Source: Oscillospiraceae bacterium (lineage in GTDB: Bacteria > Bacillota > Clostridia > Oscillospirales > Oscillospiraceae). Taken from it: a stretch of DNA of 63,183 bases. Shown piece by piece: positions 1-63,183 of the stretch. A program made the position numbers and the translations under genes. Every line of letters starts with the position of its first letter. The stretch's first letter is position 1. The notes beneath the pieces are model-generated. The model saw only the letters and a list, made by a program, of their open reading frames with translations, was not told the DNA's origin and made no database searches. The stretch is taken from contig CACYLY010000006.1 in the NCBI GenBank assembly GCA_902775355.1, forward strand, positions 1 to 63,183, written 5' to 3'.

Positions 1-117
1 GTATTCGGCAAAAAAGATGGGCACATGCGGTATACATAATCTGAACCCACTTTGCACCCACCCCCGCTTGGAGGTAAGAAACGCCGAATTGTATGATTAT
101 TGGTGTCCTAACGCACA

Positions 118-150
118 TGAAAAAACACCCGTTCGATCGGACGGGTGTTT
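118..150 (-). terminator. rho-independent terminator of the broken LRR gene
   Basis: Ten-bp arms AAACACCCGT and ACGGGTGTTT (123-150) enclose an 8-nt loop. Read on the minus strand the hairpin is followed by a T run (118-125). It lies about 35 bp after the stop of the leftward LRR reading frame. The first ~117 bases of the window hold no gene I can support. Confidence 0.75.
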
Positions 151-182
151 CTTTATGCGATTTCGGAAGACGCGGCCGTTTC

Positions 183-690
183 TCAATACGGGTACACCCG
201 GTCGATATGCTCGGTCCAGGGGTTTGCCTCGCAGTCGAAGCCGTCCCGGTACATCGGGTAGGCGGCGGTGGGCACATAGACCCGCAGGGCTTCCGCGCCC
301 TCGAAGCTCCGGGCCGACACGCCGCAGGGAGCGCTTTCGTGCAGCAGCACCAGCCGTTTGAGCGAGGGGCAGCCGGAAAAAGCCCCGTCCGGGAGGGTTT
401 CGACGCTCTCGGGCAGGCGCAGCTCCTCCAGCCTGTCCGCCCCGTCGAAGGCGCCCGCCGTGAAGCCGACCACCGGTCTGCCGTCCACGCTCGCGGGGAC
501 CTCCAGCGCGGCCTTCTCCTTCCCCGCCGAGCTCAGCCCCGTGATCTGCCAGCCCGCGCCGTCGGCGAAGGGCTCAAAGACGAAATCCGCGGCCTCCCCC
601 GCCGTCTCCGCTGCCCGATAGGCCGAAGCGGGCGCGGCCGGGAGCGGAAACTCCACCGCCTCGCAGCAGCCCAGCTGCGCCAGGATACCC
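183..690 (-). pseudogene. 3' fragment of a BspA-like leucine-rich-repeat protein
   Basis: About 165 codons on the minus strand encode two LRR_5-like units, with the typical pattern of a surface BspA-type protein: residues read PASVDGRPVVGFTAGAF, then LEELRLPESVETLPDGAF, then LKRLVL. There is no start codon with a ribosome binding site and no signal peptide. The frame runs right (upstream) until it collides at about 690-700 with the 3' part of a GH3 gene on the other strand, so the N-terminal part is missing. Full-length relatives are usually several hundred residues and secreted. A terminator follows the stop. Whether the breakpoint is a real rearrangement or an assembly join cannot be told from the sequence. 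Confidence 0.6.
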
Positions 691-694
691 CATC

Positions 695-1624
695 CGATAC
701 GAGGACTGCTCCAGCGCGCCCTACTTCCCCGCCAGGCAGCGGAACGTGGAGTACCGGGAGGGCCTGTACGTGGGCTACCGCTACTACGAGACGGCGAAGG
801 TCCCGGTGCTCTTCCCCTTCGGCTTCGGCCTGAGCTACACGACCTTCGAATACTCCGATCTCACGGTCACGGACAAGGCGGCGACCTTTACGCTGACCAA
901 CACCGGCGACCGGGACGGCGCGGAGGTCGCGCAGCTCTACGTCCACGCGAAGGCGCCCACGGTCTACCGCCCGGCCAAGGAGCTGAAGGGCTTCCAAAAG
1001 GTCTTTCTCAAGGCCGGCGAGAGCAAGACCGTCACCATCGAGCTGGACGACAAGGCCTTCCGCTACTGGAACGACAAGACCGGCAAGTTTGAGATCGACG
1101 GCGGCGAGTACGACATTCTGATCGGCGCCAGCGCGGCGGAAATCCGCCTCAGCGGCACCGTGACCGTCAAGGGAACGGACGCGCCGCGGTGCGAGGATCC
1201 CGCGAAGCTGCCGAGCTACTTCTCCGGCAGGATCAAAAACGTGCCGGACGCGGAATTTGCAGCCCTGCTGGGCCGCCCGATCCCGGACGGCAGCTGGTCC
1301 GGCAGGATCCGGGCCAACGACGCCATCGGCCAGCTCTACTACGCCAAGGCCCTCAAGGCCCGCTTCGCCTGGAAGATCATGGACGGGATGCTGAAAAAGA
1401 GCATCGAAAAGGGCGAGCCGGATCTGAACATCACCTTCATTTACAACATGCCCATCCGGGCCATCGGCAAGATGGCGGGCGGTATGGTGAGCCAGGAGAT
1501 GTGCGAGGGCATCCTGGACATCGTCAACGGCCACGGGCTCAGCTTCTGCAAGGGCTTGGGCAAGGTGATCGGCGGCTTCTTCAAGCAGCTGGGCGCGGCC
1601 AAGAGGCAAAAGGCGCTGGAATAA
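695..1624 (+). pseudogene. 3' fragment of a GH3 beta-glucosidase gene
   Basis: The reading frame is open from about 695 and translates to the last ~310 residues of a GH3 beta-glucosidase. It covers the end of the GH3 C-terminal domain (ARQRNVEYREGLYVGYRYYE), the fibronectin-III-like domain and the ~150-residue helical tail. It is nearly identical at DNA and protein level to 7807-8732, the same part of the intact gene downstream. The whole TIM barrel with the nucleophile Asp is absent, so it cannot be an active glycosidase. Homology to the intact copy stops at about 695, exactly where the leftward LRR fragment begins. An internal ATG at 746 has no good ribosome binding site. Confidence 0.75.
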
Positions 1625-1637
1625 GGAGGAGAGAGAC

Positions 1638-1826
1638 ATGAGCAAAGGCGTCAACGGCATCAACCCGATCGCGGCGATCCTCCTGACGCTGCTGGTCGCC
1701 GTGCTGTGCGTGGTGTTTTTCGTCACCGGTCACATTTTCTGGGGCGTGGTCTTCGCCCTGATCACCCTGGACTTCGCCGCAGACGCCGTCCTGCCCTTCA
1801 AAAAGCAAAAGCGGCGCAGATTCTGA
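1638..1826 (+). CDS. small two-helix membrane protein (copy 1)
   Basis: A 62-residue protein starting 13 nt after the GH3 fragment behind a strong AAGGAGG site. Residues 12-30 and 32-50 form two hydrophobic segments split by a TGH turn, and the end is basic (KKQKRRRF). It is a close paralogue of the protein at 8746-8919, and the intergenic sequence is conserved too, so gene pair and spacing were duplicated together. I do not recognise a family. Conservation next to GH3 beta-glucosidase genes suggests a role with the enzyme or the nearby symporter, but this is inference. It would now be transcribed only if a promoter survives upstream of the truncated GH3. Confidence 0.7.
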   Translation: MSKGVNGINPIAAILLTLLVAVLCVVFFVTGHIFWGVVFALITLDFAADAVLPFKKQKRRRF

Positions 1827-1863
1827 GCAAAACGGGAACGAACTGAAAAAGCCCGTAAAAGAG

Positions 1864-1922
1864 AAAACCGTAGCGCTCAAGCTCTCGACATCGTGTCGAC
1901 AGCTTGGGCGCTCCGGTTTTTG
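1864..1922 (+). terminator. terminator containing the GTCGACA palindrome
   Basis: A long imperfect hairpin ends in a T run at 1917-1921. Its core, CTCGACA-TCG-TGTCGAC flanked by AAGCT/AGCTT, recurs at 31273 and 33209. It follows the small membrane protein and also lies downstream of the leftward LysR gene, so it may serve both strands. Confidence 0.75.
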
Positions 1923-1989
1923 TTGACAGCCCCGCAGAATCGTTTTTTCGCCGCTTTGTCTCCTTCGGAAACACCGAAAGCCCGATCGC

Positions 1990-2817
1990 TCAGCAAAGGC
2001 GGCTGAACAGGTCCTGGTCCTCTCTCCGGGCGCAGAGATAAAGGGGCAGGACGGCGGCCTCGTCGAGAATGGGCAGCGTGACCCGCCCGCCCTGGTTGGC
2101 GCTGGGGGTGGGGGCGGAGGAGGAGCTCAGCATGGGCAGCCCCGAGGAGAGGGCCAGATCCACCAGCACGTCCAGCTCTGTCTGCTCGATCATGTGCAGC
2201 CCCTCCAGCAGGGGGAGCCGCTCCTCCCAGACGCCCAGATTCCGGTAGCGCAGGACGGTCAGGCCCTTCAGATCCGCCGCCGACAGAGAATGGCGGGAAG
2301 CGAGGGGGTGGTCGGGCGGAAGCTCCAGAAGCAGCCGCTCCTCCAGGTATTTGCGGCAGAGCAGCCCCGGCTCCTGCGGCTGCTCGTGACTCAGGATCAG
2401 GCGGAAATATCCGCTGCGAAGGCCCTCCAGCAGCTGCTCCGGCGAGCCCAGCTCCTCTGTGACGATGAAGGAGGGAAAACGCTCGTGGACCTCGGTGGTC
2501 AGCCGCCACAGCGGGGCGGGTGAGCTGGAGGCGATGCGGACAAGGGACAGATGCAGGGCATAGTCCTGCAGGCCGTCGACATAGCGCTGCGCCTCTTTCA
2601 GGAGACTCCGCGCATCCTCCGCCGCCTTCTTCCCCAGGTCCCCGAAAATAAGCCGATTCTTCCTGCGCTCAAACAGCGTCAGGCCCAGTTCGGCCTCCAG
2701 CCGCTGCATGGAGCGGCTCAGGGCGGACTGCGAGAGATGCAGCCTTTCCGCCGCGGCGGAAAGGTTTCCTTCTTCTTCGACGACGACCAGATGATACAGC
2801 TGCTGCAGATCGACCAC
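1990..2817 (-). CDS. LysR-family transcriptional regulator
   Basis: A 275-residue LysR-type regulator. Residues 1-60 hold the winged HTH (LQQLYHLVVVEEEGNLSAAA, then LSQSALSRSMQRLEAELG). The rest is the effector-binding periplasmic-binding-protein-like fold. I place the start at the GTG at 2817, 12 nt after GAGAGG; the longer frame to 2961 adds a hydrophobic stretch foreign to the family. It is transcribed away from the GH3 gene at 3070, the classic arrangement for a LysR protein controlling its divergent neighbour, with a 29-bp palindrome between them. The inducer is unknown, but a sugar or glucoside signal is a reasonable inference. Confidence is high for family and low for target. Confidence 0.9.
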   Translation of the reverse strand: MVDLQQLYHLVVVEEEGNLSAAAERLHLSQSALSRSMQRLEAELGLTLFERRKNRLIFGDLGKKAAEDARSLLKEAQRYVDGLQDYALHLSLVRIASSSPAPLWRLTTEVHERFPSFIVTEELGSPEQLLEGLRSGYFRLILSHEQPQEPGLLCRKYLEERLLLELPPDHPLASRHSLSAADLKGLTVLRYRNLGVWEERLPLLEGLHMIEQTELDVLVDLALSSGLPMLSSSSAPTPSANQGGRVTLPILDEAAVLPLYLCARREDQDLFSRLC

Positions 2818-2955
2818 GGTACGGAGCCTCTCTTCTTCCTTGTTATGTGTTATGATTATAGCACATACCGAGATAAAAACAACAAAAAATCGAAGAATAT
2901 GAAATATTGGCAGAAAATCCGGGCCGTGTTTGATACACCAATCACAAAAAAGCCT

Positions 2956-2984
2956 GTTCACTATGCGTCAAACGCATAGTGAAC
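2956..2984. promoter_or_regulatory. 29-bp perfect palindrome between LysR and GH3 genes
   Basis: Two 13-bp arms (GTTCACTATGCGT and its complement) are separated by CAA. There is no T run, so it is unlikely to be a terminator. It lies just upstream of the candidate -35 box of the GH3 gene and about 140 bp from the LysR start. Such a site could be a LysR operator, although LysR boxes are usually shorter T-N11-A motifs. Confidence 0.5.
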
Positions 2985-2997
2985 GCCGGAATAGGCA

Positions 2998-3026
2998 TTG
3001 TACTTTTTGTGAATAAAATGTTAATC
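2998..3026 (+). promoter_or_regulatory. candidate promoter of the membrane GH3 gene
   Basis: TTGTAC and TTAATC are separated by 17 nt. A small hairpin with a TTCG loop (3037-3050) and an AAAGGAGG site follow before the ATG at 3070. The -10 box is weak; TTTATA at 3027 is an alternative. Confidence 0.45.
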
Positions 3027-3069
3027 TTTATATAGCTGTTCTTCGGAACAAGAAAAAGGAGGAGAAAAA

Positions 3070-6057
3070 ATGGTAGACATTCTGTCCAAGCTTCTGGGCC
3101 CTATTTTTGAGCCCATGGGCGTCAGCCAGGCAGACCTGACCACGTATCTGACGATGGTCAAGGGCTATGTCGCGGTCATCCTGATCGCTCTGGCTCTTCT
3201 GATCGTGGCGCTGATCGTGGCGCGGTTTGCCAAGAAAGGGAAAAGGCACCTGGTCCGCCGGCATGCGGTGGTCGCCTTTATCGCGATCCTGGCATTGATG
3301 GTCAATCTGATCTGTTTTGGCCCGCTGAAGAGCAATGTTTCCGGTTTTATGAACGCCTCCAAAGCGGAACTGAACGAAGAGACCGTCAGCAAGAGCAAGG
3401 AAGTCATCAAGAACGTGGGCGAGGAAGGCCTGGTGTTGGTGGAAAACAACGGGCTGCTCCCGCTGAAGGACGTAAAAGCGCTGAACGTTTTCGGCTGGGG
3501 TTCCACCAATCCCATCCTGGGCGGCACCGGCTCCGGCTCGTCCGACGGCTCCACCGCCGTGGGCATCCTGCAGTCCCTTCAGGATGCGGGCTTCTCCACC
3601 AATGAAGAGCTCACCGCGCTGTACACGAACTACCGGGCGGACCGGCCCACCGTCGCCATGCAGAGCCAGGACTGGACCCTGCCCGAGCCCACGGTGGAGG
3701 CCTACACCGCGGACGTGATGAGTCAGGCCAAGGCCTTCTCCGATGTGGCGGTGATCGTCATCTCCCGTTCCGGCGGCGAGGGCGCTGACCTTCCCACCGA
3801 CATGAACGCCGTCATCAAGGGGACCTACAACATTGCCGACGAGGTCTCCGTGACCGGGCAGTACGGCTATTTCAACGGCGTCTACACCAACAACGGCAGC
3901 TATGACGATTTTGAACCCGGCGAACACTATCTGGAGCTGTCCGTCACCGAGGAGAAGATGGTGGAGAAGGTCTGCTCCGAGTTTGACAAGGTCATCGTCA
4001 TCATCAACGCCAACAACACCATGGAGCTGGGCTGGGTCCGCGACTATCCGCAGATCGGCGCCGTGATCCTGGCCCCCGGCGCCGGCAACACCGGCCTGGC
4101 CGCCCTGGGCGAGGTCTTTGCCGGCACGGTGAACCCCTCCGGCCGCACCGTGGACACCTTTGTCTACGACCTGACCGACACGCCCACCTGGAACAACTTC
4201 GGCAACTTCGCCTATAACAACGTGGATGACTTCAAGCAGGCCGTGGCAGCCGCGGACCCGGCCTATGAGGGCAACATGGCCTTCGTCAACTATGTGGAAG
4301 GCATCTATGTGGGCTACAAGTTCTATGAGACCGCCGCCGCCGAAGGCCTGATCAACTACGAGGAGAAGGTCCTCTATCCCTTCGGCTACGGCCTGAGCTT
4401 CACCAGCTTTGACAGAAGCATCGAGAACTTCAAGGACAACGGCGACACCGTCAGCTTTGACGTGAAGATCACCAACAGCGGCGCCGTGGCCGGCAAGGAC
4501 GTGGCCGAGATCTACTTCACGCCTCCCTATACCAACGGCGGCATTGAGAAGGCCGAGGTCAACCTGATCGACTTTGCCAAGACCGGGGAGCTGGCGCCCG
4601 GCGCCTCCGAGACCCTGAGCTTCACCCTCGCCAAGGAAGACATGGCCTCCTATGACGCCGCTCTCGGCGGCAAGGGCGGCTACATCCTGGAGAAGGGCGA
4701 GTATGTGATCTCCCTGCGTACCGACTCCCACACCGTCGCGGCGGAGGAACGCTTCACCGTGGCCGAGGACATCAGTTACGTGGACGGCCGCCCCAGCGAC
4801 AAGACTCCCGCCACCAGCCAGTTTGAGTCCTACTCCCGCGGCGATTTTGAGCAGCTGAGCCGCAAGGACGGCTTCGCCAACTACGAGGCTGTCGTGGCCG
4901 CTCCCACTTCGCTGGAGATGAGCGCCGCGGTGCGCAGCGAGCTGGAGAAATACGCCGTCGGCTTCTATGATCCCACCGCGTGGGACGATCCCGCCGACAC
5001 GATGCCCACCCTGGAGGCCAAGAACGGCCTGACCCTGGCGGACCTGGCCGGCAAGAGCTATGACGATCCCGACTGGGACAAGCTGCTGGATCAGCTGAGC
5101 TTCCAGGATATGGCCACCATGATCAACGTGGGTGGCTGGCAGACGGCCGCGATCGACTCCGTGGGCAAGGTAGCCACCTCCGACTGTGACGGTCCCGCCG
5201 GCCTCTCCAACTTCATCACCGGCGCCTACGGCACGGCCTATCCCGCCGAGGTGCTGATGGCCCAGACCTGGAACACCGCGCTCATCGAAGAGATGGCCGA
5301 GGCCATGGGTCAGGAGTACGCCGACGTGAACAACTACGGCTGGTACGGCCCCGCCATGAACACCCACCGCAACGCCTTTGCCGGACGCAACTTTGAGTAC
5401 TACTCCGAGGACGGCGTGCTGGCGGGCAAGATGGCCCTGGCCGAGGCCAACGGCGGCGGCAGCAAGGGCGTGTACCCCTACATCAAGCACTTCGCCCTGA
5501 ACGACCAGGAGAGCAACCGCTGCACCTTCCTGCTCACCTTCGCCTCCGAGCAGGCGATCCGCGAGATCTACCTCAAGCCCTTTGAGACGGTCGTCAAGGG
5601 CTACAAGTACCCGCAGCTGGCCGTGATGAGCTCCTTCAACTTCATCGGCACGGAGCCCAGCACCGCCAACCCCTACCTGCTGAAGAACGTGCTGCGGGGC
5701 GAATGGGGCTTCGTAGGCATGGTAGAGACGGACTATGACGGCTCCTACGGCTACATCATCTCCGACCACTGCGTGCGCGCCGGCAACGACCTGATGCTGG
5801 GCTTCGCCATGGCGGAATCCAACAAGTTCACCGACACCAGCGCCACCGCCACCCTGGCCATGCGGCAGGCCTGCAAGAACATCCTGTACACCGTGGGCAA
5901 TTCCGGATACTACGCCGACGGCGCCGCGGGCGGCGGGATGGACAACATGACCAAGACCTTCCTGTTTGCCGATCTCGGCATCGCCGCCGCGCTGATCCTG
6001 CTGGAGGTCATCCTCCTGACCCGCTACAACAAGAAGAAAAAGGCCGCCGAGGCCTGA
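3070..6057 (+). CDS. membrane-anchored, circularly permuted GH3 glycoside hydrolase
   Basis: A 995-residue GH3 protein with reversed domain order. Two transmembrane helices lie at about 33-54 and 67-84. The GH3 C-terminal alpha/beta domain follows (EEGLVLVENNGLLPL near 115), then a fibronectin-III-like domain (about 430-570), then the TIM-barrel domain (about 660-945). The barrel carries GRNFEYYSED and the nucleophile motif VETDYDG with Asp888. A third membrane helix ends the protein (about 975-990), followed by lysines. Permuted GH3 proteins are known in Firmicutes and include beta-glucosidases and related enzymes; the substrate here is unknown. The topology implies an ectodomain tethered at both ends, acting outside the membrane. 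Transcription starts opposite the LysR gene and ends at the terminator at 6077, so it is probably a single-gene unit. Confidence 0.85.
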   Translation: MVDILSKLLGPIFEPMGVSQADLTTYLTMVKGYVAVILIALALLIVALIVARFAKKGKRHLVRRHAVVAFIAILALMVNLICFGPLKSNVSGFMNASKAELNEETVSKSKEVIKNVGEEGLVLVENNGLLPLKDVKALNVFGWGSTNPILGGTGSGSSDGSTAVGILQSLQDAGFSTNEELTALYTNYRADRPTVAMQSQDWTLPEPTVEAYTADVMSQAKAFSDVAVIVISRSGGEGADLPTDMNAVIKGTYNIADEVSVTGQYGYFNGVYTNNGSYDDFEPGEHYLELSVTEEKMVEKVCSEFDKVIVIINANNTMELGWVRDYPQIGAVILAPGAGNTGLAALGEVFAGTVNPSGRTVDTFVYDLTDTPTWNNFGNFAYNNVDDFKQAVAAADPAYEGNMAFVNYVEGIYVGYKFYETAAAEGLINYEEKVLYPFGYGLSFTSFDRSIENFKDNGDTVSFDVKITNSGAVAGKDVAEIYFTPPYTNGGIEKAEVNLIDFAKTGELAPGASETLSFTLAKEDMASYDAALGGKGGYILEKGEYVISLRTDSHTVAAEERFTVAEDISYVDGRPSDKTPATSQFESYSRGDFEQLSRKDGFANYEAVVAAPTSLEMSAAVRSELEKYAVGFYDPTAWDDPADTMPTLEAKNGLTLADLAGKSYDDPDWDKLLDQLSFQDMATMINVGGWQTAAIDSVGKVATSDCDGPAGLSNFITGAYGTAYPAEVLMAQTWNTALIEEMAEAMGQEYADVNNYGWYGPAMNTHRNAFAGRNFEYYSEDGVLAGKMALAEANGGGSKGVYPYIKHFALNDQESNRCTFLLTFASEQAIREIYLKPFETVVKGYKYPQLAVMSSFNFIGTEPSTANPYLLKNVLRGEWGFVGMVETDYDGSYGYIISDHCVRAGNDLMLGFAMAESNKFTDTSATATLAMRQACKNILYTVGNSGYYADGAAGGGMDNMTKTFLFADLGIAAALILLEVILLTRYNKKKKAAEA

Positions 6058-6076
6058 TCTCTCCGCTTCCTAACAG

Positions 6077-6119
6077 GGGCTGTCGCCGTTCTCCGTCCGG
6101 GGACAGCGACAGCCCTTTT
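6077..6119 (+). terminator. terminator after the membrane GH3 gene
   Basis: GGGCTGTCGC and GCGACAGCCC pair perfectly across a 19-nt loop and are followed by TTTT. Confidence 0.85.
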
Positions 6120-6174
6120 CCGTTTGTCAACACGCGCTGTACACGAACTGCTGTTTTTCGGGCGTGAACTGCGC

Positions 6175-6203
6175 TTTACAAACCCCTGCGAATCGGATAA
6201 AAT
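6175..6203 (+). promoter_or_regulatory. sigma-A-type promoter of the beta-glucosidase operon
   Basis: TTTACA and TAAAAT with a 17-nt spacer lie about 100 bp before the GH3 start. No gene lies in 6120-6305. Confidence 0.75.
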
Positions 6204-6305
6204 GATAGATAGGAAATCCATGCGGGCCGCCGCCTCGCGTCCCCCGGGGCGCCGGAGCGGGCCGGCCTGCGAAACCGAGAATACAGAAAAGGAGGTAGAT
6301 TTGCT

Positions 6306-8732
6306 TTGATTCATGAAGACCTGATCCGTCAAATGACCCTGGAAGAGAAGTGCCACCTGCTGTCCGGGCGGGATTTCTGGCAGACTCAGAGCGTCAAGCG
6401 CCTGGGGATCGAAAACATGACCCTCTCCGACGGGCCCCACGGCATCCGCAAGCAAGAGGGCGCGGGAGATCAGCTGGGCCTGAACGGTTCCCTGCCCGCC
6501 ACCTGCTACCCCACCGCGGCCACCATGGCCAATTCCTGGGACCCGGCCCTGGGCGAGGAGCTGGGCAAGATGCTGGGCGAGGAGGCTGCCAGTCAGGACG
6601 TCTGCGTGCTGCTGGGCCCCGGCCTCAACATCAAGCGCAGTCCCTTCTGCGGCCGCAACTTCGAGTACTTCTCCGAGGACCCCTATCTGGCGGGCAAGAT
6701 GGCCGCGGGCTACATCCGCGGCATCCAGGCAAACGGCGTCTCCGCCTGCCCCAAGCACTTTGCCGCCAACAACACCGAGCTGCGCCGCATGGCCTCGGAC
6801 TCGGTGATGGACGAGCGCACCCTGCGGGAGATCTACCTCACCGGCTTTGAGATCGCCGTGCGGGAGGGGCATCCGAAGTCCATCATGTCCTCCTACAACA
6901 TGGTCAACGGCGTCTACGCCAACGAAAACTACCATCTCCTGCAGGAGATCCTGCGGGATACCTGGGGCTTTGACGGCTTTGTGGTGTCCGACTGGGGCGC
7001 CAACAACGACTTCACCGAGGGCGTGCGGGCCGGCTCCCACCTGGAGATGCCCGGCACCGGCGGCGACGGCCCCCGTCAGCTGATGCAGGCCGTGGCCGAC
7101 GGGAAGATCACCGAGGCCGAGGTGGACCGGCGCGTGGACGAGCTGCTGGATGTGATGCTCTCCACCCGTAAGGCCGTGGATCCCCTCAAGGGCAAGCCCT
7201 TTGACAAGGACGCCCACCACGCCTTCGCCCAGAAAGCCAGCGAGCAGTCGATCGTCCTGCTCAAGAACGAGGACAGGATCCTGCCTCTCAAGCCCGGCAG
7301 CAAGGTGGCCGTGATCGGCGAGTTTGCCAAAAAGGCGCGCTACCAGGGCGCGGGCTCGTCGGTCGTCAACTGCACCAAGCTGGACCACACTATGGACGTG
7401 ATCGGAAACTTCGATCTCGATGTCGTCGGCTTTGAGCCCGGCTATCCCCGCCACGGCGCGCCGGATGCGGCCATGATGCAGAAGGCCGCGGAGCTGGCGA
7501 AAAAGGCCGAAACTGTGCTGCTGTACCTGGGCCTGGACGAGATCAGCGAGAGCGAAGGTCTGGACCGCTCGACCCTGGCGATCCCCCAGTGCCAGATCGA
7601 GACTCTCAAGGCCGTCAGCGCGGCCAACCCCAAGGTCATCATCGTCATGTCCGCCGGCTCTTCGGTCGAGATGCCCTGGCTGGATCAGTGCAAGGCCCTG
7701 GTCCACGGCTACCTCTGCGGCCAGGCGGGCGCCTCCGCGGTGCTGAAGGTGCTCCTGGGCCAGGTGAACCCCTCCGGCAAGCTCAGCGAGAGCTACCCTG
7801 TGAAATACGAGGACTGCTCGTCCGCGCCCTACTTCCCCGCCAGGCAGCGGAACGTGGAGTACCGCGAGGGTCTGTACGTGGGCTACCGCTACTATGAGAC
7901 GGCGAAGCTCCCGGTGCTCTTCCCCTTCGGCTTCGGCCTGAGCTACACCAGCTTTACTTACTCCGATCTCACGGTCACGGACAAGGCGGCGACCTTTACG
8001 CTGACCAACACCGGCGACCGGGACGGCGCGGAGATCGCGCAGCTCTATGTCCACGCCAAGGCCCCGAAGGTCTACCGCCCGGCCAAGGAGCTCAAGGGCT
8101 TCCAGAAGGTCTTCCTGAAGGCCGGGGAGAGCAAGACCGTCACCATCGAGCTGGACGACAAGGCCTTCCGCTACTGGAACGACAAGACCGGCAAGTTTGA
8201 GATCGACGGCGGGGACTATGAGATCCTGATCGGCGCCTCTGTCGCTGACATCAAGCTCAGCGGCGCCGTGACCGTCAAGGGAACGGACGCGCCGGCCTGC
8301 GAGGATCCCGCAGCCCTGCCCCACTATTTCAGCGGCGACATCAAGGCCGTGCCCGACGCCGAGTTCAAGGCTCTGCTGGGCCGGGAGATCCCGGACGGCA
8401 GCTGGTCCGGCAAGATCCGGGCCAACGACGCCATCGGCCAGCTCTACTACGCCAAGGCCCTGAAAGCCCGCTTCGCCTGGAAGATCATGGACGGGATGCT
8501 GAAAAAGAGCATCGAGAAGGGCGAGCCGGACCTGAACATCACCTTTATCTACAACATGCCCGTCCGGGCCATCGGCAAGATGGCGGGCGGCATGGTGAGC
8601 CAGGAGATGTGCGAGGGCATCCTGGACATCATCAACGGCCACGGCATCAGCTTCTGCAAGGGCCTGGGCAAGGTGATCGGCGGCTTCTTCAAGCAGCTGG
8701 GCATTGCCAAGAAGCAGAAGGCGCTGGAATAA
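6306..8732 (+). CDS. GH3 beta-glucosidase
   Basis: An 808-residue cytoplasmic GH3 enzyme in the normal domain order. The TIM barrel covers about 1-300 with the nucleophile motif FVVSDWGA (Asp229) and the substrate-site KHFAANN/GRNFEYFSED. The alpha/beta sandwich domain follows (about 310-550), then the fibronectin-III-like domain (570-660) and a ~150-residue helical tail. There is no signal peptide. The start is a TTG, 10 nt after GGAGG; no better start exists. The expected reaction is removal of non-reducing beta-linked glucose from imported oligosaccharides. The next two genes, a small membrane protein and a GPH symporter, fit uptake followed by intracellular hydrolysis. The 3' third is duplicated at 695-1624. 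Confidence 0.92.
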   Translation: MIHEDLIRQMTLEEKCHLLSGRDFWQTQSVKRLGIENMTLSDGPHGIRKQEGAGDQLGLNGSLPATCYPTAATMANSWDPALGEELGKMLGEEAASQDVCVLLGPGLNIKRSPFCGRNFEYFSEDPYLAGKMAAGYIRGIQANGVSACPKHFAANNTELRRMASDSVMDERTLREIYLTGFEIAVREGHPKSIMSSYNMVNGVYANENYHLLQEILRDTWGFDGFVVSDWGANNDFTEGVRAGSHLEMPGTGGDGPRQLMQAVADGKITEAEVDRRVDELLDVMLSTRKAVDPLKGKPFDKDAHHAFAQKASEQSIVLLKNEDRILPLKPGSKVAVIGEFAKKARYQGAGSSVVNCTKLDHTMDVIGNFDLDVVGFEPGYPRHGAPDAAMMQKAAELAKKAETVLLYLGLDEISESEGLDRSTLAIPQCQIETLKAVSAANPKVIIVMSAGSSVEMPWLDQCKALVHGYLCGQAGASAVLKVLLGQVNPSGKLSESYPVKYEDCSSAPYFPARQRNVEYREGLYVGYRYYETAKLPVLFPFGFGLSYTSFTYSDLTVTDKAATFTLTNTGDRDGAEIAQLYVHAKAPKVYRPAKELKGFQKVFLKAGESKTVTIELDDKAFRYWNDKTGKFEIDGGDYEILIGASVADIKLSGAVTVKGTDAPACEDPAALPHYFSGDIKAVPDAEFKALLGREIPDGSWSGKIRANDAIGQLYYAKALKARFAWKIMDGMLKKSIEKGEPDLNITFIYNMPVRAIGKMAGGMVSQEMCEGILDIINGHGISFCKGLGKVIGGFFKQLGIAKKQKALE

Positions 8733-8745
8733 GGAGGAGAGAGAC

Positions 8746-8919
8746 ATGAGCAAAGGGCTGAACGGTTTGAATCCCATCGTGGCGATCCTCCTGACGCTGC
8801 TGGTCGCCGCGCTGACGGTGGTGTTTTTCGTCACCGGTCACATCTTCTGGGGCGTGGTCTTCGCCCTGATCACCCTGGACTTCTTCGCGGACGTTATCTT
8901 GTCATTCAAGAAAGCATAG
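8746..8919 (+). CDS. small two-helix membrane protein (copy 2)
   Basis: A 57-residue paralogue of the protein at 1638-1826, with the same two hydrophobic helices around a TGH turn and a lysine at the end. It starts 13 nt after the GH3 stop behind AAGGAGG and lies 12 nt before the symporter gene. Its fixed place between a glycosidase and a transporter suggests a membrane accessory function. No known family was recognised. Confidence 0.75.
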   Translation: MSKGLNGLNPIVAILLTLLVAALTVVFFVTGHIFWGVVFALITLDFFADVILSFKKA

Positions 8920-8931
8920 GAGGCGCAGAAT

Positions 8932-10695
8932 ATGAGCGAAGCAAAAAAGGGCAGCTTTTTCGATAAGCTGCCGCCGACTCTCATCAAGAAAAACAACGTC
9001 ACCCTGATCCCGGAGGGCGCCATCGGCTACCTGGTGGGCCCGACCCTGGCCCTGCTGGCCAACTCGATCCTGTCGAACTACTTCAACAAGTACATGACGG
9101 ATGTGCTGCACATCAACAATTGGGCCAGCGCCTTCTTCACCTGGCTGCCGGTCATCTCGGTGTTCTTCGTCGTGATCGGCAACATCCTGGTGGGCCGCCT
9201 GATGGACAAGATCCAGTCCAAAAACGGCAAAGCCCGTCCGCTGCTGCTGCTTTCGGTGCCCATCAGCCTGCTGGCGCTGCTGTTCCTGTTTATTTTCTCT
9301 CCCTTCAACGCGGCAAATGACGACTGGCACGTGGGCGCGCTGGTCTGCATCGCCATCGGCTACAACCTGTGGTTTGCCTTTGCCTACCCCATGTACTACA
9401 CGCCCCACGCGGCGCTGGTCGGGCTCTCCACCCGCAACTCGAAGGATCGCGGCCTGCTGGCGACCCTCTCCAACTCCACCATGCTGGCGGCCATGGGCCT
9501 TGCGCAGATGATCCTTCCGTTCTTCATCACGCTCCTCTTTGTGGAGGACAAGAACGACAGCTCCCTGTGCGACTCGCAGGCCAGCTATGAGCATTGGAAG
9601 GTCTTTGTCATTGCCCTGATCGTCATCACCTTCATCGGCGCGCTGATCGAGTACTTCTTCACCCGCGAGCGCGTGACCGAGGAGACCATGGGCCAGGATA
9701 CCGCGCCCAAGGCAGCCCTGCCCATCAAGGAGCAGTGGAAGATCTGCGCGGCAGACAAGTTCTGGATCATCATGATGGTGTTCTTCTTCCTGTACCAGTT
9801 TGGCGGCATGATCAAGAATGTTTCCATCAACTACTTCTGCACCTCCATGTTTAAGGACTCTGCGGGTCTTTACACGAATGAATGGGGCGGGAACCGGCAG
9901 GGCCTGCTGTCGACGATCGGCGCGGTACCCACGGCCATCGGTATGGTCATCGCCCTGCCTCTGGCCAATCTGCTGGGCAGCAAGGGCAAGGCCATTCTCT
10001 GCGGCGCGGCTCTCGCTGTCGTCGGCGGCGCGATCGGTATGGTTGCACCCCATAACTTCACCGTTGTTTTGATCTCCTTTATCATCAAGGCGCTTGGCTC
10101 CACCCCGGCCATGTACCTGTCCCTGGCCCTGCTGGCGGACGTCTTCGACCACCAGGAGGCCGTCCACGGCGTGCGGACCGACGGTCTGTCGATGATGATC
10201 TACGGCGCCATCATGGCGGGCATGACCGGCCTGACCACAGGCGTGCTGAACGCGGTCATCAGCGCCACCGGCTATGACGTCAACTTCCTGAACACCAACG
10301 CCGAGATGCTCTCCAAGGTTCAGGGCGCCATGCCCTGGGTCTTCATCGGCGGCGAGACGATCTGCTATCTGGGCATCCTGCTGATCTTCCTGTTCATGGG
10401 CGTGGAGAAGTTCTCCAAGATCGACCATCACGCCATCGTGGCCGACCAGAAGGCCGCCGCGGAGGCTGAGGGACGCGAGTATATCTCCGCGGAGGAGAAG
10501 ATCCGCCGCGAGGAAGGCGAGGAGGCCTATGAGGCCGAGCTGAAGAAGCAGGCGGACGCGAAAGCCAAGGAGGAAGCCCGCATCGCCAAGCTCTCCCCCG
10601 AGGCGCGCCAGGCCGAGCTGGAAGCCGAGAAGAAGCTCCTGGAGGAGTTCAACGCCCTGCGCGAAGCCGCGGGCAGAAAAGCCTACATCGAATAA
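8932..10695 (+). CDS. GPH-family (MelB-like) sugar:cation symporter
   Basis: A 587-residue membrane protein with about twelve hydrophobic helices and features of the glycoside-pentoside-hexuronide:cation symporters: an N-terminal PEGAIGYLVGPTLALLANS region, NYFNKYMTDVL, GNILVGRLMDKIQSKNGKARP, and AYPMYYTPHAALVGLSTRNSKDR. The last ~115 residues are a charged, Glu/Lys/Ala-rich predicted helix or coiled coil that most GPH members lack. Coupled to the GH3 gene, it most likely imports the beta-glucoside that the enzyme cleaves. It ends 73 nt before glf, with a hairpin between, so expression may drop downstream of it. Confidence 0.9.
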   Translation: MSEAKKGSFFDKLPPTLIKKNNVTLIPEGAIGYLVGPTLALLANSILSNYFNKYMTDVLHINNWASAFFTWLPVISVFFVVIGNILVGRLMDKIQSKNGKARPLLLLSVPISLLALLFLFIFSPFNAANDDWHVGALVCIAIGYNLWFAFAYPMYYTPHAALVGLSTRNSKDRGLLATLSNSTMLAAMGLAQMILPFFITLLFVEDKNDSSLCDSQASYEHWKVFVIALIVITFIGALIEYFFTRERVTEETMGQDTAPKAALPIKEQWKICAADKFWIIMMVFFFLYQFGGMIKNVSINYFCTSMFKDSAGLYTNEWGGNRQGLLSTIGAVPTAIGMVIALPLANLLGSKGKAILCGAALAVVGGAIGMVAPHNFTVVLISFIIKALGSTPAMYLSLALLADVFDHQEAVHGVRTDGLSMMIYGAIMAGMTGLTTGVLNAVISATGYDVNFLNTNAEMLSKVQGAMPWVFIGGETICYLGILLIFLFMGVEKFSKIDHHAIVADQKAAAEAEGREYISAEEKIRREEGEEAYEAELKKQADAKAKEEARIAKLSPEARQAELEAEKKLLEEFNALREAAGRKAYIE

Positions 10696-10721
10696 GTCTA
10701 TATCGAGAAAACAAGGAAAAC

Positions 10722-10753
10722 GGGACGCCGACGGAGCAATCCATCGGTGTCCC
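10722..10753 (+). promoter_or_regulatory. hairpin between symporter and glf genes
   Basis: GGGACGCCGACGG and CCATCGGTGTCCC form a 13-bp stem with one mismatch and a few-base loop. No clear T run follows, so it looks like an mRNA processing or stability hairpin, or a partial terminator. Confidence 0.5.
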
Positions 10754-10767
10754 TGTTGGAGGGAAGC

Positions 10768-11865
10768 ATGGACAATTATGATGTTCTGATCGTGGGCGCG
10801 GGGCTCTACGGCGCCACCGTGGCCCAGTGTCTGCAGGAAAAGGGAAAACGCGTGCTGGTGCTGGAAAAGCGCCCGCACGTGGGCGGCAACGTCTATACCG
10901 AGGAGATTGAGGGCATCCAGGTCCACAAGTACGGCGCGCATATCTTCCACACCAACGACAAGCGCGTCTGGGACTATGTGAACCGCTTCGCCGAATTCAA
11001 CCGCTACACCAATTCCCCGGTGGCGAATTTCCACGGTGAGCTTTACTCTTTGCCCTTCAACATGTATACCTTCAACCGGATGTGGGGCGTGGTGACGCCG
11101 CGGGAGGCGGAAGAAAAGATCGCCGAGCAGCGGGCGGAGGCCGGGATTACCGAGCCGAAGAATCTGGAGGAGCAGGCGATCTCCCTGGTGGGCACCGACA
11201 TCTACGAGAAGCTGGTCAAGGGCTACACCGAGAAGCAGTGGGGCCGCCCCTGCAGCGAGCTGCCCGCCTTCATCATCCGGCGGCTGCCGGTGCGCTTCAC
11301 CTTTGACAACAACTACTTCAACGCCCGCTTCCAGGGCATCCCCATCGGCGGCTACACGGCGCTGGTGGAGAAGATGCTGGAGGGCGTGGAGCTGAAGCTG
11401 GGCGTGGACTACCTGGCGGAGAAATCCGCCTGGGACCGCATGGCGAAGACCGTGGTCTACACCGGCCCCATCGACCGCTATTTCGCCTACCGCTTCGGGC
11501 CCCTCCAGTACCGCAGCATCCGCTTTGAGACCGAGGTGCTGGACACGCCCAACTTCCAGGGCAACGCTGTCGTCAACTACACCGACCGCGAGACGCCCTG
11601 GACGCGCATCATCGAGCACAAGCATTTCGAGTTCGGCACCCAGCCGAAGACGGTGATCTCCCGGGAATACAGCTCCGAGTGGCAGCCCGGCGACGAGCCC
11701 TATTACCCGGTGAACAACCAGCAGAACAACGCCCACTACGAGCAGTACCGGGCTCTGGCGAACCACGAGCGGAACGTCTGGTTCGGCGGCCGGCTGGGCG
11801 AGTACAAGTACTACGACATGGACGCGGTGATCGCCGCGGCGCTGGACACGGCGGAAAAGCTGTAG
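10768..11865 (+). CDS. glf: UDP-galactopyranose mutase
   Basis: A 365-residue flavoenzyme that interconverts UDP-galactopyranose and UDP-galactofuranose, the donor for galactofuranose in surface glycans. The N-terminal dinucleotide-binding motif VLIVGAGLYGATVAQ, the early EKRPHVGGNVYTE, and the family segments KYGAHIFHTND, GYTEKQWG and RFTFDNNYFNARFQGIP are all present, and the length is typical. I start at the ATG at 10768, 6 nt after GGAGGG, rather than the GTG at 10747. The family 2 glycosyltransferase 41 nt downstream suggests that both belong to a cell-surface polysaccharide step, joined to the sugar-uptake operon. Confidence 0.95.
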   Translation: MDNYDVLIVGAGLYGATVAQCLQEKGKRVLVLEKRPHVGGNVYTEEIEGIQVHKYGAHIFHTNDKRVWDYVNRFAEFNRYTNSPVANFHGELYSLPFNMYTFNRMWGVVTPREAEEKIAEQRAEAGITEPKNLEEQAISLVGTDIYEKLVKGYTEKQWGRPCSELPAFIIRRLPVRFTFDNNYFNARFQGIPIGGYTALVEKMLEGVELKLGVDYLAEKSAWDRMAKTVVYTGPIDRYFAYRFGPLQYRSIRFETEVLDTPNFQGNAVVNYTDRETPWTRIIEHKHFEFGTQPKTVISREYSSEWQPGDEPYYPVNNQQNNAHYEQYRALANHERNVWFGGRLGEYKYYDMDAVIAAALDTAEKL

Positions 11866-11906
11866 TACAATATCGGTACAAAACAGAAGAGACAGAGGAC
11901 AGAGAT

Positions 11907-12914
11907 ATGAAGCTCCTGACGGTTACGGTGCCCTGCTACAACTCGCAGGACTATATGGAAAAGTGCGTCGACAGCCTGCTTACAGGCGGCGAGCGCGTGG
12001 AGATCGTCATCATCGACGACGGCTCCAAGGACCGCACCGGTGAGATCGCGGACCGCTACGCGGCGAAGTATCCCACCATCGTCAAGGCTGTCCACCAGGA
12101 AAACGGCGGCCACGGCGAGGGCATCAACCAGGGCCTGCGCCATGCCACAGGCAAGTATTTCAAGACCGTGGACAGCGACGACTGGCTGAACGACTTCCCG
12201 CTTTTCCTGGACCGGCTGGAGGAGATCGACCGGCAGGGCGGCGTCGCTCTCTTCATGACGAACTACTATTACGAGCACGCCGACGGCAAGGGCAACCGCT
12301 CCATCAACTTCTCCAACGCCCTGCCGGAAAACCGCATCTTCACCTGGGCGGAGACGAGGCCCTTCCGGGTGGACCAGATCCTGATGATCCACGCCTGCAC
12401 CTTCCGCACCCAGCTTCTGCGGGAGACGGGGCTCGAGATGCCGAAGCACATCTTCTACGAAGACAACTACATGATCTACGGGAATCTGAAATCCGTGGAG
12501 CGCATGTATTACATGGACCTGGACCTGTACCGCTACTTCATCGGCCGCGCCGGGCAGAGCGTGCAGGAGGACGTGATGAAAAAGCGCTACGCCCACCAGC
12601 TCAAGGCCACCGAGCTCTGCTTCCGGGCCTATCATCTGGACAACCTCAAGGACAAGCGCAAGCGCGCCTACTGCAAGCATGAGCTGTTCATCATGTTCGG
12701 CATTTCGATCCTCTATGCGCGGCTGAACGGGTCCGAGCAGGCGGAAGCAGACCTGGAGCAGCTTTGGGCCAGCTGCCGCAAATACGACTGCAAGTGGGCC
12801 AACCGCTTCCGCTACCGCACGCCGCTGCGCGCGGTGTGCCTGCCCGGCAAGGGCGGCCGCGGTGTGGTGCGGCTGATGTACAAGCTCGCCCACGTCGTCG
12901 TGCGCTTCAACTGA
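11907..12914 (+). CDS. family 2 glycosyltransferase
   Basis: A 335-residue GT-A fold glycosyltransferase. It opens with LLTVTVPCYNSQDYMEKCVDSLL, then VEIVIIDDGSKDRTGEIADRY, and the metal-binding region KTVDSDDW (near residue 90). No membrane helix is seen, apart from a mildly hydrophobic end. The start is the ATG at 11907; the longer upstream frame overlaps glf and is a shadow. Placed after glf it may transfer galactofuranose or another sugar to a surface polymer; donor and acceptor cannot be read from the sequence. A strong terminator follows. Confidence 0.88.
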   Translation: MKLLTVTVPCYNSQDYMEKCVDSLLTGGERVEIVIIDDGSKDRTGEIADRYAAKYPTIVKAVHQENGGHGEGINQGLRHATGKYFKTVDSDDWLNDFPLFLDRLEEIDRQGGVALFMTNYYYEHADGKGNRSINFSNALPENRIFTWAETRPFRVDQILMIHACTFRTQLLRETGLEMPKHIFYEDNYMIYGNLKSVERMYYMDLDLYRYFIGRAGQSVQEDVMKKRYAHQLKATELCFRAYHLDNLKDKRKRAYCKHELFIMFGISILYARLNGSEQAEADLEQLWASCRKYDCKWANRFRYRTPLRAVCLPGKGGRGVVRLMYKLAHVVVRFN

Positions 12915-12952
12915 CGGGAAAACCGGTTCCCGGGGCCGCGAAAAAGCCCCGA

Positions 12953-12996
12953 AAAAGGACGCTTCCAGGCGAAAAGGCTTGGAAGCGTCCTTTTTT
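12953..12996. terminator. bidirectional terminator
   Basis: The inverted repeat AAGGACGCTTCCA...TGGAAGCGTCCTT has T runs on both sides. It ends the glf-glycosyltransferase unit and the convergent gene at 13090-14247. Confidence 0.88.
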
Positions 12997-13089
12997 GATA
13001 TGATTTTTGCGAAAAGCCGCGCCCCGATCGCTCGCGCGTTCGGGACGCGGTGTTTTGTGTTTGTGCTCAGCAGAGTTTCGTATCAGAGG

Positions 13090-14247
13090 TCAGCCGTTGG
13101 AGCCGGCTTCGTCGCCTTCGCCGCCTTCTCCACCTTCGCCGCCCTCGCCGCCGGAGCCGGCCTCGCCGGACGTCGCTTCACCGGCGGCCTCGGCGGGTTC
13201 CGCGACCGGGGCCTCGTCAAGCACCGGGATCGGCGCGGAGACTTCGGAGTCATAGTACGCGCTGCCGTCCTTGGAGATCACCTGAACGGTCACGCTGTCG
13301 CCTTCCTTGCTGAAGTGGATCGAGGCGGAGCTCTTGATGGAGATCTCGGGATCGCCGGAGGAGCTCTCCTCCTGCACCTCGACGCTCACGACCTGCTCGG
13401 CCGTCAGCTCGATCTGCTCCACCTGCTGGCCGTCCTTCAGGAGCGTTACCACATAAGTCGGGGCCTTGTCCAGGTATTCCTCGGTGAAGAAGTTGATGAC
13501 GACGATGACGTTCTCAAAGTTGTCCATGGCGTAGTTGATGAGGTCAAGCTCGGTCTGCTGGAACTTGAGGTAGTGCTTGCCGGCATCGCCGTTGGCGGCG
13601 CCGGTCATATCCAGCTCGCAGTCGCCGCCCTCGGCGCCGACGCGGGAGAACACCAGCACGGCGGTCTGGGCCTCGGCCTTGGCCTTCTCGAGGGCCGCCC
13701 GGTAGGCGACGGAAGCCTTGCTGTCACCGTAGAGCGGGCCGTCGTCCACGCCGGTGGCCTGGCTCCAGCCGGAGCCGGACATGTCGCCGCTGGCGCCGTT
13801 GGAGTTGCCGTACTGGGCGTAGTAGGCCTTCATGTCCTTGTTGACGGTGTAGCCCGCCGTTTCAAAGGCGTCGTAGAAGTCGATGAACTCGTTGGAAACG
13901 TAGGAGCCCGCCTGGGAGACGGAGCCCGCGCCGATGTACATCGGGGAATAGGAGGCGTAGCCCAATAGGGCGATGGAACGGGTGTCCTTGCTCGGGGCCA
14001 TCGGCAGCAGGCCGTTGTTCTTCATGAGAACGATGCCTTCCTCCGCGATGGTCTCGGTCAGCTCGGCGGCGGCGTCGGTCGCCTTGAGCTGGGTATCGTC
14101 GGTCTCTGTCTGGACGGAGGCATAGGTGCCGGACCAGAAGCGCGTGATGACCGTGCCGAAGCGGACCGCAAGCGCGTCTACCGCCAGGCACAGGATCAGC
14201 AGGATCGCGACCAGGACGATGCCGATGCTTTTCTTTGCTTTCTTCAT
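13090..14247 (-). CDS. internally deleted GH3-like membrane protein
   Basis: A 385-residue protein with a lysine-rich N terminus and one membrane helix (about 8-28). It then carries the start of a permuted GH3 protein: EEGIVLMKNNGLLPM, ALLGYASYSPMYIGAGSVS and EGGDCELDM align with the enzyme at 3070. At about residue 245 the GH3 alpha/beta domain breaks off (VIVVINFFTEEYLDK) and passes directly to a beta-rich segment and a Gly-Glu-rich tail (GGEGGEGG). The TIM barrel and nucleophile are missing, so it cannot be a normal GH3 hydrolase. The ATG at 14247 follows AAGGAAAG. The frame is clean, so it may still be made, as a binding or scaffold protein or a decaying gene. Confidence 0.7.
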   Translation of the reverse strand: MKKAKKSIGIVLVAILLILCLAVDALAVRFGTVITRFWSGTYASVQTETDDTQLKATDAAAELTETIAEEGIVLMKNNGLLPMAPSKDTRSIALLGYASYSPMYIGAGSVSQAGSYVSNEFIDFYDAFETAGYTVNKDMKAYYAQYGNSNGASGDMSGSGWSQATGVDDGPLYGDSKASVAYRAALEKAKAEAQTAVLVFSRVGAEGGDCELDMTGAANGDAGKHYLKFQQTELDLINYAMDNFENVIVVINFFTEEYLDKAPTYVVTLLKDGQQVEQIELTAEQVVSVEVQEESSSGDPEISIKSSASIHFSKEGDSVTVQVISKDGSAYYDSEVSAPIPVLDEAPVAEPAEAAGEATSGEAGSGGEGGEGGEGGEGDEAGSNG

Positions 14248-14329
14248 AAATTCTCTTTCCTTTCCTGCCCCTCCGGGCGTTTCTGCCTGCAGTTTAGCAC
14301 CGGGCAAAAAGCGCCGCAAGAAGCCGGGT

Positions 14330-14399
14330 ACAAACGGCTTTTCCGGTAGTTGGACAGCGAAAAAAGCAGTACAAACGGCGCAAATCGAGGACAAACGGC
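14330..14399. repeat. three direct repeats of ACAAACGGC
   Basis: Copies at 14330, 14371 and 14391 are spaced 41 and 20 bp apart, between the GH3-like gene (leftward) and the ZIP gene (rightward). A possible leftward promoter, TTGTCC with a weak TACTGC 17 nt away (14366-14394), overlaps two of them, so they could be operator half-sites. Nothing else was identified in the 392-bp gap except the ZIP promoter. Confidence 0.4.
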
Positions 14400-14542
14400 T
14401 GTTTGTCACATACAGCCGGAAGCATGATGATCCTATGCTGTCAATGCATCTGCGCCAGTATCCCTTTCCCTCACCAAAAGGATAAGCTGTGTATGCCCGG
14501 ATATAAGGAGGGGAAAAACTCGCGCAAGCAGGAAAAAGCCTC

Positions 14543-14571
14543 TTCAATACACACGATTTCTGTGATATACT
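14543..14571 (+). promoter_or_regulatory. candidate promoter of the ZIP transporter gene
   Basis: TTCAAT and a good TATACT are separated by 17 nt, about 70 bp before the ATG. Confidence 0.6.
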
Positions 14572-14639
14572 GTTTTCGCCATTTGGAACGCTCGGGAAAA
14601 ACCGCCCGGGTCATTTCCGAAGACGAAAAGAGGAAGAAC

Positions 14640-15494
14640 ATGCATTCGATTTGGCTTTTGGTGGGGATCACGGCCCTCGCCGGCGTCGGCGGGACTGGTC
14701 TGGGCGGCGCGGTCTCCTGCCTGTTCCGAAAGGATTCCGACAAAACCGTCAGCCTTCTGCTCTCCTACGCCGCCGGCGTCATGATCGCCGTGGTCTGCTT
14801 CGATCTGCTGACCGAGGCGCTGAACGCCGAGGGGCCCACCGTCTCCCTGTGGCTGACGCTGTGCGGAGTGGCCGCCGGCTTTGTGATCATCGCCCTGCTC
14901 AACGAGTGGATCGATAAAACCACGAACCACGAGGTGGCGCACATCGACGAGAACCATCCGCGAACGGCGGACTCTCTGGAGGAATTGACCCACGCCAACC
15001 ATCTGCGGGAGCACCGGGAGGGCCGCCAGCCCCGCAGCGGACTGTTCCTGGCCGGGCTGGTGATGGCCGCCGCCATCGCGCTGCACAATGTGCCCGAGGG
15101 CATGGTGATCGGCTCCTCCTTCGCCAGAACGGCGGATCAGATCCTCAGCAACCGGGGCGGCTTGGTCATGGCCCTGGTGATCGGCCTGCACAATATCCCG
15201 GAGGGTATGGCGGTGGCCGTGCCGCTGATCTCCGGGGGCTTGCGCAAGCGGCATTCCGTGGGCCTGACGGCTCTGTCCGGCGCGCCTACCATTCTGGGTG
15301 CTCTCCTGGGCTTTTTCATCGGCTCCATCAGCCCCACGGCCCTGGTGCTCTCCCTGAGCTTCGCCTCCGGCGCCATGCTGTATGTGGTGTTCGGCGAACT
15401 GCTCCCCGAGTCCATCCTGATGTGGAAATCCAAGCTGCCCGCAGCCCTGGTGATCCTGGGCCTGCTGACGGGCATGCTCATCATCTATCTGTAA
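14640..15494 (+). CDS. ZIP-family metal transporter (GufA/ZupT-like)
   Basis: A 284-residue membrane protein with seven to eight helices. It has both hallmark metal-site helices, AIALHNVPEGM and GLHNIPEGMAV, and a cytoplasmic loop with several His residues (HEVAHIDENHPR, HANHLREHREG) between helices 3 and 4, as in zinc importers. The likely role is uptake of Zn2+ or another divalent metal. The ATG at 14640 follows AGAGG. It has its own promoter and is followed after 75 nt by a putative metallopeptidase gene; co-transcription is possible. Confidence 0.9.
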   Translation: MHSIWLLVGITALAGVGGTGLGGAVSCLFRKDSDKTVSLLLSYAAGVMIAVVCFDLLTEALNAEGPTVSLWLTLCGVAAGFVIIALLNEWIDKTTNHEVAHIDENHPRTADSLEELTHANHLREHREGRQPRSGLFLAGLVMAAAIALHNVPEGMVIGSSFARTADQILSNRGGLVMALVIGLHNIPEGMAVAVPLISGGLRKRHSVGLTALSGAPTILGALLGFFIGSISPTALVLSLSFASGAMLYVVFGELLPESILMWKSKLPAALVILGLLTGMLIIYL

Positions 15495-15569
15495 AGCGCG
15501 TCTCTCCGCCCGACCGTATCTCTCCGGAACCGACGGGACGATCCCCCCGGGTCTCCCCTCTTCAATGCC

Positions 15570-15950
15570 ATGATCAGTTTACAGGAATACAAAAGGATCA
15601 TTCAGGAGCTGCTGGACGAGCTGCCGGAGGCCTTCTTCCGGGAGCTCAGCGGCGGCGTGATCGTGTCGGAGGCCACGGTCGTTCCGGACTACGCCCGGCA
15701 TAACGATCTCTGCACCATGGGGCTCTATCAGACGGCCTACGGCATGCGGCAGATCGTCATGTACAAGGGCTCCTTCGACCGGGTCTATCCCACGGCGGAC
15801 GCCGCCCGGGCCAAGGAGCTGCTGCGGGGCATCCTGCGCCATGAGTTCCGCCATCACATGGAGGCCCTGGCCAACATCCACAATTCCGGCTCTCTGGAGG
15901 CCCAGGACGAGCGGGACAAGCAGGCCTATCTCTCCGGCCAGGGCAAATAA
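15570..15950 (+). CDS. small putative zinc metallopeptidase (zincin-like)
   Basis: A 126-residue protein with the zincin signature HEFRH (near residue 91, within LRHEFRHHMEAL) and acidic residues shortly after (EAQDERD) that could give a third ligand. The size and the HExxHH arrangement resemble the minimal metalloprotease-like domain proteins of bacteria (the DUF1025 type). No signal peptide or membrane helix is seen, so it should be cytoplasmic. The start lacks an obvious ribosome binding site, which suggests translation coupled to the ZIP message or a wrong start. The family assignment is tentative. Confidence 0.65.
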   Translation: MISLQEYKRIIQELLDELPEAFFRELSGGVIVSEATVVPDYARHNDLCTMGLYQTAYGMRQIVMYKGSFDRVYPTADAARAKELLRGILRHEFRHHMEALANIHNSGSLEAQDERDKQAYLSGQGK

Positions 15951-15966
15951 ATAAGACGGTTCCTGC

Positions 15967-16000
15967 AAAAAAGACTCACCCGACAGGTGAGTCTTTTTTT
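15967..16000. terminator. bidirectional terminator
   Basis: AAAAAAGACTCACC and GGTGAGTCTTTTTTT flank a short loop. It ends the ZIP/zincin unit and the convergent lipoprotein gene. Confidence 0.92.
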
Positions 16001-16007
16001 CGCGATT

Positions 16008-17588
16008 TTACCTGGTGCCGGTCAGGGCCACACCGTTGACATACAGCGTGTAGCCGTTGGAGACGACATTGGCCGCGTCGCCGCTGAACGAGCTGACGTA
16101 GCTGTCGCCGGTCAGCGTCCAGGTGCTGCTGGCATCCAGCGTGACGGACACCGTGCCGACCTCGGTGGAAACGGTCTCGCCCTTGGCGTTCATGATGCTG
16201 CCGTCGATGCTGCCCTCAAAGCTCGAGCCCTCCGTCAGCTCCAGCGTCAGGCTGGAATCGCTGCCGACCTTGATCGCGCCGACGAGCTGCTGTGCGATGG
16301 CCTTGAGCGCGGCGACATTGCTGCCGCCGCTCCAGCCGTCCGCACAGACGGAGAGCAGGATCTTGTCCGCGTCCTCATTGACGATGGTCACGCCCTCCAG
16401 GGTGATCACCGCGTTGGTGTTGGTCACGTGGAAGACGTGGCCGCTCTTGCTGGTGAGGATCCCGCCGGTCATGGTGAAGTGGCTGGTGCCGCTGGCAGCG
16501 TCGCCGGACATGGACTGGTAGATCATGATCGTATCCAGGAAGGTGGCGTTGCTGTTGCGCTGGGTGTTGTTCGCCGTCAGGTCGCAGTCAACGAGCGTGA
16601 TGGCGTTCAGCCCCTCGATGCACACGCCCTCGGACAGGTTCGAGGTCAGAGTGGCGTTGGACACGGTAATGTCCGCCGTGGAGTAAATGGCCGGGCTGCC
16701 CAGACCGTTGGAGGTGTAGCTGCCGCCGTCCACTACCACGGTACCGCCGCCCCGGTCGGTGCGGATCGGCGCCGAGGACCGGCCGGAGGTGGTCACTTCC
16801 AGATCATAGGCGTAGGTCACGCCGCCGCCGGTGGTCATGATGCCGCCGGAGCCGTCGCCGGTGGTGACGATGACGGTGTCGTAGATAGTCAGCGTGGTCC
16901 CGTCGCCCGCCGCGCCGTTCTGTCCGCCGTTGCCGCCGTAGCAGAAGACGCCGTTGGCGCCGGAAGCGTCGGAGCTGATCGTGCCGCCCCGGATGGTGGC
17001 CGTCGCGCCGTCCTTCACGAGGACCGCGGCGTTCAGGCCGTAGAAGTTGCAGCTGTCCCCGCCGTCGGAATCGCCGGACTTGGTGACCGTGGGATCGGTG
17101 ACGGTCACCTCGTCGGCGGTGCTGATCAGCAGGGCGCTCTCGTCGGCGGTGCTGCTGGCATAGGTCTGGCCGCTCTGGCTCTCGGCGGAGCTGATTTCCG
17201 TCGCGGCGCTGTAGTCAATGTCCGCGCTGCTGCCGCCGGGACCGCCGCCGAAGCCCCCGGGCGGGTCTCCGGGAGGCGTGCCGCCGGGACTGCCGCCGAA
17301 ACCATCGGGCGGGTCTCCGGGAGGCGTGCCGCCGGGACCGTCGCCGAAGCCCTCGGGCGGATCTCCGGGAGGCGTGCCGCCGGGATCGCCGCCGAAGCCC
17401 TCTGGCGGATCTCCGGGGGGCGTGCCCTCGGGCCGCTGGCCCTCGGTCGCTTCGGTCGTCTCCGTCGTCTCGGTCTGGGCCGCCGCGCTCTCCTCCGTCG
17501 CCTCGGTGGCGCCGCAGCCGGTCAGCAAGAGCAGAAGCATCAGCACGGCAAGGATCAAAGCAAGGGTTTTTCCATAGGTTTGTTTCAT
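16008..17588 (-). CDS. secreted lipoprotein with Pro-Gly repeats and a beta-helix
   Basis: A 526-residue lipoprotein. A signal peptide with lipobox LLTGC lies at residues 1-26, then a Thr/Glu-rich linker, then four 16-residue repeats of the type GTPPGDPPEGFGGDPG (about 55-118). The rest is a repetitive, Thr/Ser/Gly-rich region with the period of a right-handed parallel beta-helix (DGATATIRGGTISSDASG and similar), ending in VYVNGVALTGTR. Such proteins in Clostridia are surface-exposed adhesin-like or carbohydrate-active-like proteins; no catalytic motif could be identified. The start at 17588 follows AAAGGAGAG. It is downstream of rsgA on the same strand, but a 108-bp gap suggests its own promoter. 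Confidence 0.8.
   Translation of the reverse strand: MKQTYGKTLALILAVLMLLLLLTGCGATEATEESAAAQTETTETTEATEGQRPEGTPPGDPPEGFGGDPGGTPPGDPPEGFGDGPGGTPPGDPPDGFGGSPGGTPPGDPPGGFGGGPGGSSADIDYSAATEISSAESQSGQTYASSTADESALLISTADEVTVTDPTVTKSGDSDGGDSCNFYGLNAAVLVKDGATATIRGGTISSDASGANGVFCYGGNGGQNGAAGDGTTLTIYDTVIVTTGDGSGGIMTTGGGVTYAYDLEVTTSGRSSAPIRTDRGGGTVVVDGGSYTSNGLGSPAIYSTADITVSNATLTSNLSEGVCIEGLNAITLVDCDLTANNTQRNSNATFLDTIMIYQSMSGDAASGTSHFTMTGGILTSKSGHVFHVTNTNAVITLEGVTIVNEDADKILLSVCADGWSGGSNVAALKAIAQQLVGAIKVGSDSSLTLELTEGSSFEGSIDGSIMNAKGETVSTEVGTVSVTLDASSTWTLTGDSYVSSFSGDAANVVSNGYTLYVNGVALTGTR
17235..17426 (-). repeat. four-copy 48-bp coding minisatellite
   Basis: Four tandem 48-bp units encode the Pro/Gly linker of the lipoprotein. 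The multiple of three keeps the frame when copies are gained or lost. Confidence 0.85.
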
Positions 17589-17696
17589 GACTGTTCTCTC
17601 CTTTCCTTTTTCTGCTCTCATCATAAGCAGGATACCTTAGTTTCAGCTTAAGGGATCCGGTTTTTTCATTTTTTCTTCTGCAGGCGCTCCCGCGCC

Positions 17697-18743
17697 TTAA
17701 TCCTCGTCGGTCCGGGCGCTCTTTTTCCGCTGCCTGTTGATTTTGGCCACGTTCTTGCTCCATTCCCGCTTGCGGCGCAGGGCCTCCTCCAGCCCCGCCT
17801 CTTCCGCCTGCAGCTTCCGATAGCTCTCCCAGCGGGCCGCATCCAGCTCCCCCGCGGCGATGGCCGCCCGGATGGCGCAGCCCGGCTCCCGCTCATGGCG
17901 GCAGTCGGAGAAGCGGCATTTCCCGAGGAAGCGCTCCACGTCCCCAAAGCTGCTCTCCAAGCCCTCCGCGGCCTCCCACAGGCCCAGGGTCCGCATGCCC
18001 GGGGTGTCGATGATCAGCACCCCGCTCTTCAGGCGGAGGAGCTGCCGGTGGGTGGTGGTGTGCCGGCCCCTGTCGTCCGTCTCCCGGATGCCGCCGGTGG
18101 TCATCAGCTCCTCCCCGGCCAGGGCGTTGACCAGGCTGGACTTGCCCACGCCGGAGGAGCCCAGGAACACCAGGGTCTTCCCCGGCTGCAGATAGGGCCG
18201 CAGCCCGTCCAGCCCGAAGCCGGTCCGGGCGCTGATTGCGTGGAGATCCACCCCGGGGGCCACCCGGGCCGCCTGCTCCAGGTAGAGCGCCGGGTCCTCC
18301 GCCAGATCCCCCTTGGTCAGCAGGATCACCGGCCTCGCCCCGGACTGCCGCGCCAGAGCCAGATAGCGCTCCAGCCGCCGGAGGTTAAAGTTGTTGTTCA
18401 TGGACTGCAGGATCATCACGTCGTCGAAATTTGCGGCGACGGCCTGCTCCCGCAGCACCGGACCGGGGTCCCGGCGGGAAAAGAGGGTCCTGCGCGGCAG
18501 AGTCGCCAGGATCTGACTGTCCCCGTTTTCGATGTAGTCGATCATCACGTAGTCCCCCACCGTGGGGAACTGCTCTTCGCCCCCGTAATACGCCCCGGTC
18601 TTCAGCCGGGCGCAGGCAAAGCCCCGGGGGCAGACCAGCTCATAGCGCTCCCTGTGCTGGGCGATGATCCTGGCCGGGATGCCGGGCAGGCCCTCCGTGG
18701 CGGGTACGGGGCCGTAATCTTCCAGTTTGATGGTTTCGTTCAA
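17697..18743 (-). CDS. rsgA: ribosome small-subunit GTPase RsgA
   Basis: A circularly permuted GTPase that binds the 30S subunit and helps its late maturation. The OB fold covers about 20-80, followed by the permuted motifs G4 (LLTKGDL), SA motif G5, G1 (GSSGVGKSSL), G2 and G3 (DTPG). The C-terminal zinc knuckle C-x6-C-x-H-x5-C (KCRFSDCRHEREPGC) is complete, and the tail is basic. I prefer the TTG at 18743, 8 nt after GGGAGG (348 residues); the ATG at 18767 lacks a ribosome binding site. Unusually, a strong AAAGGAG site at 18805-18815 precedes an out-of-frame ATG at 18802. The 5' region holds an inverted-repeat element and an RNA unit. Confidence 0.93.
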   Translation of the reverse strand: MNETIKLEDYGPVPATEGLPGIPARIIAQHRERYELVCPRGFACARLKTGAYYGGEEQFPTVGDYVMIDYIENGDSQILATLPRRTLFSRRDPGPVLREQAVAANFDDVMILQSMNNNFNLRRLERYLALARQSGARPVILLTKGDLAEDPALYLEQAARVAPGVDLHAISARTGFGLDGLRPYLQPGKTLVFLGSSGVGKSSLVNALAGEELMTTGGIRETDDRGRHTTTHRQLLRLKSGVLIIDTPGMRTLGLWEAAEGLESSFGDVERFLGKCRFSDCRHEREPGCAIRAAIAAGELDAARWESYRKLQAEEAGLEEALRRKREWSKNVAKINRQRKKSARTDED

Positions 18744-18830
18744 GGTTTTTTCCTCCCGATTCAGCATGATTGTGGTATGTGGTCGTGATCGTATGCATAC
18801 AGCAACACTCCTTTCCCAGCCGGCTGAATT

Positions 18831-18993
18831 ATACTAAACGCTAATAAGAAGAAGACAAAGATTTGTGAGGCAGATTTGTGCCAGGCGAGGCGTTTCCCGC
18901 AGAGCATAATGGCGATATATGGTCAAGGGAAGCAACGAAGCATGGCGCAAATCTGGCCGCAAAGATTGTCTGATTTCTATTAGTGTTTAGTAT
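18831..18993. mobile_element. 163-bp MITE-like inverted-repeat element
   Basis: The two ends are imperfect inverted repeats of about 60 bp: the left end starts ATACTAAACGCTAATA, the right end read inwards starts ATACTAAACACTAATA, and CAGATTTG-GCCA and CTTCCC-type blocks continue to match inward. There is no coding capacity. Size, AT-rich ends and near-complete foldback are typical of a miniature inverted-repeat transposable element or large hairpin element. The left end also forms TATAAT on the minus strand (18828-18833), well placed as a -10 box for rsgA. Confidence 0.65.
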
Positions 18994-19001
18994 CAGGGCG
19001 C

Positions 19002-19047
19002 AAAAAATCCGCAGCAAAGCAGCCCTCGTCCATGGCTGCCTCTGCGG
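19002..19047 (-). terminator. terminator of the small RNA unit
   Basis: On the minus strand CCGCAG-A-GGCAGCC pairs with GGCTGC-TTTG-CTGCGG and is followed by ATTTTTT. Confidence 0.85.
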
Positions 19048-19200
19048 TACGCACCATATCGAAAGAACCCTGCAAACGGCGCGGCAAAGCCACGGAGTCC
19101 ATGCTCCGCGGGCGGCGCGCCCTTATTCAGTTATCCGGCAGATTCCTCGCAAACAGACATCAAAAACTCTCCTTTCCGGTCTCCTGGGCAGACCCTTTCT
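19002..19200 (-). ncRNA. putative ~200-nt structured small RNA or attenuated leader
   Basis: A complete transcription unit with no gene of normal size: a consensus promoter (19207-19235) and a strong terminator (19002-19047) bracket about 200 nt. Inside are a GGTCT/AGACC hairpin near the 5' end and a long hairpin at about 19074-19122 (GGCGCG...CCGCGGAG...CTCCGTGG...CGCGCC). There is also a nine-codon frame, MSVCEESAG, at 19131-19160 behind an excellent AAAGGAG site. It could be a free small RNA of unknown family, or a leader-peptide attenuator for rsgA. I see no clear match to 6S, SRP, tmRNA, RNase P or T-box consensus. Confidence 0.5.
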
Positions 19201-19206
19201 GGCAGT

Positions 19207-19235
19207 ATGATAGCACCGGATCCGCCCTCTGTCAA
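19207..19235 (-). promoter_or_regulatory. consensus promoter of the small RNA unit
   Basis: On the minus strand a perfect TTGACA and TATCAT are separated by 17 nt, the best promoter match in the window. Confidence 0.85.
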
Positions 19236-19245
19236 TGCTTTCCTC

Positions 19246-19932
19246 TCACTCCTGATACAGGCCCACGGCGTCCCGCCCGAAGCTCCCCTCCGGCGTGTCC
19301 ACCACCAGGTAGTAGTATCTCCGCTTCACGGTCTTTTCCCGCAGGAAGGCCTGGGCGCTGGCCTTGTCCGGCCCGTTGTAGACCTCGTAGATGCTGAGCC
19401 CGTCGCTGCCTGTGAGGGTCTGGCTGTAGCGGACCAAGGCGGCGTTGCCGGTCTCGGCATCTGTCCCGGCGGCGGGGGCACAGCGCATCTTGCATCTGCC
19501 CTCGTGATCGGCGAAGGCCGCCTCCGCCAGGCGGAACTCGTCCCGGGTCAGGTCGCTGCCGGTGACCAGGGCCTCAAACTGCCCGGTGGGCGCGCCTCTG
19601 CGCAGGATCTCATAGTAACCGAAGGTCATCCGCCGCTCGCAGATCAGCTTGCCGGAATCCGCCGCCTTGTGGATGAAGGGCAGGGCCAGCATGGCCTTCT
19701 CCGCCGCCTCCGCCGAGGGGAAGGTGAACAGCGTAAAGGGCGGCTGGACGGGCAGGGTCGGCCGTTCCTTCTTCCAATAGGCCAGGGCCTGGGCCATGCT
19801 CTCCTGCCGGCTGCCCCGATTGTCCCGCTCGGTGTAGCGTCCGCCGGCGGCGCTGCCGGCCTTCGCCGGCGCTTCCGTTCCCCCCGCCGCTCCCCGGGCG
19901 GCGTTCTTTCTCCGATCCATGAAGATCCCCAT
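19246..19932 (-). CDS. conserved-looking protein of unknown function
   Basis: A 228-residue soluble protein. The first ~50 residues are Ala/Gly/Arg-rich and probably disordered. After residue ~55 there is a compact alpha/beta part with FTLFTFPSAEAAEKAMLALPFI, ERRMTFGYYEIL, KTVKRRYYYLVVDTPEG and other segments. The ATG at 19932 has an AAGGAGG site 8 nt away. It lies between the terminator of the kinase operon and the promoter of the small RNA, so it is probably monocistronic. I recognise no family or catalytic motif. Confidence 0.7.
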   Translation of the reverse strand: MGIFMDRRKNAARGAAGGTEAPAKAGSAAGGRYTERDNRGSRQESMAQALAYWKKERPTLPVQPPFTLFTFPSAEAAEKAMLALPFIHKAADSGKLICERRMTFGYYEILRRGAPTGQFEALVTGSDLTRDEFRLAEAAFADHEGRCKMRCAPAAGTDAETGNAALVRYSQTLTGSDGLSIYEVYNGPDKASAQAFLREKTVKRRYYYLVVDTPEGSFGRDAVGLYQE

Positions 19933-20013
19933 GCCTGCAGCCTCCTTCTTGTCTTTTCAACTGCAGTATAGCGCCCCTCTCCCCCCGCGTTGTCTGCGCA
20001 GCGCATACAAACG

Positions 20014-20045
20014 CAAAAAAAGACCGGTTTCTCCGGTCTTTTTTT
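20014..20045. terminator. bidirectional terminator of the glycosyltransferase-kinase operon
   Basis: AAAAAAAGACCGG and CCGGTCTTTTTTT flank a TTTCT loop just after the stop of the gene at 20064. Confidence 0.92.
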
Positions 20046-20063
20046 GCAGATGATCGACTTTGC

Positions 20064-21581
20064 TCAGTATTCGGCGGCTCTTCCCTTGTCCGCGCCGCTG
20101 ACGCGCACCTTCCAGAGTCTGCCGCCGTCGTCCTCGTTCTGATAGAAGATCCACTTCCCCGCCACCTGGAAGGAGGACGTGGGAGTGGAGACCACCGTGA
20201 AGCGGGTCCTGCCGTCCAGGGACATCCACTCCAGGGTCCTGCCGCTGCCGGCGATGTAAAAGATCCCGCCGTCGGAGGCGTTGGGCGAGGAGGCGGGCAG
20301 ACCCGTCAGGATCTCCGGGCTGCCCCCGTTGAGATCCATGCGCAGCAGGCCGTAATCCGTCCCCGCGTAGAGCTTTCCGGCGTAGATGCAGAAGCTCTCA
20401 TAGGGATTGCTGCTGATCAGGCTGGTCTCGTCGCCCCGGGGGTCGATGCAGCAGATGCCGCCGCCCTTGTCCGGGTCGATGAAATAGAGCTTGTCCTCCA
20501 CCACGTTCAGGCTGCGGTACTCCGCCGCCCCGCTGATCTGCGTAAGGCTTTTGCCGTCCTTCTCGATGCGGTAGAGATAGCGGGTGTCGGCGCTGTCCCA
20601 GAGATAGAAGACGTCCTCGAAGATGAAGAGCCTGCCGCCCCGCTCGCAGAAGATCTCTTCCTTCTTGGTCTCCGGGTCCAGCCGCAGGATCTTCTCCGGC
20701 GTGCAGCAGTAGAGCGCGCCCTGATAGTACTGCAGACTCACGGCGCCGCTGCCCTTTTTCAGCAGCGCCGTCCGCCCGGTGGCCGCGTCCATCCGGAGGA
20801 TATCCCCGTTCAGCAGGAAGAACACGTCCTTCTCGCTGTAGGCCGCGGTGGGACCCTCCCCCACGGCATAATTGCCCGAGAGGCTGCCGCTGTGGCTGTC
20901 CACGGAGGCGGCGTTCACCACCATCCCCGGGGCGGCGGAAAAGCCCCGGTCATAGCCCTCGGCGTAGCCGGGACGGTAGCCGGCCGCGTCCCCGGCCTTG
21001 GCGCCGTTCACCCCGCCGGTCCGCCAGGCGGCGAAGATCAGCGCCGCCAGGGCCGCCGCGGTCAAAAGGATCAGCAGGACCGGGGCCGCCCTCCGCCCGA
21101 GGCGCATCTCCCGCCTCACCGCGTTGTGCAGGGAGGCCAGATCCTCGAAGCGTTCCATGGGATCGAAGGCCGCCGCCCGGCGGATCAGCGAGAGGAGCCT
21201 GGCGTCGCTCAGGGAGATCTCCGCCTCCCCCTTCTTCTCCTGCCCTGTGGCCATGTACAGCATGAGCATGCCCAGGGCGTAGACCTTTTCGCTCTGTCCG
21301 TTCAGCTCCGCCCGGTTCTGCTCCGGCGGCAGATATACCGCCAGCTCCGCCGGCGTCGCCTCCCGGGCTATGAGCCGCACTTCCCCGTACTGGTCCACCA
21401 GCACCGAGGCCGGGCAAATCAGCTGCCGCCCGGAGAGCTCCTCGGGACCGGTCAGCCTCTGGCACAGCCGCCGGATGATCGGATAGATCGCCTCGGCCCG
21501 CAGGGGGCCGTCCTCGGTGATCAGCTCGGCGATGCTGCGCTCCGTCTTGTCTTTCCATCTGAAGCGTTTCTTTTTCCCCAT
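20064..21581 (-). CDS. membrane pseudokinase with propeller-like sensor domain
   Basis: A 505-residue protein. Residues 1-165 resemble only part of a Ser/Thr kinase: YLPPEQNRAELNGQSEKVYALGMLMLYMATGQ matches the APE-to-helix-F region, and LIRRAAAFDPMERFEDLASL the C-lobe end. The HRD loop and DFG are absent, so it should not phosphorylate. A membrane helix (about 170-190) and a Gly-Tyr-rich stalk (YRPGYAEGYDRGF) follow. Then comes a ~300-residue repeat region of the DUF5050/propeller type, with blades such as GGRLFIFEDVFYLWD and DKLYFIDPDKGGGICCIDPRG. The neighbour at 21587 has the same stalk and propeller after an apparently competent kinase; the two genes overlap by about 4 bp if the GTG at 21590 is used. 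It is probably a regulatory partner. Confidence 0.75.
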   Translation of the reverse strand: MGKKKRFRWKDKTERSIAELITEDGPLRAEAIYPIIRRLCQRLTGPEELSGRQLICPASVLVDQYGEVRLIAREATPAELAVYLPPEQNRAELNGQSEKVYALGMLMLYMATGQEKKGEAEISLSDARLLSLIRRAAAFDPMERFEDLASLHNAVRREMRLGRRAAPVLLILLTAAALAALIFAAWRTGGVNGAKAGDAAGYRPGYAEGYDRGFSAAPGMVVNAASVDSHSGSLSGNYAVGEGPTAAYSEKDVFFLLNGDILRMDAATGRTALLKKGSGAVSLQYYQGALYCCTPEKILRLDPETKKEEIFCERGGRLFIFEDVFYLWDSADTRYLYRIEKDGKSLTQISGAAEYRSLNVVEDKLYFIDPDKGGGICCIDPRGDETSLISSNPYESFCIYAGKLYAGTDYGLLRMDLNGGSPEILTGLPASSPNASDGGIFYIAGSGRTLEWMSLDGRTRFTVVSTPTSSFQVAGKWIFYQNEDDGGRLWKVRVSGADKGRAAEY

Positions 21582-21586
21582 GGCCC

Positions 21587-24500
21587 TCACCTCTCTGACA
21601 GCACCGGATGGTCGTTGGCCCCGTCGAGCCGGACGGCCCAGAGCCTGTTCCCGTCGTCCTTGTTGTGGTAGAAGACCCAGCCGCCGGCCAGATTCAGGTC
21701 CACGGCCCGGTTGCCCGTGATCCTTTCCCGGATCCGTCCGTCAAAGGAGCAGCGGATGACGGCTTCCTCCGCCTCGTCCAGGAAAACCAGGCCCTCGTTG
21801 GCGGCGTGGAGCATCCTGGCCCGGACCTCCAGCAGCTGCGTCTCCGCCCCGGTCCGGCAATCGACGCGGACCAGCCGCTCCGTGCCGTCTTCCTCCCGGG
21901 AGCAGTACAGCGCCCCGTCGAAGAGGCAGAAGCTGCGCACCGGCCCCGGGACCAGCAGCTCCGGCGTCTCCCCGTCGCCGCCCCAGCGGTAGAGTCCGTG
22001 GTCGCTCCGGTCCACGAAGTACATCGCCTCGTCGTCGATGCTGAGCATTTCGCAGCCGGCCAGCTCTTTGATCCGGGAAGCCTTGCCGATCTTGATGTCC
22101 AGCCGGAAGAGGCCCTTGTCCGTCAGGATATAGAAGTCCGCCCCCCGGACGTAGAGCTTGCCGCTGACGCCCTCGCAGAGCACGTCGATCTCGGGACTGT
22201 AGAGGTTCGCCTGCAGGATCCGGTCCCCGGCGGAGTAGTACAGCCAGTCCCGATAGCAGCTGATGGCGGAAACCCTGTTCTTCTCCACCATCCGGACCTG
22301 CTCCGTGCCGTTGGCGTTCATGCGCCAGATCGCCCCGTCGGCCACATAGAAGACGTAGCCGCTGCCCTGGGCCGCGAAGGCCCCGCCGGGCGCCGCCATG
22401 TCCGCCGGGTCGGTGCCCAGCTCCGGCGGCAGGGCCGCGTCGCTCTTCAGGAAGACGGGAGCCGCCCGGTAGCCCTCCGCGTAGCCCGCGTCATAGCCCT
22501 GGGCATAGCCCCGGTCCGCGGCCGCGTCCCGCTCCGTGCGGAAGCCCTGCCAGTAGGCAAAGCCCGCCAGCGCAGCGGCTGCGGCCAGCACGGCGGCGGC
22601 GATCAGCAGCCGGCCTCTGCCCTTCTGCCGGTCCCGCTTCCGGCCCCGGAGGATGTAGCGGCGGATCTCCTCGGCGCTCTGGATGCGCGTCTTCGGGTTG
22701 AAGGCGATGCACTGGCCGATCAGATAGCGGAGGCGGTTGTTCACGATCTGGGCCTCCAGGTCCGAGCGGATGGTGCGCCCGGTGGCCAGGAACAATAGCA
22801 CCACGCCCAGGGAATAGATATCGGACAGCGGGGTGGTCTGCTCAAAGCCGAACTGCTCGGGAGAGGCGTAGTCCAGGGTCAGGACCACGGCGGTGTCCCG
22901 GCTCCGCTGCTGCTTGTGCTCCCGGGCGATGCCGAAGTCGATGAGATGGATGCTGCCGTCCCGCGCCAGAACGATGTTCTGGGGCTTGATGTCCCGGTGG
23001 ATGACCGGCGGGTTCTGGCCGTGGAGATAGCAGAGGATGCCCGTGATCTTCCGGGCGATGTCGAAGATGTCCTCCGTGCCCAGGCTCCCGCCCGACGAGA
23101 CGATGTCGTAAAGCGTGCGGCCCTCGACGTACTCCCGGACCAGATACCGGGCTCCGTCCTTTTCCAGATAGCCGTAGACCTTGGGGATGCAGGGGTGATC
23201 CAGCTTCTGCAGGAGCTGGGCCTCCTCCAGGGCGTCCTCCTCCGGATTGTCCCGGGTGACCCGGAGCAGAGCCCTGGCGCCGTCGGTCTTCCTGCGCAGG
23301 AGATACAGCTCCTTTTTCCCGTCCGGGTCCTTCCGGAAGCAGCTCTCGAAGATGTAATTCGCCAGCAGCTCCTCCGGCATCCCGTCCTCGGGCATGGCGG
23401 CCTGCAGGGCCTCCTCATAGGCGGCCAGGAACTGCTCCTCCGGCAGATCGGCGGAATAGGGATCCCGATCGATCACCAGAGGCGAGAGCAGGCTTTCGCT
23501 GCGCTGTCCCCGCTCGTCCGCCGGGGTCTTTTCTTTGTGTTTGATCATACGCTTTACTCCGGTCTGTCCGGTTTCCGCCGCCTTCCCGCCCAGGCCCCCG
23601 AAAAGCTGGGGGGTCAGCAGGATCGGGACCAGCACGGTTCCGAACAGGATATAGCCGTAGGTGAACACGGTGGCCAGCTCCAGGCCCTTTCTGGTCAGCA
23701 GGTAAACGCCCCGGTCCAGGCACAGGAAGGCGATCACCAGGAACATGGGGTTTTTCTTGAAGAACTGGATCAGGATCTTCATGCCGTCCCGGAAACGGTA
23801 GTCCAGCTGGTCCACGTTGGTGGAGGGGAAGGAGCGGGTGATTTTCTTGACCTTGTTGGCCAGGTAGCGGCAGGCGCCGATGAAGATGGAATAGGAATGG
23901 CCCAGGAAGGACAGGGAGATCAGCAGCGAGTGGCTGATGCCCTCGTGCTCCTCCGGCTGCAGGCGCCTGGTCACCACGCTGCGGGACAGGGGCGCCACCA
24001 CAAAGCAGAAGATACACAGCAGGAAGCCCGCCCACAGCATGTGGATGTTCCCAATGTAGTTTTCCAGCAGCACCGTGGGGATCAGCAGGGTCTGGTTGAC
24101 CACGGAGCAGAAGTACAGCAGCATGTAGAAGATATCGCAGGGCCGGGCCTGCTTCGGCGAGATCGTCCCGTCGAAGATCATCTCGAACAGGCCGTAGGCA
24201 TAGCGGCGCTGCTTGTTGGTCTCCTCGGTGAAGGTGCGGCTGGCGGACTCGGAGAACTCCAGGCCCCGCAGCTGGGCGTACTTCCCGTGGAAGCCGTGGC
24301 CGTAGAGGCGGATGGCCATGTCGTAGTCCTCGGAGACCCGGTCCTCCGCCCAGAGCCCGCTGGCCTCCAGCATGCTCCTGCGCAGGAACACATTGTGTCC
24401 CACCAGAGGGACGAAGAAGCCCTGTAGGGCCTTGCTGGGCCAGATGTTGTGAAAGAGGTTGTTGGTCTGGTGGCCGGTGGCGGAGCTGTAATAGTTCTCA

Positions 24501-25405
24501 TAGAGATTGTCCGTCCTGGTGGCGCACTGCACATAGGCCAGCTTGCTGTCCACGGCGAACTCCGGCAGTACCGCCTCGATGATCCGGTCCTTCAGGCCGG
24601 AGTCCTTGTCCAGCAGCAGGATGACCTCGTGGATGACCACCGTGCCCTCCGCGTAGCCGCCGGCAAAGGGGCCGTCCTCGGCGAAGAGGCTGTCCGGCAC
24701 CCGGCCGCCGGGGGCCGCCTTGCAGAGCCGGAGGGTGTAGTTCAGGTTGGAGGCCTTCTTGAAGAGGCCTGCCCGGTTCGCCGCGGGCCGCGCCACGAAG
24801 GCGATGCCCTGCTGCCGGTAAAAGCGGATGCGCTCCGCCGCCATCCGCTCCTTGGGACTCAGGCTGTCGTCGTTCTTCTCCAGGGCTTCCAGCAGCTCCT
24901 CCGCCCGCTCTTTCGTGCAGCGGCCGCCCATCAGGGGGGCCAGGCCGTCGTCGGACACCACCACGTTGGCCTTGGCGCCGCTGAATTCGTGATAGCGCCG
25001 GGCCGCCGCCTGGCTGTTCAGGAAGGTGTTGAAAATGATCTCGTTGCTCTCGGTGTATACGGGGATGCTGACGGTCACCGGCAGCAGAGCGTCCCGCAGG
25101 ACCTCCTTCTGCACGGTGTTCATGTAGTATTTCCGGTTGACGGCGATCTCCCCCGAGAGGATCCGCCGGATGGAGGGGTGCAGGGACCAGAGCACGTCCG
25201 CCAGATAGCACAGGGGGTAGATGAAGAAGATGAAGGAGAGGAAAAGGCGCAGGAAGCTTTGGACCGTCATGCCGTAGGTGAAGAACAGGGCCAGATGGGC
25301 CGCGGCGTTGACGGCCAGCACGGCGACGTACAGCCACACCCCGCAGGCGCGGTTGCCCAGCGCCTCGGGGATCTGTCTTTTTTTGTTCTCCTGTTTTGCC
25401 TTCAT
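21587..25405 (-). CDS. membrane glycosyltransferase - Ser/Thr kinase - propeller sensor fusion
   Basis: A 1272-residue protein combining three modules. Residues 1-640 form a cellulose/hyaluronan-synthase-like GT2: two N-terminal helices, SIPVYTESNE near 113, VVVSDDG, LLLDKDSG near 265, SEDYD near 358 and a KQRRYAYG variant of QxxRW, then several helices. Residues ~680-910 are a Ser/Thr kinase with HRDIKPQN (His803, Asp805), DFG (Asp823) and SPEQ. Its glycine loop is not visible and the usual VAIK lysine seems to be Arg (ALLRV). A helix near 920-940 and a GYAQGYDAGYAEGYR stalk lead to a propeller-like domain (990-1272). It presumably makes a polysaccharide under phosphorylation or ligand control. 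There is no frame break at the joins. It lies 81 nt after a glycanase-like gene. Confidence 0.85.
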   Translation of the reverse strand: MKAKQENKKRQIPEALGNRACGVWLYVAVLAVNAAAHLALFFTYGMTVQSFLRLFLSFIFFIYPLCYLADVLWSLHPSIRRILSGEIAVNRKYYMNTVQKEVLRDALLPVTVSIPVYTESNEIIFNTFLNSQAAARRYHEFSGAKANVVVSDDGLAPLMGGRCTKERAEELLEALEKNDDSLSPKERMAAERIRFYRQQGIAFVARPAANRAGLFKKASNLNYTLRLCKAAPGGRVPDSLFAEDGPFAGGYAEGTVVIHEVILLLDKDSGLKDRIIEAVLPEFAVDSKLAYVQCATRTDNLYENYYSSATGHQTNNLFHNIWPSKALQGFFVPLVGHNVFLRRSMLEASGLWAEDRVSEDYDMAIRLYGHGFHGKYAQLRGLEFSESASRTFTEETNKQRRYAYGLFEMIFDGTISPKQARPCDIFYMLLYFCSVVNQTLLIPTVLLENYIGNIHMLWAGFLLCIFCFVVAPLSRSVVTRRLQPEEHEGISHSLLISLSFLGHSYSIFIGACRYLANKVKKITRSFPSTNVDQLDYRFRDGMKILIQFFKKNPMFLVIAFLCLDRGVYLLTRKGLELATVFTYGYILFGTVLVPILLTPQLFGGLGGKAAETGQTGVKRMIKHKEKTPADERGQRSESLLSPLVIDRDPYSADLPEEQFLAAYEEALQAAMPEDGMPEELLANYIFESCFRKDPDGKKELYLLRRKTDGARALLRVTRDNPEEDALEEAQLLQKLDHPCIPKVYGYLEKDGARYLVREYVEGRTLYDIVSSGGSLGTEDIFDIARKITGILCYLHGQNPPVIHRDIKPQNIVLARDGSIHLIDFGIAREHKQQRSRDTAVVLTLDYASPEQFGFEQTTPLSDIYSLGVVLLFLATGRTIRSDLEAQIVNNRLRYLIGQCIAFNPKTRIQSAEEIRRYILRGRKRDRQKGRGRLLIAAAVLAAAAALAGFAYWQGFRTERDAAADRGYAQGYDAGYAEGYRAAPVFLKSDAALPPELGTDPADMAAPGGAFAAQGSGYVFYVADGAIWRMNANGTEQVRMVEKNRVSAISCYRDWLYYSAGDRILQANLYSPEIDVLCEGVSGKLYVRGADFYILTDKGLFRLDIKIGKASRIKELAGCEMLSIDDEAMYFVDRSDHGLYRWGGDGETPELLVPGPVRSFCLFDGALYCSREEDGTERLVRVDCRTGAETQLLEVRARMLHAANEGLVFLDEAEEAVIRCSFDGRIRERITGNRAVDLNLAGGWVFYHNKDDGNRLWAVRLDGANDHPVLSER

Positions 25406-25486
25406 GTCTCTCTCCCTGCGCGATGCAGATCTCCGCTCTGTCCCCGCCGCCGCGGGGGCTCCGTTCGCTCCCCCGGCGGGGAGGTA

Positions 25487-26758
25487 TTATCCGATGTCAA
25501 AGGGGTTCAGGCCCAGCTGGGCGAAGGCCAGCCAGCCCGTGGCGCCGATGCTCTGCTCGTTGTTGTACTCCCAGAGCATCTCCGAGCCGGCGATGACAAA
25601 GCCGGTGGACAGGCCGTCCCTGTCCGCGGCGGGCATGCTCCCGTCCTTGTCCGTCTGGGTCGCCAGATAGGCCATGATCCGCTCGTAGCGCTCCGTGTCG
25701 CCCAGCATCAGGTAGCACACCGCCATCTGCGCCGTGCCCTCGTTCCAGATGCCGTCCAGGTCGCCGGCGCTGAAGTCAAAGCCCTCGCCCACCGTCATCC
25801 GCTCCTCCACGAAGCCGAGGACCGGCGCGGCGTCCGCCAGCTCTCCGCCCAGGGCCAGGACGGCCAGGCTGTTGGTGTCCAGGGGGATCACCGCGTCGCT
25901 GACCGTTCTCCCGTCGTTCTCCGTCCCGGTATAGAAGCAGTGCAGCTCCGGGTCGTACATGGCCAGGACGAAGGCCTTGGCCCAGTCCGCCGCCTCCCGG
26001 TACGCCGCTGCCCGCTCCGGGTCCGTGGTCTCCAGGGCCCGGGCCAGAGCGCTGAAGGCGCAGTACAGGTCGATGTTGTGCTCCGTGGACTGATAGGTGA
26101 CCTTGGTCTGGGCCTCATCCCAGCCCTCGTAGCCGGCGGTGAAGCCGCCGTTGTCCGACTTCAGGCCCAGGACGAAGTCCGCCGCGCGCTGGGCGGCCTC
26201 CAGGTACTCCGCCCGCTTCTCCTGGGAGGCGTTTTTCGCGGTGGCGCAGAGGGCCAGGATCGTCCAGGCCATGTTGCCCGTGGAGGTGGACACCGTGTAG
26301 GCGTCCTCCTGCCAGCGCCCGTTCTGCCAGAAGCCGGGGATGCGGACCGTCACCTTGCCGGCGGCAATGGAGCGCCCGGCGTCGCTCTGGGGGTCTCCGC
26401 TGAGGTAGGTGTTCCGGAGCCGCCCGTCGTGGAAAGTCCGGTCGTGGGTCTGGGCGAAGACGATGGCGTCCGCGATGATCTCCGCATGGGTCTGGGCCCC
26501 CACCCTTGACAGCAGCACCGCGGCCAGCGCGTTGTCGTACAGGTAGGCGTAGTCCGCGGTCTTGTCCCGCTGGGTGTCGCTGGCGATAAAGCCGCCGCTC
26601 TTCTCCACCTTCGCGGCCAGGAAGCCCGCCGCAGTGGAGCGGGTCGAGAGCTCCTCCGCCGAGGGGGTGATTGTCTTTTCGCCGCAGCCGCCCAAGAGCA
26701 TGGCGGCGGCGATCAGCAGGGCGACCAGCGCCTTTGCAGCATGTTTTCTTTCCCTCAT
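25487..26758 (-). CDS. lipoprotein with alpha/alpha-barrel glycanase-like fold
   Basis: A 423-residue lipoprotein with a signal peptide and lipobox MLLGGC. The mature part is made of helical hairpins with aromatic/acidic motifs of alpha/alpha-toroid glycosidases (GH8- or GH88/105-like): DYAYLYDNALAAVLLSR, STSTGNMAWTILAL, DNGGFTAGYEG, STEHNIDLYCAFSALA and DLDGIWNEGTAQMAV. I cannot assign the family or prove the catalytic residues. It is encoded directly before the membrane glycosyltransferase, as cellulose synthase operons carry an extracytoplasmic glycanase (BcsZ-like), so a role in trimming or releasing the polymer is likely. The start at 26758 follows GGAGG by 5 nt. Confidence 0.78.
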   Translation of the reverse strand: MRERKHAAKALVALLIAAAMLLGGCGEKTITPSAEELSTRSTAAGFLAAKVEKSGGFIASDTQRDKTADYAYLYDNALAAVLLSRVGAQTHAEIIADAIVFAQTHDRTFHDGRLRNTYLSGDPQSDAGRSIAAGKVTVRIPGFWQNGRWQEDAYTVSTSTGNMAWTILALCATAKNASQEKRAEYLEAAQRAADFVLGLKSDNGGFTAGYEGWDEAQTKVTYQSTEHNIDLYCAFSALARALETTDPERAAAYREAADWAKAFVLAMYDPELHCFYTGTENDGRTVSDAVIPLDTNSLAVLALGGELADAAPVLGFVEERMTVGEGFDFSAGDLDGIWNEGTAQMAVCYLMLGDTERYERIMAYLATQTDKDGSMPAADRDGLSTGFVIAGSEMLWEYNNEQSIGATGWLAFAQLGLNPFDIG

Positions 26759-26865
26759 GTCAACCTCCGATATTCCGTAAAACGCCTTCGTTTTTCTGTC
26801 TTCATCCGGATTCTACCGCGAAAAGCGGCCTCCGTTGTATGCGCGGGGCATACATCTGTGATTTT

Positions 26866-27321
26866 TTATTCGTTCTCGGACCCGTCGTCCAGGGGCGGGA
26901 TGCCCAGGGAGCACATAAAGCTGTAGGTCCTGATGATGTCATAGCCGTGATTGATGGCGAAGATCACAGCGGCGTCCCGCTTGATGAGGGGATGCAGGGG
27001 GCCGCACTGGGTCACCGACAGCATCCGCTGGGTGCTTTTCAAGTCCAGGGACATGGCCAGGGCGATCAGCAGGTAATAGTCCCGCTTCCCCCGCCTGCGC
27101 CCCTCCATCAGCTGGTAGCCGTAGGTGCGGGAGAGGTTGGCCTTCCGGATGACCTCGCCCTTCTTCTGCCCGGTCTCCTCCAGGAGCTCGTCAAAGAACT
27201 TCCGGATATCCTCGTCCAGAAAGTCCTCCCAATCCTCCGGGAAAGCGTCCCCCATCAGCCTGCTCTGCATCTGGATGGTGTCAAGGGCTTTTTTCTTCCC
27301 GCTCTCGTTTGCTTCGCTCAC
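26866..27321 (-). CDS. small HTH-like regulatory protein
   Basis: A 151-residue protein. The core, IRKANLSRTYGYQLMEGRRRGKRDYYLLIALAMSLDLKSTQRML, looks like an XRE-type helix-turn-helix. It continues with a helical tail (RDAAVIFAINHGYDIIRTYSFM). The same ~100-residue module forms the C terminus of the macro-domain protein at 41821-43002. I start at the GTG at 27321, 10 nt after GGGAGG. It is the first gene of the operon leading to the glycanase-like lipoprotein and the glycosyltransferase-kinase, so it may control it. The 107-bp gap to the next gene includes a small TGTATGC palindrome. DNA binding is inferred. Confidence 0.7.
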   Translation of the reverse strand: MSEANESGKKKALDTIQMQSRLMGDAFPEDWEDFLDEDIRKFFDELLEETGQKKGEVIRKANLSRTYGYQLMEGRRRGKRDYYLLIALAMSLDLKSTQRMLSVTQCGPLHPLIKRDAAVIFAINHGYDIIRTYSFMCSLGIPPLDDGSENE

Positions 27322-27418
27322 CTTTCCCGCGCCTCCCGTCTGTCGTCCGCCCCACCGGTCCGCCAACCGCCCCGGCGGTATTTTTATCAAAGTAAATGCG
27401 TATTGAACTACAGTATAA

Positions 27419-27447
27419 AGTATAAACGAAAACGCTGGCAATGGCAA
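27419..27447 (-). promoter_or_regulatory. promoter of the HTH-glycosyltransferase operon
   Basis: On the minus strand TTGCCA and TATACT have a 17-nt spacer; a second TATACT lies 7 bp downstream. It should drive the whole leftward operon to 20064. Confidence 0.7.
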
Positions 27448-27500
27448 GGCTTCCTTCGCCTCCGGCGACTTTTTTCCTCGTTTTTTCCGCCCCTCTCCCC

Positions 27501-27529
27501 TTGCTTCTTCCGCGGAACGACCGTATAAT
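27501..27529 (+). promoter_or_regulatory. promoter of the GNAT gene
   Basis: TTGCTT and a perfect TATAAT are separated by 17 nt, leaving a leader of about 145 nt before the ATG. Confidence 0.75.
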
Positions 27530-27535
27530 AGCCCC

Positions 27536-27671
27536 ACAATCCCATATCGGTCATCGGAGGACAGTACGCCGCAGCGTAGGGGATCGTAAAGCGCAAGCTT
27601 TGCAGGCCGCCTGTCGGAGAAGATGCCGGGTGCGCTCGGAACAAGAGGCCAGGGGCCTTTTGTTTTTTTTG
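27536..27671 (+). promoter_or_regulatory. structured leader with terminator-like hairpin
   Basis: The GNAT leader contains several GC-rich complementary blocks (GCAGGCCGCCTG, GCCGGGTGCGC) and ends with AGGCC-AGG-GGCCT followed by a long T-rich run (27658-27670). The ribosome binding site follows immediately. A terminator placed here would stop most transcripts, so upstream pairing that prevents it would act as an attenuator. No known riboswitch consensus was recognised. Confidence 0.45.
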
Positions 27672-27680
27672 GAGGAAAGC

Positions 27681-28211
27681 ATGAACGAAAAACGAATCAC
27701 CCTCACCCCCCTCGAAGACGAGGACCGGGAGCAGTTCATCCGCGACAATCAGATCGCCTTCAAGTACGGCGCCGCGGAGGAATTCGGCCCCCGGGACGAC
27801 CATTTTGACGATGACGGCGAAATCATCTCCCGCCAGACCATTGAGCAGAGCATCGACGGCGGCACAGCCTACCGCATCCGCCTGGACGGGCGGATCGTGG
27901 GCGGCCTGGTGCTGCGGATCGACCCCGCGACCCAACGCAACCACCTGGACCTGCTGTTTGTGGACCCCGCCGCCCACAGCCGGGGCATCGGCCAGGCCAC
28001 CTGGCGGGAGGTGGAGCGGCTCTACCCGGAGACCCGGGTCTGGGAGACCTGCACCCCCTACTTTGAGAAGCGGAACATCCACTTCTACGTGAACAAATGC
28101 GGCTTTTCCATCGTGGAATTCTTCTGCGCCGCGCACCCCGAGCCCAGCACCCCGGTGGAGGACGGCGAAGGCCCCGACGAGATGTTCCGCTTCGTAAAGC
28201 GCATGTTTTAG
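27681..28211 (+). CDS. GNAT-family N-acetyltransferase
   Basis: A 176-residue GNAT-fold protein. ITLTPLEDEDREQFIRDNQIAF starts the fold, RIVGGLVLRI and HLDLLFVDPAAHSRGIGQATW hold the acetyl-CoA loop (R/Q-x-x-G-x-G/A variant: SRGIGQA), and NIHFYVNKCGFSIVEFF is the C-terminal strand pair. The acetyl acceptor is unknown. The ATG at 27681 follows GGAGG by 7 nt. It is monocistronic with its own promoter and a suspected attenuator, and repeats follow its stop. Confidence 0.85.
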   Translation: MNEKRITLTPLEDEDREQFIRDNQIAFKYGAAEEFGPRDDHFDDDGEIISRQTIEQSIDGGTAYRIRLDGRIVGGLVLRIDPATQRNHLDLLFVDPAAHSRGIGQATWREVERLYPETRVWETCTPYFEKRNIHFYVNKCGFSIVEFFCAAHPEPSTPVEDGEGPDEMFRFVKRMF

Positions 28212-28252
28212 GAGCAAACTCCGATTTGCCCGCGCCGACGCCCCACCCCCGC

Positions 28253-28462
28253 GTAGGGGCGACCTTTGGTCGCCCGCTGTCCTCGCACCGACGGCCCCCG
28301 CGTAGGGGCGACCTTTGGTCGCCCGCCGTCCCCCGCCCGTAGCGCCGAGCATTGCTCGGCGTCGTCCCGCGCCTGCACCCCGTAGGGGCGACCGACCGTC
28401 GCCCGCCGTTCCGCGCCGCCGTTCCATCCTCCGTCGTAGGGGAGGGGCTTGCCCCTCCCGCC
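28253..28462. repeat. cluster of five palindromic REP-like elements
   Basis: In the 444-bp gap after the GNAT gene, elements start GTAG at 28253, 28302, 28339, 28382 and 28436 and are 25-27 bp long. The cores differ: GGGCGACC/GGTCGCCC (twice), CGCCGAGC/GCTCGGCG, GGGCGAC/GTCGCCC and GGGAGGGGC/GCCCCTCCC. Most end in CCCGCC. The rest of the gap is GC-rich spacer with no gene. Confidence 0.85.
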
Positions 28463-28595
28463 GTTCTCCCCCGCCGTCCCCCGCCGACGCCCTCAACCTG
28501 TCCTTGCCGCACCTCGGCCGATGCGCCCGGTGCGGCAATCCTTTTTCCTCCCGATGCATCTTATCGCCGGAAAATGCATCTTGCGCCCGGAGGCC

Positions 28596-28623
28596 TTGCA
28601 AAACCGAAAAAAGCCGCTACAAT
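28596..28623 (+). promoter_or_regulatory. promoter of the alpha/beta hydrolase gene
   Basis: TTGCAA and TACAAT with a 16-nt spacer, about 35 bp before the ATG. Confidence 0.65.
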
Positions 28624-28655
28624 GGCCCCAACGACAAAACGAAAGGGGCTTCCTC

Positions 28656-30017
28656 ATGGGTATTGTTCTGTTTCTGATTTTCGCGGTCCTGGAGATCGCG
28701 CTGGCCGTCCGCAGCCGCGGCAAGCTGAAAAAAGATCCGATCCGCCTCCGGGATCGGCTGATCGTCCGGGTTGCGGAGTTCGCTGCCGTGCTGATCGCGC
28801 TGCTGCTCCCCTTCGGGCAGAAGTGGCGCTTGATCCCCGCGCTGATCCTGCTGGGCGTGCTGCTGCTCATCGCCCTGATCCACTTCCTCCGCAATCGCGG
28901 CAAGGAAGCTTCCGGCAAGAAGGTCTCCGCCGCCGCTCCTGTGGGAAACCTTCTGCTGCTGGCCTTCCTGCTGATCCCGGCCTTCGTCTTCACCGGCTAC
29001 AAGGGCCTGCCCGTCAGCGGGTCTCACCGGGTCGCCCAGACCTCCGCCATCGTGATCGACGCCTCCCGTACCGATCCCTTTGAGCAGGACGGCAGCGCCC
29101 GGGAGGTGCCGGTGCACTTCTACTACCCCGCCGACGCGGCTGACGGGGAGCGCTTCCCCCTGGTGGTCTTCTCCCACGGCGCCTTCGGCTACTACGAGAG
29201 CAACACCTCCACCTACCTGGAGCTGGCCTCCAACGGCTATGTGGTGGCGGCTCTGGACCATCCCCACCACGCCTTTTTCACCGAGGACAGCGCCGGGAAG
29301 ACGGTGCTGGTGGACATGGACTTCATGCAGACGGCCACCAGCCTCAACAACAGCAATTCCTATGACGATCCCGAGGCCCTCTACCCCATCTTCCGGGGCT
29401 GGATGGACCTGCGCACGGCGGACATGAACTGCGTGCTGGACGCGCTGAAAACCGCCGGCGAAACCGACGCGCTGAACGAGTCCTGGTTCCTGCCGGAGAA
29501 TAATCCCGACACGGTCCTGGCTGTCCTGCGGCACACGGACATGACGAAGATCGGCCTGATGGGCCACTCCATGGGCGGCGCCACCTCGGTGCAGGTGGGC
29601 CGGGAGCGCGATGACATCTCCGCCGTCGTGGATCTGGACGGGACCATGCTGGGCGAGCAGCTGGGCGTGGAGAACGGGAGCTACGTCATCAACCAGGAGC
29701 CTTATCCGATCCCCGTGCTTGAATTTGCCAACTGGGAGCAGTATAATGACCGCAAGGAGAATCCGGAGCTGGGCCATCTCTATCCCAACGAAGTGCTGCT
29801 CTCCCACGCCGCGGAGAGCTACTATGTCACGGTCCGCGACACGCTGCACATGGATTTCACCGATCTGCCCCTCCTGTCCCCCACTCTGGGGAACCTGTTC
29901 GGCAGCGGCCAGCGCAGCAGCGCGGAGACCATGAGCATCGTGAACGGCCTGGTGCTGGATTTCTTCAACTACACTCTGAAAGGCGAAGGCGCGTTTTCGG
30001 TGCAGGAGATCTGCTGA
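28656..30017 (+). CDS. membrane-anchored alpha/beta hydrolase
   Basis: A 453-residue protein with four hydrophobic helices in the first ~120 residues and an alpha/beta-hydrolase domain after about 150. The nucleophile elbow is GHSMGG with Ser305; the oxyanion strand is FPLVVFSHGAFGYYESN, and the likely histidine lies late in RDTLHMDFTDL. The arrangement resembles PAF-acetylhydrolase/dienelactone-hydrolase-like enzymes with an N-terminal membrane part. An ester or lipid substrate is likely but not readable. The ATG at 28656 follows AAAGGGG. The LytTR gene starts 45 nt downstream. Confidence 0.85.
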   Translation: MGIVLFLIFAVLEIALAVRSRGKLKKDPIRLRDRLIVRVAEFAAVLIALLLPFGQKWRLIPALILLGVLLLIALIHFLRNRGKEASGKKVSAAAPVGNLLLLAFLLIPAFVFTGYKGLPVSGSHRVAQTSAIVIDASRTDPFEQDGSAREVPVHFYYPADAADGERFPLVVFSHGAFGYYESNTSTYLELASNGYVVAALDHPHHAFFTEDSAGKTVLVDMDFMQTATSLNNSNSYDDPEALYPIFRGWMDLRTADMNCVLDALKTAGETDALNESWFLPENNPDTVLAVLRHTDMTKIGLMGHSMGGATSVQVGRERDDISAVVDLDGTMLGEQLGVENGSYVINQEPYPIPVLEFANWEQYNDRKENPELGHLYPNEVLLSHAAESYYVTVRDTLHMDFTDLPLLSPTLGNLFGSGQRSSAETMSIVNGLVLDFFNYTLKGEGAFSVQEIC

Positions 30018-30062
30018 TACCGGGCATGACCCGGTCCTCCTCCCCCCGCGCCCCATGGACGT

Positions 30063-30503
30063 ATGGAAGTTGAGATCGAACAGATCGGTCCCCAGGAGCG
30101 GGAGCTGGTCCTGATCCGCTGCCGCCGCCTCACCGAAGAGGTGCGGGAGATCGAGGCCTTTGTCAAGTCCCGGCAGGGCAGCCTGAGCGGCCAGCGGGAC
30201 GCGAAGCAGTACGAGGTGGCCGTCTCGGAGCTCTATTATATCGAATCCGTGGACGGGAAGACCTTCCTCTACACCCGGGATGCGGTCTACGAGACGCCCT
30301 ACCGGATCTATGAGCTGGAGAGCCTGCTGAAGCCCAAGGCCTTCCTGCGCATTTCCAAGTCCATGCTTTTGAATCTGATGAAGATCCGCTCCATCCAGCC
30401 CGCCTTCAACGGCAGGCTGACGGCGGTCCTGAACTCCGGCGAGGAGGTCATCATCTCCCGCAGCTACGTCAAGGACCTGAAATCCGCCCTGAAAGGAGGC
30501 TGA
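30063..30503 (+). CDS. LytTR-domain DNA-binding regulator
   Basis: A 146-residue protein whose last ~100 residues are a LytTR domain: YEVAVSELYYIESVDGKTFLYTRDAVYE, then LLKPKAFLRISKSMLLNLMKI and LNSGEEVIISRSYVKDLKSAL. There is no receiver domain. LytTR proteins of this size are typically encoded before a DUF3021 membrane protein, which is the case here (6 nt apart), and act as one-component regulators restrained by that partner. The start has no clear ribosome binding site. Targets are unknown; the adjacent hydrolase is a candidate. Confidence 0.9.
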   Translation: MEVEIEQIGPQERELVLIRCRRLTEEVREIEAFVKSRQGSLSGQRDAKQYEVAVSELYYIESVDGKTFLYTRDAVYETPYRIYELESLLKPKAFLRISKSMLLNLMKIRSIQPAFNGRLTAVLNSGEEVIISRSYVKDLKSALKGG

Positions 30504-30508
30504 GCCCC

Positions 30509-30964
30509 ATGAGCTTCAAGCAATTCCTCCTCAAGCAGCTGTCCCTGTTCTTCATGCTCACCACGCTGATCACCCTGGCCGTCGTTGTGCTGGGCTCCGC
30601 CTTTGACGGGGAGGCCCGCTTCGGATACGAGGCGCTGCTCTCGCCCATGAGCTATGCCGGCTGCTGCGTCCTGCCCGGCTTCGTGACCTTCTCCAGGCGG
30701 GAGCCGAAGCCCCGGGAGCTGCTGCTGCGCCGGGCGCTGCGCTTCGTCCTCACCGAGGCCGTGGTGCTGTTCCTGGCCTGGCGCAGCCCGGTGGTGGACA
30801 GCTCCCGGCCCGTCGTGATGCTGACCATCGCCGGCAGCGTCCTGGTGATCTTCCTGCTGGTGCTGCTCACCGACTGGCTGACCAATACCGCCGAGGCGAA
30901 GAAGACCAACGCGGAGCTGCTGGAATTCCAGCGCCTCCACGGGGCGGACAGCGCCTCCGCCTGA
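30509..30964 (+). CDS. DUF3021-family membrane protein
   Basis: A 151-residue protein with four predicted membrane helices (about 13-33, 45-62, 72-90, 105-125), an N-terminal KQFLLKQLSLFFMLTTLITL and a cytoplasmic helical tail. This matches the DUF3021 proteins paired with LytTR regulators. It starts after GGAGG, 5 nt past the LytTR stop, so the two are translationally coupled. It is thought to anchor or inhibit the regulator at the membrane. Confidence 0.85.
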   Translation: MSFKQFLLKQLSLFFMLTTLITLAVVVLGSAFDGEARFGYEALLSPMSYAGCCVLPGFVTFSRREPKPRELLLRRALRFVLTEAVVLFLAWRSPVVDSSRPVVMLTIAGSVLVIFLLVLLTDWLTNTAEAKKTNAELLEFQRLHGADSASA

Positions 30965-30980
30965 GCCGCCGATCCGCATC

Positions 30981-31044
30981 CGCAGCGCCGAGCATTGCTC
31001 GGCGAATCTCACGCGGGACGACGCCGAGCAATGCTCGGCGCTAC
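30981..31044. repeat. inverted pair of CGCCGAGC/GCTCGGCG palindromes
   Basis: Two ~24-bp hairpin repeats of the same family face each other at 30981-31004 and 31020-31044, so the pair can form either two hairpins or one long one. It follows the DUF3021 stop. Confidence 0.8.
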
Positions 31045-31237
31045 GGGGGCAGCCGCAGATCTGCGGGCCCGGCCCGGCTAACCCTCAGATGATCAATTGA
31101 AAGCTTTTAGCGGATCCGTTTCCCTCTCGGGATTCGGATCCGCTCAGACTGTTGCCAAAGCACAAAGACAGCGTATCGACACGCATGGGGGGATTGTGAA
31201 GGGGGGAGGGTATGCCCCCCTAGCCGTTCAATCCTGC

Positions 31238-31271
31238 AAAAATGGGAACTTTTTCGGAAGTTCCCATTTTT
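31238..31271. terminator. bidirectional terminator
   Basis: AAAAATGGGAACTT and AAGTTCCCATTTTT flank a short loop. It ends the hydrolase-LytTR-DUF3021 unit and isolates the GH5 gene. Confidence 0.85.
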
Positions 31272-31272
31272 A

Positions 31273-31311
31273 CCGCTCAAGCTGTCGACACTTTGTCGAC
31301 AGCTTGAGCGG
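31273..31311. repeat. perfect 39-bp GTCGACA palindrome
   Basis: Two 18-bp arms (CCGCTCAAGCTGTCGACA and complement) with a 3-nt loop. The same core is found at 1881-1910 and 33209-33232. It sits directly after a terminator and before the GH5 promoter. Confidence 0.8.
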
Positions 31312-31329
31312 ATCCGCGTTCCTTTGTTC

Positions 31330-31358
31330 TTGTGTTTTTCTCCGCCCTGCGCTACAAT
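31330..31358 (+). promoter_or_regulatory. promoter of the GH5 gene
   Basis: TTGTGT and TACAAT are separated by 17 nt, about 57 bp before the ATG. Confidence 0.65.
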
Positions 31359-31415
31359 GGATTTGACAAAACCGAACGGATCCGCCCGCCCGCCTGTTCC
31401 GAAGGAGGAATCCCC

Positions 31416-32453
31416 ATGAAAAAAATCTTGTCTCTTCTGCTTGCCGCGCTCCTGCTGCTCTCCCTGCTCGCCGCCTGCGGCGAAGCCCCCGAGGATCCGC
31501 CGCCCTCCTACCGCGTCTATGACGACGGCCGGGCCCGCCCCTCCTCCTGCGGCCGGCTCCAGGTCCTGAACGGCAAGCTCTGCTCCGAAAGCGGCGAGCC
31601 CGTGATGCTCCGGGGCGTCAGCGTCAACGGCCTCATCACCTCCGAGTCTCTGCTCAACGAGCAGTTGTTTGAGGAGCTGTCCCGGGACGCCGGGGTCAAC
31701 CTCTTTCGCCTTCCCATGTACACCTACGGCGTGGGCAGCGTGGGCTACTGCACCAAGGGCGACAAGGAGCGCCATAAGCAGGATATCGCCCTGGGAGTGG
31801 ACCTCGCCCGGGATCAGGACATGTATGTGATCATCGACTGGCACATCCTCAGCGACGGGGACCCCAACACCTATCTGGACGAAGCCCTGCTCTTTTTCGG
31901 CGAGATGGCCGAAACCTACGCCGACTATAACAACGTGCTCTATGAGATCTGCAACGAGCCCAACGGCGTGGACTGGCCCGCGGTGAAGCGCTACGCCGAG
32001 CAGGTCATCCCGGTGATCCGGGAGAAGGATCCGGACTCCGTCATCATCGTCGGCAATCCGGACTGGTCCAAGGACCTGGCCTCCGTGGCCGCCGATCCCC
32101 TGCCCTATGACAATGTCCTCTACACCCTGCACTTCTACGCCGCCACTCACGGCCAGGATCTGCGGGATCTGACGGAGCGGCTCAGCCGGCAGGGCCTGCC
32201 CATTTTCGTCTCCGAGTTCGGCGTCACCGCCTCCAACGGCGGCTTCCCCCGGGACCTGGACAGTGCCGATACCTGGATCGAGCTGCTGGAGCGGGAAAAG
32301 ATCTCCTACTGCATGTGGGCCTTCTCCAAGGCTCCCGAGGCCTGCTCAGCCCTGAAAAGAGGCGTCCTCAAGAATAACGGCTTTGCGCAGGAAGATTACA
32401 GCGAAACCGGCCTCTGGCTGCTGGACACCCTCGCCAGGCACAACAGCCGCTGA
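31416..32453 (+). CDS. GH5 endoglucanase-like lipoprotein
   Basis: A 345-residue lipoprotein: signal peptide with lipobox LLAAC (near residue 22), a short linker, then a complete GH5 barrel. Family motifs are LRGVSVNGL, VNLFRLPMYTY, DMYVIIDWHIL, LYEICNEPNG (acid/base Glu181), NVLYTLHFYAATHG and PIFVSEFGVT (nucleophile Glu267). The ATG at 31416 follows AAGGAGG. It should hydrolyse beta-1,4-glucan or a related polymer at the cell surface, releasing oligosaccharides that the symporter/beta-glucosidase system in this window could use. It is monocistronic, between a terminator and a repeat field. Confidence 0.93.
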   Translation: MKKILSLLLAALLLLSLLAACGEAPEDPPPSYRVYDDGRARPSSCGRLQVLNGKLCSESGEPVMLRGVSVNGLITSESLLNEQLFEELSRDAGVNLFRLPMYTYGVGSVGYCTKGDKERHKQDIALGVDLARDQDMYVIIDWHILSDGDPNTYLDEALLFFGEMAETYADYNNVLYEICNEPNGVDWPAVKRYAEQVIPVIREKDPDSVIIVGNPDWSKDLASVAADPLPYDNVLYTLHFYAATHGQDLRDLTERLSRQGLPIFVSEFGVTASNGGFPRDLDSADTWIELLEREKISYCMWAFSKAPEACSALKRGVLKNNGFAQEDYSETGLWLLDTLARHNSR

Positions 32454-32481
32454 GCCCGCGCCTTGCCGTCCGTCCTCCCCC

Positions 32482-33115
32482 GTAAGGGCGATCTTTGGTC
32501 GCCCGCCGACCCCGACGGCCCTACTGCCTTCCCCGCGCACGGGGAAGGTGCCCCCAAAGGGGGCGGATGAGGTCCCCGCCGCAGGCGGCATCCCCGTCCC
32601 CCCGCCGTCCCCGACGGCCGTCATTCCGATCCGCGCCGGTGCCCCGTCCGCGCCGTAGGGGCGACCTTTGGTCGCCCGCTCTTGGCCCACGCACGCGTGA
32701 TCCGCGGCGCGATGTGGGCATCGCGCCCTACGCGGGGTGCCTGTCCCCCGCCGATCCGCGCCAACGTCTCGTCCGCGCCGTAGGGGCGCTTCATGAAGCG
32801 CCCGCCGATCCACGCACACGTGATCCGCGGCGCGATGTGGGCATCGCGCCCTACGCGGGGTGCCTGTTCCCCGCCGATCCGCGCCGACGCCCCGTCCGCG
32901 CCGTAGGGGCGACCTTTGGTCGCCCGCCAAATCCGCGCAAACGCCCCGTCCGCGCCGTAGGGGCGACCTTTGGTCGCCCGCCATCCCGCGCCTTGCCGTC
33001 CGTCCGCGCCGTAGGGGCGCTTCATGAAGCGCCCGCCGATCCGCATCCATGCCCGTAGCGCCGGGCATTGCCCGGCGACTCCGCATGGATTTCGCCGAGC
33101 AACGCTCGGCGCTGC
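32482..33115. repeat. dense field of REP-like palindromic repeats
   Basis: At least eleven elements fill the 823-bp gap between the GH5 and Lar-like genes. GGGCGA(C/T)C-type cores lie at 32482, 32655, 32903 and 32957; GGGCGCTTC/GAAGCGCCC at 32780 and 33011; GGCGCGATG/CATCGCGCC in inverse orientation at 32706 and 32829; CGCCGGGC/GCCCGGCG at 33054; and an inverted CGCCGAGC/GCTCGGCG at 33093. Spacers also repeat (CCGTCCGCGCC). No coding sequence could be supported here. Confidence 0.88.
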
Positions 33116-33180
33116 GAGGATATAGATCCTTCGACTCGCTCCGCTCGCTCATGATGCCAAACTCTTTCTTAACAAAACAA

Positions 33181-33263
33181 GACCCTACCAAACGGTAGGG
33201 TCTCAATGTGTCGACAAAGTGTCGACAGCTTGAACGGGAGAAGCTGATTCGCTTCTCCCGTTT
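33181..33263. terminator. triple hairpin cluster including a GTCGACA palindrome
   Basis: Three hairpins follow one another: GACCCTACC/GGTAGGGTC (33181-33202), TGTCGACA-AAG-TGTCGACA (33209-33227) and ACGGGAGAAGC/GCTTCTCCCGT with a T run (about 33234-33264). It lies downstream of the leftward Lar-like gene. Confidence 0.65.
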
Positions 33264-33276
33264 TCTGTCGTTCGGA

Positions 33277-33501
33277 TCACTCTCCGATGTCGCCCCGGAC
33301 CACCTTTCCGATGTTCCAGATCTCGGCCGCCTTTTTGGCCGCCTCCCGGCGCTCCTCGGGCCGCTTGTACTCAAAGTGGGCGGTCTGGGCGCCGCAGTCC
33401 ATGCACATCACGTACCAGCACCAGCCGTTTTCCTCCTCCAGCAGGCCGGGCCCGCCGCAGAAGGGGCAGTCCTGCAGTTCCAATTCCTCGTGAATACTCA
33501 A
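33277..33501 (-). CDS. Lar-like restriction-alleviation zinc ribbon protein
   Basis: A 74-residue protein: LQDCPFCGGPGLLEEENGW, then WYVMCMDCGAQT, then a helical tail rich in Arg/Glu (EERREAAKKAAEIWN). The CPFCGG...CxxCG pattern and the final A-x-x-x-WN are those of Lar_restr_allev proteins. Phage Rac Lar protects DNA from type I restriction, but many chromosomal members have unknown roles. I start at the TTG at 33501, 7 nt after GGAGGG; the longer frame is not conserved-looking. It has its own consensus-like promoter. Confidence 0.8.
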   Translation of the reverse strand: MSIHEELELQDCPFCGGPGLLEEENGWCWYVMCMDCGAQTAHFEYKRPEERREAAKKAAEIWNIGKVVRGDIGE

Positions 33502-33534
33502 GCTTTTTCCCTCCTGTGGGTTGTTGCGGAATGT

Positions 33535-33563
33535 ATGATACCAGATTCCCGCCCCGCTGACAA
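33535..33563 (-). promoter_or_regulatory. promoter of the Lar-like gene
   Basis: On the minus strand TTGTCA and TATCAT with a 17-nt spacer. Confidence 0.75.
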
Positions 33564-33584
33564 GTCCTTTTGTCTGCGATCGCC

Positions 33585-34346
33585 TCAGTCGCCGGGCTCC
33601 GCCAGCAGCTCGGCAAGGACTTCTTCGGCGCTGGTCTTTCCGTTCAGGGAGATGCTGATCGTCAAAAAACAGCCGTCCCGCTGGGTGCAGTAGAATGCCT
33701 GAGAAAAGCCCGACCGGCCCAGAGTCCCCGTCACGCACACCGCTTCATAGCTCCTGCCGCAGATCTCCGCCCGGCAGCGCACGACGGCGGGATCCTTCAG
33801 CCCGTACCCGCCCAGAAGCTCCGGCAGCGACCGGGCCATGCAGTCCATATAGCTCTCCGGACTGTCGCAGACCTGGCCGTCAGACAGGCGCAGCGGAGAC
33901 CGCTCCAGAAAGACCTGAACGATATCTCCGCCCCGCCGCAGATCCAGATCCATATAGGGCATCCCCATGTTCAGGAACGTTTCGACGTCCAGCTCCGCGG
34001 CCTGCGGATCGCCGTAATATTCCGCGGCGATCTCCTCCCGGCTGCACACCTGCCAGGAATCGTCCACCAGCAGGCGCAGCTCCCAGAAGGGCTGACTGTA
34101 CACGCCCTCCTCCAGGCTGCCAGGTCCCAGCGTGGGCGCCGCAGACTGCCCGGGCGCGGGCTTCACAGTCGGTTCTGGCGTAGGCTTGGGGGTCGGCTCC
34201 GGTGTAGGCTCGGGCGTGGGCTCAGGCGTAGGCTCCTGGGTTTCGGCCGGCGCGGGGGCCGTCGGGCCCTCTGTGTTTCCGCTGCAGCCTGCCAGCAGGC
34301 CCGCCAGCATCAGCAGGACCAGCAGAAAAGCCATCTGTCGTTTCAT
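33585..34346 (-). CDS. lipoprotein with TPEP linker, unknown function
   Basis: A 253-residue lipoprotein: signal peptide with lipobox LLAGC (near residue 21), a proline linker with five to six TPEP-type repeats (about 37-62) and a ~170-residue alpha/beta domain (WELRLLVDDSWQVCSREEIAAEYYG to EEVLAELLAEPGD) containing several Cys residues. The linker would hold the domain away from the membrane or wall. No family was recognised. It has no operon partner: the Lar-like gene downstream has its own promoter. The ATG at 34346 follows a GGGAGGGG site. Confidence 0.75.
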   Translation of the reverse strand: MKRQMAFLLVLLMLAGLLAGCSGNTEGPTAPAPAETQEPTPEPTPEPTPEPTPKPTPEPTVKPAPGQSAAPTLGPGSLEEGVYSQPFWELRLLVDDSWQVCSREEIAAEYYGDPQAAELDVETFLNMGMPYMDLDLRRGGDIVQVFLERSPLRLSDGQVCDSPESYMDCMARSLPELLGGYGLKDPAVVRCRAEICGRSYEAVCVTGTLGRSGFSQAFYCTQRDGCFLTISISLNGKTSAEEVLAELLAEPGD

Positions 34347-34476
34347 GAAATCCCCTCCCTTTTCATCTCTGTCCGTAAAACGTTTGTACAGGGAAAAAGG
34401 TTTCAAAAGCAAGCCGGGGTCTCAGAAAATCTCCGCCGAAGCGATGTATGTTTCTCTTTACGCACCGTCTCGCGCC

Positions 34477-34503
34477 GTAGCGCCGAGCATCGCTCGGCGT
34501 CGT
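34477..34503 (+). repeat. solitary CGCCGAGC/GCTCGGCG palindrome
   Basis: One copy of the GTAGCGCCGAGC-type repeat, with loop ATC, in the divergent gap between the lipoprotein gene and the BlaI gene. Confidence 0.8.
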
Positions 34504-34560
34504 TCCGCCCTGCGTTTCCCTCCCGCGGCGCCGTCTTAAGATTTCTTCACAAATATCCGG

Positions 34561-34613
34561 TTGACAAATGTAGTCTCCCGTGCTATGGTGTAGTTGTCCG
34601 GACTACACGTGTA
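34561..34613 (+). promoter_or_regulatory. promoter and BlaI-type operator
   Basis: A consensus TTGACA and TATGGT with a 17-nt spacer (34561-34589) are followed by TACACGTGTA at 34604-34613, an exact TACA-N2-TGTA BlaI/MecI operator core. A second dyad, TGTAGT...ACTACA (34589-34607), overlaps the -10 box. This fits repression of the blaI-M56 pair by its own product. Confidence 0.85.
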
Positions 34614-34644
34614 ATCTATATCCTTCCCGAAGGAGGCACAAGCC

Positions 34645-35022
34645 ATGAATCTTTCCCTTGCCGATAAAATTTCCGACTCCGAGCTGGAGGTCATGAAGCT
34701 CCTGTGGCAGGCGGAGGACGCTCTGTCCGTCACGGAGATCCGCGAGGCGCTGCAGCGCAGCCGGGGCTGGGAGGCCACCACGGTCAAGACTCTGGTCTCC
34801 CGCCTGCTGAGCAAGGGCGTGATCCGCCAGGAGAAGCGCAAGGTTTTCTATTACTCCCCCCTGATCACCGAGCAGGAATACAATGCCTGGGCCACCGACA
34901 GTCTGATCCGCCGCCTCTACAACGGCAGCGCCAAGGACCTGGTGGCCGCCCTGGTCCACTCCGAGGGTCTCAGCGCCGCGGATCTGGACGAGCTGCGGGC
35001 CATGTTCCGGGTGGAGGACTGA
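34645..35022 (+). CDS. BlaI/MecI-family repressor
   Basis: A 125-residue winged-HTH protein: LADKISDSELEVMKLLWQ, LSVTEIREAL, WEATTVKTLVSRLLSKGVIRQEKRKVFYYSPLI, then a helical dimerisation part. The length is typical. The ATG follows AAGGAGG. It lies 3 nt before the M56 sensor gene and behind a promoter with an exact BlaI-type operator, so it is almost certainly autorepressed and released when the sensor protease cleaves it. Confidence 0.93.
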   Translation: MNLSLADKISDSELEVMKLLWQAEDALSVTEIREALQRSRGWEATTVKTLVSRLLSKGVIRQEKRKVFYYSPLITEQEYNAWATDSLIRRLYNGSAKDLVAALVHSEGLSAADLDELRAMFRVED

Positions 35023-35025
35023 GGG

Positions 35026-38000
35026 ATGGAGACGCTGATCTCGCTGACTCTCAGCGGCAGCGCCCTGGCCCTGCTGCTCCTGCTCCTGGGCCGGCTCCTG
35101 GGCAGGCGCCTGTCCAGCACGGTGTATTACTACGCCTGGCTGCTGGTGCTGCTGCGCTTCCTGCTGCCCCTGCCGGGTCTGGTGCCCCTGGGGCAGCGGG
35201 CGGCGGAGCCCGCCGCTCCCGTGCGCCCGGCGCTGATCGACCTGGGCGAAGCGGAGGCCGCGCTGCCGTACATCAGCCAGACTCCCGCTGAAGCGCCGGC
35301 CGCCCTGCCCGCCGCATTGCCCGAGGAAGAAGCGCCCGCGCAGGAATCCGCCGCCGTCTCCGCCGCCCCGGCGCAGCCCGCGGCCCGCGGCTTCTCCGTC
35401 GACTGGCGCTCTCCCCGGCTCTGGCTCACGCTCTGGGCTCTGGGCGCCGGGACCTGCTTCCTCTGGCCCATCGTCAGCTACCTGCGCTTCACCGCCGCTC
35501 TCCGCCGTCGTCTTTTGAAGCCGGGGCGGGAGCTGCGGCAGCGCTACGCCGCCCTGCCCGGAAAAAAGCCCCGGCTCTCCCTCTGCCCCGCCCTGCAGAC
35601 GCCGCTGATGTTCGGCGTTTTCGCCCCGCGGATCGTGCTGCCTCAGGAGCTGGCCGAGGAGCCGGAGCTGCTGGACAATGTGCTGCGCCACGAGCTCTGC
35701 CACTACCGGCGGCGGGACCCGCTGTACAAGTGGTTTGCCGCGGCGGTGCTGGCCCTGCACTGGTTCAATCCCCTCTCCTGGCTGATCCGCCGGGAGCTGA
35801 ACCGCGCCTGCGAGCTGAGCTGCGACGAGACCCTGCTGCGCTCCATGGACCGGGCGGAGAAGCAGGCCTACGGCGAGACCCTGCTGCGCATGGCGGCCAG
35901 CGCCGCCCTGCCCGCCGGGGTGGTCGCCACCACCTTCTCCACCGAGAAGAAAAACCTGAAAGAACGATTGGAGCAAATCATGAACTATAACAAGACAAAA
36001 GGCAGGGCGCTGGCCGCCCTGCTGGCCCTGCTGCTGCTCTGCGGCTGCGGCGTCGCCGCCGGGCCGGCGGAAGGCCAGGACGCCTCTCTCGTCCCCACCG
36101 AGGAAACGGTGGTGGAGGTCTCCACCGTGGACGAGCTGCTGGCCGCCATCCGCCCCCACGCCACCGTGGTGCTGGCCCCCGGCGAGTACGATCTCTCCTC
36201 CGCCGCCGACTACGGCCACGTCAGCGAGAACCCCTATATCGCCTGGGTCCAGGTGCCCCAGGCGGACGAGAAGGAGCCGGGCTTTGAGCTGCAGATCCTG
36301 GGCGCGGAGGGCCTGACCCTCCGGGGCGCCGGGGAGGACAAGACCACCCTGGCCGCCGTCCCCCGCTACGCAAACGCCCTGCACTTCCTCAACTGCAGGG
36401 GCCTGCGCCTGGAGGGCCTCACCGCCGGCCACACTCCCGCCCCGGGCTACTGCATGGGCGGCGTGCTGTACTTCGACGCCTGCAATGACGTGACCGTGGA
36501 CGCCTGCGGCCTTTTCGGCTGCGGCACCATCGGCGTCCAGGGCCGGGACTGCACGAGCCTGAACGTCACCGGCTGCCATATCTACGAGTGCAGCTACGGC
36601 GCCGTGGTCCTGCACAGCTGCCGGAAGGCGCTGGTGGAGGGCTGCGAGATCGAGCGCAACGGCCTCAAGCCCGAGACCGGCCCGGCCTACAACCTCTTCA
36701 CCGCGGACTTCACCGAGGATCTCACCGTGCTGAACTGCCGCGTCCACGACAACCTCTGCCAGACCCTTCTCAACACCGACAACTGCAAAAACACGCTTTT
36801 CCTCTCCAACCGGGTGGAAAAGAACGATTTCCAGACATGCCTGTTCCAGCTGCACCAGGTCCCCGCCACGGTGGACGGCTGCGCTTTCACGGACAATGAA
36901 ACCCCCGCCTGGGTCTACGGCAGCATCCTGCCCATCGACATGGAGGGCAGGGCCCTGGCCGCGGCGGAGCTGCAGGCCATGGAATACCGGGAGCTGGACC
37001 CGGCCGCCGTGAAGCCCGCCCAGCCCGCCGCCGCGGCGCTGGAGCTGCCCGTGGGGGGCAGCGTCACCGTCACCACGGTGGACGAGTTCCTGGCCGCCAT
37101 CGGCCCGGACCGGACTATCCTGCTGGACGGGGAGCTCTTCGACCTGTCCACCGCCTCCAACTACGGCGGCGTGGGCGGCGCGTACTACTACTGGTTGGAG
37201 AACCACGACGGGCCGGAGCTGATGATCAGCGGCGTCTCGGGCCTCACCATCCGCTCGGTCTCCGAGGACCCGGCGGCCACCACCCTTGCCGCCGTCCCCC
37301 GCTATGCCAACGTCCTGCGCTTCCGGGACTGCGAGCACATCAATCTGGTGGGCTTCACCGCCGGCCACACCCAGGAGCCGGGCTCCTGTTCCGGCGGCGT
37401 GCTGTACTTCAGCAACTGCCACGGCGTCGGCCTGGAGGCCTGCCGGCTCTACGGCTGCGGCATCCTGGGCCTGAGCGCCGACGGCTGCACCGATCTGACG
37501 CTGCGGGACTGCGAGATCTACGACTGCAGCCAGGGCGGCGTGCACCTGGCTCGCACCGACGGGGTCCGCTTCCTGAACTGCGACATCCACGACGTGCCCA
37601 GCCCCGCCCTGAACTTCTTCAACTGCGGCGATCTGAGCTGGAACGGCGCGCCCATGACCGGCAATCGCTTCGACGTGGCGCCCGACGGCACGCTGCAGGA
37701 TCTGTCCGTTCCGGCCGCCCAGGGCGAGGGGAGCTTCTCCGTCGCCTTCAGCGACGAAAACAGCGATCCCTCCTGGAGCTTCTACCCCAGGGGACTGCAG
37801 CAGCATCCCTACGAGCTGCTCATGCCCGGCCGCTTCCGGGAGGCAAACGGGACCCGGGAATTTGCCCGGGAGGTGCAAAAGAATATCGCCGAGGGAAACT
37901 GGGAAGCGCTAAGCGGGCAGCTTTCCTATCCCTTCACCCTGTGCTCCGGCTCCTTCACCCGGTCCATCCCGGACGCGGAAACCTTCCTGGCCCAGGATCT

Positions 38001-38517
38001 GGACACGCTGATCCCTCCGGATTTCCGGGAGCGCATCGCCGCTGATCCGTTGGAATCCTACGGGATCGACGGCTTCGGCAACAGCTTCTGCGGCGGCCAC
38101 CTGGCCTTTGCCCGGATCCGGAACGCCGAGGACGCCGACGATCTGCGCCTGACCTATCTCTCCACCGAGGAGACGCTGAAAGACTACCGGGAAGAGCCCC
38201 GTGCCGTCCGCATCTTCTACTTCTCGGAGGAGCTGAGCGAGGTCACCCTGACCAAGGGGGAAACCGTGGTCATGAGCGCCCAAGCTGAGCCCCTGGGTCT
38301 CTACCCCGACGCGGAATACACCTGGACCGTCAGTGATCCCTCCGCCCTGAAGCTGACGCCCGGCGAGCGGGGCGTGTTCTGCAGCGTGGAGGCCCTGCAG
38401 CCCGTGAAGGGCGGCGTGACCCTGACGGTCAGCTTCCGGGGCGTCAGCCGGGAGCTGAAGCTCTACGTCGTCGACCCCTCCGCCGCTCTCCCCCCCACCC
38501 CCGCCCCCACGCCCTAA
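35026..38517 (+). CDS. BlaR1-like M56 metalloprotease with two beta-helix sensor units
   Basis: A 1163-residue protein. Residues 1-310 are the BlaR1/MecR1 membrane protease: several helices, the zinc motif HELCH (His222, Glu223, His226) and CELSCDE as the third ligand. After a membrane segment ending in LLLLCGC (near 340) the usual penicillin-binding sensor is replaced. Two homologous ~280-residue units follow (about 360-650 and 670-920), each with STVDELLAAI-like start, LAAVPRYAN and a GGVLYF-CN/D core, which fold as right-handed beta-helices of the carbohydrate-binding CASH type. Residues 930-1150 form a further region ending in an Ig-like part. It probably senses a glycan or envelope ligand and derepresses the preceding BlaI-like gene. 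Confidence 0.87.
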   Translation: METLISLTLSGSALALLLLLLGRLLGRRLSSTVYYYAWLLVLLRFLLPLPGLVPLGQRAAEPAAPVRPALIDLGEAEAALPYISQTPAEAPAALPAALPEEEAPAQESAAVSAAPAQPAARGFSVDWRSPRLWLTLWALGAGTCFLWPIVSYLRFTAALRRRLLKPGRELRQRYAALPGKKPRLSLCPALQTPLMFGVFAPRIVLPQELAEEPELLDNVLRHELCHYRRRDPLYKWFAAAVLALHWFNPLSWLIRRELNRACELSCDETLLRSMDRAEKQAYGETLLRMAASAALPAGVVATTFSTEKKNLKERLEQIMNYNKTKGRALAALLALLLLCGCGVAAGPAEGQDASLVPTEETVVEVSTVDELLAAIRPHATVVLAPGEYDLSSAADYGHVSENPYIAWVQVPQADEKEPGFELQILGAEGLTLRGAGEDKTTLAAVPRYANALHFLNCRGLRLEGLTAGHTPAPGYCMGGVLYFDACNDVTVDACGLFGCGTIGVQGRDCTSLNVTGCHIYECSYGAVVLHSCRKALVEGCEIERNGLKPETGPAYNLFTADFTEDLTVLNCRVHDNLCQTLLNTDNCKNTLFLSNRVEKNDFQTCLFQLHQVPATVDGCAFTDNETPAWVYGSILPIDMEGRALAAAELQAMEYRELDPAAVKPAQPAAAALELPVGGSVTVTTVDEFLAAIGPDRTILLDGELFDLSTASNYGGVGGAYYYWLENHDGPELMISGVSGLTIRSVSEDPAATTLAAVPRYANVLRFRDCEHINLVGFTAGHTQEPGSCSGGVLYFSNCHGVGLEACRLYGCGILGLSADGCTDLTLRDCEIYDCSQGGVHLARTDGVRFLNCDIHDVPSPALNFFNCGDLSWNGAPMTGNRFDVAPDGTLQDLSVPAAQGEGSFSVAFSDENSDPSWSFYPRGLQQHPYELLMPGRFREANGTREFAREVQKNIAEGNWEALSGQLSYPFTLCSGSFTRSIPDAETFLAQDLDTLIPPDFRERIAADPLESYGIDGFGNSFCGGHLAFARIRNAEDADDLRLTYLSTEETLKDYREEPRAVRIFYFSEELSEVTLTKGETVVMSAQAEPLGLYPDAEYTWTVSDPSALKLTPGERGVFCSVEALQPVKGGVTLTVSFRGVSRELKLYVVDPSAALPPTPAPTP

Positions 38518-39226
38518 GGGCGCTTCAGGTCGCGCCCGCTGATCCGCGCCGACGTCTCGTCCGAATCCGTAGGGGCGATCCCTTGTGGTCGCCCGCGGAC
38601 ACGGCACAACCCCTCCGTCACCCGGCTTGCGTGGGACGCCGGGCGACACCTCCCCTTGCACAGGGGAGGTTGGGGCGCGCCGACATTCCGTCTACGCCGT
38701 AGGGGCGCTTCAGGTCGCGCCCGCCGTTCCGCGCCAACGCCCGTCCCCGCGTAGGGGCGATCCCTTGCGGTCGCCCGTTCTTTCCTTTCGCGTTTCGGCA
38801 CGTCTGCGGGCGATTCGTGAATCGCCCCTACGCCTTGGCTCGCCCCGCGCGGCAGCGTGGGGAGAGCTGGCGCGGCAGCGCCTGAGAGGGAGAACACGAC
38901 CGTGTGCGCACGGTTTTGCAATGGCAGAACCCGGACGGATGCGGAAGACGGGGCGCAGGCAAGGAACGGCGGGCCGGGACAAGCCACGGCCCCTACGACG
39001 CATGACGGAACGTCGGCGCGGATCGGCGCAAGGCCCTCCTTGCGTCAAGGGGGGTGCCCCAGTTCGCAAACCGGGGCGGGGGATACAGATCCCCGTAGCG
39101 CCGAGCAGCGCTCGGCGAAAACGGAATGAATCGGCAGGATGTGGGATCGCCGAGCAATGCTCGGCGCTACGGATGCGAGAGGGAACGCAGGCACGGATCG
39201 GCGGGAGGGGCAAGCCCCTCCCCTAC
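38514..39226. repeat. second large field of REP-like palindromic repeats
   Basis: Elements lie at 38514, 38569, 38699, 38751, 38806 (inverse), 38969 (inverse), 39095, 39148 (inverse) and 39202 (inverse). Cores include GGGCGCTTC/GTCGCGCCC, GGGCGATCCC/GGTCGCCC, GGGCGATTC/GAATCGCCC, GGGAGGGGC/GCCCCTCCC and CGCCGAGC/GCTCGGCG. They fill the 808 bp between the M56 gene and the SPOR-like gene; open frames here are repeat artefacts. Confidence 0.85.
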
Positions 39227-39230
39227 AACG

Positions 39231-39275
39231 AAAACGGAGCGTTCGGCGGGATAACCGCGCCGAACGCTCCGTTTT
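39231..39275. terminator. bidirectional terminator
   Basis: AAAACGGAGCGTTCGGCG and CGCCGAACGCTCCGTTTT form an 18-bp stem with a 9-nt loop. It ends the leftward SPOR-like gene. Confidence 0.85.
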
Positions 39276-39325
39276 CATTTCTCAGCCGCTTCCGGTGAAC
39301 CGGCTGCCTTTTTTGTTCTGTTTTC

Positions 39326-40072
39326 TTACTTGAGCGCGGACTCCGGCAGCTCCAGCTGCCGCACGTCGGCGCTCCAGTGGTTGGTGCTGCTGCGCAGCTC
39401 GTTGCGGAAGGCCTTGGCGTCCTCCCGGCTGTCAAAGGAGCCGGTGAGCACCAGGTAGCAGCCCCAATCCTTCACCACCGCGGCCTTGTAGCCCAGCTTG
39501 ATCAGCTCGTCCCGGCGCTGCTCCGCGGCCCGGAAGCTGGTCCCGCTGGAATACTGGATGGTGTAGACCGGCTTGGTCTCCTCCTCGTTGGCGGTCATGT
39601 CCAGAAAGGCGCCGCTGGGCTGCTCCCAGCCGTTAAAGTTAGCGTCCCCCACGATCATGGGGTCCTCCTTCCAGTGGGCCAGAAAATCCTCCCGGGCGGA
39701 CTCCGGCAGATAGGCCTCGACCACATAGGCGTCCTTCCGGTCGGTGTTTTCCCGGATCAGGTCCCGGTAAATGATCGCGTCTCCCTCGCGCAGGAACTTG
39801 CCGCACATGACCCGGTATCCCGCGTCCGTCTTATACACGAAGGCGTCAAACCCCGCCTCCAGCATTTCCAGACGGGTCTGCTCGGCGCCTCTCTGATAAG
39901 GGCCGGCCACCACCTGCACGGTGTAGTAGGTCTCCAGAGTCTCGTCCTCTTCGAAAGCCTGTTCGTCGGGGTATGTATATTCGGGTTCCTCGGCCAGGGC
40001 CGTGGCCGCCAGGGTGCAGAGCATCAGGGCCGCCAGCAGCAGCGCCAGCGCGGAACGCAGCGTTTTTTTCAT
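39326..40072 (-). CDS. secreted SPOR-like repeat protein
   Basis: A 248-residue exported protein with a signal peptide ending ATALAEE (near residue 28). Two SPOR-like units follow: YYTVQVVAGPYQRGAEQTRLEMLEAGFDAFVYK... and VYTIQYSSGTSFRAAEQRRDELIKLGYKAAVVK.... Each pattern is strand-helix-strand ending in a V-x-x-G-F/K part. SPOR domains bind denuded peptidoglycan at division or sporulation sites. The ATG at 40072 follows GGGGAGG. It has its own promoter, so it is not part of the operon upstream. Confidence 0.82.
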   Translation of the reverse strand: MKKTLRSALALLLAALMLCTLAATALAEEPEYTYPDEQAFEEDETLETYYTVQVVAGPYQRGAEQTRLEMLEAGFDAFVYKTDAGYRVMCGKFLREGDAIIYRDLIRENTDRKDAYVVEAYLPESAREDFLAHWKEDPMIVGDANFNGWEQPSGAFLDMTANEEETKPVYTIQYSSGTSFRAAEQRRDELIKLGYKAAVVKDWGCYLVLTGSFDSREDAKAFRNELRSSTNHWSADVRQLELPESALK

Positions 40073-40102
40073 ATCCTTTTCCTCCCCTTTGAAGATGTTT
40101 TT

Positions 40103-40131
40103 ATTATAGCCTTTTTCCCCGGAGCCTGCAA
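40103..40131 (-). promoter_or_regulatory. promoter of the SPOR-like gene
   Basis: On the minus strand TTGCAG and a perfect TATAAT with a 17-nt spacer, 31 bp before the start codon. Confidence 0.8.
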
Positions 40132-40181
40132 GTGTTTCCGGCGCTTTTTCCACGGTTTTTCGCCTTTTTTCATACGCACAA

Positions 40182-40217
40182 GCAGGAACGGCCTCCCAAA
40201 AGGGAGGCCGTTCCTGC
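40182..40217 (-). terminator. terminator of the CYTH-fusion gene
   Basis: GCAGGAACGGCCTCCC and GGGAGGCCGTTCCTGC form a perfect 16-bp stem around AAAA, just after the stop at 40234. On the minus strand the T run lies a few bases beyond. Confidence 0.75.
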
Positions 40218-40233
40218 GTGCTGTCCGATTTTC

Positions 40234-41325
40234 TCAGGCCTTTTCCAGGGCCGCCAGGGTGTAGTCCTTGTATTCCACCTGGCCGGTGACCTCCCGGATC
40301 AGCTTCAACTCCGGCGGCAGGCGCACCTCGCCGTCCTCCTCGTTCAGCTCGATCTTCACGATGGCCTTGTCCGTCCAGAAGGGGTAGATGTTCACATTGA
40401 ACTGCTGCCCGTCGTACTGGAGGCTGCAGCGGGTCTTGTGCAGCAGCTGCAGGGCGTCCCCCGCCTCCTCCAGCATCTCCTTGTAGCTGCGCTGGGTCAG
40501 GCGCTCCTCCACCTCCAGCTTCTTGCCGTTGAGGCGGCGGCGCCGGGTCTTGTAGTAGATGGCCTGGCCGTTTTCCACCCATTTGCGCACCCGCAGCTTC
40601 TCGTCGTTGGTGGTGGGCAGATAGGCCTGCTCGATCTCCACCCGGCGGAAGCCCGGCAGCTCCGCCAGCGCCTCCAGATCGGGCATCTCCACCAGGAACT
40701 TCCGCTCGATCTCCGGGGGCGCCGGCTCGCCCAGGAAGTCCCGGATGGCGGCGATCAGCTTCTTCAGCTTCTCCCGCAGCTCCACGGAGTTGTCGATGAC
40801 GCAGTGGCGGGGGTGCTTCTTCCAGGCCTCGATCAGCCGGTCGTCCATGAGCACCGCCTGGCTCACCGTCTCGTAGCGGGCGGCGTTGTTGGCATAGGTG
40901 TAGAACTCCTCCGCGCCCTTGGCGGCGGACACCAGATGGAACACCGCGTCATAGCTCAGCAGCAGCTCCTCCTCGGTCTTCCCCACCTCCTGCAGGACGG
41001 CGGCGAACTCCTCGTCGTTCATGTAGGCCCGGTTGTCGATGGCGCCCCGGTCGCAGACGATCAGGACCTTTTCCGCCTTCATGGTCCGCGCCGCCTTTTC
41101 AAACAGGCGCTCCTTGGTCAGCTGCAGCTCCATCTGCACCTTCTGATAGTCCAGATTGGTGCCGCAGGTCCAGGGAGCCACGCCGCCGGTGATGAACTCC
41201 GTGGCGGTCTCCGGCACGAAGAGCACCGTGTAGCCCAGCTTGGAGAACGCGTTCTGCACCCAGCTCATGGCGGTGGTCTTGCCCGCGCTGGGGCCGCCGG
41301 TGATGACGATCTTGGTCAGCTTCAT
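40234..41325 (-). CDS. P-loop ATPase - CYTH triphosphate tunnel fusion protein
   Basis: A 363-residue two-domain protein. Residues 1-195 form an AAA_28-like P-loop domain with Walker A GGPSAGKTT and VLIVCDRGAID, similar to nucleoside/nicotinamide-kinase-type folds. Residues 205-363 form a CYTH domain starting with the signature EIERKFLV, with the Arg/Lys/Glu-rich tunnel (KLRVRKW, YYKTRRRR, KLEVEERL, IVKIELNEED). CYTH proteins hydrolyse inorganic triphosphate or related phosphates, or make cAMP; this fusion is known from other bacteria and eukaryotes, but its role is unclear. It is the last gene after the HD gene (67-nt gap) and may belong to that operon. Confidence 0.88.
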   Translation of the reverse strand: MKLTKIVITGGPSAGKTTAMSWVQNAFSKLGYTVLFVPETATEFITGGVAPWTCGTNLDYQKVQMELQLTKERLFEKAARTMKAEKVLIVCDRGAIDNRAYMNDEEFAAVLQEVGKTEEELLLSYDAVFHLVSAAKGAEEFYTYANNAARYETVSQAVLMDDRLIEAWKKHPRHCVIDNSVELREKLKKLIAAIRDFLGEPAPPEIERKFLVEMPDLEALAELPGFRRVEIEQAYLPTTNDEKLRVRKWVENGQAIYYKTRRRRLNGKKLEVEERLTQRSYKEMLEEAGDALQLLHKTRCSLQYDGQQFNVNIYPFWTDKAIVKIELNEEDGEVRLPPELKLIREVTGQVEYKDYTLAALEKA

Positions 41326-41392
41326 GGATTCTCCTCCCCTCCGGCGTCAGGCGCCGGTTTTCTATCTTTTCCCCTTCGCGGGGGCAGTGTCC

Positions 41393-41824
41393 TTATTGCT
41401 CCTCCAGCAGGCGCAGGGCCGCGGCGTACTTCTCCACCCGGGCCAGGTCCCGCTCTGTCACCGTGTCCAGGCGCGTCAGGTCGCTGTTGTGCCGCAGATC
41501 CGCCAGCTTCACCGTCCGCGCCACGGGGTTTTGCTTCAGCCGGGCCACATAGTCCATGTAGGGCTCCGCCGGGTCGTGGGTCAGCAGGGCCACCGCCTCC
41601 AGGGCCCGGGGCGGAAAGTCCATCCGCCGCAGATCCTCCAGGCTATAGTCCGTATCCTCCACTACGTCGTGCAGCAGGGCGGCCACGGTGCAGTCCTCGT
41701 CAGGCATCTGCTCGGCCAGGTGCAGCGGGTGGGTCACATAGGGAAGGCCGCACCTGTCCAGCTGTCCCGCGTGGGCCTGAAAGCTCAGCTTAATGGCTTT
41801 TTTCGTCTGTTCCGTGTAGATCAT
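41393..41824 (-). CDS. HD-domain hydrolase (RelA/SpoT- or MESH1-like)
   Basis: A 143-residue HD protein: KLSFQAHAGQLDRCGLPYVTHPLHLAEQM, the HD motif in AALLHDVVEDTDYSLEDL, and LKLADLRHN-type motif VKLADLRHNSDLTRL with the second Asp. These are the features of the ppGpp hydrolase domain of SpoT and of the small hydrolase MESH1. There is no synthetase domain. It may hydrolyse (p)ppGpp or another nucleotide 3'-diphosphate. Its ATG overlaps the stop of the macro-domain gene (ATGA at 41821-41824), so the two are translationally coupled. Confidence 0.88.
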   Translation of the reverse strand: MIYTEQTKKAIKLSFQAHAGQLDRCGLPYVTHPLHLAEQMPDEDCTVAALLHDVVEDTDYSLEDLRRMDFPPRALEAVALLTHDPAEPYMDYVARLKQNPVARTVKLADLRHNSDLTRLDTVTERDLARVEKYAAALRLLEEQ

Positions 41825-43002
41825 GATGCATTCCCCAGTAATGCCTGGTCGAATTCGAACAGGGCCTCGTTGATGGTAAACACGTCGTAGATACGCCGCT
41901 CGATGAAGTACCGCACGATCAGATCGAAGCGGCTGCTGCGGGACAGGGCGAAGCCCGCCTTTTCCAGCAGCTCCTCGGTCTCCTCCAGATCCAGCTCCAG
42001 GGCCACGGCGAAGGCCAGGGCGGTGGGCTTGGAGGGCTTGTAATGCACGTCCTTGCGGATCTTGGAGAAGAGCTTGCGGTCGATGTTGGCCCGCTTGTAG
42101 CAGGCGGCGTCCGTCATGCCCCGCGCGTCGATCAGCCGCAGCAGCATCTGCTGGAAGCTCTCGTCCAGCCGGCCGAAGCGGCTGTCAAAGGGGGACGCGT
42201 CCGCCTCCTCCGCGGCAAAGGCAAATATGGGCAGCTCCGACGCGGCAAGATCCAGGTCGGGCTGGTCAGCCGGGCAGGGCGCCGCGGGCGCTTTCTCCGC
42301 CGGGCAGGGCGCCGCGGGGGCGTTTTCCGCCGCCGCCCTCCGTCTTTTCCACAGGGAAGGCTTCGGGGCGGGGGGCGGAGCGCCGAAGGCTGACGAAGAG
42401 GCGCAGACGTTTTCCTCCGCCATTCCTTGGTACGCTTCGAAGCTCTCCCGGCGATTGCGCCGATAGGGGTGCTCCCGCACATAGGCGCTGTCGATGTATT
42501 CCCGGATCTCGGCGAACACGCCCCGGGACGCGGCCAGGCTCTCCTCCCCGTAGACCACCAGATAGACCTGCATCTCGTGGGTCCAGAGGAAGTCCTGGAT
42601 GGCTTCCCGGGCGACCGCCGCGGCCCGGTCCTTGGGATAACCGTAAGCCCCCGAAGAGATCAGGGGGAAGGCGACGGTCTCGCAGTCCAGGCTCGCAGCC
42701 AGCTCCAGGGCGTTCCGGTAGCAGGAACGCAGCAGCTCCCGCTCTCCCGCCGTTCCCCCCTGCCAGACCGGGCCCACGGTGTGGATCACCCAGCGGCAGG
42801 GCAGCCGGAAGCCCGGCGTCAGCCGCACCTGGCCCGTGGGGCAGCCGCCCAGGCTTTTACAGGCCTCCAGCAGCTCCGGGCCCGCGGCGGCGTGGATGGC
42901 CCCGTCCACCCCGCCGCCGCCCAGCAGGCTGGGCTTGGCGGCGTTGACGATGGCGTCCACCCGCATTTTCGTGATGTCGTTGCGAACGATCAACAGGGGC
43001 AT
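41821..43002 (-). CDS. macro-domain protein with C-terminal HTH-like module
   Basis: A 393-residue protein. Residues 1-165 are a macro domain (ADP-ribose-binding/deacylase type): GDIT-like NDITKMRVDAIVNAAK, GGGGVDGAIHAAAG, WVIHTVGPVW and FPLISSGAYGYP. A low-complexity linker (about 200-265) contains APAAPCPAEK repeats. Residues ~280-393 are the helical module shared with the small HTH-like protein at 26866 (ACYKRANIDRKLFSKI, LALELDLEETEELL, YDVFTINEALFEF). Such macro-HTH fusions are found in Firmicutes. It could sense or remove ADP-ribose or O-acetyl-ADP-ribose. It starts 10 nt after the subtilase gene. Confidence 0.85.
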   Translation of the reverse strand: MPLLIVRNDITKMRVDAIVNAAKPSLLGGGGVDGAIHAAAGPELLEACKSLGGCPTGQVRLTPGFRLPCRWVIHTVGPVWQGGTAGERELLRSCYRNALELAASLDCETVAFPLISSGAYGYPKDRAAAVAREAIQDFLWTHEMQVYLVVYGEESLAASRGVFAEIREYIDSAYVREHPYRRNRRESFEAYQGMAEENVCASSSAFGAPPPAPKPSLWKRRRAAAENAPAAPCPAEKAPAAPCPADQPDLDLAASELPIFAFAAEEADASPFDSRFGRLDESFQQMLLRLIDARGMTDAACYKRANIDRKLFSKIRKDVHYKPSKPTALAFAVALELDLEETEELLEKAGFALSRSSRFDLIVRYFIERRIYDVFTINEALFEFDQALLGNAS

Positions 43003-43012
43003 GGCGCCCTCC

Positions 43013-45421
43013 TTATCTTCCCCAGAGGGTATCCCGGGCGGAACCGATGCGGACGCCCTCGTCCGTCAGCGCGGAGTCCGAGATCAGGACGATCCGCTCC
43101 ATCTCCGGCTTCCGCCGGTCCTCCCGCACACAGTTGAGACTCTTTCCGTTGAAGCGCAGCCAGAAGTCCTCCCCCGTCTCGCCGTAGCCCGCGGAATCCT
43201 TTTCCGCCCCGGCGTAGACGTATTTGCCCTGGCAGATCTCCAGGCTCAGGTCCATGTTGGACCAGGAGGCGAAGCGGCAGGTCTCCCAGGCGTTGCCCAG
43301 GGAGACCAGGCTCCCGTTCCGGAAGCCGTAGAGGGCGAAGCTGGCGCTGCTCTCGTTTTCATCCAGGGCGTAGAGCAGCAGCTCCGGCACCCCGTTTTCG
43401 TCCATGTCCAGCAGGGCGTAGCGCTGGGCCTTCAGCAGGATCCCCGGCGCCCTTCCCTGCAGCAGCACACCCTCGCGCAGCAGCTTGGCATAGGCGTCCA
43501 GCGCCTGCTCCTCCTCGGAGAGGCCGGGCGCCTCCTTCACGGTTTGGACCGCTCTGTCCAGCGCGGCGGCCATATCCAGCATCGGAGGCCCGCCGGGGAC
43601 CCGGTCCGCCCCGGTCTCCAGCATCAGATCCCGCAGCTCTCGGCCGCTGAGCCCGGGGTTCAGGCTCCAGGCCTTGGCGCACGCGGCGGTCACATAGGCC
43701 GCCGCCAGGGAGCTGCCGCTCCGGCGGCCGTAGTCTCCCCCGGGCAGGGCGGTATAGATCTCCGTCCCCGGGGCCAGCAGGTCCACCCGCTCGCCCAGGC
43801 CGCTGAAGGCCGCCTGGGACAGGGCGTCTCCCTCGTCCAGCTCTGCGGCGCCCACCACCAGGATGCGCTGCCGCACCGGCTCCCGGTCCACGCCGGCGAA
43901 GACGCTGCTGTACCGGGCGTCCGTGCCCTGGCCCGAAAGGCCGTTGCCCGCCGGCAGGACCAGCAGGAACTCATAGCCCTTGCCGAGCAGGCGCTCCAGG
44001 GCCAGTCCCGCCGCCCGGGCGGGCTCGGTCCAGTAAAACTGCCGGGCCCGGGAGTCCTCCTGCAGGATGCTCTCCTGCAGGTCCTCCTGCCAGCCCAGGC
44101 TGTACTGGGTGACGGACACGCCCTGCAGGGCCAGCTCCGCCAGCGCGCTGAGCGCGTCCATCTGCCCGCAGAGGGGGGCGCTGCCGCAGGCGTAGAGCCG
44201 GCAGTCCCGCAGAACGCCGGCCAGGCCCAGATCATTGTCGTGTACGGCGCCGATCACCCCGGCCACCGCGGTGCCGTGCTCCCGAAAGGCCTCTCCGGTC
44301 TCCTCCCCGGGGCGGCTGTAGCTCTCGTTGGTCCGCAGAAGCGTGTAGCGCAGGTCCTCGTGGCCGGGGTCGAAGGCGCTGTCGATCAGGCCCACCCGGA
44401 CCCCGGCGGCGGGATAGCGCTCCCAGCAAGCCGGGGCGCGGATGGCCAGCAGGCCCCAGTTTCCGGCCTCCGGGCTCATGGTCTCCCAGTCGGCGCTGCC
44501 GTCCCAGGGATCGGCGGGCAGGGCGCAGCCGGCGGGCTCCCACAGCACGTTCAGCACCGCGCAGTCCACCTGCTCCTCCGCCTCCAGCTCCTCGGCGATC
44601 CGGATCAGGCCGTAAAAGCTGTGATCCTCGCCCAGCCGGATCTGATAGCTGTCGGTGAGCTCCACATAGCCCACCACCCGGATGTTCCGCTCCCCGAAGA
44701 AGCGCTCCATGTCCGTATAGGACAGGCCCTCGGCGGAGACGGCGATGAGCTCGTCCGCCACATAGCAGATCTCCCCCTCGCTGCGGATCCGGTCCGCAGA
44801 GGGCGGGGTCACATAGTTGATGATTCCCGGCCGCGCCGGCTGGACGGCGGGGGCGTCCTCGTCGGCGGCCGCTCTGGCCTCTCTCTGCTGTCGGTGCATA
44901 TCGTGCAGAAACAGCGCCGCGACCAGCAGGATCAGCAGGCCCAGCGCCGTAAAGATCCCCCCGATCCAGCGCAGGATCTTCCTGCCTCTCTCCGGGTCCC
45001 TCCGCCGCTCGGGCTTTTCTTCTCTCTCTTCGGATCCCTCTTCGGTCCAGGTCTCTCCGCCGTCCCAGGCGGGCTGCTCCTCAGCCGAAGCCTCCCCGCC
45101 GTCCCCAGCGGGCTGCTCCTCAGACGAAGCCTCCCCGCCGTCTCCGGCGGGCTGCTCCTCAGACGGAGCCTCTTCGCCGTCTTCGACCGGAGCCCCGTCG
45201 TTCTCCGCTTCTTCGAAAACCGGCCGCCGCTCTTCCGCGTCGGCGCTGGGTGGCATCTCCTCCCGGGCGGGAAAGGCCTCCCCGGTTTCGGTCCGCCCCG
45301 CTTCGCTCTCCGCCCTCAGGTCCTCAAGCTCCTCCGGCTTCGGCCGCAAAGCCGCGCCGCAGGAGGGACAGAATGCCCCGTAATCCGGAGCCGTTTCGCC
45401 GCACTGGGGACAAACCGTCAT
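43013..45421 (-). CDS. zinc-ribbon membrane subtilase (S8) 1
   Basis: An 802-residue protein. A zinc ribbon (CPQCGE...CPSCGA) opens it, then an acidic linker with three EEQPAGDGGEAS-type repeats, and a membrane helix (about 155-177). A propeptide-like domain (VGYVELTDSYQIRL region) is followed by an S8 protease domain. The triad is Asp in GLIDSAFD, His in EHGTAVAGVIGA and Ser in SGSSLAAAYV; the Ser motif departs from canonical GTSMA. The C-terminal ~170 residues contain an EF-like MDENGVPELLLYALDEN segment. The N terminus should be cytoplasmic and the protease outside. It pairs with the paralogue at 45469. Confidence 0.87.
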   Translation of the reverse strand: MTVCPQCGETAPDYGAFCPSCGAALRPKPEELEDLRAESEAGRTETGEAFPAREEMPPSADAEERRPVFEEAENDGAPVEDGEEAPSEEQPAGDGGEASSEEQPAGDGGEASAEEQPAWDGGETWTEEGSEEREEKPERRRDPERGRKILRWIGGIFTALGLLILLVAALFLHDMHRQQREARAAADEDAPAVQPARPGIINYVTPPSADRIRSEGEICYVADELIAVSAEGLSYTDMERFFGERNIRVVGYVELTDSYQIRLGEDHSFYGLIRIAEELEAEEQVDCAVLNVLWEPAGCALPADPWDGSADWETMSPEAGNWGLLAIRAPACWERYPAAGVRVGLIDSAFDPGHEDLRYTLLRTNESYSRPGEETGEAFREHGTAVAGVIGAVHDNDLGLAGVLRDCRLYACGSAPLCGQMDALSALAELALQGVSVTQYSLGWQEDLQESILQEDSRARQFYWTEPARAAGLALERLLGKGYEFLLVLPAGNGLSGQGTDARYSSVFAGVDREPVRQRILVVGAAELDEGDALSQAAFSGLGERVDLLAPGTEIYTALPGGDYGRRSGSSLAAAYVTAACAKAWSLNPGLSGRELRDLMLETGADRVPGGPPMLDMAAALDRAVQTVKEAPGLSEEEQALDAYAKLLREGVLLQGRAPGILLKAQRYALLDMDENGVPELLLYALDENESSASFALYGFRNGSLVSLGNAWETCRFASWSNMDLSLEICQGKYVYAGAEKDSAGYGETGEDFWLRFNGKSLNCVREDRRKPEMERIVLISDSALTDEGVRIGSARDTLWGR

Positions 45422-45468
45422 CTCTCGATTCTCCTTTCTGGCAGATTTCAGCGGGATCTCGGGCGGAT

Positions 45469-47361
45469 TCAGGGCTTTTCCGCCTCAGCCGCCGCCATGG
45501 CGGCGTACATGTTCACCATTTTGGCGTCGCCCCCGGGGACCGGGATATCCGCCGTGCGCACCACGATGCTCTTCACCTGGGCGCCGCTGAGCTCCGGCGC
45601 AATGGCCCAGACGCTGGCGCAGACCCCCGTCACATGGGGCGCGGCCATGGAGGTGCCGCTCATGTAGGCTCCCCCGCCGGGGACCGTGCTGAAAATATCC
45701 ACGCCGGGGGCCAGCACGTCCACCCGGGGGCCCTTGGCGCTCCAGTAGGCCTGGTAATAGGCGCCGCCGCGGTCGATCCCCGCCGCGCCCACCACCAGGA
45801 TCCGTCCCCGGATCTCCGGGTCGGTGATGTAAGCGTACTCGCTGGCCCACTCCGCGCCCACCGGGTCGTTGCCCGCGGAACACACCAGCACGAAATCGTA
45901 GCCCTTGCGCAGCAGGTGCCGCAGGGCCTCCTGGGAAAACTCCGAGGCGTAGCGGTAATAGATCTCCCGCTCCATGCCGTTGCTCTCGATGGCCTCGTCC
46001 CGGATATCGGGCACCAGGCCCATGCTGTAATTGACTACCCGCACGTCCTGGGCGGCCAGCTCCGCGATGGCGCTGACCTCCTCGATGGTGCCCTCGTAGC
46101 GGTAGGCCGAATAGCCGTAGAGCACGCAGTTCTCCGCCACGCCGGCCACGCCGAGGCCGTTGTTGTGCAGGGCGCCGATGGTGCCGGACACGTGGGTGCC
46201 GTGGGCTCTCTCGTCCGGGTCCGTCACATACTTGAAGACCTCGTTGTCCTTGGTCATGCTGTAATTCAGGTCCCGGTTGTCCACGTCGAACATGCTGTCC
46301 AGCACCCCGGCCCGGACCTCCGCCGGCTCCCAGCGCTCCCAGCTCTGGGGGGCGCGGATGGCCACGACGCCCCAGTTGCCCGCGGCGTAGGCGGGGCGGG
46401 ACCAGTCGCTGTTCCCGTCCCAGGGATCGGAGGGCACCAGAAAGGCGGTGTTTTCCCGCACGGCGTTGACCGTGGCGGAGTCCACGTGGGGGTCCTTTTC
46501 CAGCTCTCTGGCCATGCTGTGCAGCTCCGCCAGGGTGTATTCCTTGTCCAGCTGCACCTGATAGGTGTCGATCAGCTCCACATAGCCCACGATCTCCATA
46601 TCGTGCTGGGAGAAGAAGTCCTCCATCTCCTCCTGGGAGGCGTTCAGGGACGAGACGATGACCATCTGGTTGCCCACATAGCTGACGCCGTCCTCCTCCA
46701 GCACATCCTCTTCTTCCACGGGCTTATAGTAGTTGGCGAAGCCTCCGATGCCCCGGCCGTAGAGCTCCGCGCCGCCGAAGAGGGTGTTCCAGAACACCAG
46801 CAGCACCGCCGCCGCCAGGGAGACCACGGTGATGGCCATGGCGACGATCAGGCCCTTGTCCGGCCGGCACTTCTCCTCTTCCCCGGCGGGCTCCGGGGGA
46901 GGCGCGGGAGGCCTGATGCCGTAGCGGATGCCGCCCATACTTCCGGCCAGCCCGGCCTCCTTCGGGGCGGAGGCGGGCTTCTTTTCGCTCTTCGCCGGCG
47001 GCGCCGGCTTGACCGCCTCGGGGGGAGACGCCGTCTCGTAGACCACGCCGCCCATGCTGCCCAGCAGCCCCGCCTCGGTATTGGTCTCCGTGGGGGCGGA
47101 GGGGGCGCTGCCGCCGGCTCCGGAGGGTTTTTCCGCCGACGCTTCGTAGGTCACGCCGCCCATGCTGCCCAGCAGCCCCGTTCCGGTACGGGAGGCCGCG
47201 CCGTCCCCGGCGTCGCCGGGCGCGGCGGAGCCGTATTTTCTGCCGCCCATGCTGCCCAGCAGGGCGGTCGCCGTATTCTCATTTTCCAGGGCGGCGCCGC
47301 AGGAACTGCAGCGCAGGCCCGTGTCGGGGTTTTCCGCCCCGCAGGATCTGCAGATTTTCAT
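45469..47361 (-). CDS. zinc-ribbon membrane subtilase (S8) 2 with LLGSMGG repeats
   Basis: A 630-residue protein. A zinc ribbon (CRSCGAENPDTGLRCSSCG) is followed by four copies of a short motif LLGSMGG-x-x-Y (about residues 33, 63, 97 and 140) in a disordered Ala/Pro linker. A membrane helix (about 177-198) and a propeptide-like domain (VGYVELIDTYQVQL) follow. The S8 protease has a canonical triad: Asp in GVLDSMFD, His in AHGTHVSGTIGA and Ser in SGTSMAAPHVTG. The protease ends close to the C terminus. The cytoplasmic motifs lie in a locus with two kinases and a phosphatase, so they may be phosphorylation or docking sites; this is inference. The ATG at 47361 follows AAGAGAGAAGAG. Confidence 0.87.
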   Translation of the reverse strand: MKICRSCGAENPDTGLRCSSCGAALENENTATALLGSMGGRKYGSAAPGDAGDGAASRTGTGLLGSMGGVTYEASAEKPSGAGGSAPSAPTETNTEAGLLGSMGGVVYETASPPEAVKPAPPAKSEKKPASAPKEAGLAGSMGGIRYGIRPPAPPPEPAGEEEKCRPDKGLIVAMAITVVSLAAAVLLVFWNTLFGGAELYGRGIGGFANYYKPVEEEDVLEEDGVSYVGNQMVIVSSLNASQEEMEDFFSQHDMEIVGYVELIDTYQVQLDKEYTLAELHSMARELEKDPHVDSATVNAVRENTAFLVPSDPWDGNSDWSRPAYAAGNWGVVAIRAPQSWERWEPAEVRAGVLDSMFDVDNRDLNYSMTKDNEVFKYVTDPDERAHGTHVSGTIGALHNNGLGVAGVAENCVLYGYSAYRYEGTIEEVSAIAELAAQDVRVVNYSMGLVPDIRDEAIESNGMEREIYYRYASEFSQEALRHLLRKGYDFVLVCSAGNDPVGAEWASEYAYITDPEIRGRILVVGAAGIDRGGAYYQAYWSAKGPRVDVLAPGVDIFSTVPGGGAYMSGTSMAAPHVTGVCASVWAIAPELSGAQVKSIVVRTADIPVPGGDAKMVNMYAAMAAAEAEKP

Positions 47362-47519
47362 TCTCTTCTCTCTTTTTCCGCTGATACGATCCCACACGAA
47401 AAGGAACGCGCCCCTGCCCGCCCGGCGGGCAGGGGAAAGGATTCAGGGCATCGGGAAGCTGCCGTCGGCGTCCCGGGAAGCGCAGCTCCGGGACCCGCCG
47501 CGGCCAAAAGGTACAAAGC

Positions 47520-48563
47520 TCAGGTCTTTCCCCAGTCGTCGGGGAGCCGGAATCGCTCGTCCTCGCCGGAATAGGGATCCCGGCCGCCGAGTTTGGCGCC
47601 GCATTCCGGGCAGAAGGTGGCGCCGGCCGGCAGTTCTTCCCCGCATTCCGGGCAGAAGACGGCAGCCGGGGCCGGCCGTCTTTCGCCGCACTGGTCGCAG
47701 AAATGCTGCCTGTCGCGCAGTCTGGCGCCGCAGTTGGGGCAGGTCCAGCCGGACGCGGCGTTTTCAGAGGGCCGGTTCGGGCGATCCTCCTCCGGATCCG
47801 CGGAAGAACGGCGGGCGGGATAGGGGCTGGGCTGACGCTTTTTGCTCTTGGGCTGCTTTTTGCGGATGCAGCTGAACAGCATGGCCAGCAAAGCCAGGAA
47901 GGGGCAGAGATAGGCGCCGATGCCCATCTTCACCATTTCCACCTCGATCTGGATATTCAGCAGCGAGGTCAGCTCCCCGATGCCGAACTCGGCAAACAGG
48001 GCCTCGCTCTGCTCCGTCAGGAAGCCGTTCAGCTCCCTGCGAAGCAACTGCAGGCCCACCACCATCAGCGCGCCCAGCAGGAAGTAGGGCAGGATGCCCG
48101 CGGGATGATCCGTCAGCTGGCAGACCAGGGCCACCAGCCCCAGCAGGATCAGCAGACCGAAGGCGATCCAGACAGCCAGATTGGCCTTGGAGAGCAGCTG
48201 CCCCACATCGGGGCGCTGAAAGGCCGTACAGAGCTCTCCCAGATCCCGGCAGAGGAAGGCCAGGCCCGGCAGATTGAAATGCCCGTCCAGCGTGCGGTCC
48301 AGCAGGTCGTTCAGCACGGCGGCGTCCATCGGAACGCCGGAGCTGCTCAGGCCGACGGCAGCGGCGTCCTTAACGGCCGCGGCGTCCATGCCGGTGAAGT
48401 TCTGGATGATCTCTCCCGGGCTCATCCGGACCGGTTCGGGGCCCAGATTGGGAGAGGCCACATCCGCGGACAGCTTCAGCCAGCTGGGGTAGAAGGCGGC
48501 AAAGCTGCCCAGGAGCAGCAGACAGGCCAAGATTTTTACGAACAGGGGACTTTTGCGTTTCAT
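47520..48563 (-). CDS. membrane protein with C-terminal zinc ribbons
   Basis: A 347-residue protein. A membrane helix near residues 8-28, a ~100-residue extracytoplasmic domain, then three membrane helices (about 128-148, 155-180, 218-240), a basic linker and zinc ribbons in the cytoplasm (CPNCG...CDQCG, CPECG...CPECG). The N-terminal half is similar in plan to that of the next gene (51482), so the two are paralogous in their membrane part. The ribosome binding site is weak. Function unknown; it may be a scaffold or sensor in the kinase/protease locus. Confidence 0.78.
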   Translation of the reverse strand: MKRKSPLFVKILACLLLLGSFAAFYPSWLKLSADVASPNLGPEPVRMSPGEIIQNFTGMDAAAVKDAAAVGLSSSGVPMDAAVLNDLLDRTLDGHFNLPGLAFLCRDLGELCTAFQRPDVGQLLSKANLAVWIAFGLLILLGLVALVCQLTDHPAGILPYFLLGALMVVGLQLLRRELNGFLTEQSEALFAEFGIGELTSLLNIQIEVEMVKMGIGAYLCPFLALLAMLFSCIRKKQPKSKKRQPSPYPARRSSADPEEDRPNRPSENAASGWTCPNCGARLRDRQHFCDQCGERRPAPAAVFCPECGEELPAGATFCPECGAKLGGRDPYSGEDERFRLPDDWGKT

Positions 48564-48682
48564 CGGTTCACAATTCTCGCTTTCTCCGCCCGAGGATCTG
48601 CGGATCCCCGGGCAGGGGCTCGGCTCCATCCTCCCGCGGGGAGCGGGAGGATGGGCAGGATCTGTCCGGCAGAGGCCAGAGA

Positions 48683-51482
48683 TCAGAGATCGTCGTCTCC
48701 GGCGGAATGGAAACCGCCGAAGGAGGACGGGGAGTCGTCGGCGGAGGGCTCGTCGCGCTTCTCCGGGACGAAGGGCTCTTCCTCAGCGGGAAGGACCGCA
48801 GAAACGGCGGGGTCCTCCGGTTCGGGAGCGGCGTGCGCCGGCCGGTACGGTTCGGGAGCGGGTTCCGGCTTCTTCTCTTCATACCGGGAACCGCATCTGG
48901 GGCAGAAGAGCATGTCTCCGCCCAGCACATAACCGCACTTGGGGCAGCTTCTGACGGCGGGCTCCGGCTTGGGCGCGGGCTCCGGTGTGAGGACCGGCGC
49001 AGGCGCGGGCTTGGGTTCGGGTTCCGGCTTGGGTTCGGGCTCCGGCTTGGGTTCCGGTTTGGGCTCCGGCTTGGGTTCGGGTTCCGGTTTGGGCTCCGGC
49101 TTGGGCGCGGGCTTCGGCGTCGGGGCAGGAGTCGCAGCAGGGCGTATGGTGCCGCACTCCAGGCAGAACCTCTGACTCTCCTTCAGCTTTGCTCCGCATT
49201 TCGGGCAAGTCCAGCCGCCGGCAGCGGCGGGCGCAGCCACAGGCGCGGCCTTCGGCGCCGGGGCGGGGGCCGCAGTGGGCCGCTTCGTGCCGCACTCCAG
49301 GCAGAATTTCTGACTCTCCGTCAGCTTCGCCCCGCAGCTCGGGCAGGTCCAGCCGCCCACAGCGGCGGGTGCGGGAGCGGGCTCCGGCTTGGCCGCCGGT
49401 GCCGGCACGGGTGCGGGGGCGGGGGCCGCAGTGGGCCGCTTCGTGCCGCACTCCAGGCAGAACTTCTGGCTCTCCGTCAGCTTCGCCCCGCAGCTCGGGC
49501 AGGTCCAGCCGCCCACAGCGGCGGGCGCGGCCACAGGCGCGGGCTTCGGCGCCGGGGCAGGAGTCGCAGCAGGGCGTATGGTGCCGCACTCCAGGCAGAA
49601 CCTCTGACTCTCCTTCAGCTTTGCTCCGCATTTCGGGCAGGTCCAGCCGCCGGCAGCGGCGGGCGCGGGAGCGGGCGCGGCCTTCGGCGCCGGGGCAGGC
49701 GCCGCAGCGGGCCGCTTCGTGCCGCACTGCAGGCAGAACTTCTGACTCTCCGTCAGCTTCGCCCCGCAAGTCGGGCAGGTCCAGCCGCCGGCAGCCGCGG
49801 GCGCAGCCGCGGGCGCGGCCACAGGCGCGGCCTTCGGCGCCGGGGCAGGAGCCGCAGCGGGCCGCTTCGTGCCGCACTGCAGGCAGAACTTCTGACTCTC
49901 CGTCAGCTTCGCCCCGCATTTCGGGCAGGTCCAGCCGCCCACAGCGGCGGGCGCGGCCACAGGCGCGGCCTTCGGTGCCGGGGCAGAAGCCTCAGCGGGC
50001 CGCTTCGTGCCGCACTGCAGGCAGAACTTCTGACTCTCCGTCAGCTTCGCCCCGCAAGTCGGGCAGGTCCAGCCGCCGGCAGCCGCGGGCGTGCAGGCAG
50101 AACTTCTGACTCTCCGTCAGCTTCGCCCCGCAAGTCGGGCAGGTCCAGCCGCCGGCAGCCGCGGGCGCAGGGGCTGGCGCGGCCTTCGGCGCCGGGGCCG
50201 GGGCGGGAGCCGCAGCGGGCCGCTTGGTGCCGCACTGCAGGCAGAACTTCTGACTCTCCGTCAGCTTCGCCCCGCAAGTCGGGCAGGTCCAGCCGCCGGC
50301 AGCGGCAGGCGCCGCCGCAGGCGCGGCCTTCGGCGCCGGGGCAGGAGCCGCAGCGGGCCGCTTCGTGCCGCACTGCAGGCAGAACTTCTGACTCTCCGTC
50401 AGCTTCGCCCCGCAAGTCGGGCAGGTCCAGCCGCCGGCAGCCGCAGGCGCGGCCTTCGGCGCCGGGGCAGGAGCCGCAGCGGGCCGCTTCGTGCCGCACT
50501 GCAGGCAGAATTTCTGACTCTCCGTCAGCTTCGCCCCGCAGGTCGGGCAGGTCCAGCCGCCGGCAGCGGCGGGAGCCGCCTGGCTCCGGGCAGCGGGTCC
50601 CCGCTCGGGAAGGGGTTCTTCCGGCCGCCGGCCGCCGCAGTAGAGGCAGAACTTCTGGTCCGCCTTCAGCTGAGTGCCGCAGATGGGGCAGGTCCAGCCC
50701 GCCGCGGCGGCGCTCTTCTTCGCGGCAGCGCCGCCGACGGGAATGCACATGGCGACAAAGGCCAGCACCGCCAGGGCCGCGCAGAGGATGCCGCCCAGCC
50801 CGACGGTAAGGAGGAGCTTGTTGTTTTCGTCCATCTCGCTGCCCATCTGCTGGAACAGCTCCGGCAGTTTCTGGTTGCCCGTCAGTACCAGAACGATAAA
50901 CACCGCCAGCAGCAGCAGGCTGAAGATCAGATAGGGGATCATCCCGCCGCGGTGGCCGGTAATGGCGCAGATCACGGCAAGAAGTCCCGATGCCAGGGTC
51001 AGGATCACCAGGACCAGGAGAATATAATAGGCGATCGTGAGATACTGGTCCGCCTGCTGGATCATCTGCACCTCAGGCACATCGCCCAAGGCCTCCATCT
51101 GAGGCTCCAGGGCTTCCATCAGCTGGCCGGAGGTCGATTTGACGCCGCCCAGGATGGACAGCAGATCCGTCGGCGTCCAGGCGCCCTTGAGCAGCGTGCG
51201 CAGGTCGGCGAACAGGTCCTTCGCGTCAAAATTGGCGCCCATGCCCGCAAGGGCCTCTTTCAGCGACTGTTCCGCCTGCTGACAAAGCGCATCCTTCATC
51301 TCGTCCATGGAGGCGCTTCCTTCGGGCATCTGCTCCTCCAGAAGGCTGTCTATGGTACCGGTCCTGCCTTCCACCGTCAGGCTGTGACCCATCCAGGGCA
51401 GCAGGAACATGGCGGCGCTGGCCAGGATCAGCACGCAGGCGACGATCCGCATGGCAAGGCCGGGCTTTCTCTTGCTGGACAT
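48683..51482 (-). pseudogene. membrane protein with long zinc-ribbon array, frameshifted
   Basis: Reading from the ATG at 51482, ~250 residues form a membrane part (helix near 12-30, external domain, helices near 140-230). Then comes a tandem array of zinc ribbons of the type GGWTCPxCGAKLxESQKFCLxCGTKRP with Ala/Pro/Lys linkers. At about 50090 the fifth ribbon is cut (QKFCL-HARG) and the frame shifts, stopping at 49992. In the next frame the array continues without stops to 48683: ribbons 6 to 12, a PEPKPEPK-rich linker, a divergent ribbon [19 protein letters not shown] and an acidic tail. Slippage or assembly collapse between near-identical units explains this best. The intact protein would have about 930 residues and 13 ribbons. 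Confidence 0.75.
49130..50720 (-). repeat. tandem zinc-ribbon coding repeats
   Basis: Twelve units of roughly 110-150 bp, each coding a four-cysteine ribbon plus Ala/Pro linker, with very high DNA identity over about 80 bp. Two variants alternate irregularly: [16 protein letters not shown] and [15 protein letters not shown]. Similarity suggests recent expansion or gene conversion. Confidence 0.85.
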
Positions 51483-51579
51483 ACGATCACTCACTTTCCT
51501 TGTATTCTCGCGCTGTTTGCACGACTCAACCGCCGGAGGGCCCGGCGGCTCAGTCCTGCATCGGCGCTGTGTGTTCCGT

Positions 51580-51635
51580 GAGCTTTGAGTTTTGAGCGGC
51601 GGGCCGTCCCGCCCTGTCTCAAAACTCAAAAGCTC
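51580..51635 (-). promoter_or_regulatory. long hairpin between PP2C and zinc-ribbon-array genes
   Basis: GAGCTTT(T)GAGTTTTGAG and CTCAAAACTCAAAGCTC form a ~17-bp stem topped by GGCGGGC/GCCCGCC. No T run follows on the minus strand. It lies in the 298-bp gap and may be a processing or attenuation site, or a repeat. No gene is seen in the gap. Confidence 0.55.
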
Positions 51636-51780
51636 AGTAAACGATGATTAAATCGGCGAGAGCAGATTGCGAGAGAATTTGGGTTCTGATGAAGGCAGTT
51701 TTTCGCAGGAATACTTTGTGTATTGCAAGAAAAAGGATTTGATCAGCGTTTACCTCAGAACTCGAAACGCAAAACCGGAC

Positions 51781-52749
51781 CTACGGCCGGCAAAGGAGCC
51801 GCTCGTAATGGGGCTTGTAGTGCTCCCAGAGCTGCTGCTTTTCCTCCCTGCTGCAGGATTCCAGCCCGTAGATATAGGTGCGGTACACCACGTCGCAGCG
51901 GCGGGCCAGCTGGCGCTTCACATTGTCGAAGCTGCCGAAACTGAAGGCGGCGCCGCTGATGGAATAGTCGTCCCCCGCCGCCTTGCCGATGGCGTCCGCC
52001 AGGCTCTGCTCCCAGGCGCGGATGTTGGGGGCACTCTGGAGAGTGCTCAGAAGCAAATGCTCAAACTCCATGGGCGTGGAGAAATAGCCGTAGCAGCCGT
52101 CCGTGGCCGCGAACAGCAGGCCCGGCCGCCCCATGGTCAGGCGGGCGCTGTGGATGCTGAAGTCCCGGCTCAGGCTGATGGCGTTGGTGAGGGGCGCGTC
52201 CGCCGACAGGTTCTGCATGGCGTCCAGCCCGCCCAGATCGTCCTCGGTGAGCTGGGCCAGGCCCTCCCCGTCCAGCAGGTAGATCCGGGAGTCCCCCGCC
52301 CACTGCAGGGTCACGTCGATGCCGCTGCGGCCGGGGCTGCACAGAGCCACCGCCGCCGTGGTGGGAAGCCGGCGGGACATGCTGCCCAGCAGCTTGCTGC
52401 CGCTGTCCTCCCCGCCGTTTTCCTCGCAGCGGCGCAGATAGTCCATCAGCCGCTGACGCAGGAGCTCCTGATCCGGCTCCCCGGCGGGGCCCAGGGTCTC
52501 GAACCAGTCCATCCAGGCGGCGCAGGCGGCCCGGGCGGCCAGATAGGCCCCGGTCTTGCCCTTCAGGCCCGGATAGCGTCCCGCCCCGGAGCCGCCGCAG
52601 CCGTCGAACACGGCCAGCATAGCCCGGCATTCGTTGAGGGCGTAGGCTATGCTGTCCTCCCCCTCGCCGGGCTGCTTCTCCCGACAGAAGGAGAAGAGAA
52701 AATCTGTTTTTTGGATCAGGCCGGATCCGGCCGCAGACTCAATTGCCAT
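51781..52749 (-). CDS. PP2C-family Ser/Thr protein phosphatase
   Basis: A 322-residue PPM phosphatase. The metal-binding motifs are present: GEDS (near 30), VFDGCGGSGAG, WAGDSRIYLL and LFAATDGCYGYF. No membrane helix is seen. It would reverse the phosphorylation made by the kinase at 54385 and perhaps by the kinase-TIR protein. It also contains KLLGSMS, resembling the LLGSMGG motifs of the subtilase. The ATG at 52749 lies inside the end of the upstream gene (11-bp overlap), so the two are translationally coupled. Confidence 0.9.
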   Translation of the reverse strand: MAIESAAGSGLIQKTDFLFSFCREKQPGEGEDSIAYALNECRAMLAVFDGCGGSGAGRYPGLKGKTGAYLAARAACAAWMDWFETLGPAGEPDQELLRQRLMDYLRRCEENGGEDSGSKLLGSMSRRLPTTAAVALCSPGRSGIDVTLQWAGDSRIYLLDGEGLAQLTEDDLGGLDAMQNLSADAPLTNAISLSRDFSIHSARLTMGRPGLLFAATDGCYGYFSTPMEFEHLLLSTLQSAPNIRAWEQSLADAIGKAAGDDYSISGAAFSFGSFDNVKRQLARRCDVVYRTYIYGLESCSREEKQQLWEHYKPHYERLLCRP

Positions 52750-53809
52750 TGCCCGCTCCGCTTTCCTGCCCCCGGCTGTCTCCGGCGGCGCTGCCCTCGG
52801 CCCGGGACACGGCAGCCCCCTGCTCCGAGCGGTCATACAGCTCCACGATCGCGCTGACATAGGCGCTCTGGGTCTGGGTATCCTCCGCCACGAAGGCATA
52901 GCGGCCAAGATGCTCCTGTTTGACCTCTCCCGAGATGGACAGGACGAAGGTCTTGCTGGAATCGCTGGCGTCGGGGACGCGGAAGGAATAGCCGTCCTCC
53001 TCCTTCAGCGGGGTGAAATAGGTCTCCAGGGTGGCGTCGTTGGCCTCCACCTTCACCCAGTAATAGCGGTAGGTCCCCGCCGGGCCCAGATAGCGGGCGG
53101 TGAAAATGGGGGTCTCCTCATAGCCGTTGTCCGGCAGGCCCATCTTGATGCTCTGGCCCCGGGGATCGTCCTTGCCCTTGTTGGGGCCGTCGAAGAGGTC
53201 CTGTCTGGAAAACAGGCGGATCCCGTCCAGCTGGTCAAAGCCCTGCCACTTGCTCTCCGTCCCGCTCTGCTCCTCGGGCAGCGTCCCCGCGGGCTGGCCG
53301 GGCTGGGCGCTCGCCTGTCCGACGGCCTCGATCGCGGCCTGATTCCGGGCCAGCTGCAGCTCCAGCTCCTGGACCTTGCCGTTGAGGGTGCGCAGCTGAA
53401 AGAGCACAAAGACGCCCAGAGCCAGGGCCAGCAGCGCCAGCAGGATCGCGCCGCCGATCAGCGCGCCGCGCTTCTGGGGCGTCAGCTCCCTGACCTGCTC
53501 CTGCAGCTTTTTCACCTGGCTGCGCAGCTCCCGGATGGCCTTGTTGTCCGCCGGGGAGGCGGCGGCCGCCGTGGGGATGGCCTCGGCGGAGGCCGGAGGC
53601 GGGGGCACGGGCACCGGGTCGGGGGCCGGGGCGCTCTGCTTCTCCGCCGCCGGGGCGGGAGCCGGAGCCGCGGCGGGGGCCGGGGCCTTCCGCTCCTCCT
53701 TCAGGTCCCAGAAGCCGTTGCCGCCCTCCAGGGGGCCCACCGGGCGGCCGCAGATCCGGCAGCGCATGGTGCCCTCGTCGATGGCTTTTCCACAGTATTT
53801 GCAAAACAT
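52739..53809 (-). CDS. zinc-ribbon membrane protein with coiled coil
   Basis: A 356-residue protein: an N-terminal zinc ribbon (CKYCGKAIDEGTMRCRICGRP), a Pro/Ala-rich linker (about 40-85), a coiled coil (IRELRSQVKKLQEQVREL), a membrane helix (about 115-137), a second coiled segment and a ~150-residue external beta-rich domain (FTARYLGPAGTYRYYWVKV, GYSFRVPDASDSSKTFVLSISG) possibly of Ig-like fold. The plan, cytoplasmic ribbon plus external domain, is shared with the other proteins of this locus. Function unknown; it overlaps the PP2C gene. Confidence 0.8.
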   Translation of the reverse strand: MFCKYCGKAIDEGTMRCRICGRPVGPLEGGNGFWDLKEERKAPAPAAAPAPAPAAEKQSAPAPDPVPVPPPPASAEAIPTAAAASPADNKAIRELRSQVKKLQEQVRELTPQKRGALIGGAILLALLALALGVFVLFQLRTLNGKVQELELQLARNQAAIEAVGQASAQPGQPAGTLPEEQSGTESKWQGFDQLDGIRLFSRQDLFDGPNKGKDDPRGQSIKMGLPDNGYEETPIFTARYLGPAGTYRYYWVKVEANDATLETYFTPLKEEDGYSFRVPDASDSSKTFVLSISGEVKQEHLGRYAFVAEDTQTQSAYVSAIVELYDRSEQGAAVSRAEGSAAGDSRGQESGAGNGN

Positions 53810-53895
53810 GAATGTGTTCCTCCTCGCTCAAAGGCATAGGCCGACAAAACAGGGCGCGGATCCCTCCGCGGCGCTCGTCCGCCTTCCGCCGCGCG

Positions 53896-54375
53896 TTAGT
53901 TTCCGTTCCGCGGCTGTCCGCAGGCCTGGCACAGGACCATGCCCGGCTCGTTGATGGTCTCGCAGTAGCGGCAGATCCACTGGCCCCGATGCTCGGCAAA
54001 GTGCTTGTCGATGCTCTTCTCGTCCAGCGGGCGCTCCGCCGGAGTCGGCTCCTTTGCCGGCTCCGCCTTCGTTTCCGCCTCCTCTTCCCTGACCAGAGAG
54101 CCCATCAGGCCCTCCCGCCGCTCCGCGGGAGCCGCCGGGACCGCCGGGGCCGCCGGGACATAGACCGGAGGCGCGGGCACGGTGGCGGGCGCCGGGGCAG
54201 GGACCGCTTCCGTCCCGGAGGCCGGGGCGGGCGTCTCCCTTCTGCGGGCGGCCCGCCGGCGCAGGGCGACGGTCACCAGCAGGATCAGCACCAGGGTCAG
54301 CAGGGAGAGGATGCTCCCGAAGACCCAGTCGGCGGTCTGCACCGCCAGCAGGGGCAAGAAATCAGTCTTCATCAT
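53896..54375 (-). CDS. membrane protein with RanBP2-type zinc finger
   Basis: A 159-residue protein: one membrane helix (about 18-38), an Arg cluster, a Pro/Ala linker, a segment GLMGSLVREEEAET that resembles the LLGSM motifs of neighbours, and a C-terminal zinc finger WICRYCETINEPGMVLCQAC of the RanBP2 (RBZ) pattern W-x-C-x2-C...N...C-x2-C. It starts 9 nt after the kinase gene, so it is in the same operon. RBZ fingers bind RNA or ubiquitin in eukaryotes; the bacterial role is not known. Confidence 0.78.
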   Translation of the reverse strand: MMKTDFLPLLAVQTADWVFGSILSLLTLVLILLVTVALRRRAARRRETPAPASGTEAVPAPAPATVPAPPVYVPAAPAVPAAPAERREGLMGSLVREEEAETKAEPAKEPTPAERPLDEKSIDKHFAEHRGQWICRYCETINEPGMVLCQACGQPRNGN

Positions 54376-54384
54376 AAGCCTCTA

Positions 54385-55290
54385 TCACAAATCGTCGTCC
54401 GTCGGGGAGCGGAAGCGAGCCGTCCGGGCCAGCCGCGCATCCCCGGCCAGGGCCTCCCAGGCGCTTCTGGCGTCGGGCCTGGCGGCGGGGTCCAGGGCCA
54501 GCATCTGCTCCAGCACCGCCCGGACGTCCCCGGGAATGGCGCTGTCCAGCTCCAGGGGCTCCCCTTCCAGCAGGGCCTCGTTGGCATAGCGGTGCTCCTG
54601 CCGGTCAAAGCCCGGCAGGCTCCCGGTCCAGTAGAGGTGGAACAGCAGGCCCAGGGCAAAGATATCCGCCTTCTCGGTGACCGCCGTCTCCCGCCCCATG
54701 TTGTGCAGCAGGGCCTCGGGCGAAAAGTACACCTGGTCGCCGATGATCTCCTCTGGCGGGTCAAAGCTGAAATAGCCGGAGTCGAAGTCGATGATCTTGG
54801 CGGTGCAGTAGCCCGCGGCGGTGCTGCGGACCATGATATTGTCCGGCTTCAGGTCCGAGTGGACGATGCCCTTCTCGTGAAACTGGGTCACGCTGAAGAG
54901 GATGGCCCGCAACAGGACCCGCTTCTTCTCCTCCGGCAGAGCGGCGATCTCCTCCACGCTCAGATACGGGCCCCGGACCCGGTCCGTCACCGCGTAGTAG
55001 AAGTTGCCGAAGCGGAAATAGTCCTCCACCACCACGTTGTTGCCGGCGCGGCATTCCCGCAGCCGGTCGTAAAAGGTCTTGCGGCGCTGATAGGCCCGCT
55101 CCGCCGCGTCCCGCATCCGCTGGACCAGGGCCGGAGAGAGCTTCCCGTCGTCCCCGGGGTATTTGGGCTTGAGGAACTGCTTGATGAAATACTCGTGCCC
55201 GTCCTTTTCCGCAAAGCCCCACTGGCACATGCCGGCGTTCTCGTTGCTCAGCTCCCGGGTGAGCCGATAACCATTGATCTCGGTGCTCAT
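54385..55290 (-). CDS. Ser/Thr protein kinase with variant catalytic motifs
   Basis: A 301-residue soluble kinase. The glycine loop is degenerate, the ATP-binding Lys is in FIKQFL, and the catalytic loop reads HSDLKPDN (HRD changed to HSD). DFG is replaced by DFD (IIDFDSG), then YFSPEALL and DIFALGLLFHLYWTG form the C-lobe, and the tail is RSPTDDDL. Catalytic Asp and Asn are kept, so activity is plausible. It lies between a VWA protein and zinc-finger/PP2C genes, a grouping like the VWA-PP2C-kinase (TerY-P) triads of tellurite-resistance-related systems. The ATG at 55290 follows CGGAG. Confidence 0.88.
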   Translation of the reverse strand: MSTEINGYRLTRELSNENAGMCQWGFAEKDGHEYFIKQFLKPKYPGDDGKLSPALVQRMRDAAERAYQRRKTFYDRLRECRAGNNVVVEDYFRFGNFYYAVTDRVRGPYLSVEEIAALPEEKKRVLLRAILFSVTQFHEKGIVHSDLKPDNIMVRSTAAGYCTAKIIDFDSGYFSFDPPEEIIGDQVYFSPEALLHNMGRETAVTEKADIFALGLLFHLYWTGSLPGFDRQEHRYANEALLEGEPLELDSAIPGDVRAVLEQMLALDPAARPDARSAWEALAGDARLARTARFRSPTDDDL

Positions 55291-55310
55291 GGCAGCTCCG
55301 TCCTCTCCCG

Positions 55311-55997
55311 TCAGATGCTGTTGGCGATGGCGTCCAGAATGGCGGAATAGGTGGTCTCCTCCAGGCCCTTGCCGGCCTCGGAGGGGAAGAGCAGCGTGTT
55401 GTCCCACACGCCCATAATGTCGTTCCAATAGCCCTTGTTGGGGGCGTAGATCAGCAGGCGCTTGTCGTTGGGGTTCATCACCCCGCCCAGGCCGGTAGCG
55501 CCCCACCACTCGGTCAGCTCGTCGAAGCTCTTGGCCATGCGGCTGGGGTAGTTCGGCGCCGCCCGGCCGAAGCCCAGGTCGTGGGGCACGTCGTCAGACC
55601 AGAGGACGATGACGTGGCGGCGCTTGTCCCCTCCCCGGGTCCACTTGGACTTGATGGCGTAGCCCAGGGCCTCCAGGCTGTCCTCCGGATCGTCTCCGCC
55701 GCCCTTGGGCTGGATGCCCCGGACCAGGGCCTCGAACTCCGGCGCCTGCTCGGGCAGCTCCAGGAAATCGGACAGGAGCATGGCGTCCTTCCCGTCGGCC
55801 AGATAGTCCCGGAAGGCGATCACGCGCACGCGCAGCTTGTCCACCTGCTTGTCCTTGGCGGCCATGCGGGCCTTCAAATCGCCGTAAAAGCTCAGAGCGT
55901 TGCTCTTCACCAGATTCAGCAGCGGGCCCATGCTGCCGGTGGCGTCGATCACCATGCAGATGTCCACATGGTAGGTGCTTCCGTAATTGCTGCCCAT
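55311..55997 (-). CDS. VWA-domain protein
   Basis: A 228-residue soluble protein made almost entirely of a von Willebrand A domain: MIDAS motif CMVIDATGSMGPLL, RVRVIAFRDYL with a second ligand region, GGGDDPEDSLEALGYAI and HVIVLWSDDVPHDLG. It binds a divalent metal and presumably a protein partner. It is the first gene of the operon with its own promoter, 20 nt before the kinase gene. Kinase, phosphatase and VWA genes together suggest a signalling unit in which the VWA protein is substrate or adaptor. Confidence 0.9.
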   Translation of the reverse strand: MGSNYGSTYHVDICMVIDATGSMGPLLNLVKSNALSFYGDLKARMAAKDKQVDKLRVRVIAFRDYLADGKDAMLLSDFLELPEQAPEFEALVRGIQPKGGGDDPEDSLEALGYAIKSKWTRGGDKRRHVIVLWSDDVPHDLGFGRAAPNYPSRMAKSFDELTEWWGATGLGGVMNPNDKRLLIYAPNKGYWNDIMGVWDNTLLFPSEAGKGLEETTYSAILDAIANSI

Positions 55998-56038
55998 TTT
56001 GATTCTCCTTCCTGCAAAAGAAAATATTCATTCAATGT

Positions 56039-56067
56039 ATTTTATCGTATCCGTTTAATCAATGCAA
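56039..56067 (-). promoter_or_regulatory. promoter of the VWA-kinase operon
   Basis: On the minus strand TTGCAT and TAAAAT with a 17-nt spacer lie about 40 bp before the VWA start. The region is AT-rich, unlike its surroundings. Confidence 0.75.
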
Positions 56068-56094
56068 GGGGAAGCGTTGGATTTTTAGAAATCT

Positions 56095-57099
56095 TCATAC
56101 TTGCGTCTCCGCCGGCTGATAGAGCGCCGCGATCCGCCCCGCCAGGCTCCCCGCCTCCCGCCGCAGCTCCTCCGGTGAGAGGATTTCCGCCTCCGTGCCG
56201 AAGCCGAAGAGCCAGGCGAAAAACTGGGGGCTGACCACCACCTCCGCGGTGAAGCTGAAGCGCTCCTCTCCCTCGGGGATGAGCATCACATCCCGACCGA
56301 AGCGGTCGATCACGGCCCCGGCCAGGTGGGAGGCGAAGCGCATCTTCACCGCCCGGGGCTGGCCGGCGAACATGCCGAAGACGTGCTGGGAATAGACCGA
56401 CATGTCCAGGGCGCGGAAGGCCTCTCCCCCCTCCCTGGGCTGCTCCAGGGCCGAGATCTGGGCCATCTTGTCCACCCGGAAGTGCTTGAAGCGCTCCTCC
56501 GCGGCGTCCCAGGCCAGCAGATAGTAATTCTCGTCGTCCCAGATCAGGGCGTAGGGGCTCAGCTCATAGTAGGAGCCCGCGCGGCGGTAGCGCCGCTCCC
56601 TGGCCACGGTGAACTCGTAGTAGCGGAAGCGGATGGCCCGGTCCCGGCTGATGGCGTCGGAGATGGCGTCCACATTGTAGTACACGCTCTCGTTCATGCT
56701 CTTGACCCGGCCCCGGACGTAGACCTGCCGCTCCAGCAGCTGGGCGTCGTGGACGCTGCACAGGCCCTCCAGCTTGCGGATCATGGCCAGGGTCTTGCGC
56801 TGGGTGATGAACTTGGAGGACTGGATGCTGTCCACCAGCAGCTTCAGCTCCGCCAGCTCAAAGTCCCGCTGGCCCAGGTAGTAGCCCGGGCTTTTGCCCC
56901 GCAGGGCCACCACGTCCGCCCCGAAGCTGCGCAGGGCCTCCAGGTCGTCGTAGAGGCTCTTGCGCTCGGCGGAAATGCCCCAGCGGGCCAGCTCCTCGAT
57001 CATCTGCGCCATGGCGACGGGGTGCTTCTCGTCGCTCTGGCGCTGCAGAAAACGCAGCAGCACCAGCAGCTTCAGCTTCTGATTGGCCGATTTCGGCAT
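56095..57099 (-). CDS. HTH-WYL transcriptional regulator
   Basis: A 334-residue protein: an N-terminal DeoR/HTH_11-like winged helix (KLLVLLRFLQRQSDEKHPV, ISAERKSLYDDLEALRSFG), a central WYL domain (RFRYYEF, YELSPYALIWDDENYYLLAWD, RVDKM) and a C-terminal WCX region (VKMRFASHLAGAVIDRFG). This is the plan of BrxR/CapW-type regulators often found at defence loci and of general WYL regulators. It sits directly upstream of the VWA operon on the same strand and next to the kinase-TIR gene, so it is the likely controller of one or both. The ATG at 57099 follows GGAGGAGA. Confidence 0.9.
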   Translation of the reverse strand: MPKSANQKLKLLVLLRFLQRQSDEKHPVAMAQMIEELARWGISAERKSLYDDLEALRSFGADVVALRGKSPGYYLGQRDFELAELKLLVDSIQSSKFITQRKTLAMIRKLEGLCSVHDAQLLERQVYVRGRVKSMNESVYYNVDAISDAISRDRAIRFRYYEFTVARERRYRRAGSYYELSPYALIWDDENYYLLAWDAAEERFKHFRVDKMAQISALEQPREGGEAFRALDMSVYSQHVFGMFAGQPRAVKMRFASHLAGAVIDRFGRDVMLIPEGEERFSFTAEVVVSPQFFAWLFGFGTEAEILSPEELRREAGSLAGRIAALYQPAETQV

Positions 57100-57262
57100 G
57101 GGATCTCCTCCTTTACCCGATCTGTATGTCCGGTTTTCCTGGAACCAGTATAGCACAGTCTCTGCCCCCGGAAAAGAAAAATTTGCTTTGAAAGTCCGTT
57201 TTATGGGACAGCGGACGAGATATTATGTACACGTAAACAAAATCAAACGGGAGGGATCCGAA

Positions 57263-57367
57263 ATGAACGAAAATCTGCCCTGCACCACCAGCTCCTCTCT
57301 GCAGACCTTTACCGGCGCGCTGTTTCTCCTGGCCCTGACCCTTGCCCTGATCCTGGTCCTCCTCTGA
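57263..57367 (+). CDS. 34-residue single-helix membrane peptide
   Basis: A short gene with a strong GGGAGG site 8 nt before the ATG. The product, MNENLPCTTSSSLQTFTGAL followed by a very hydrophobic helix (about 18-34), ends almost at the membrane. It is divergent from the WYL regulator, in a 163-bp AT-rich gap with a TATTAT box at 57221. I cannot tell a peptide toxin, a sensor peptide or a small membrane-protein regulator apart. Confidence 0.5.
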   Translation: MNENLPCTTSSSLQTFTGALFLLALTLALILVLL

Positions 57368-57406
57368 CGCGGCTCCTCCCCGGCGCGGCTTTTTTGCATC
57401 CGCCTC

Positions 57407-57436
57407 TTGCCAGGAAGCGCTCTCATCCTGTATACT
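57407..57436 (+). promoter_or_regulatory. promoter of the ICMT-like gene
   Basis: TTGCCA and TATACT with an 18-nt spacer, 34 bp before the ATG. Confidence 0.7.
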
Positions 57437-57469
57437 GGCGGCAGAAAACAAAACAGGAGGCGGATACGG

Positions 57470-58141
57470 ATGGATCTCAAGCTTTTTGGACAGGCTCTCG
57501 CCAAATTCCTGCTGGGCGCGGTCCTGGTGGGCGTCCTGATCTTTCTGCCGGCGGGCACCCTGCGCTACCCCCAGGGCTGGCTGCTGATGCTGCTGCTTTT
57601 CGTTCCCATGTTCCTGGCGGGGCTGGTCATGATGGCCCGCTCCCCGGAGCTGCTGCGCAAGCGGCTGCAAGCCCGGGAGCAGGAGAACGAGCAGAAGCAG
57701 GTGGTGGCGCTCAGCGGTCTGATGTTCCTGGCCGCCTTTGTCCTGGCGGGGCTGAACTTCCGCTTTCACTGGTGCGTCCTGCCGCCCTGGCTGGTCTGGA
57801 TCGCCGCCGGGCTCTTCCTGCTGGCCTACGCCCTCTATGCCGAGGTACTGCGGGAAAACGCCTACCTGTCCCGCACCATCGAGGTCCAGGACGGGCAGAA
57901 GGTGGTGGACACCGGGCTCTACGGTCTGGTCCGGCACCCCATGTACGCGGTGACCCTGCTGCTGTTCCTGGCCATGCCGCTGATCCTGGCCTCTCCCTTC
58001 TCCTTCGCGGTGATGCTGCTGTACCTTCCCATCATCGTCAAGCGCATCAGGAACGAGGAAAAGGTGCTGGCCGAGGGGCTGGAGGGCTACCGGGACTACA
58101 TGAAGAAGGTGCGCTGGCGCCTGCTGCCCTTTATCTGGTGA
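57470..58141 (+). CDS. ICMT/PEMT-like membrane methyltransferase
   Basis: A 223-residue protein with five to six membrane helices. The C-terminal part carries the SAM-binding features of the isoprenylcysteine methyltransferase / phospholipid methyltransferase family: VVDTGLYGLVRHPMYAVTLL and IRNEEKVLAEGLEGYRDYMKKV. The substrate in bacteria is unknown; lipid or small-molecule methylation is likely. The ATG at 57470 follows AGGAGG. It is a rightward monocistronic gene inserted between two leftward genes of the signalling locus. Confidence 0.87.
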   Translation: MDLKLFGQALAKFLLGAVLVGVLIFLPAGTLRYPQGWLLMLLLFVPMFLAGLVMMARSPELLRKRLQAREQENEQKQVVALSGLMFLAAFVLAGLNFRFHWCVLPPWLVWIAAGLFLLAYALYAEVLRENAYLSRTIEVQDGQKVVDTGLYGLVRHPMYAVTLLLFLAMPLILASPFSFAVMLLYLPIIVKRIRNEEKVLAEGLEGYRDYMKKVRWRLLPFIW

Positions 58142-58154
58142 GCGGTCAGCCGCG

Positions 58155-58189
58155 AAAAAAGCATCCGTGCGACGCACGGATGCTTTTTT
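58155..58189. terminator. bidirectional terminator
   Basis: AAAAAAGCATCCGTGC and GCACGGATGCTTTTTT flank GAC. It ends the ICMT-like gene and may also stop the leftward kinase-TIR transcript. The ~200 bp from 58190 to 58390 hold no gene that I can support. Confidence 0.9.
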
Positions 58190-58390
58190 CGTATTTCTTT
58201 TGCGGTCCCCCCGAAAACGGTCCGGGCCAAGGCCGCAGCATTGGGAAACGCGCGTTTCGAAACGAACGGAGCGAAGCGTTTGCAGCAGACGCCGCAGACC
58301 GTCGACGTCGTCAGAAAAGCGGAGGGCTTTCGGCGGGCCGCGCTTCGGTCGAAGGGTCCGGGGCCTCGCTATCCGACGCCCGGCCGTCTC

Positions 58391-61036
58391 TCAGCCCCGG
58401 ACGTAATACAGGGTCCGGTCGTTGAAGCTCTTGGATTCCAGCTCCGCGGGCGGCGGGCAGAGGGAGGGCGGGTCGATGGCGATGGGCTCGATGCAGTCCA
58501 GGCCCTTGTTTTCCAGGGCGTAGCGCCACTCCCGGTCCACCCAGGCGGAGCTTTTGGCCGCGACAGACCAGCAGAGGAACAGGATGTCCCGCCGCTCGAT
58601 CTCCGCGCGCAGGGCCCGCTGCCAGTCCTCGCCGCTGCGCAGACTGTCCACGTCGAAGAACAGGTCCATGTCCGGTCTGGCCCGCTGCATGCCCTGGATG
58701 ATCCCGGCCACGCGGCTGCGGTCCTGGCTGGCGTAGGAGACAAAGGCGGAGAGCACGTCCTGCCGCTCCACCTGCATCTTCTGCTCCCGCAGGGTGTTGC
58801 ACTCGGCGGTGAAGCGCAGCTTGGTGGCCGGAACGCCGTTGAAGAGCACCGTGGCCGTGAACATCAGCTGGCGCTTGGGGTAATTGTCCGGCAGATAAAC
58901 CGAAAAATCATATTTCAGATAGCCGCCGCACCAGGTCTGGGTCTCGTCGTTCCCCTCGATCTCCACCGAGGGGTCGGCGGATTCCAGGCGCACGCTGACC
59001 TGCGCGTTCTCGCTCAGCTTCAGCTTTCCGCTGCGGCTTTCCTTCAGACTCCCGCCGGCCTCGGCAATGGCCTCGTCCAGCACCTTGCGCTGTTCCTCCT
59101 CATAGATGTACAGCTCCAGGATCGAGTATTCTCCCTTGAGAAAGCGCTTGGGGAAGAGGGCGGAGAACTGCACCTCCGAAACCCGGGGCATCCGGGCGGG
59201 GACCGGCGCGGGCGGATAGCCCCACTGGGGCTGAGGCTGCTGCCTGTAAGGAGGCTCGGGCTGACCGTAACCGCCGCCGTAGGGAGGCGTGGGCTGACCG
59301 TAGCCCCCGCCGTAGGGAGGCGTGGGCTGACCGTAGCCCCCGCCGTAGGGAGGCGCGGGCTGACCGTAGCCCCCGCCGTAGGGAGGCTCGGGCTGGCCGT
59401 AGCTCCCGCCGTAGGGAGGCGCGGGCTGGCCGAAGCCCCCGCCGTAGGGAGGCGCGGGCTGACCGTAGCCCCCGCCGTAGGGAGGCGCGGGCTGGCCGTA
59501 GCCCCCGCCATAACCCGGCGCAGGCGCGGGGGCCGGCGGTTCGGTCCCGCCGTATCCGGAGAAGCTGTCGGTATCGTCATCCCCGCCGCCGTAGCCCGGC
59601 GCAGGGCTCGGTGCTCCGTAAGCCTCGTCCCAGGGCCCGGCACTCCCGCCGAAGGGGGGCGCGGGCTGACCGTAGCCTCCGCCGTAGCCCGGCGCGGGCC
59701 GGGGCGGAGCGGAAACATCCTCCCAGCCCTTCCCTGCCTCGTCGCGGTCTGCCTTGAAAGCCTGTCCCGGAGAAGTGCCGAGAACGGCGGTATCCTCAAA
59801 GTCGTCCCCGTCCGTTCTCCAGGCGGATGGGGCGGGCGCTGGCCGGGGCGTCGCCGGAGCCGGAGCCGGCGCGGCCTCCTGCCTCGGAGCGGGCGTGGGT
59901 CCTGGCATCGCCGGAGCCAGGGGCGGCACAGGCGCGGGCCGGGGTTTTGTCAGCTTGGATGCCAGACGGGAAAAAAAGCCTTCTTTCTTCGCAGGCTGCG
60001 GCACCGCCTCGGGTGTCGGCGCCGGGGAGGCCTGAGGAGGTCTTTCGGGCCGGGGAGCCATGGCGGGCCGGGGCGAAGCGGCCTTCTCCGGCTCGGCGGA
60101 GGCGAAAGCGCCCGGATACGCTTCTCTTCTCAAACGAAGAGCAGCGGCTTCCAGATCCCGGAGCATTTCCTCCGCACTCTGGTAGCGTCCCCCGGGATCG
60201 CAGGCAAGGGCTTTCAGCACGATGCGCCGCAGCTCCGGACTGCCGTGGGCGGGCGCGGGGATGGCTTCACCGCCGAAACGACGGCTGAGCGCCTCTTCCT
60301 TGTCCATCAGGGTGGGCACCCCGGGAGGCAGCGGCAGGAAGGGCGTGCGCCGTTCATTCAGCAGCCAGTAGAGCACCAGGCCCAAGGAATAGAGATCCGC
60401 GGAAGCTCCGTAGGGCAGATTGTTGAAAACCTCCGGCGCCACGAAGTTTTTGGTGCCGACGATCAAGCCGCCGCCGACTTTTTCCTCCCTTTCTGCCACG
60501 CCGAAGTCTCCCAGCTTGTAGGTCCCTTCCCGGCTGACAAAGATGTTCTGGGGCTTTACGTCCCGGTGGAGGATCTTCTCCCGGTGGCAGCAGGCCAGAG
60601 CCGCGGCGATATCCCGGCCCAGCCGCAGGATCTCCCGCTCCTCCATGCCGTCGCAGACCTTCATCAGCGGCTGCAGCAGCTCCATTTTGATCAGCACGTC
60701 CCAGCCCGGCTCATTCTCGTGACGAAGACAGCGGATATCGTCGCAGGAAACCACGTTGGCGCAGCCTCTCAGCCTGGACATGACGGTATATTCCCCCACC
60801 ATCTCTTCCATCCGGTCGGTAAAAAGGCGGGAGATCTCGTCCTCGCCATAGCCCTCGGCGCGGAGCTCATCGATCTCGCTTCTGTCCCGGGGAATGGTGA
60901 TAAGTTTGAGCGCGGCTCTCTCCGCCGTGCCAAAGATTTCGCGTCTGATCTCGTAGACCGTGCCGACGGCGCCCCGTCCCAGAAGGCGGACCGTCTCCCA
61001 GCCCGGCCATACCGCCCGGAAATGATCATTATCCAT
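58391..61036 (-). CDS. Ser/Thr kinase - low-complexity linker - TIR fusion protein
   Basis: An 881-residue protein. Residues ~10-300 are a canonical kinase: [37 protein letters not shown] Pro/Ala-rich stretch follows, with EDTAVLGTS (near 405, a TxxL-type motif favoured by FHA domains), then an array of eight 11-residue [11 protein letters not shown] repeats. A ~150-residue beta-rich domain of unknown type ([19 protein letters not shown] to RFTAEC) leads to a C-terminal TIR domain (about 760-870): [41 protein letters not shown], where the Glu fits the NADase position. The ATG at 61036 follows GGGAG; an in-frame ATG at 61147 overlaps a heptamer repeat. Confidence 0.88.
59249..59512 (-). repeat. 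eight-copy 33-bp coding minisatellite
   Basis: Eight tandem 33-bp units encode [11 protein letters not shown]-type repeats in the kinase-TIR linker. Units differ only at the Ala/Glu/Thr position and in one F or S. Confidence 0.88.
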
Positions 61037-61128
61037 AGCTGTCTCCCTTTCCGCGTCACCGCAGCGCTCTGGGGGCAGGCTTCTCTGCGGTTTTTCGCCT
61101 GATTTCCAAACAGAAATCCATAATTTTG

Positions 61129-61149
61129 CCCATAACCCATAACCCATAA
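61129..61149 (-). repeat. heptamer repeat in the kinase-TIR leader
   Basis: Three perfect copies of CCCATAA (TTATGGG on the coding strand) lie between the promoter and the start codon and include an alternative in-frame ATG. Confidence 0.7.
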
Positions 61150-61160
61150 TTTATAAAACC

Positions 61161-61189
61161 ATTATAGACAATCCCGCCGGGAAAAGCAA
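61161..61189 (-). promoter_or_regulatory. promoter of the kinase-TIR gene
   Basis: On the minus strand TTGCTT and a perfect TATAAT with a 17-nt spacer. Confidence 0.78.
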
Positions 61190-61217
61190 GGATTCCGTGG
61201 GGGCGCTCCCTGTACGA

Positions 61218-61246
61218 AAACGCCCCTCTCGAAAAGAGGAGCGTTT
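61218..61246 (-). terminator. terminator of the M20 peptidase gene
   Basis: An AACGC-CCCTCT / AGAGG-GCGTT stem with loop CGAAA, followed by TTTT on the minus strand. Confidence 0.65.
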
Positions 61247-61270
61247 CGGATGTCTGCCGCCGCGGAAGGC

Positions 61271-62707
61271 TCAGCGGTTTTCCCGGATCAGGGTCTTGTA
61301 GAAGTCCACGGCCCCGGGAAGAGAGCGGACGTCGATGTTTTCGTTGAGACCGTGCATGCCCTTCATCTGCTCCGGCCCGTACACCACCGGGGAGAAGCGG
61401 ATGCAGGCGTCGCAGATCTTCTGGTAAAAGCGGGCGTCGGTGCCGCCGGTCATCACATAGGGGCAGGCGGGCAGTTCGGGAAAGACCCGGCCGATGACCT
61501 TCTCCACCAGGGCGTAGGCTTCGCTGCGGATGGACACGGGTTCGCAGGCGTCGTTGGCCATCAGAACCTCCGTCTCCAGATCGTAGCGCTCTGCCAGCTC
61601 CCGGATCACCCGGTTGCTCTCCTCCAGCCGCTGGTGGGGGATGTAGCGCAGGTCCAGAGTCAGACTGGCCTGCTGGGGCAGGACGTTGGGCGCGTCGGAG
61701 CCGGACTGCATGGTGAAGGCCACGGTGGTCTTCAGCAGGGCCCCGGCCTGGGGGGAGATCTTCGGCAGCAGCTTCTTCAGCAGGGGCCTGAAGAGCCAGA
61801 GATTGCCGAACAGCAGCCGCAGATAGAAGGGGCCGTAAGGGGCCAGGGTCTTGAACATGGCCGCGACCTCCGGCTCGAAATCCGCCGTCATGGGGTCGTG
61901 CTTCTCCACCTGAGCGATGAATTTGCCCAGGCGCGCGATGGGGGAATTCTTGGGCGGATAGCTGGCGTGGCCGCCGTTGGAGCGGGCGGTGAGCCGCAGG
62001 GCGCCTCTCCCCTTTTCCAGCACGCCGATCATGGCGTAGTAGTTCTTCACGCCGCCGATGGGCTCCTGCACGATGGCGCCGCCCTCGTCGCAGACCAGGA
62101 AGGGCTTCACGCCCCGGCGCTCCATCTCGCCCACCAGCTTGGGGCAGCCGTCGCCGCCGAACTCCTCGGTGCAGGAGGAGCTGAGATACAGGTCCTGCTC
62201 CGGCTCATAGCCCTCGGCCAGCAGCTCCTCCACCGCCTGGAAAAAGCCCATCACGGAACACTTGGTGTCCGCGCTGCCCCGGCCCCAGACCTTGCCCTCG
62301 GCAATGTCGCCGGAGAAGGGCGGATGGCTCCATTCCCCCTCGGCGGGCACCACGTCCTGGTGGCTCATGAGCACCAGAGGCCGCTCTGAATGCTTCCCCT
62401 TCCAGTAAAACAGCAGGTTCCCGTCGATCTCGGTCTTCTCCAGCTTCTCGTGCACCAGGGGGAAGAGCTCCGCCAGCAGCCGGTGGAAGCCCAGGAACTT
62501 CTCCCGCTGATCCTCCCCCTTGCGGGAAACGGTCTCGCAGCGGACCATGCGGGAGAGCTTTTCGGCATAGCGCCCTTCCCTTTCCGGGTCGGAGGGGGGC
62601 TGCCAGAGAGACTGCTTCGTCGGCGTCAGCAGGGTGCGCAGCAACGCGATCAGCAAAAGCAGCAGCAAAACGCCCAGCAGGGCCAGCACGATAAACAGCG
62701 CGATCAT
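61271..62707 (-). CDS. membrane-anchored M20 peptidase (PM20D1-like)
   Basis: A 478-residue protein with an N-terminal membrane helix (about 2-24) and an M20 metallopeptidase domain. The metal ligands are visible: MSHQDVVPAE, GRGSADTKCS, SSCTEEFGG and VCDEGGA; the dimerisation domain follows, and the last His ligand is in KGMHGLNENI. This arrangement resembles bacterial and animal N-acyl-amino-acid or carboxypeptidase-S-like enzymes. The ATG overlaps the stop of the upstream gene (ATGA at 62704-62707), so the two are coupled. The terminator at 61218 ends the unit. Confidence 0.9.
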   Translation of the reverse strand: MIALFIVLALLGVLLLLLLIALLRTLLTPTKQSLWQPPSDPEREGRYAEKLSRMVRCETVSRKGEDQREKFLGFHRLLAELFPLVHEKLEKTEIDGNLLFYWKGKHSERPLVLMSHQDVVPAEGEWSHPPFSGDIAEGKVWGRGSADTKCSVMGFFQAVEELLAEGYEPEQDLYLSSSCTEEFGGDGCPKLVGEMERRGVKPFLVCDEGGAIVQEPIGGVKNYYAMIGVLEKGRGALRLTARSNGGHASYPPKNSPIARLGKFIAQVEKHDPMTADFEPEVAAMFKTLAPYGPFYLRLLFGNLWLFRPLLKKLLPKISPQAGALLKTTVAFTMQSGSDAPNVLPQQASLTLDLRYIPHQRLEESNRVIRELAERYDLETEVLMANDACEPVSIRSEAYALVEKVIGRVFPELPACPYVMTGGTDARFYQKICDACIRFSPVVYGPEQMKGMHGLNENIDVRSLPGAVDFYKTLIRENR

Positions 62708-63183
62708 CCCCGGGCCTCCTTTGCGGCCTGCTCCCGCTTGAAGAAGAGGTAGGCCAGGCCGATGGCCGCCGCGCCGGCGGGGATCACCAGGAAGCTGACG
62801 GAGCCGGCCAGAGCGGGGGCCAGCATGAACACCGCCGCCATCAGCAGCAGGGTGGGCGAGGCGATGCGGCCGTTGTGGCGGAAATACTTGCAGGCCATGG
62901 CCCCGAAGAGGGCGGGCACCACGTTGTCAAAGGCCGGCTGCAGGGCCGGAGACTGGAGCACCGGCTGCAGCGGGATCAGCAGCAGCACCCCCAGAGCCAG
63001 CACCAGGATGGTCACCAGGGAGGAGGTGGCGATGGAGAGGGTGGCGATGATCTCGTTCTCCGCCGTGCCGGATTTGGCGCCCACGATGTCCCGGGCGTTG
63101 ACGGCGCAGGGGATCTTCATGTTGATGAGGTTGCCGGTGATGAAGGCCAGGTAGCTGCCGCCGGCCCCCAGCATGGGCACGTA
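62704..63183 (-). CDS. multi-helix membrane protein, 5' end outside the window
   Basis: At least 159 residues with five or so hydrophobic helices: LVTILVLALGVLLLIPLQPV, ASPTLLLMAAVFMLAPALAG and VSFLVIPAGAAAIGLAYLFF among them. A polar loop INMKIPCAVNARDIVGAKSGTAENEIIATLSIATSS suggests a transporter. The frame is open at the window edge, so the start is missing. No family was recognised. It is translationally coupled to the M20 peptidase, so it may move its substrate or product. Confidence 0.75.
   Translation of the reverse strand, partial: YVPMLGAGGSYLAFITGNLINMKIPCAVNARDIVGAKSGTAENEIIATLSIATSSLVTILVLALGVLLLIPLQPVLQSPALQPAFDNVVPALFGAMACKYFRHNGRIASPTLLLMAAVFMLAPALAGSVSFLVIPAGAAAIGLAYLFFKREQAAKEARG

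Follow-up and report, generated by a model that had tools for sequence, protein, structure and literature searches.

A putative GT2 synthase joined in one chain to a kinase and an external propeller, in a conserved gene cluster of an Oscillospiraceae bacterium

Closest described systems

Bacterial polymer synthases are known to take their control from second messengers or from other, separate proteins. Those of the processive GT2 type exemplified by BcsA (cellulose synthase) carry the GT2 domain between membrane segments, with DD, DxD, ED and QxxRW motifs, while the Hanks-type bacterial receptor kinases PknB, StkP and PrkC combine a cytosolic kinase, a single transmembrane (TM) helix and an external sensor. 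Among kinases generally, loss of the VAIK lysine is usually inactivating; WNK kinases have Cys at VAIK. In part of one report on WNK kinase (PMC6007472), K233 is termed the catalytic lysine. CrbS (PMC5715377), in which an SLC5 symporter and a histidine kinase form one protein whose signalling partner activates transcription, resembles the protein treated here in that a membrane transport protein is joined to a signalling kinase acting on transcription, but it uses a histidine kinase and response regulator and has a transporter in place of the synthase. TsgL, a T7SSg component described as a DUF5050 beta-propeller protein (part of PMC11217815), shares that domain but contains neither synthase nor kinase.

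We report a protein in which, unlike under control by messengers or separate partners, synthesis, sensing and signalling appear to reside in one chain. The open-licence PMC literature that we searched yielded no described case of a GT2–kinase fusion and no description of the HTH–kinase gene pair discussed below.

A single chain shared by relatives

The window, that is, the whole stretch of 63,183 nucleotides analysed (contig CACYLY010000006.1), carries a cluster with the gene order HTH (P4), lipoprotein, synthase–kinase–propeller, pseudokinase–propeller:

26866..27321 (-), P4, a small XRE-like HTH protein of 151 aa, its GTG start placed by comparison with homologues
25487..26758 (-), lipoprotein of 423 aa that may be a glycan enzyme of the alpha/alpha-toroid type
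21587..25405 (-), synthase–kinase fusion of 1272 aa: GT2, Ser/Thr kinase, TM, DUF5050 propeller
20064..21581 (-), pseudokinase twin, with a kinase C-lobe that lacks HRD and DFG, followed by TM, GxxxG repeat and DUF5050 (ATG chosen by eye within an ORF that extends to 21590)

Within the fusion we distinguish:

24146..25105 (-), GT2 region, residues 101-420, with Asp152/153, Asp266/Asp268, Glu359/Asp360 and KQRRY at 398-402
22646..23368 (-), kinase domain, residues 680-920, with Lys698 (beta2), Arg715 (VAIK), Glu728, HRD 803 and DFG 823
22553..22609 (-), last TM helix, residues 933-951, from Kyte–Doolittle hydropathy
22466..22513 (-), GxxxG-type repeat DRGYAQGYDAGYAEGY, residues 964-979, immediately outside the membrane
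21590..22435 (-), external DUF5050 propeller region, residues 991-1272, from Pfam

The first-pass annotation read this protein as a single uninterrupted frame uniting a membrane GT2, a kinase, a TM helix and an external propeller, and the ORF listing of the window, Pfam and hydropathy all bear it out. The 1272-aa frame has no internal stop; Pfam places Glyco_trans_2_3 at residues 261-467 (E 1.2e-24), Pkinase at 719-893 (E 8.9e-37) and DUF5050 at 1091-1268 (E 3.5e-22); and the Kyte–Doolittle scale, used alone, gives hydrophobic segments at about 23-41, 48-75, 429-447, 456-474, 553-571, 575-604 and 933-951. The net charge of +7 across the 15 residues preceding the last of these Kyte–Doolittle segments agrees with a kinase inside and a propeller outside.

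The same one-frame fusion recurs in distant relatives, at nine loci of other genomes, with 50-77% identity. The 13 GT2-bearing loci in genome contigs comprise nine with the one-frame fusion (L031-L037, L039 and L041, that of L035 being counted although ended by a contig edge), one with the same genes and an interrupted frame (L038), and three with GT2 without the fusion (L040, L042 and L043). Two changes of the fused label suffice on the GT2 tree. As judged from gene order and domain content, it is supported that the predicted single-chain GT2–kinase–sensor, the lipoprotein and the pseudokinase twin form a conserved gene cluster.

Synthase and kinase domains

The GT2 domain passes the Pfam cut-off (87.7 bits versus 27). 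Its DD(G) residues D152/D153 are invariant in 10 rows, as are D266 and D268 of DxD and E359 and D360 of (T/E)D in a 14-row GT alignment; at the QxxRW position stands KQRRY (398-402), with Tyr in place of Trp, and Q399, R401 and Y402 are invariant across the 14 rows. The fusion thus shares with BcsA the GT2 between membrane segments and the DD, DxD and ED motifs, but reads KQxRY for QxxRW, adds a C-terminal kinase, TM and propeller, and is without a PilZ domain in the Pfam listing. BcsA structures give a profile match over the ED/QxxRW region (E 8.8e-4), sequence similarity being marginal, and the score against the NCBIfam CelA model is far under its cut-off. The best explanation, which we advance tentatively, is that a putative sugar-polymer synthase of the processive GT2 type has been built into a receptor kinase.

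The kinase domain matches its first description, with HRD and DFG intact, no glycine loop and Arg at the VAIK lysine. HRD, DFG and the alpha-C Glu are kept in 10/10 fused kinases, all ten have Arg at VAIK (Arg715 here), and ESCFRKDPDGKKELY occupies the position of the glycine-rich loop. All ten also have Lys at the beta2 position (Lys698), the position serving WNK kinases; among standalone relatives 4/37 have Lys in that column, and among controls 0/7. A weak-kinase reading of the VAIK Arg is tempered by this fixed Lys. The likeness to WNK kinases lies in a VAIK without Lys and a Lys found instead in the beta2/glycine-loop strand; the fusion has Arg where those have Cys, and no homology within the kinase family is demonstrated. 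P0005, an LRR kinase located behind a box (see below), has Arg at the VAIK and beta2 positions alike.

The fusion kinase aligns to StkP and PknB, and with these and PrkC it shares the arrangement of cytosolic kinase, single TM and external sensor. It differs from them in its external DUF5050 propeller, with no PASTA match in Pfam, in the absent glycine loop and VAIK Arg, and in its N-terminal synthase and HTH partner gene; it scores 133.7 bits on the PASTA kinase model, whose cut-off is 450.

Propellers and flanking genes

PF16472 exceeds its gathering score of 27 in both the fusion (79.3 bits) and the twin (82.4 bits). The GY/GF-spaced repeat is present in 10/10 fused rows, and a similar spacing is invariant in the twin. 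The kinase match of the latter is confined to the C-lobe, HRD and DFG are absent in 9/9 rows, and a TM and DUF5050 follow, confirming the pseudokinase twin that had been proposed downstream of the fusion. The upstream gene had been called a glycanase-like lipoprotein, which is confirmed only in part: the lipobox Gly-Cys is invariant in 12/12 members, but no Pfam or NCBIfam family reaches its cut-off (the best for the window protein is Pec_lyase, 16.6 bits versus 22, a family matched by 7/12 members at E up to 1), and the PDB holds no convincing relative, with matches at E 0.6 only.

A palindromic box and the HTH gene

The following features lie around the two ends of the cluster:

27419..27447 (-), candidate promoter ahead of P4, TTGCCA-17-TATACT, from a consensus scan only
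26836..26854 (-), box 1, palindrome TGTATGC-CCCGC-GCATACA, candidate operator
26810..26815 (-), -10-like hexamer TAGAAT, 20 nt past box 1
20012..20048 (-), intrinsic-terminator-like stem after the twin, 16 pairs and a T run
19991..20009 (-), box 2, TGTATGC-GCTGC-GCAGACA, 55 bp past the twin stop
19965..19970 (-), TATACT, 20 nt after box 2
19246..19932 (-), 228-aa protein behind box 2, with a relative behind a box in L100

The palindrome TGTNTGC-N5-GCANACA was found in 10/10 fusion genomes searched (33 sites), compared with 1/10 others. TAnnnT lies exactly 20 nt downstream at 27/33 sites, against a mean of 1.1 and a maximum of 5 at other offsets, and at 22/26 sites outside the set where the spacing was first noticed; it is absent from +20 at 6/33 sites, including the box preceding P0005. 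In every fusion genome searched, the palindromic box sits at a fixed distance from a predicted -10 hexamer. Among 300 genomes of the family, the box with its -10 pattern occurs in two: the window's own (three places) and one with an AT-rich single site. With one mismatch allowed, a box separates the P4 and lipoprotein genes in 8/10 fused loci, none being recognisable there in L037 and L039. A box also lies within 230 bp beyond the twin stop in 8/9 loci with a continuing contig, the distance in L032 being 2218 bp; boxes are also found on contigs apart from the cluster. An RNA hairpin at the box is disfavoured because the recurrent half-site GCAGACA breaks the pair with the opposite TGTATGC and does not keep pairing.

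P4 is the first gene of the cluster, and a homologue precedes the lipoprotein gene in 9/9 other fused loci. HTH_26/HTH_3 match its family weakly, in a few members, and an N-terminal Thr (candidate phosphosite Thr15) is present in 54/55 family rows, the remaining row being cut off there. By gene neighbourhood, P4-family genes are associated with the kinase family of the fusion: P4 adjoins a kinase at 10/11 loci L002-L012 and 5/5 loci L044-L048, at 0/18 of the other kinase loci L013-L030 and not in L049, and a kinase lies within 1.5 kb of the P4-family gene in 25/30 P4 loci. The HTH–kinase gene pair is thereby brought out as common within this class, with P4-family matches (E up to 1e-8) in 77/291 genomes, a count that includes longer proteins, e.g. 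macro-domain ones. LRR ectodomains occur in 5/9 kinases scanned from such pairs. A palindrome common to the P4–kinase intergenic stretches of standalone pairs was sought and none found, so it is gene order and co-occurrence that suggest P4 binding to the box. Together, the P4 gene and the box, neither of which the first-pass annotation took in, point to transcriptional output rather than to a self-regulated synthase.

A possible mechanism and its alternatives

Our best reading, to which we assign a probability of roughly 0.4, is that the synthase doubles as a receptor, signalling via P4 to its own operon and to envelope genes. The two external propellers, kept together by the GxxxG repeats and across the membrane, would read polymer or envelope state; Lys698 would substitute for the VAIK Lys in WNK fashion; the kinase would phosphorylate P4, most likely on its N-terminal Thr; and P4, bound to the boxes where a -35 element would lie, would make the synthase operon and further envelope genes with a box more strongly transcribed, with the lipoprotein trimming or binding polymer outside. 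Through such a chain from receptor kinase to P4 to box, the output of the synthase would be signalled to transcription by the synthase itself, an enzyme that may thus also serve as the receptor reporting on its own work. Taken in full, a scheme in which one chain combines glycan making, propeller sensing (with the pseudokinase twin) and a WNK-like relocated Lys, and in which a P4-type HTH activator phosphorylated on its N-terminal Thr acts on the synthase operon and host-specific envelope genes via a box at fixed -10 distance, is conceivable though doubtful. The parts offer direct tests in the candidate operator, the candidate phosphosite and the displaced lysine.

In favour of the best reading stand the one-frame fusion of the window and nine other loci, the dN/dS of 0.17-0.18 for GT2 and kinase, the P4 gene preceding that of the lipoprotein, the pairing of P4 with the kinase family, the box with its -10 spacing, the beta2 Lys beside otherwise kept catalytic residues, and the Thr near the P4 N-terminus. 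Counted against the best reading are the altered QxxRW, the lost VAIK Lys and the Arg at both positions in P0005, as well as the box-less L037 and L039, the 6/33 sites without TAnnnT and the standalone pairs without a common palindrome.

In control in cis, the idea of the first-pass annotation, the kinase would switch polymer synthesis by phosphorylating a partner, or else the GT2 part or its channel, transcription being secondary. It draws on the one-chain linkage kept in 10/10, on the equal constraint of kinase and GT2 (dN/dS of the window versus L032 is 0.18 and 0.17, with 0.34 for the linker and 0.38 for the propeller), and on the unfused GT2 gene of Ohessyouella, which has 4 bp in common with the gene of a histidine kinase, as if a close kinase were useful. 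We nonetheless regard it as rather unlikely, given that the kinase's family otherwise pairs with the P4 HTH gene, that the box links the cluster to transcription, and that the unfused GT2 genes of L066 and L067 have no neighbouring kinase.

Arg at VAIK in 10/10, the missing glycine loop and a twin without HRD and DFG in 9/9 would also suit a pseudokinase scaffold without phosphotransfer, in which the domain binds nucleotide or P4, changes shape and, with the C-lobe twin, connects propeller, P4 and synthase allosterically; but HRD, DFG, alpha-C Glu and beta2 Lys kept in 10/10 exceed what a scaffold needs, and we consider this unlikely. That some different regulator, and not P4, recognises the boxes, leaving the fusion tied to the regulon structurally only, is decidedly unlikely: the standalone pairs without a common palindrome and the boxes on contigs away from the cluster speak for it, but the contrast between fusion and other genomes (10/10 versus 1/10), the box separating the P4 and lipoprotein genes (8/10) and the further box after the twin (8/9) speak against it.

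That the assembly or annotation is at fault, a sequencing error near residues 620-690 having merged what are really two genes, is rejected, even though the junction has a GGAG-like sequence and ATG (at about residue 624, read by eye) as expected for a separate kinase gene and several of the records are MAGs, since nine further loci, including L041 on a 550-kb contig, read in one frame across a junction whose Met is not conserved, which in substance rules out the assembly join between about residues 640 and 690 that had been named as a refutation. Internal initiation that would yield the kinase by itself was likewise rejected, the junction Met not being conserved.

Distribution of the GT2 part

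The full-length fusion as query matched 54/60 relatives; among the matches listed, none outside its own genome extends into the GT2 part. Searched for by itself, the GT2 part is found in 1/398 genomes of the phylum, which is its own, and in 2/299 genomes of the L034 family. Its own family has it in 4/300 genomes: its own, two with unfused genes, and one with an unfused gene carrying an in-frame TGA.

Fusion protein and gene cluster

The first-pass annotation joined a GT2 synthase, a kinase and a sensor in one frame, an observation that holds and is even stronger than first put. The single open reading frame of 1272 aa, in which Pfam recognizes GT2, protein kinase and DUF5050 domains, belongs to a cluster with the following features:

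26866-27321 (-), P4, a small XRE-like HTH protein, first in minus-strand order
26836-26854, palindromic box TGTATGC-N5-GCATACA, between P4 and the lipoprotein gene
25487-26758 (-), lipoprotein, after P4
21587-25405 (-), fusion, after the lipoprotein
20064-21581 (-), pseudokinase-TM-DUF5050 twin, after the fusion
downstream of the twin (-), terminator-like stem

By hydropathy, membrane segments flank the GT2 domain and a further one lies at residues 933-951; the net charge of +7 ahead of this segment fits a kinase inside and a propeller outside. The propeller may sense a ligand there. Alignments show Asp152/153, Asp266, Asp268, Glu359 and Asp360 of the GT2 domain to be all invariant, and KQRRY is the fusion's version of the QxxRW-like motif.

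Our genome_contigs scan yielded 19 loci, 13 of them with the GT2 part. The fusion occupies one frame at nine (L031-L037, L039 and L041; a contig end cuts L035), with 50-77% identity to the window protein, and has an interrupted frame at L038; GT2 is unfused at L040, L042 and L043. On a GT2 tree of 17 rows, with L038 scored as fused, two changes of the fused/unfused label suffice. The simplest history, on a tree in which four inner branches lack resolution, would be one gain and one loss, the latter in L065, a decayed, unfused GT2 copy within the fused clade. Few genomes have the GT2 part: 1 of 398 from the phylum, 4 of 300 from the family and 2 of 299 from another family. Its carriers are, by record title, Oscillospiraceae, Lachnospiraceae, Christensenellaceae, Erysipelotrichaceae, Clostridiaceae, Actinomycetes and Coriobacteriales, a range that suggests horizontal spread.

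The core unit looks like lipoprotein plus GT2, where the lipoprotein would trim or bind the polymer; this pair lacks an adjoining kinase in L066 and L067, each from a genome of the window's genus. In Ohessyouella (L068 4870-8702 (-)), an unfused GT2 gene overlaps by 4 bp the gene for a 648-aa HisKA + HATPase protein, a different sensor kinase occupying the place of the Hanks kinase. At L070 4005-11890 (-), a GT2 of the fusion's family adjoins a protein of 1703 aa in which GH94 and glucoamylase domains are combined as in cyclic glucan synthases, a possible hint that the putative polymer is a glucan.

A possibly displaced lysine in the kinase

We aligned 10 fused kinases, 37 standalone kinases (36 adjoining P4 genes, plus the LRR kinase P0005) and 7 controls. 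All 10 fused kinases have Arg at the VAIK position and Lys at beta2, three residues ahead of a conserved Tyr; a separate HMMER alignment to the receptor kinase StkP agrees, pairing Arg715 with the VAVK Lys and placing Lys698 within the glycine-loop strand. Among standalone kinases, Lys occupies the VAIK column in 28 of 37, comes one residue early, in unsure register, in six (L002, L003, L139, L141, L142 and L143), and is missing from three (L012, L048 and P0005). The beta2 column holds Lys in 4 of 37 standalone kinases (L048, L117, L139 and L141), versus 0 of 7 controls. The fused pattern recurs in L048 and nearly in L012; P0005 has Arg at both positions. WNK kinases have a displaced lysine, and the pattern is consistent with a WNK-like displacement; we infer that the kinase is active, which the pattern does not itself prove.

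P4 and its kinase partners

The best-supported reading is that the synthase also serves as a receptor kinase, wired to transcription via P4; a serious rival is control of the synthase in cis by its own kinase. Bearing on the link to P4, this protein adjoins the kinase at 10 of the 11 loci L002-L012 (the exception is L009) and at all five loci L044-L048; the kinase has no P4 beside it in any of the 18 loci L013-L030 or in L049. Loci L002-L030 span only about 1.5 kb either side of the match. Viewed from P4, a kinase lies within 1.5 kb in 25 of the best 30 loci; the five exceptions are L114 (which is the window), L121 and L137 (both short contigs), L123 and L129. Five of nine kinases scanned (L003, L004, L005, L007 and L008, standalone and P4-linked) carry LRR repeats C-terminal to the kinase, a layout resembling plant receptor-like kinases. 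A Thr in the N-terminal region, present in 54 of 55 P4-family rows (the remaining row is cut off there), is a candidate site for the putative phosphorylation of P4, judging from sequence.

The P4 profile also matches the C-terminal part of a macro-domain protein (window 41821-43002 (-); E 1.4e-9), and matches of this kind are numerous in the class sample among longer ORFs (about 330-370 aa). The window's own genome has a second kinase match, with two internal TGA, adjoining a P4-family gene (G000:C14:13979-15234).

Palindromic box and its genes

With one mismatch allowed, 8 of 10 fused loci have the box in the gap from P4 to the lipoprotein gene; it was not found there in L037 or L039. A stricter palindrome pattern occurs at 2 places in the window versus 0.15 matches expected, in a scan that scores every place on both strands. 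The pattern TGTNTGC-N5-GCANACA has 33 sites, in all ten fusion genomes, and one site among 10 others (in G463), a count covering neither G461 nor G465; the reversed control pattern gave none in the ten fusion genomes and one place in G128. Box plus -10 pattern is found in 2 of 300 family genomes, the window's own (three places) and G534 (one AT-rich place).

TAnnnT stands exactly 20 nt past the box in 27 of the 33 sites, as compared to an average of 1.1 and a largest count of 5 at other offsets (8 to 37). This spacing was first noticed on seven sites and is present in 22 of the remaining 26; one L092 orientation duplicated L091 and was left out, and TATAAG in L034 and L035 did not enter the count. 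Activator-dependent promoters typically have a site at a fixed distance that covers the -35 region. P4 is a candidate regulator that may bind the box; standalone P4-kinase pairs have no palindrome in common. Of the 9 loci whose contig continues past the twin, 8 also have a box 55-227 bp after its stop, and L032 has one at 2218 bp.

The set of genes behind boxes varies from host to host. Besides the cluster itself, it includes the window's 228-aa protein (with a relative in L100), a 168-aa zinc-ribbon-like protein (L090, L093 and L094; below the Pfam cut-off in L094, the one scanned), a zinc-ribbon protein above cut-off (L102, contig C53 of the window's genome), putative lipoproteins (L095, L098 and L099), a TPR-type protein (L101), a PBP-family protein (L105) and small membrane proteins (L105 and L108). 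P0005 (L107 2325-4344 (+), genome G462), an LRR receptor-like kinase, also follows a box, with no -10 at +20.

Other window proteins

The window further encodes a 918-aa protein with protein kinase and TIR_2 domains (58391-61147 (-)), an 802-aa protein that has a subtilase domain and weakly matches a zinc ribbon (43013-45421 (-)), and a 538-aa ORF in which PPGDPPEGFGG-type repeats come after a lipobox-like start (16008-17624 (-)).
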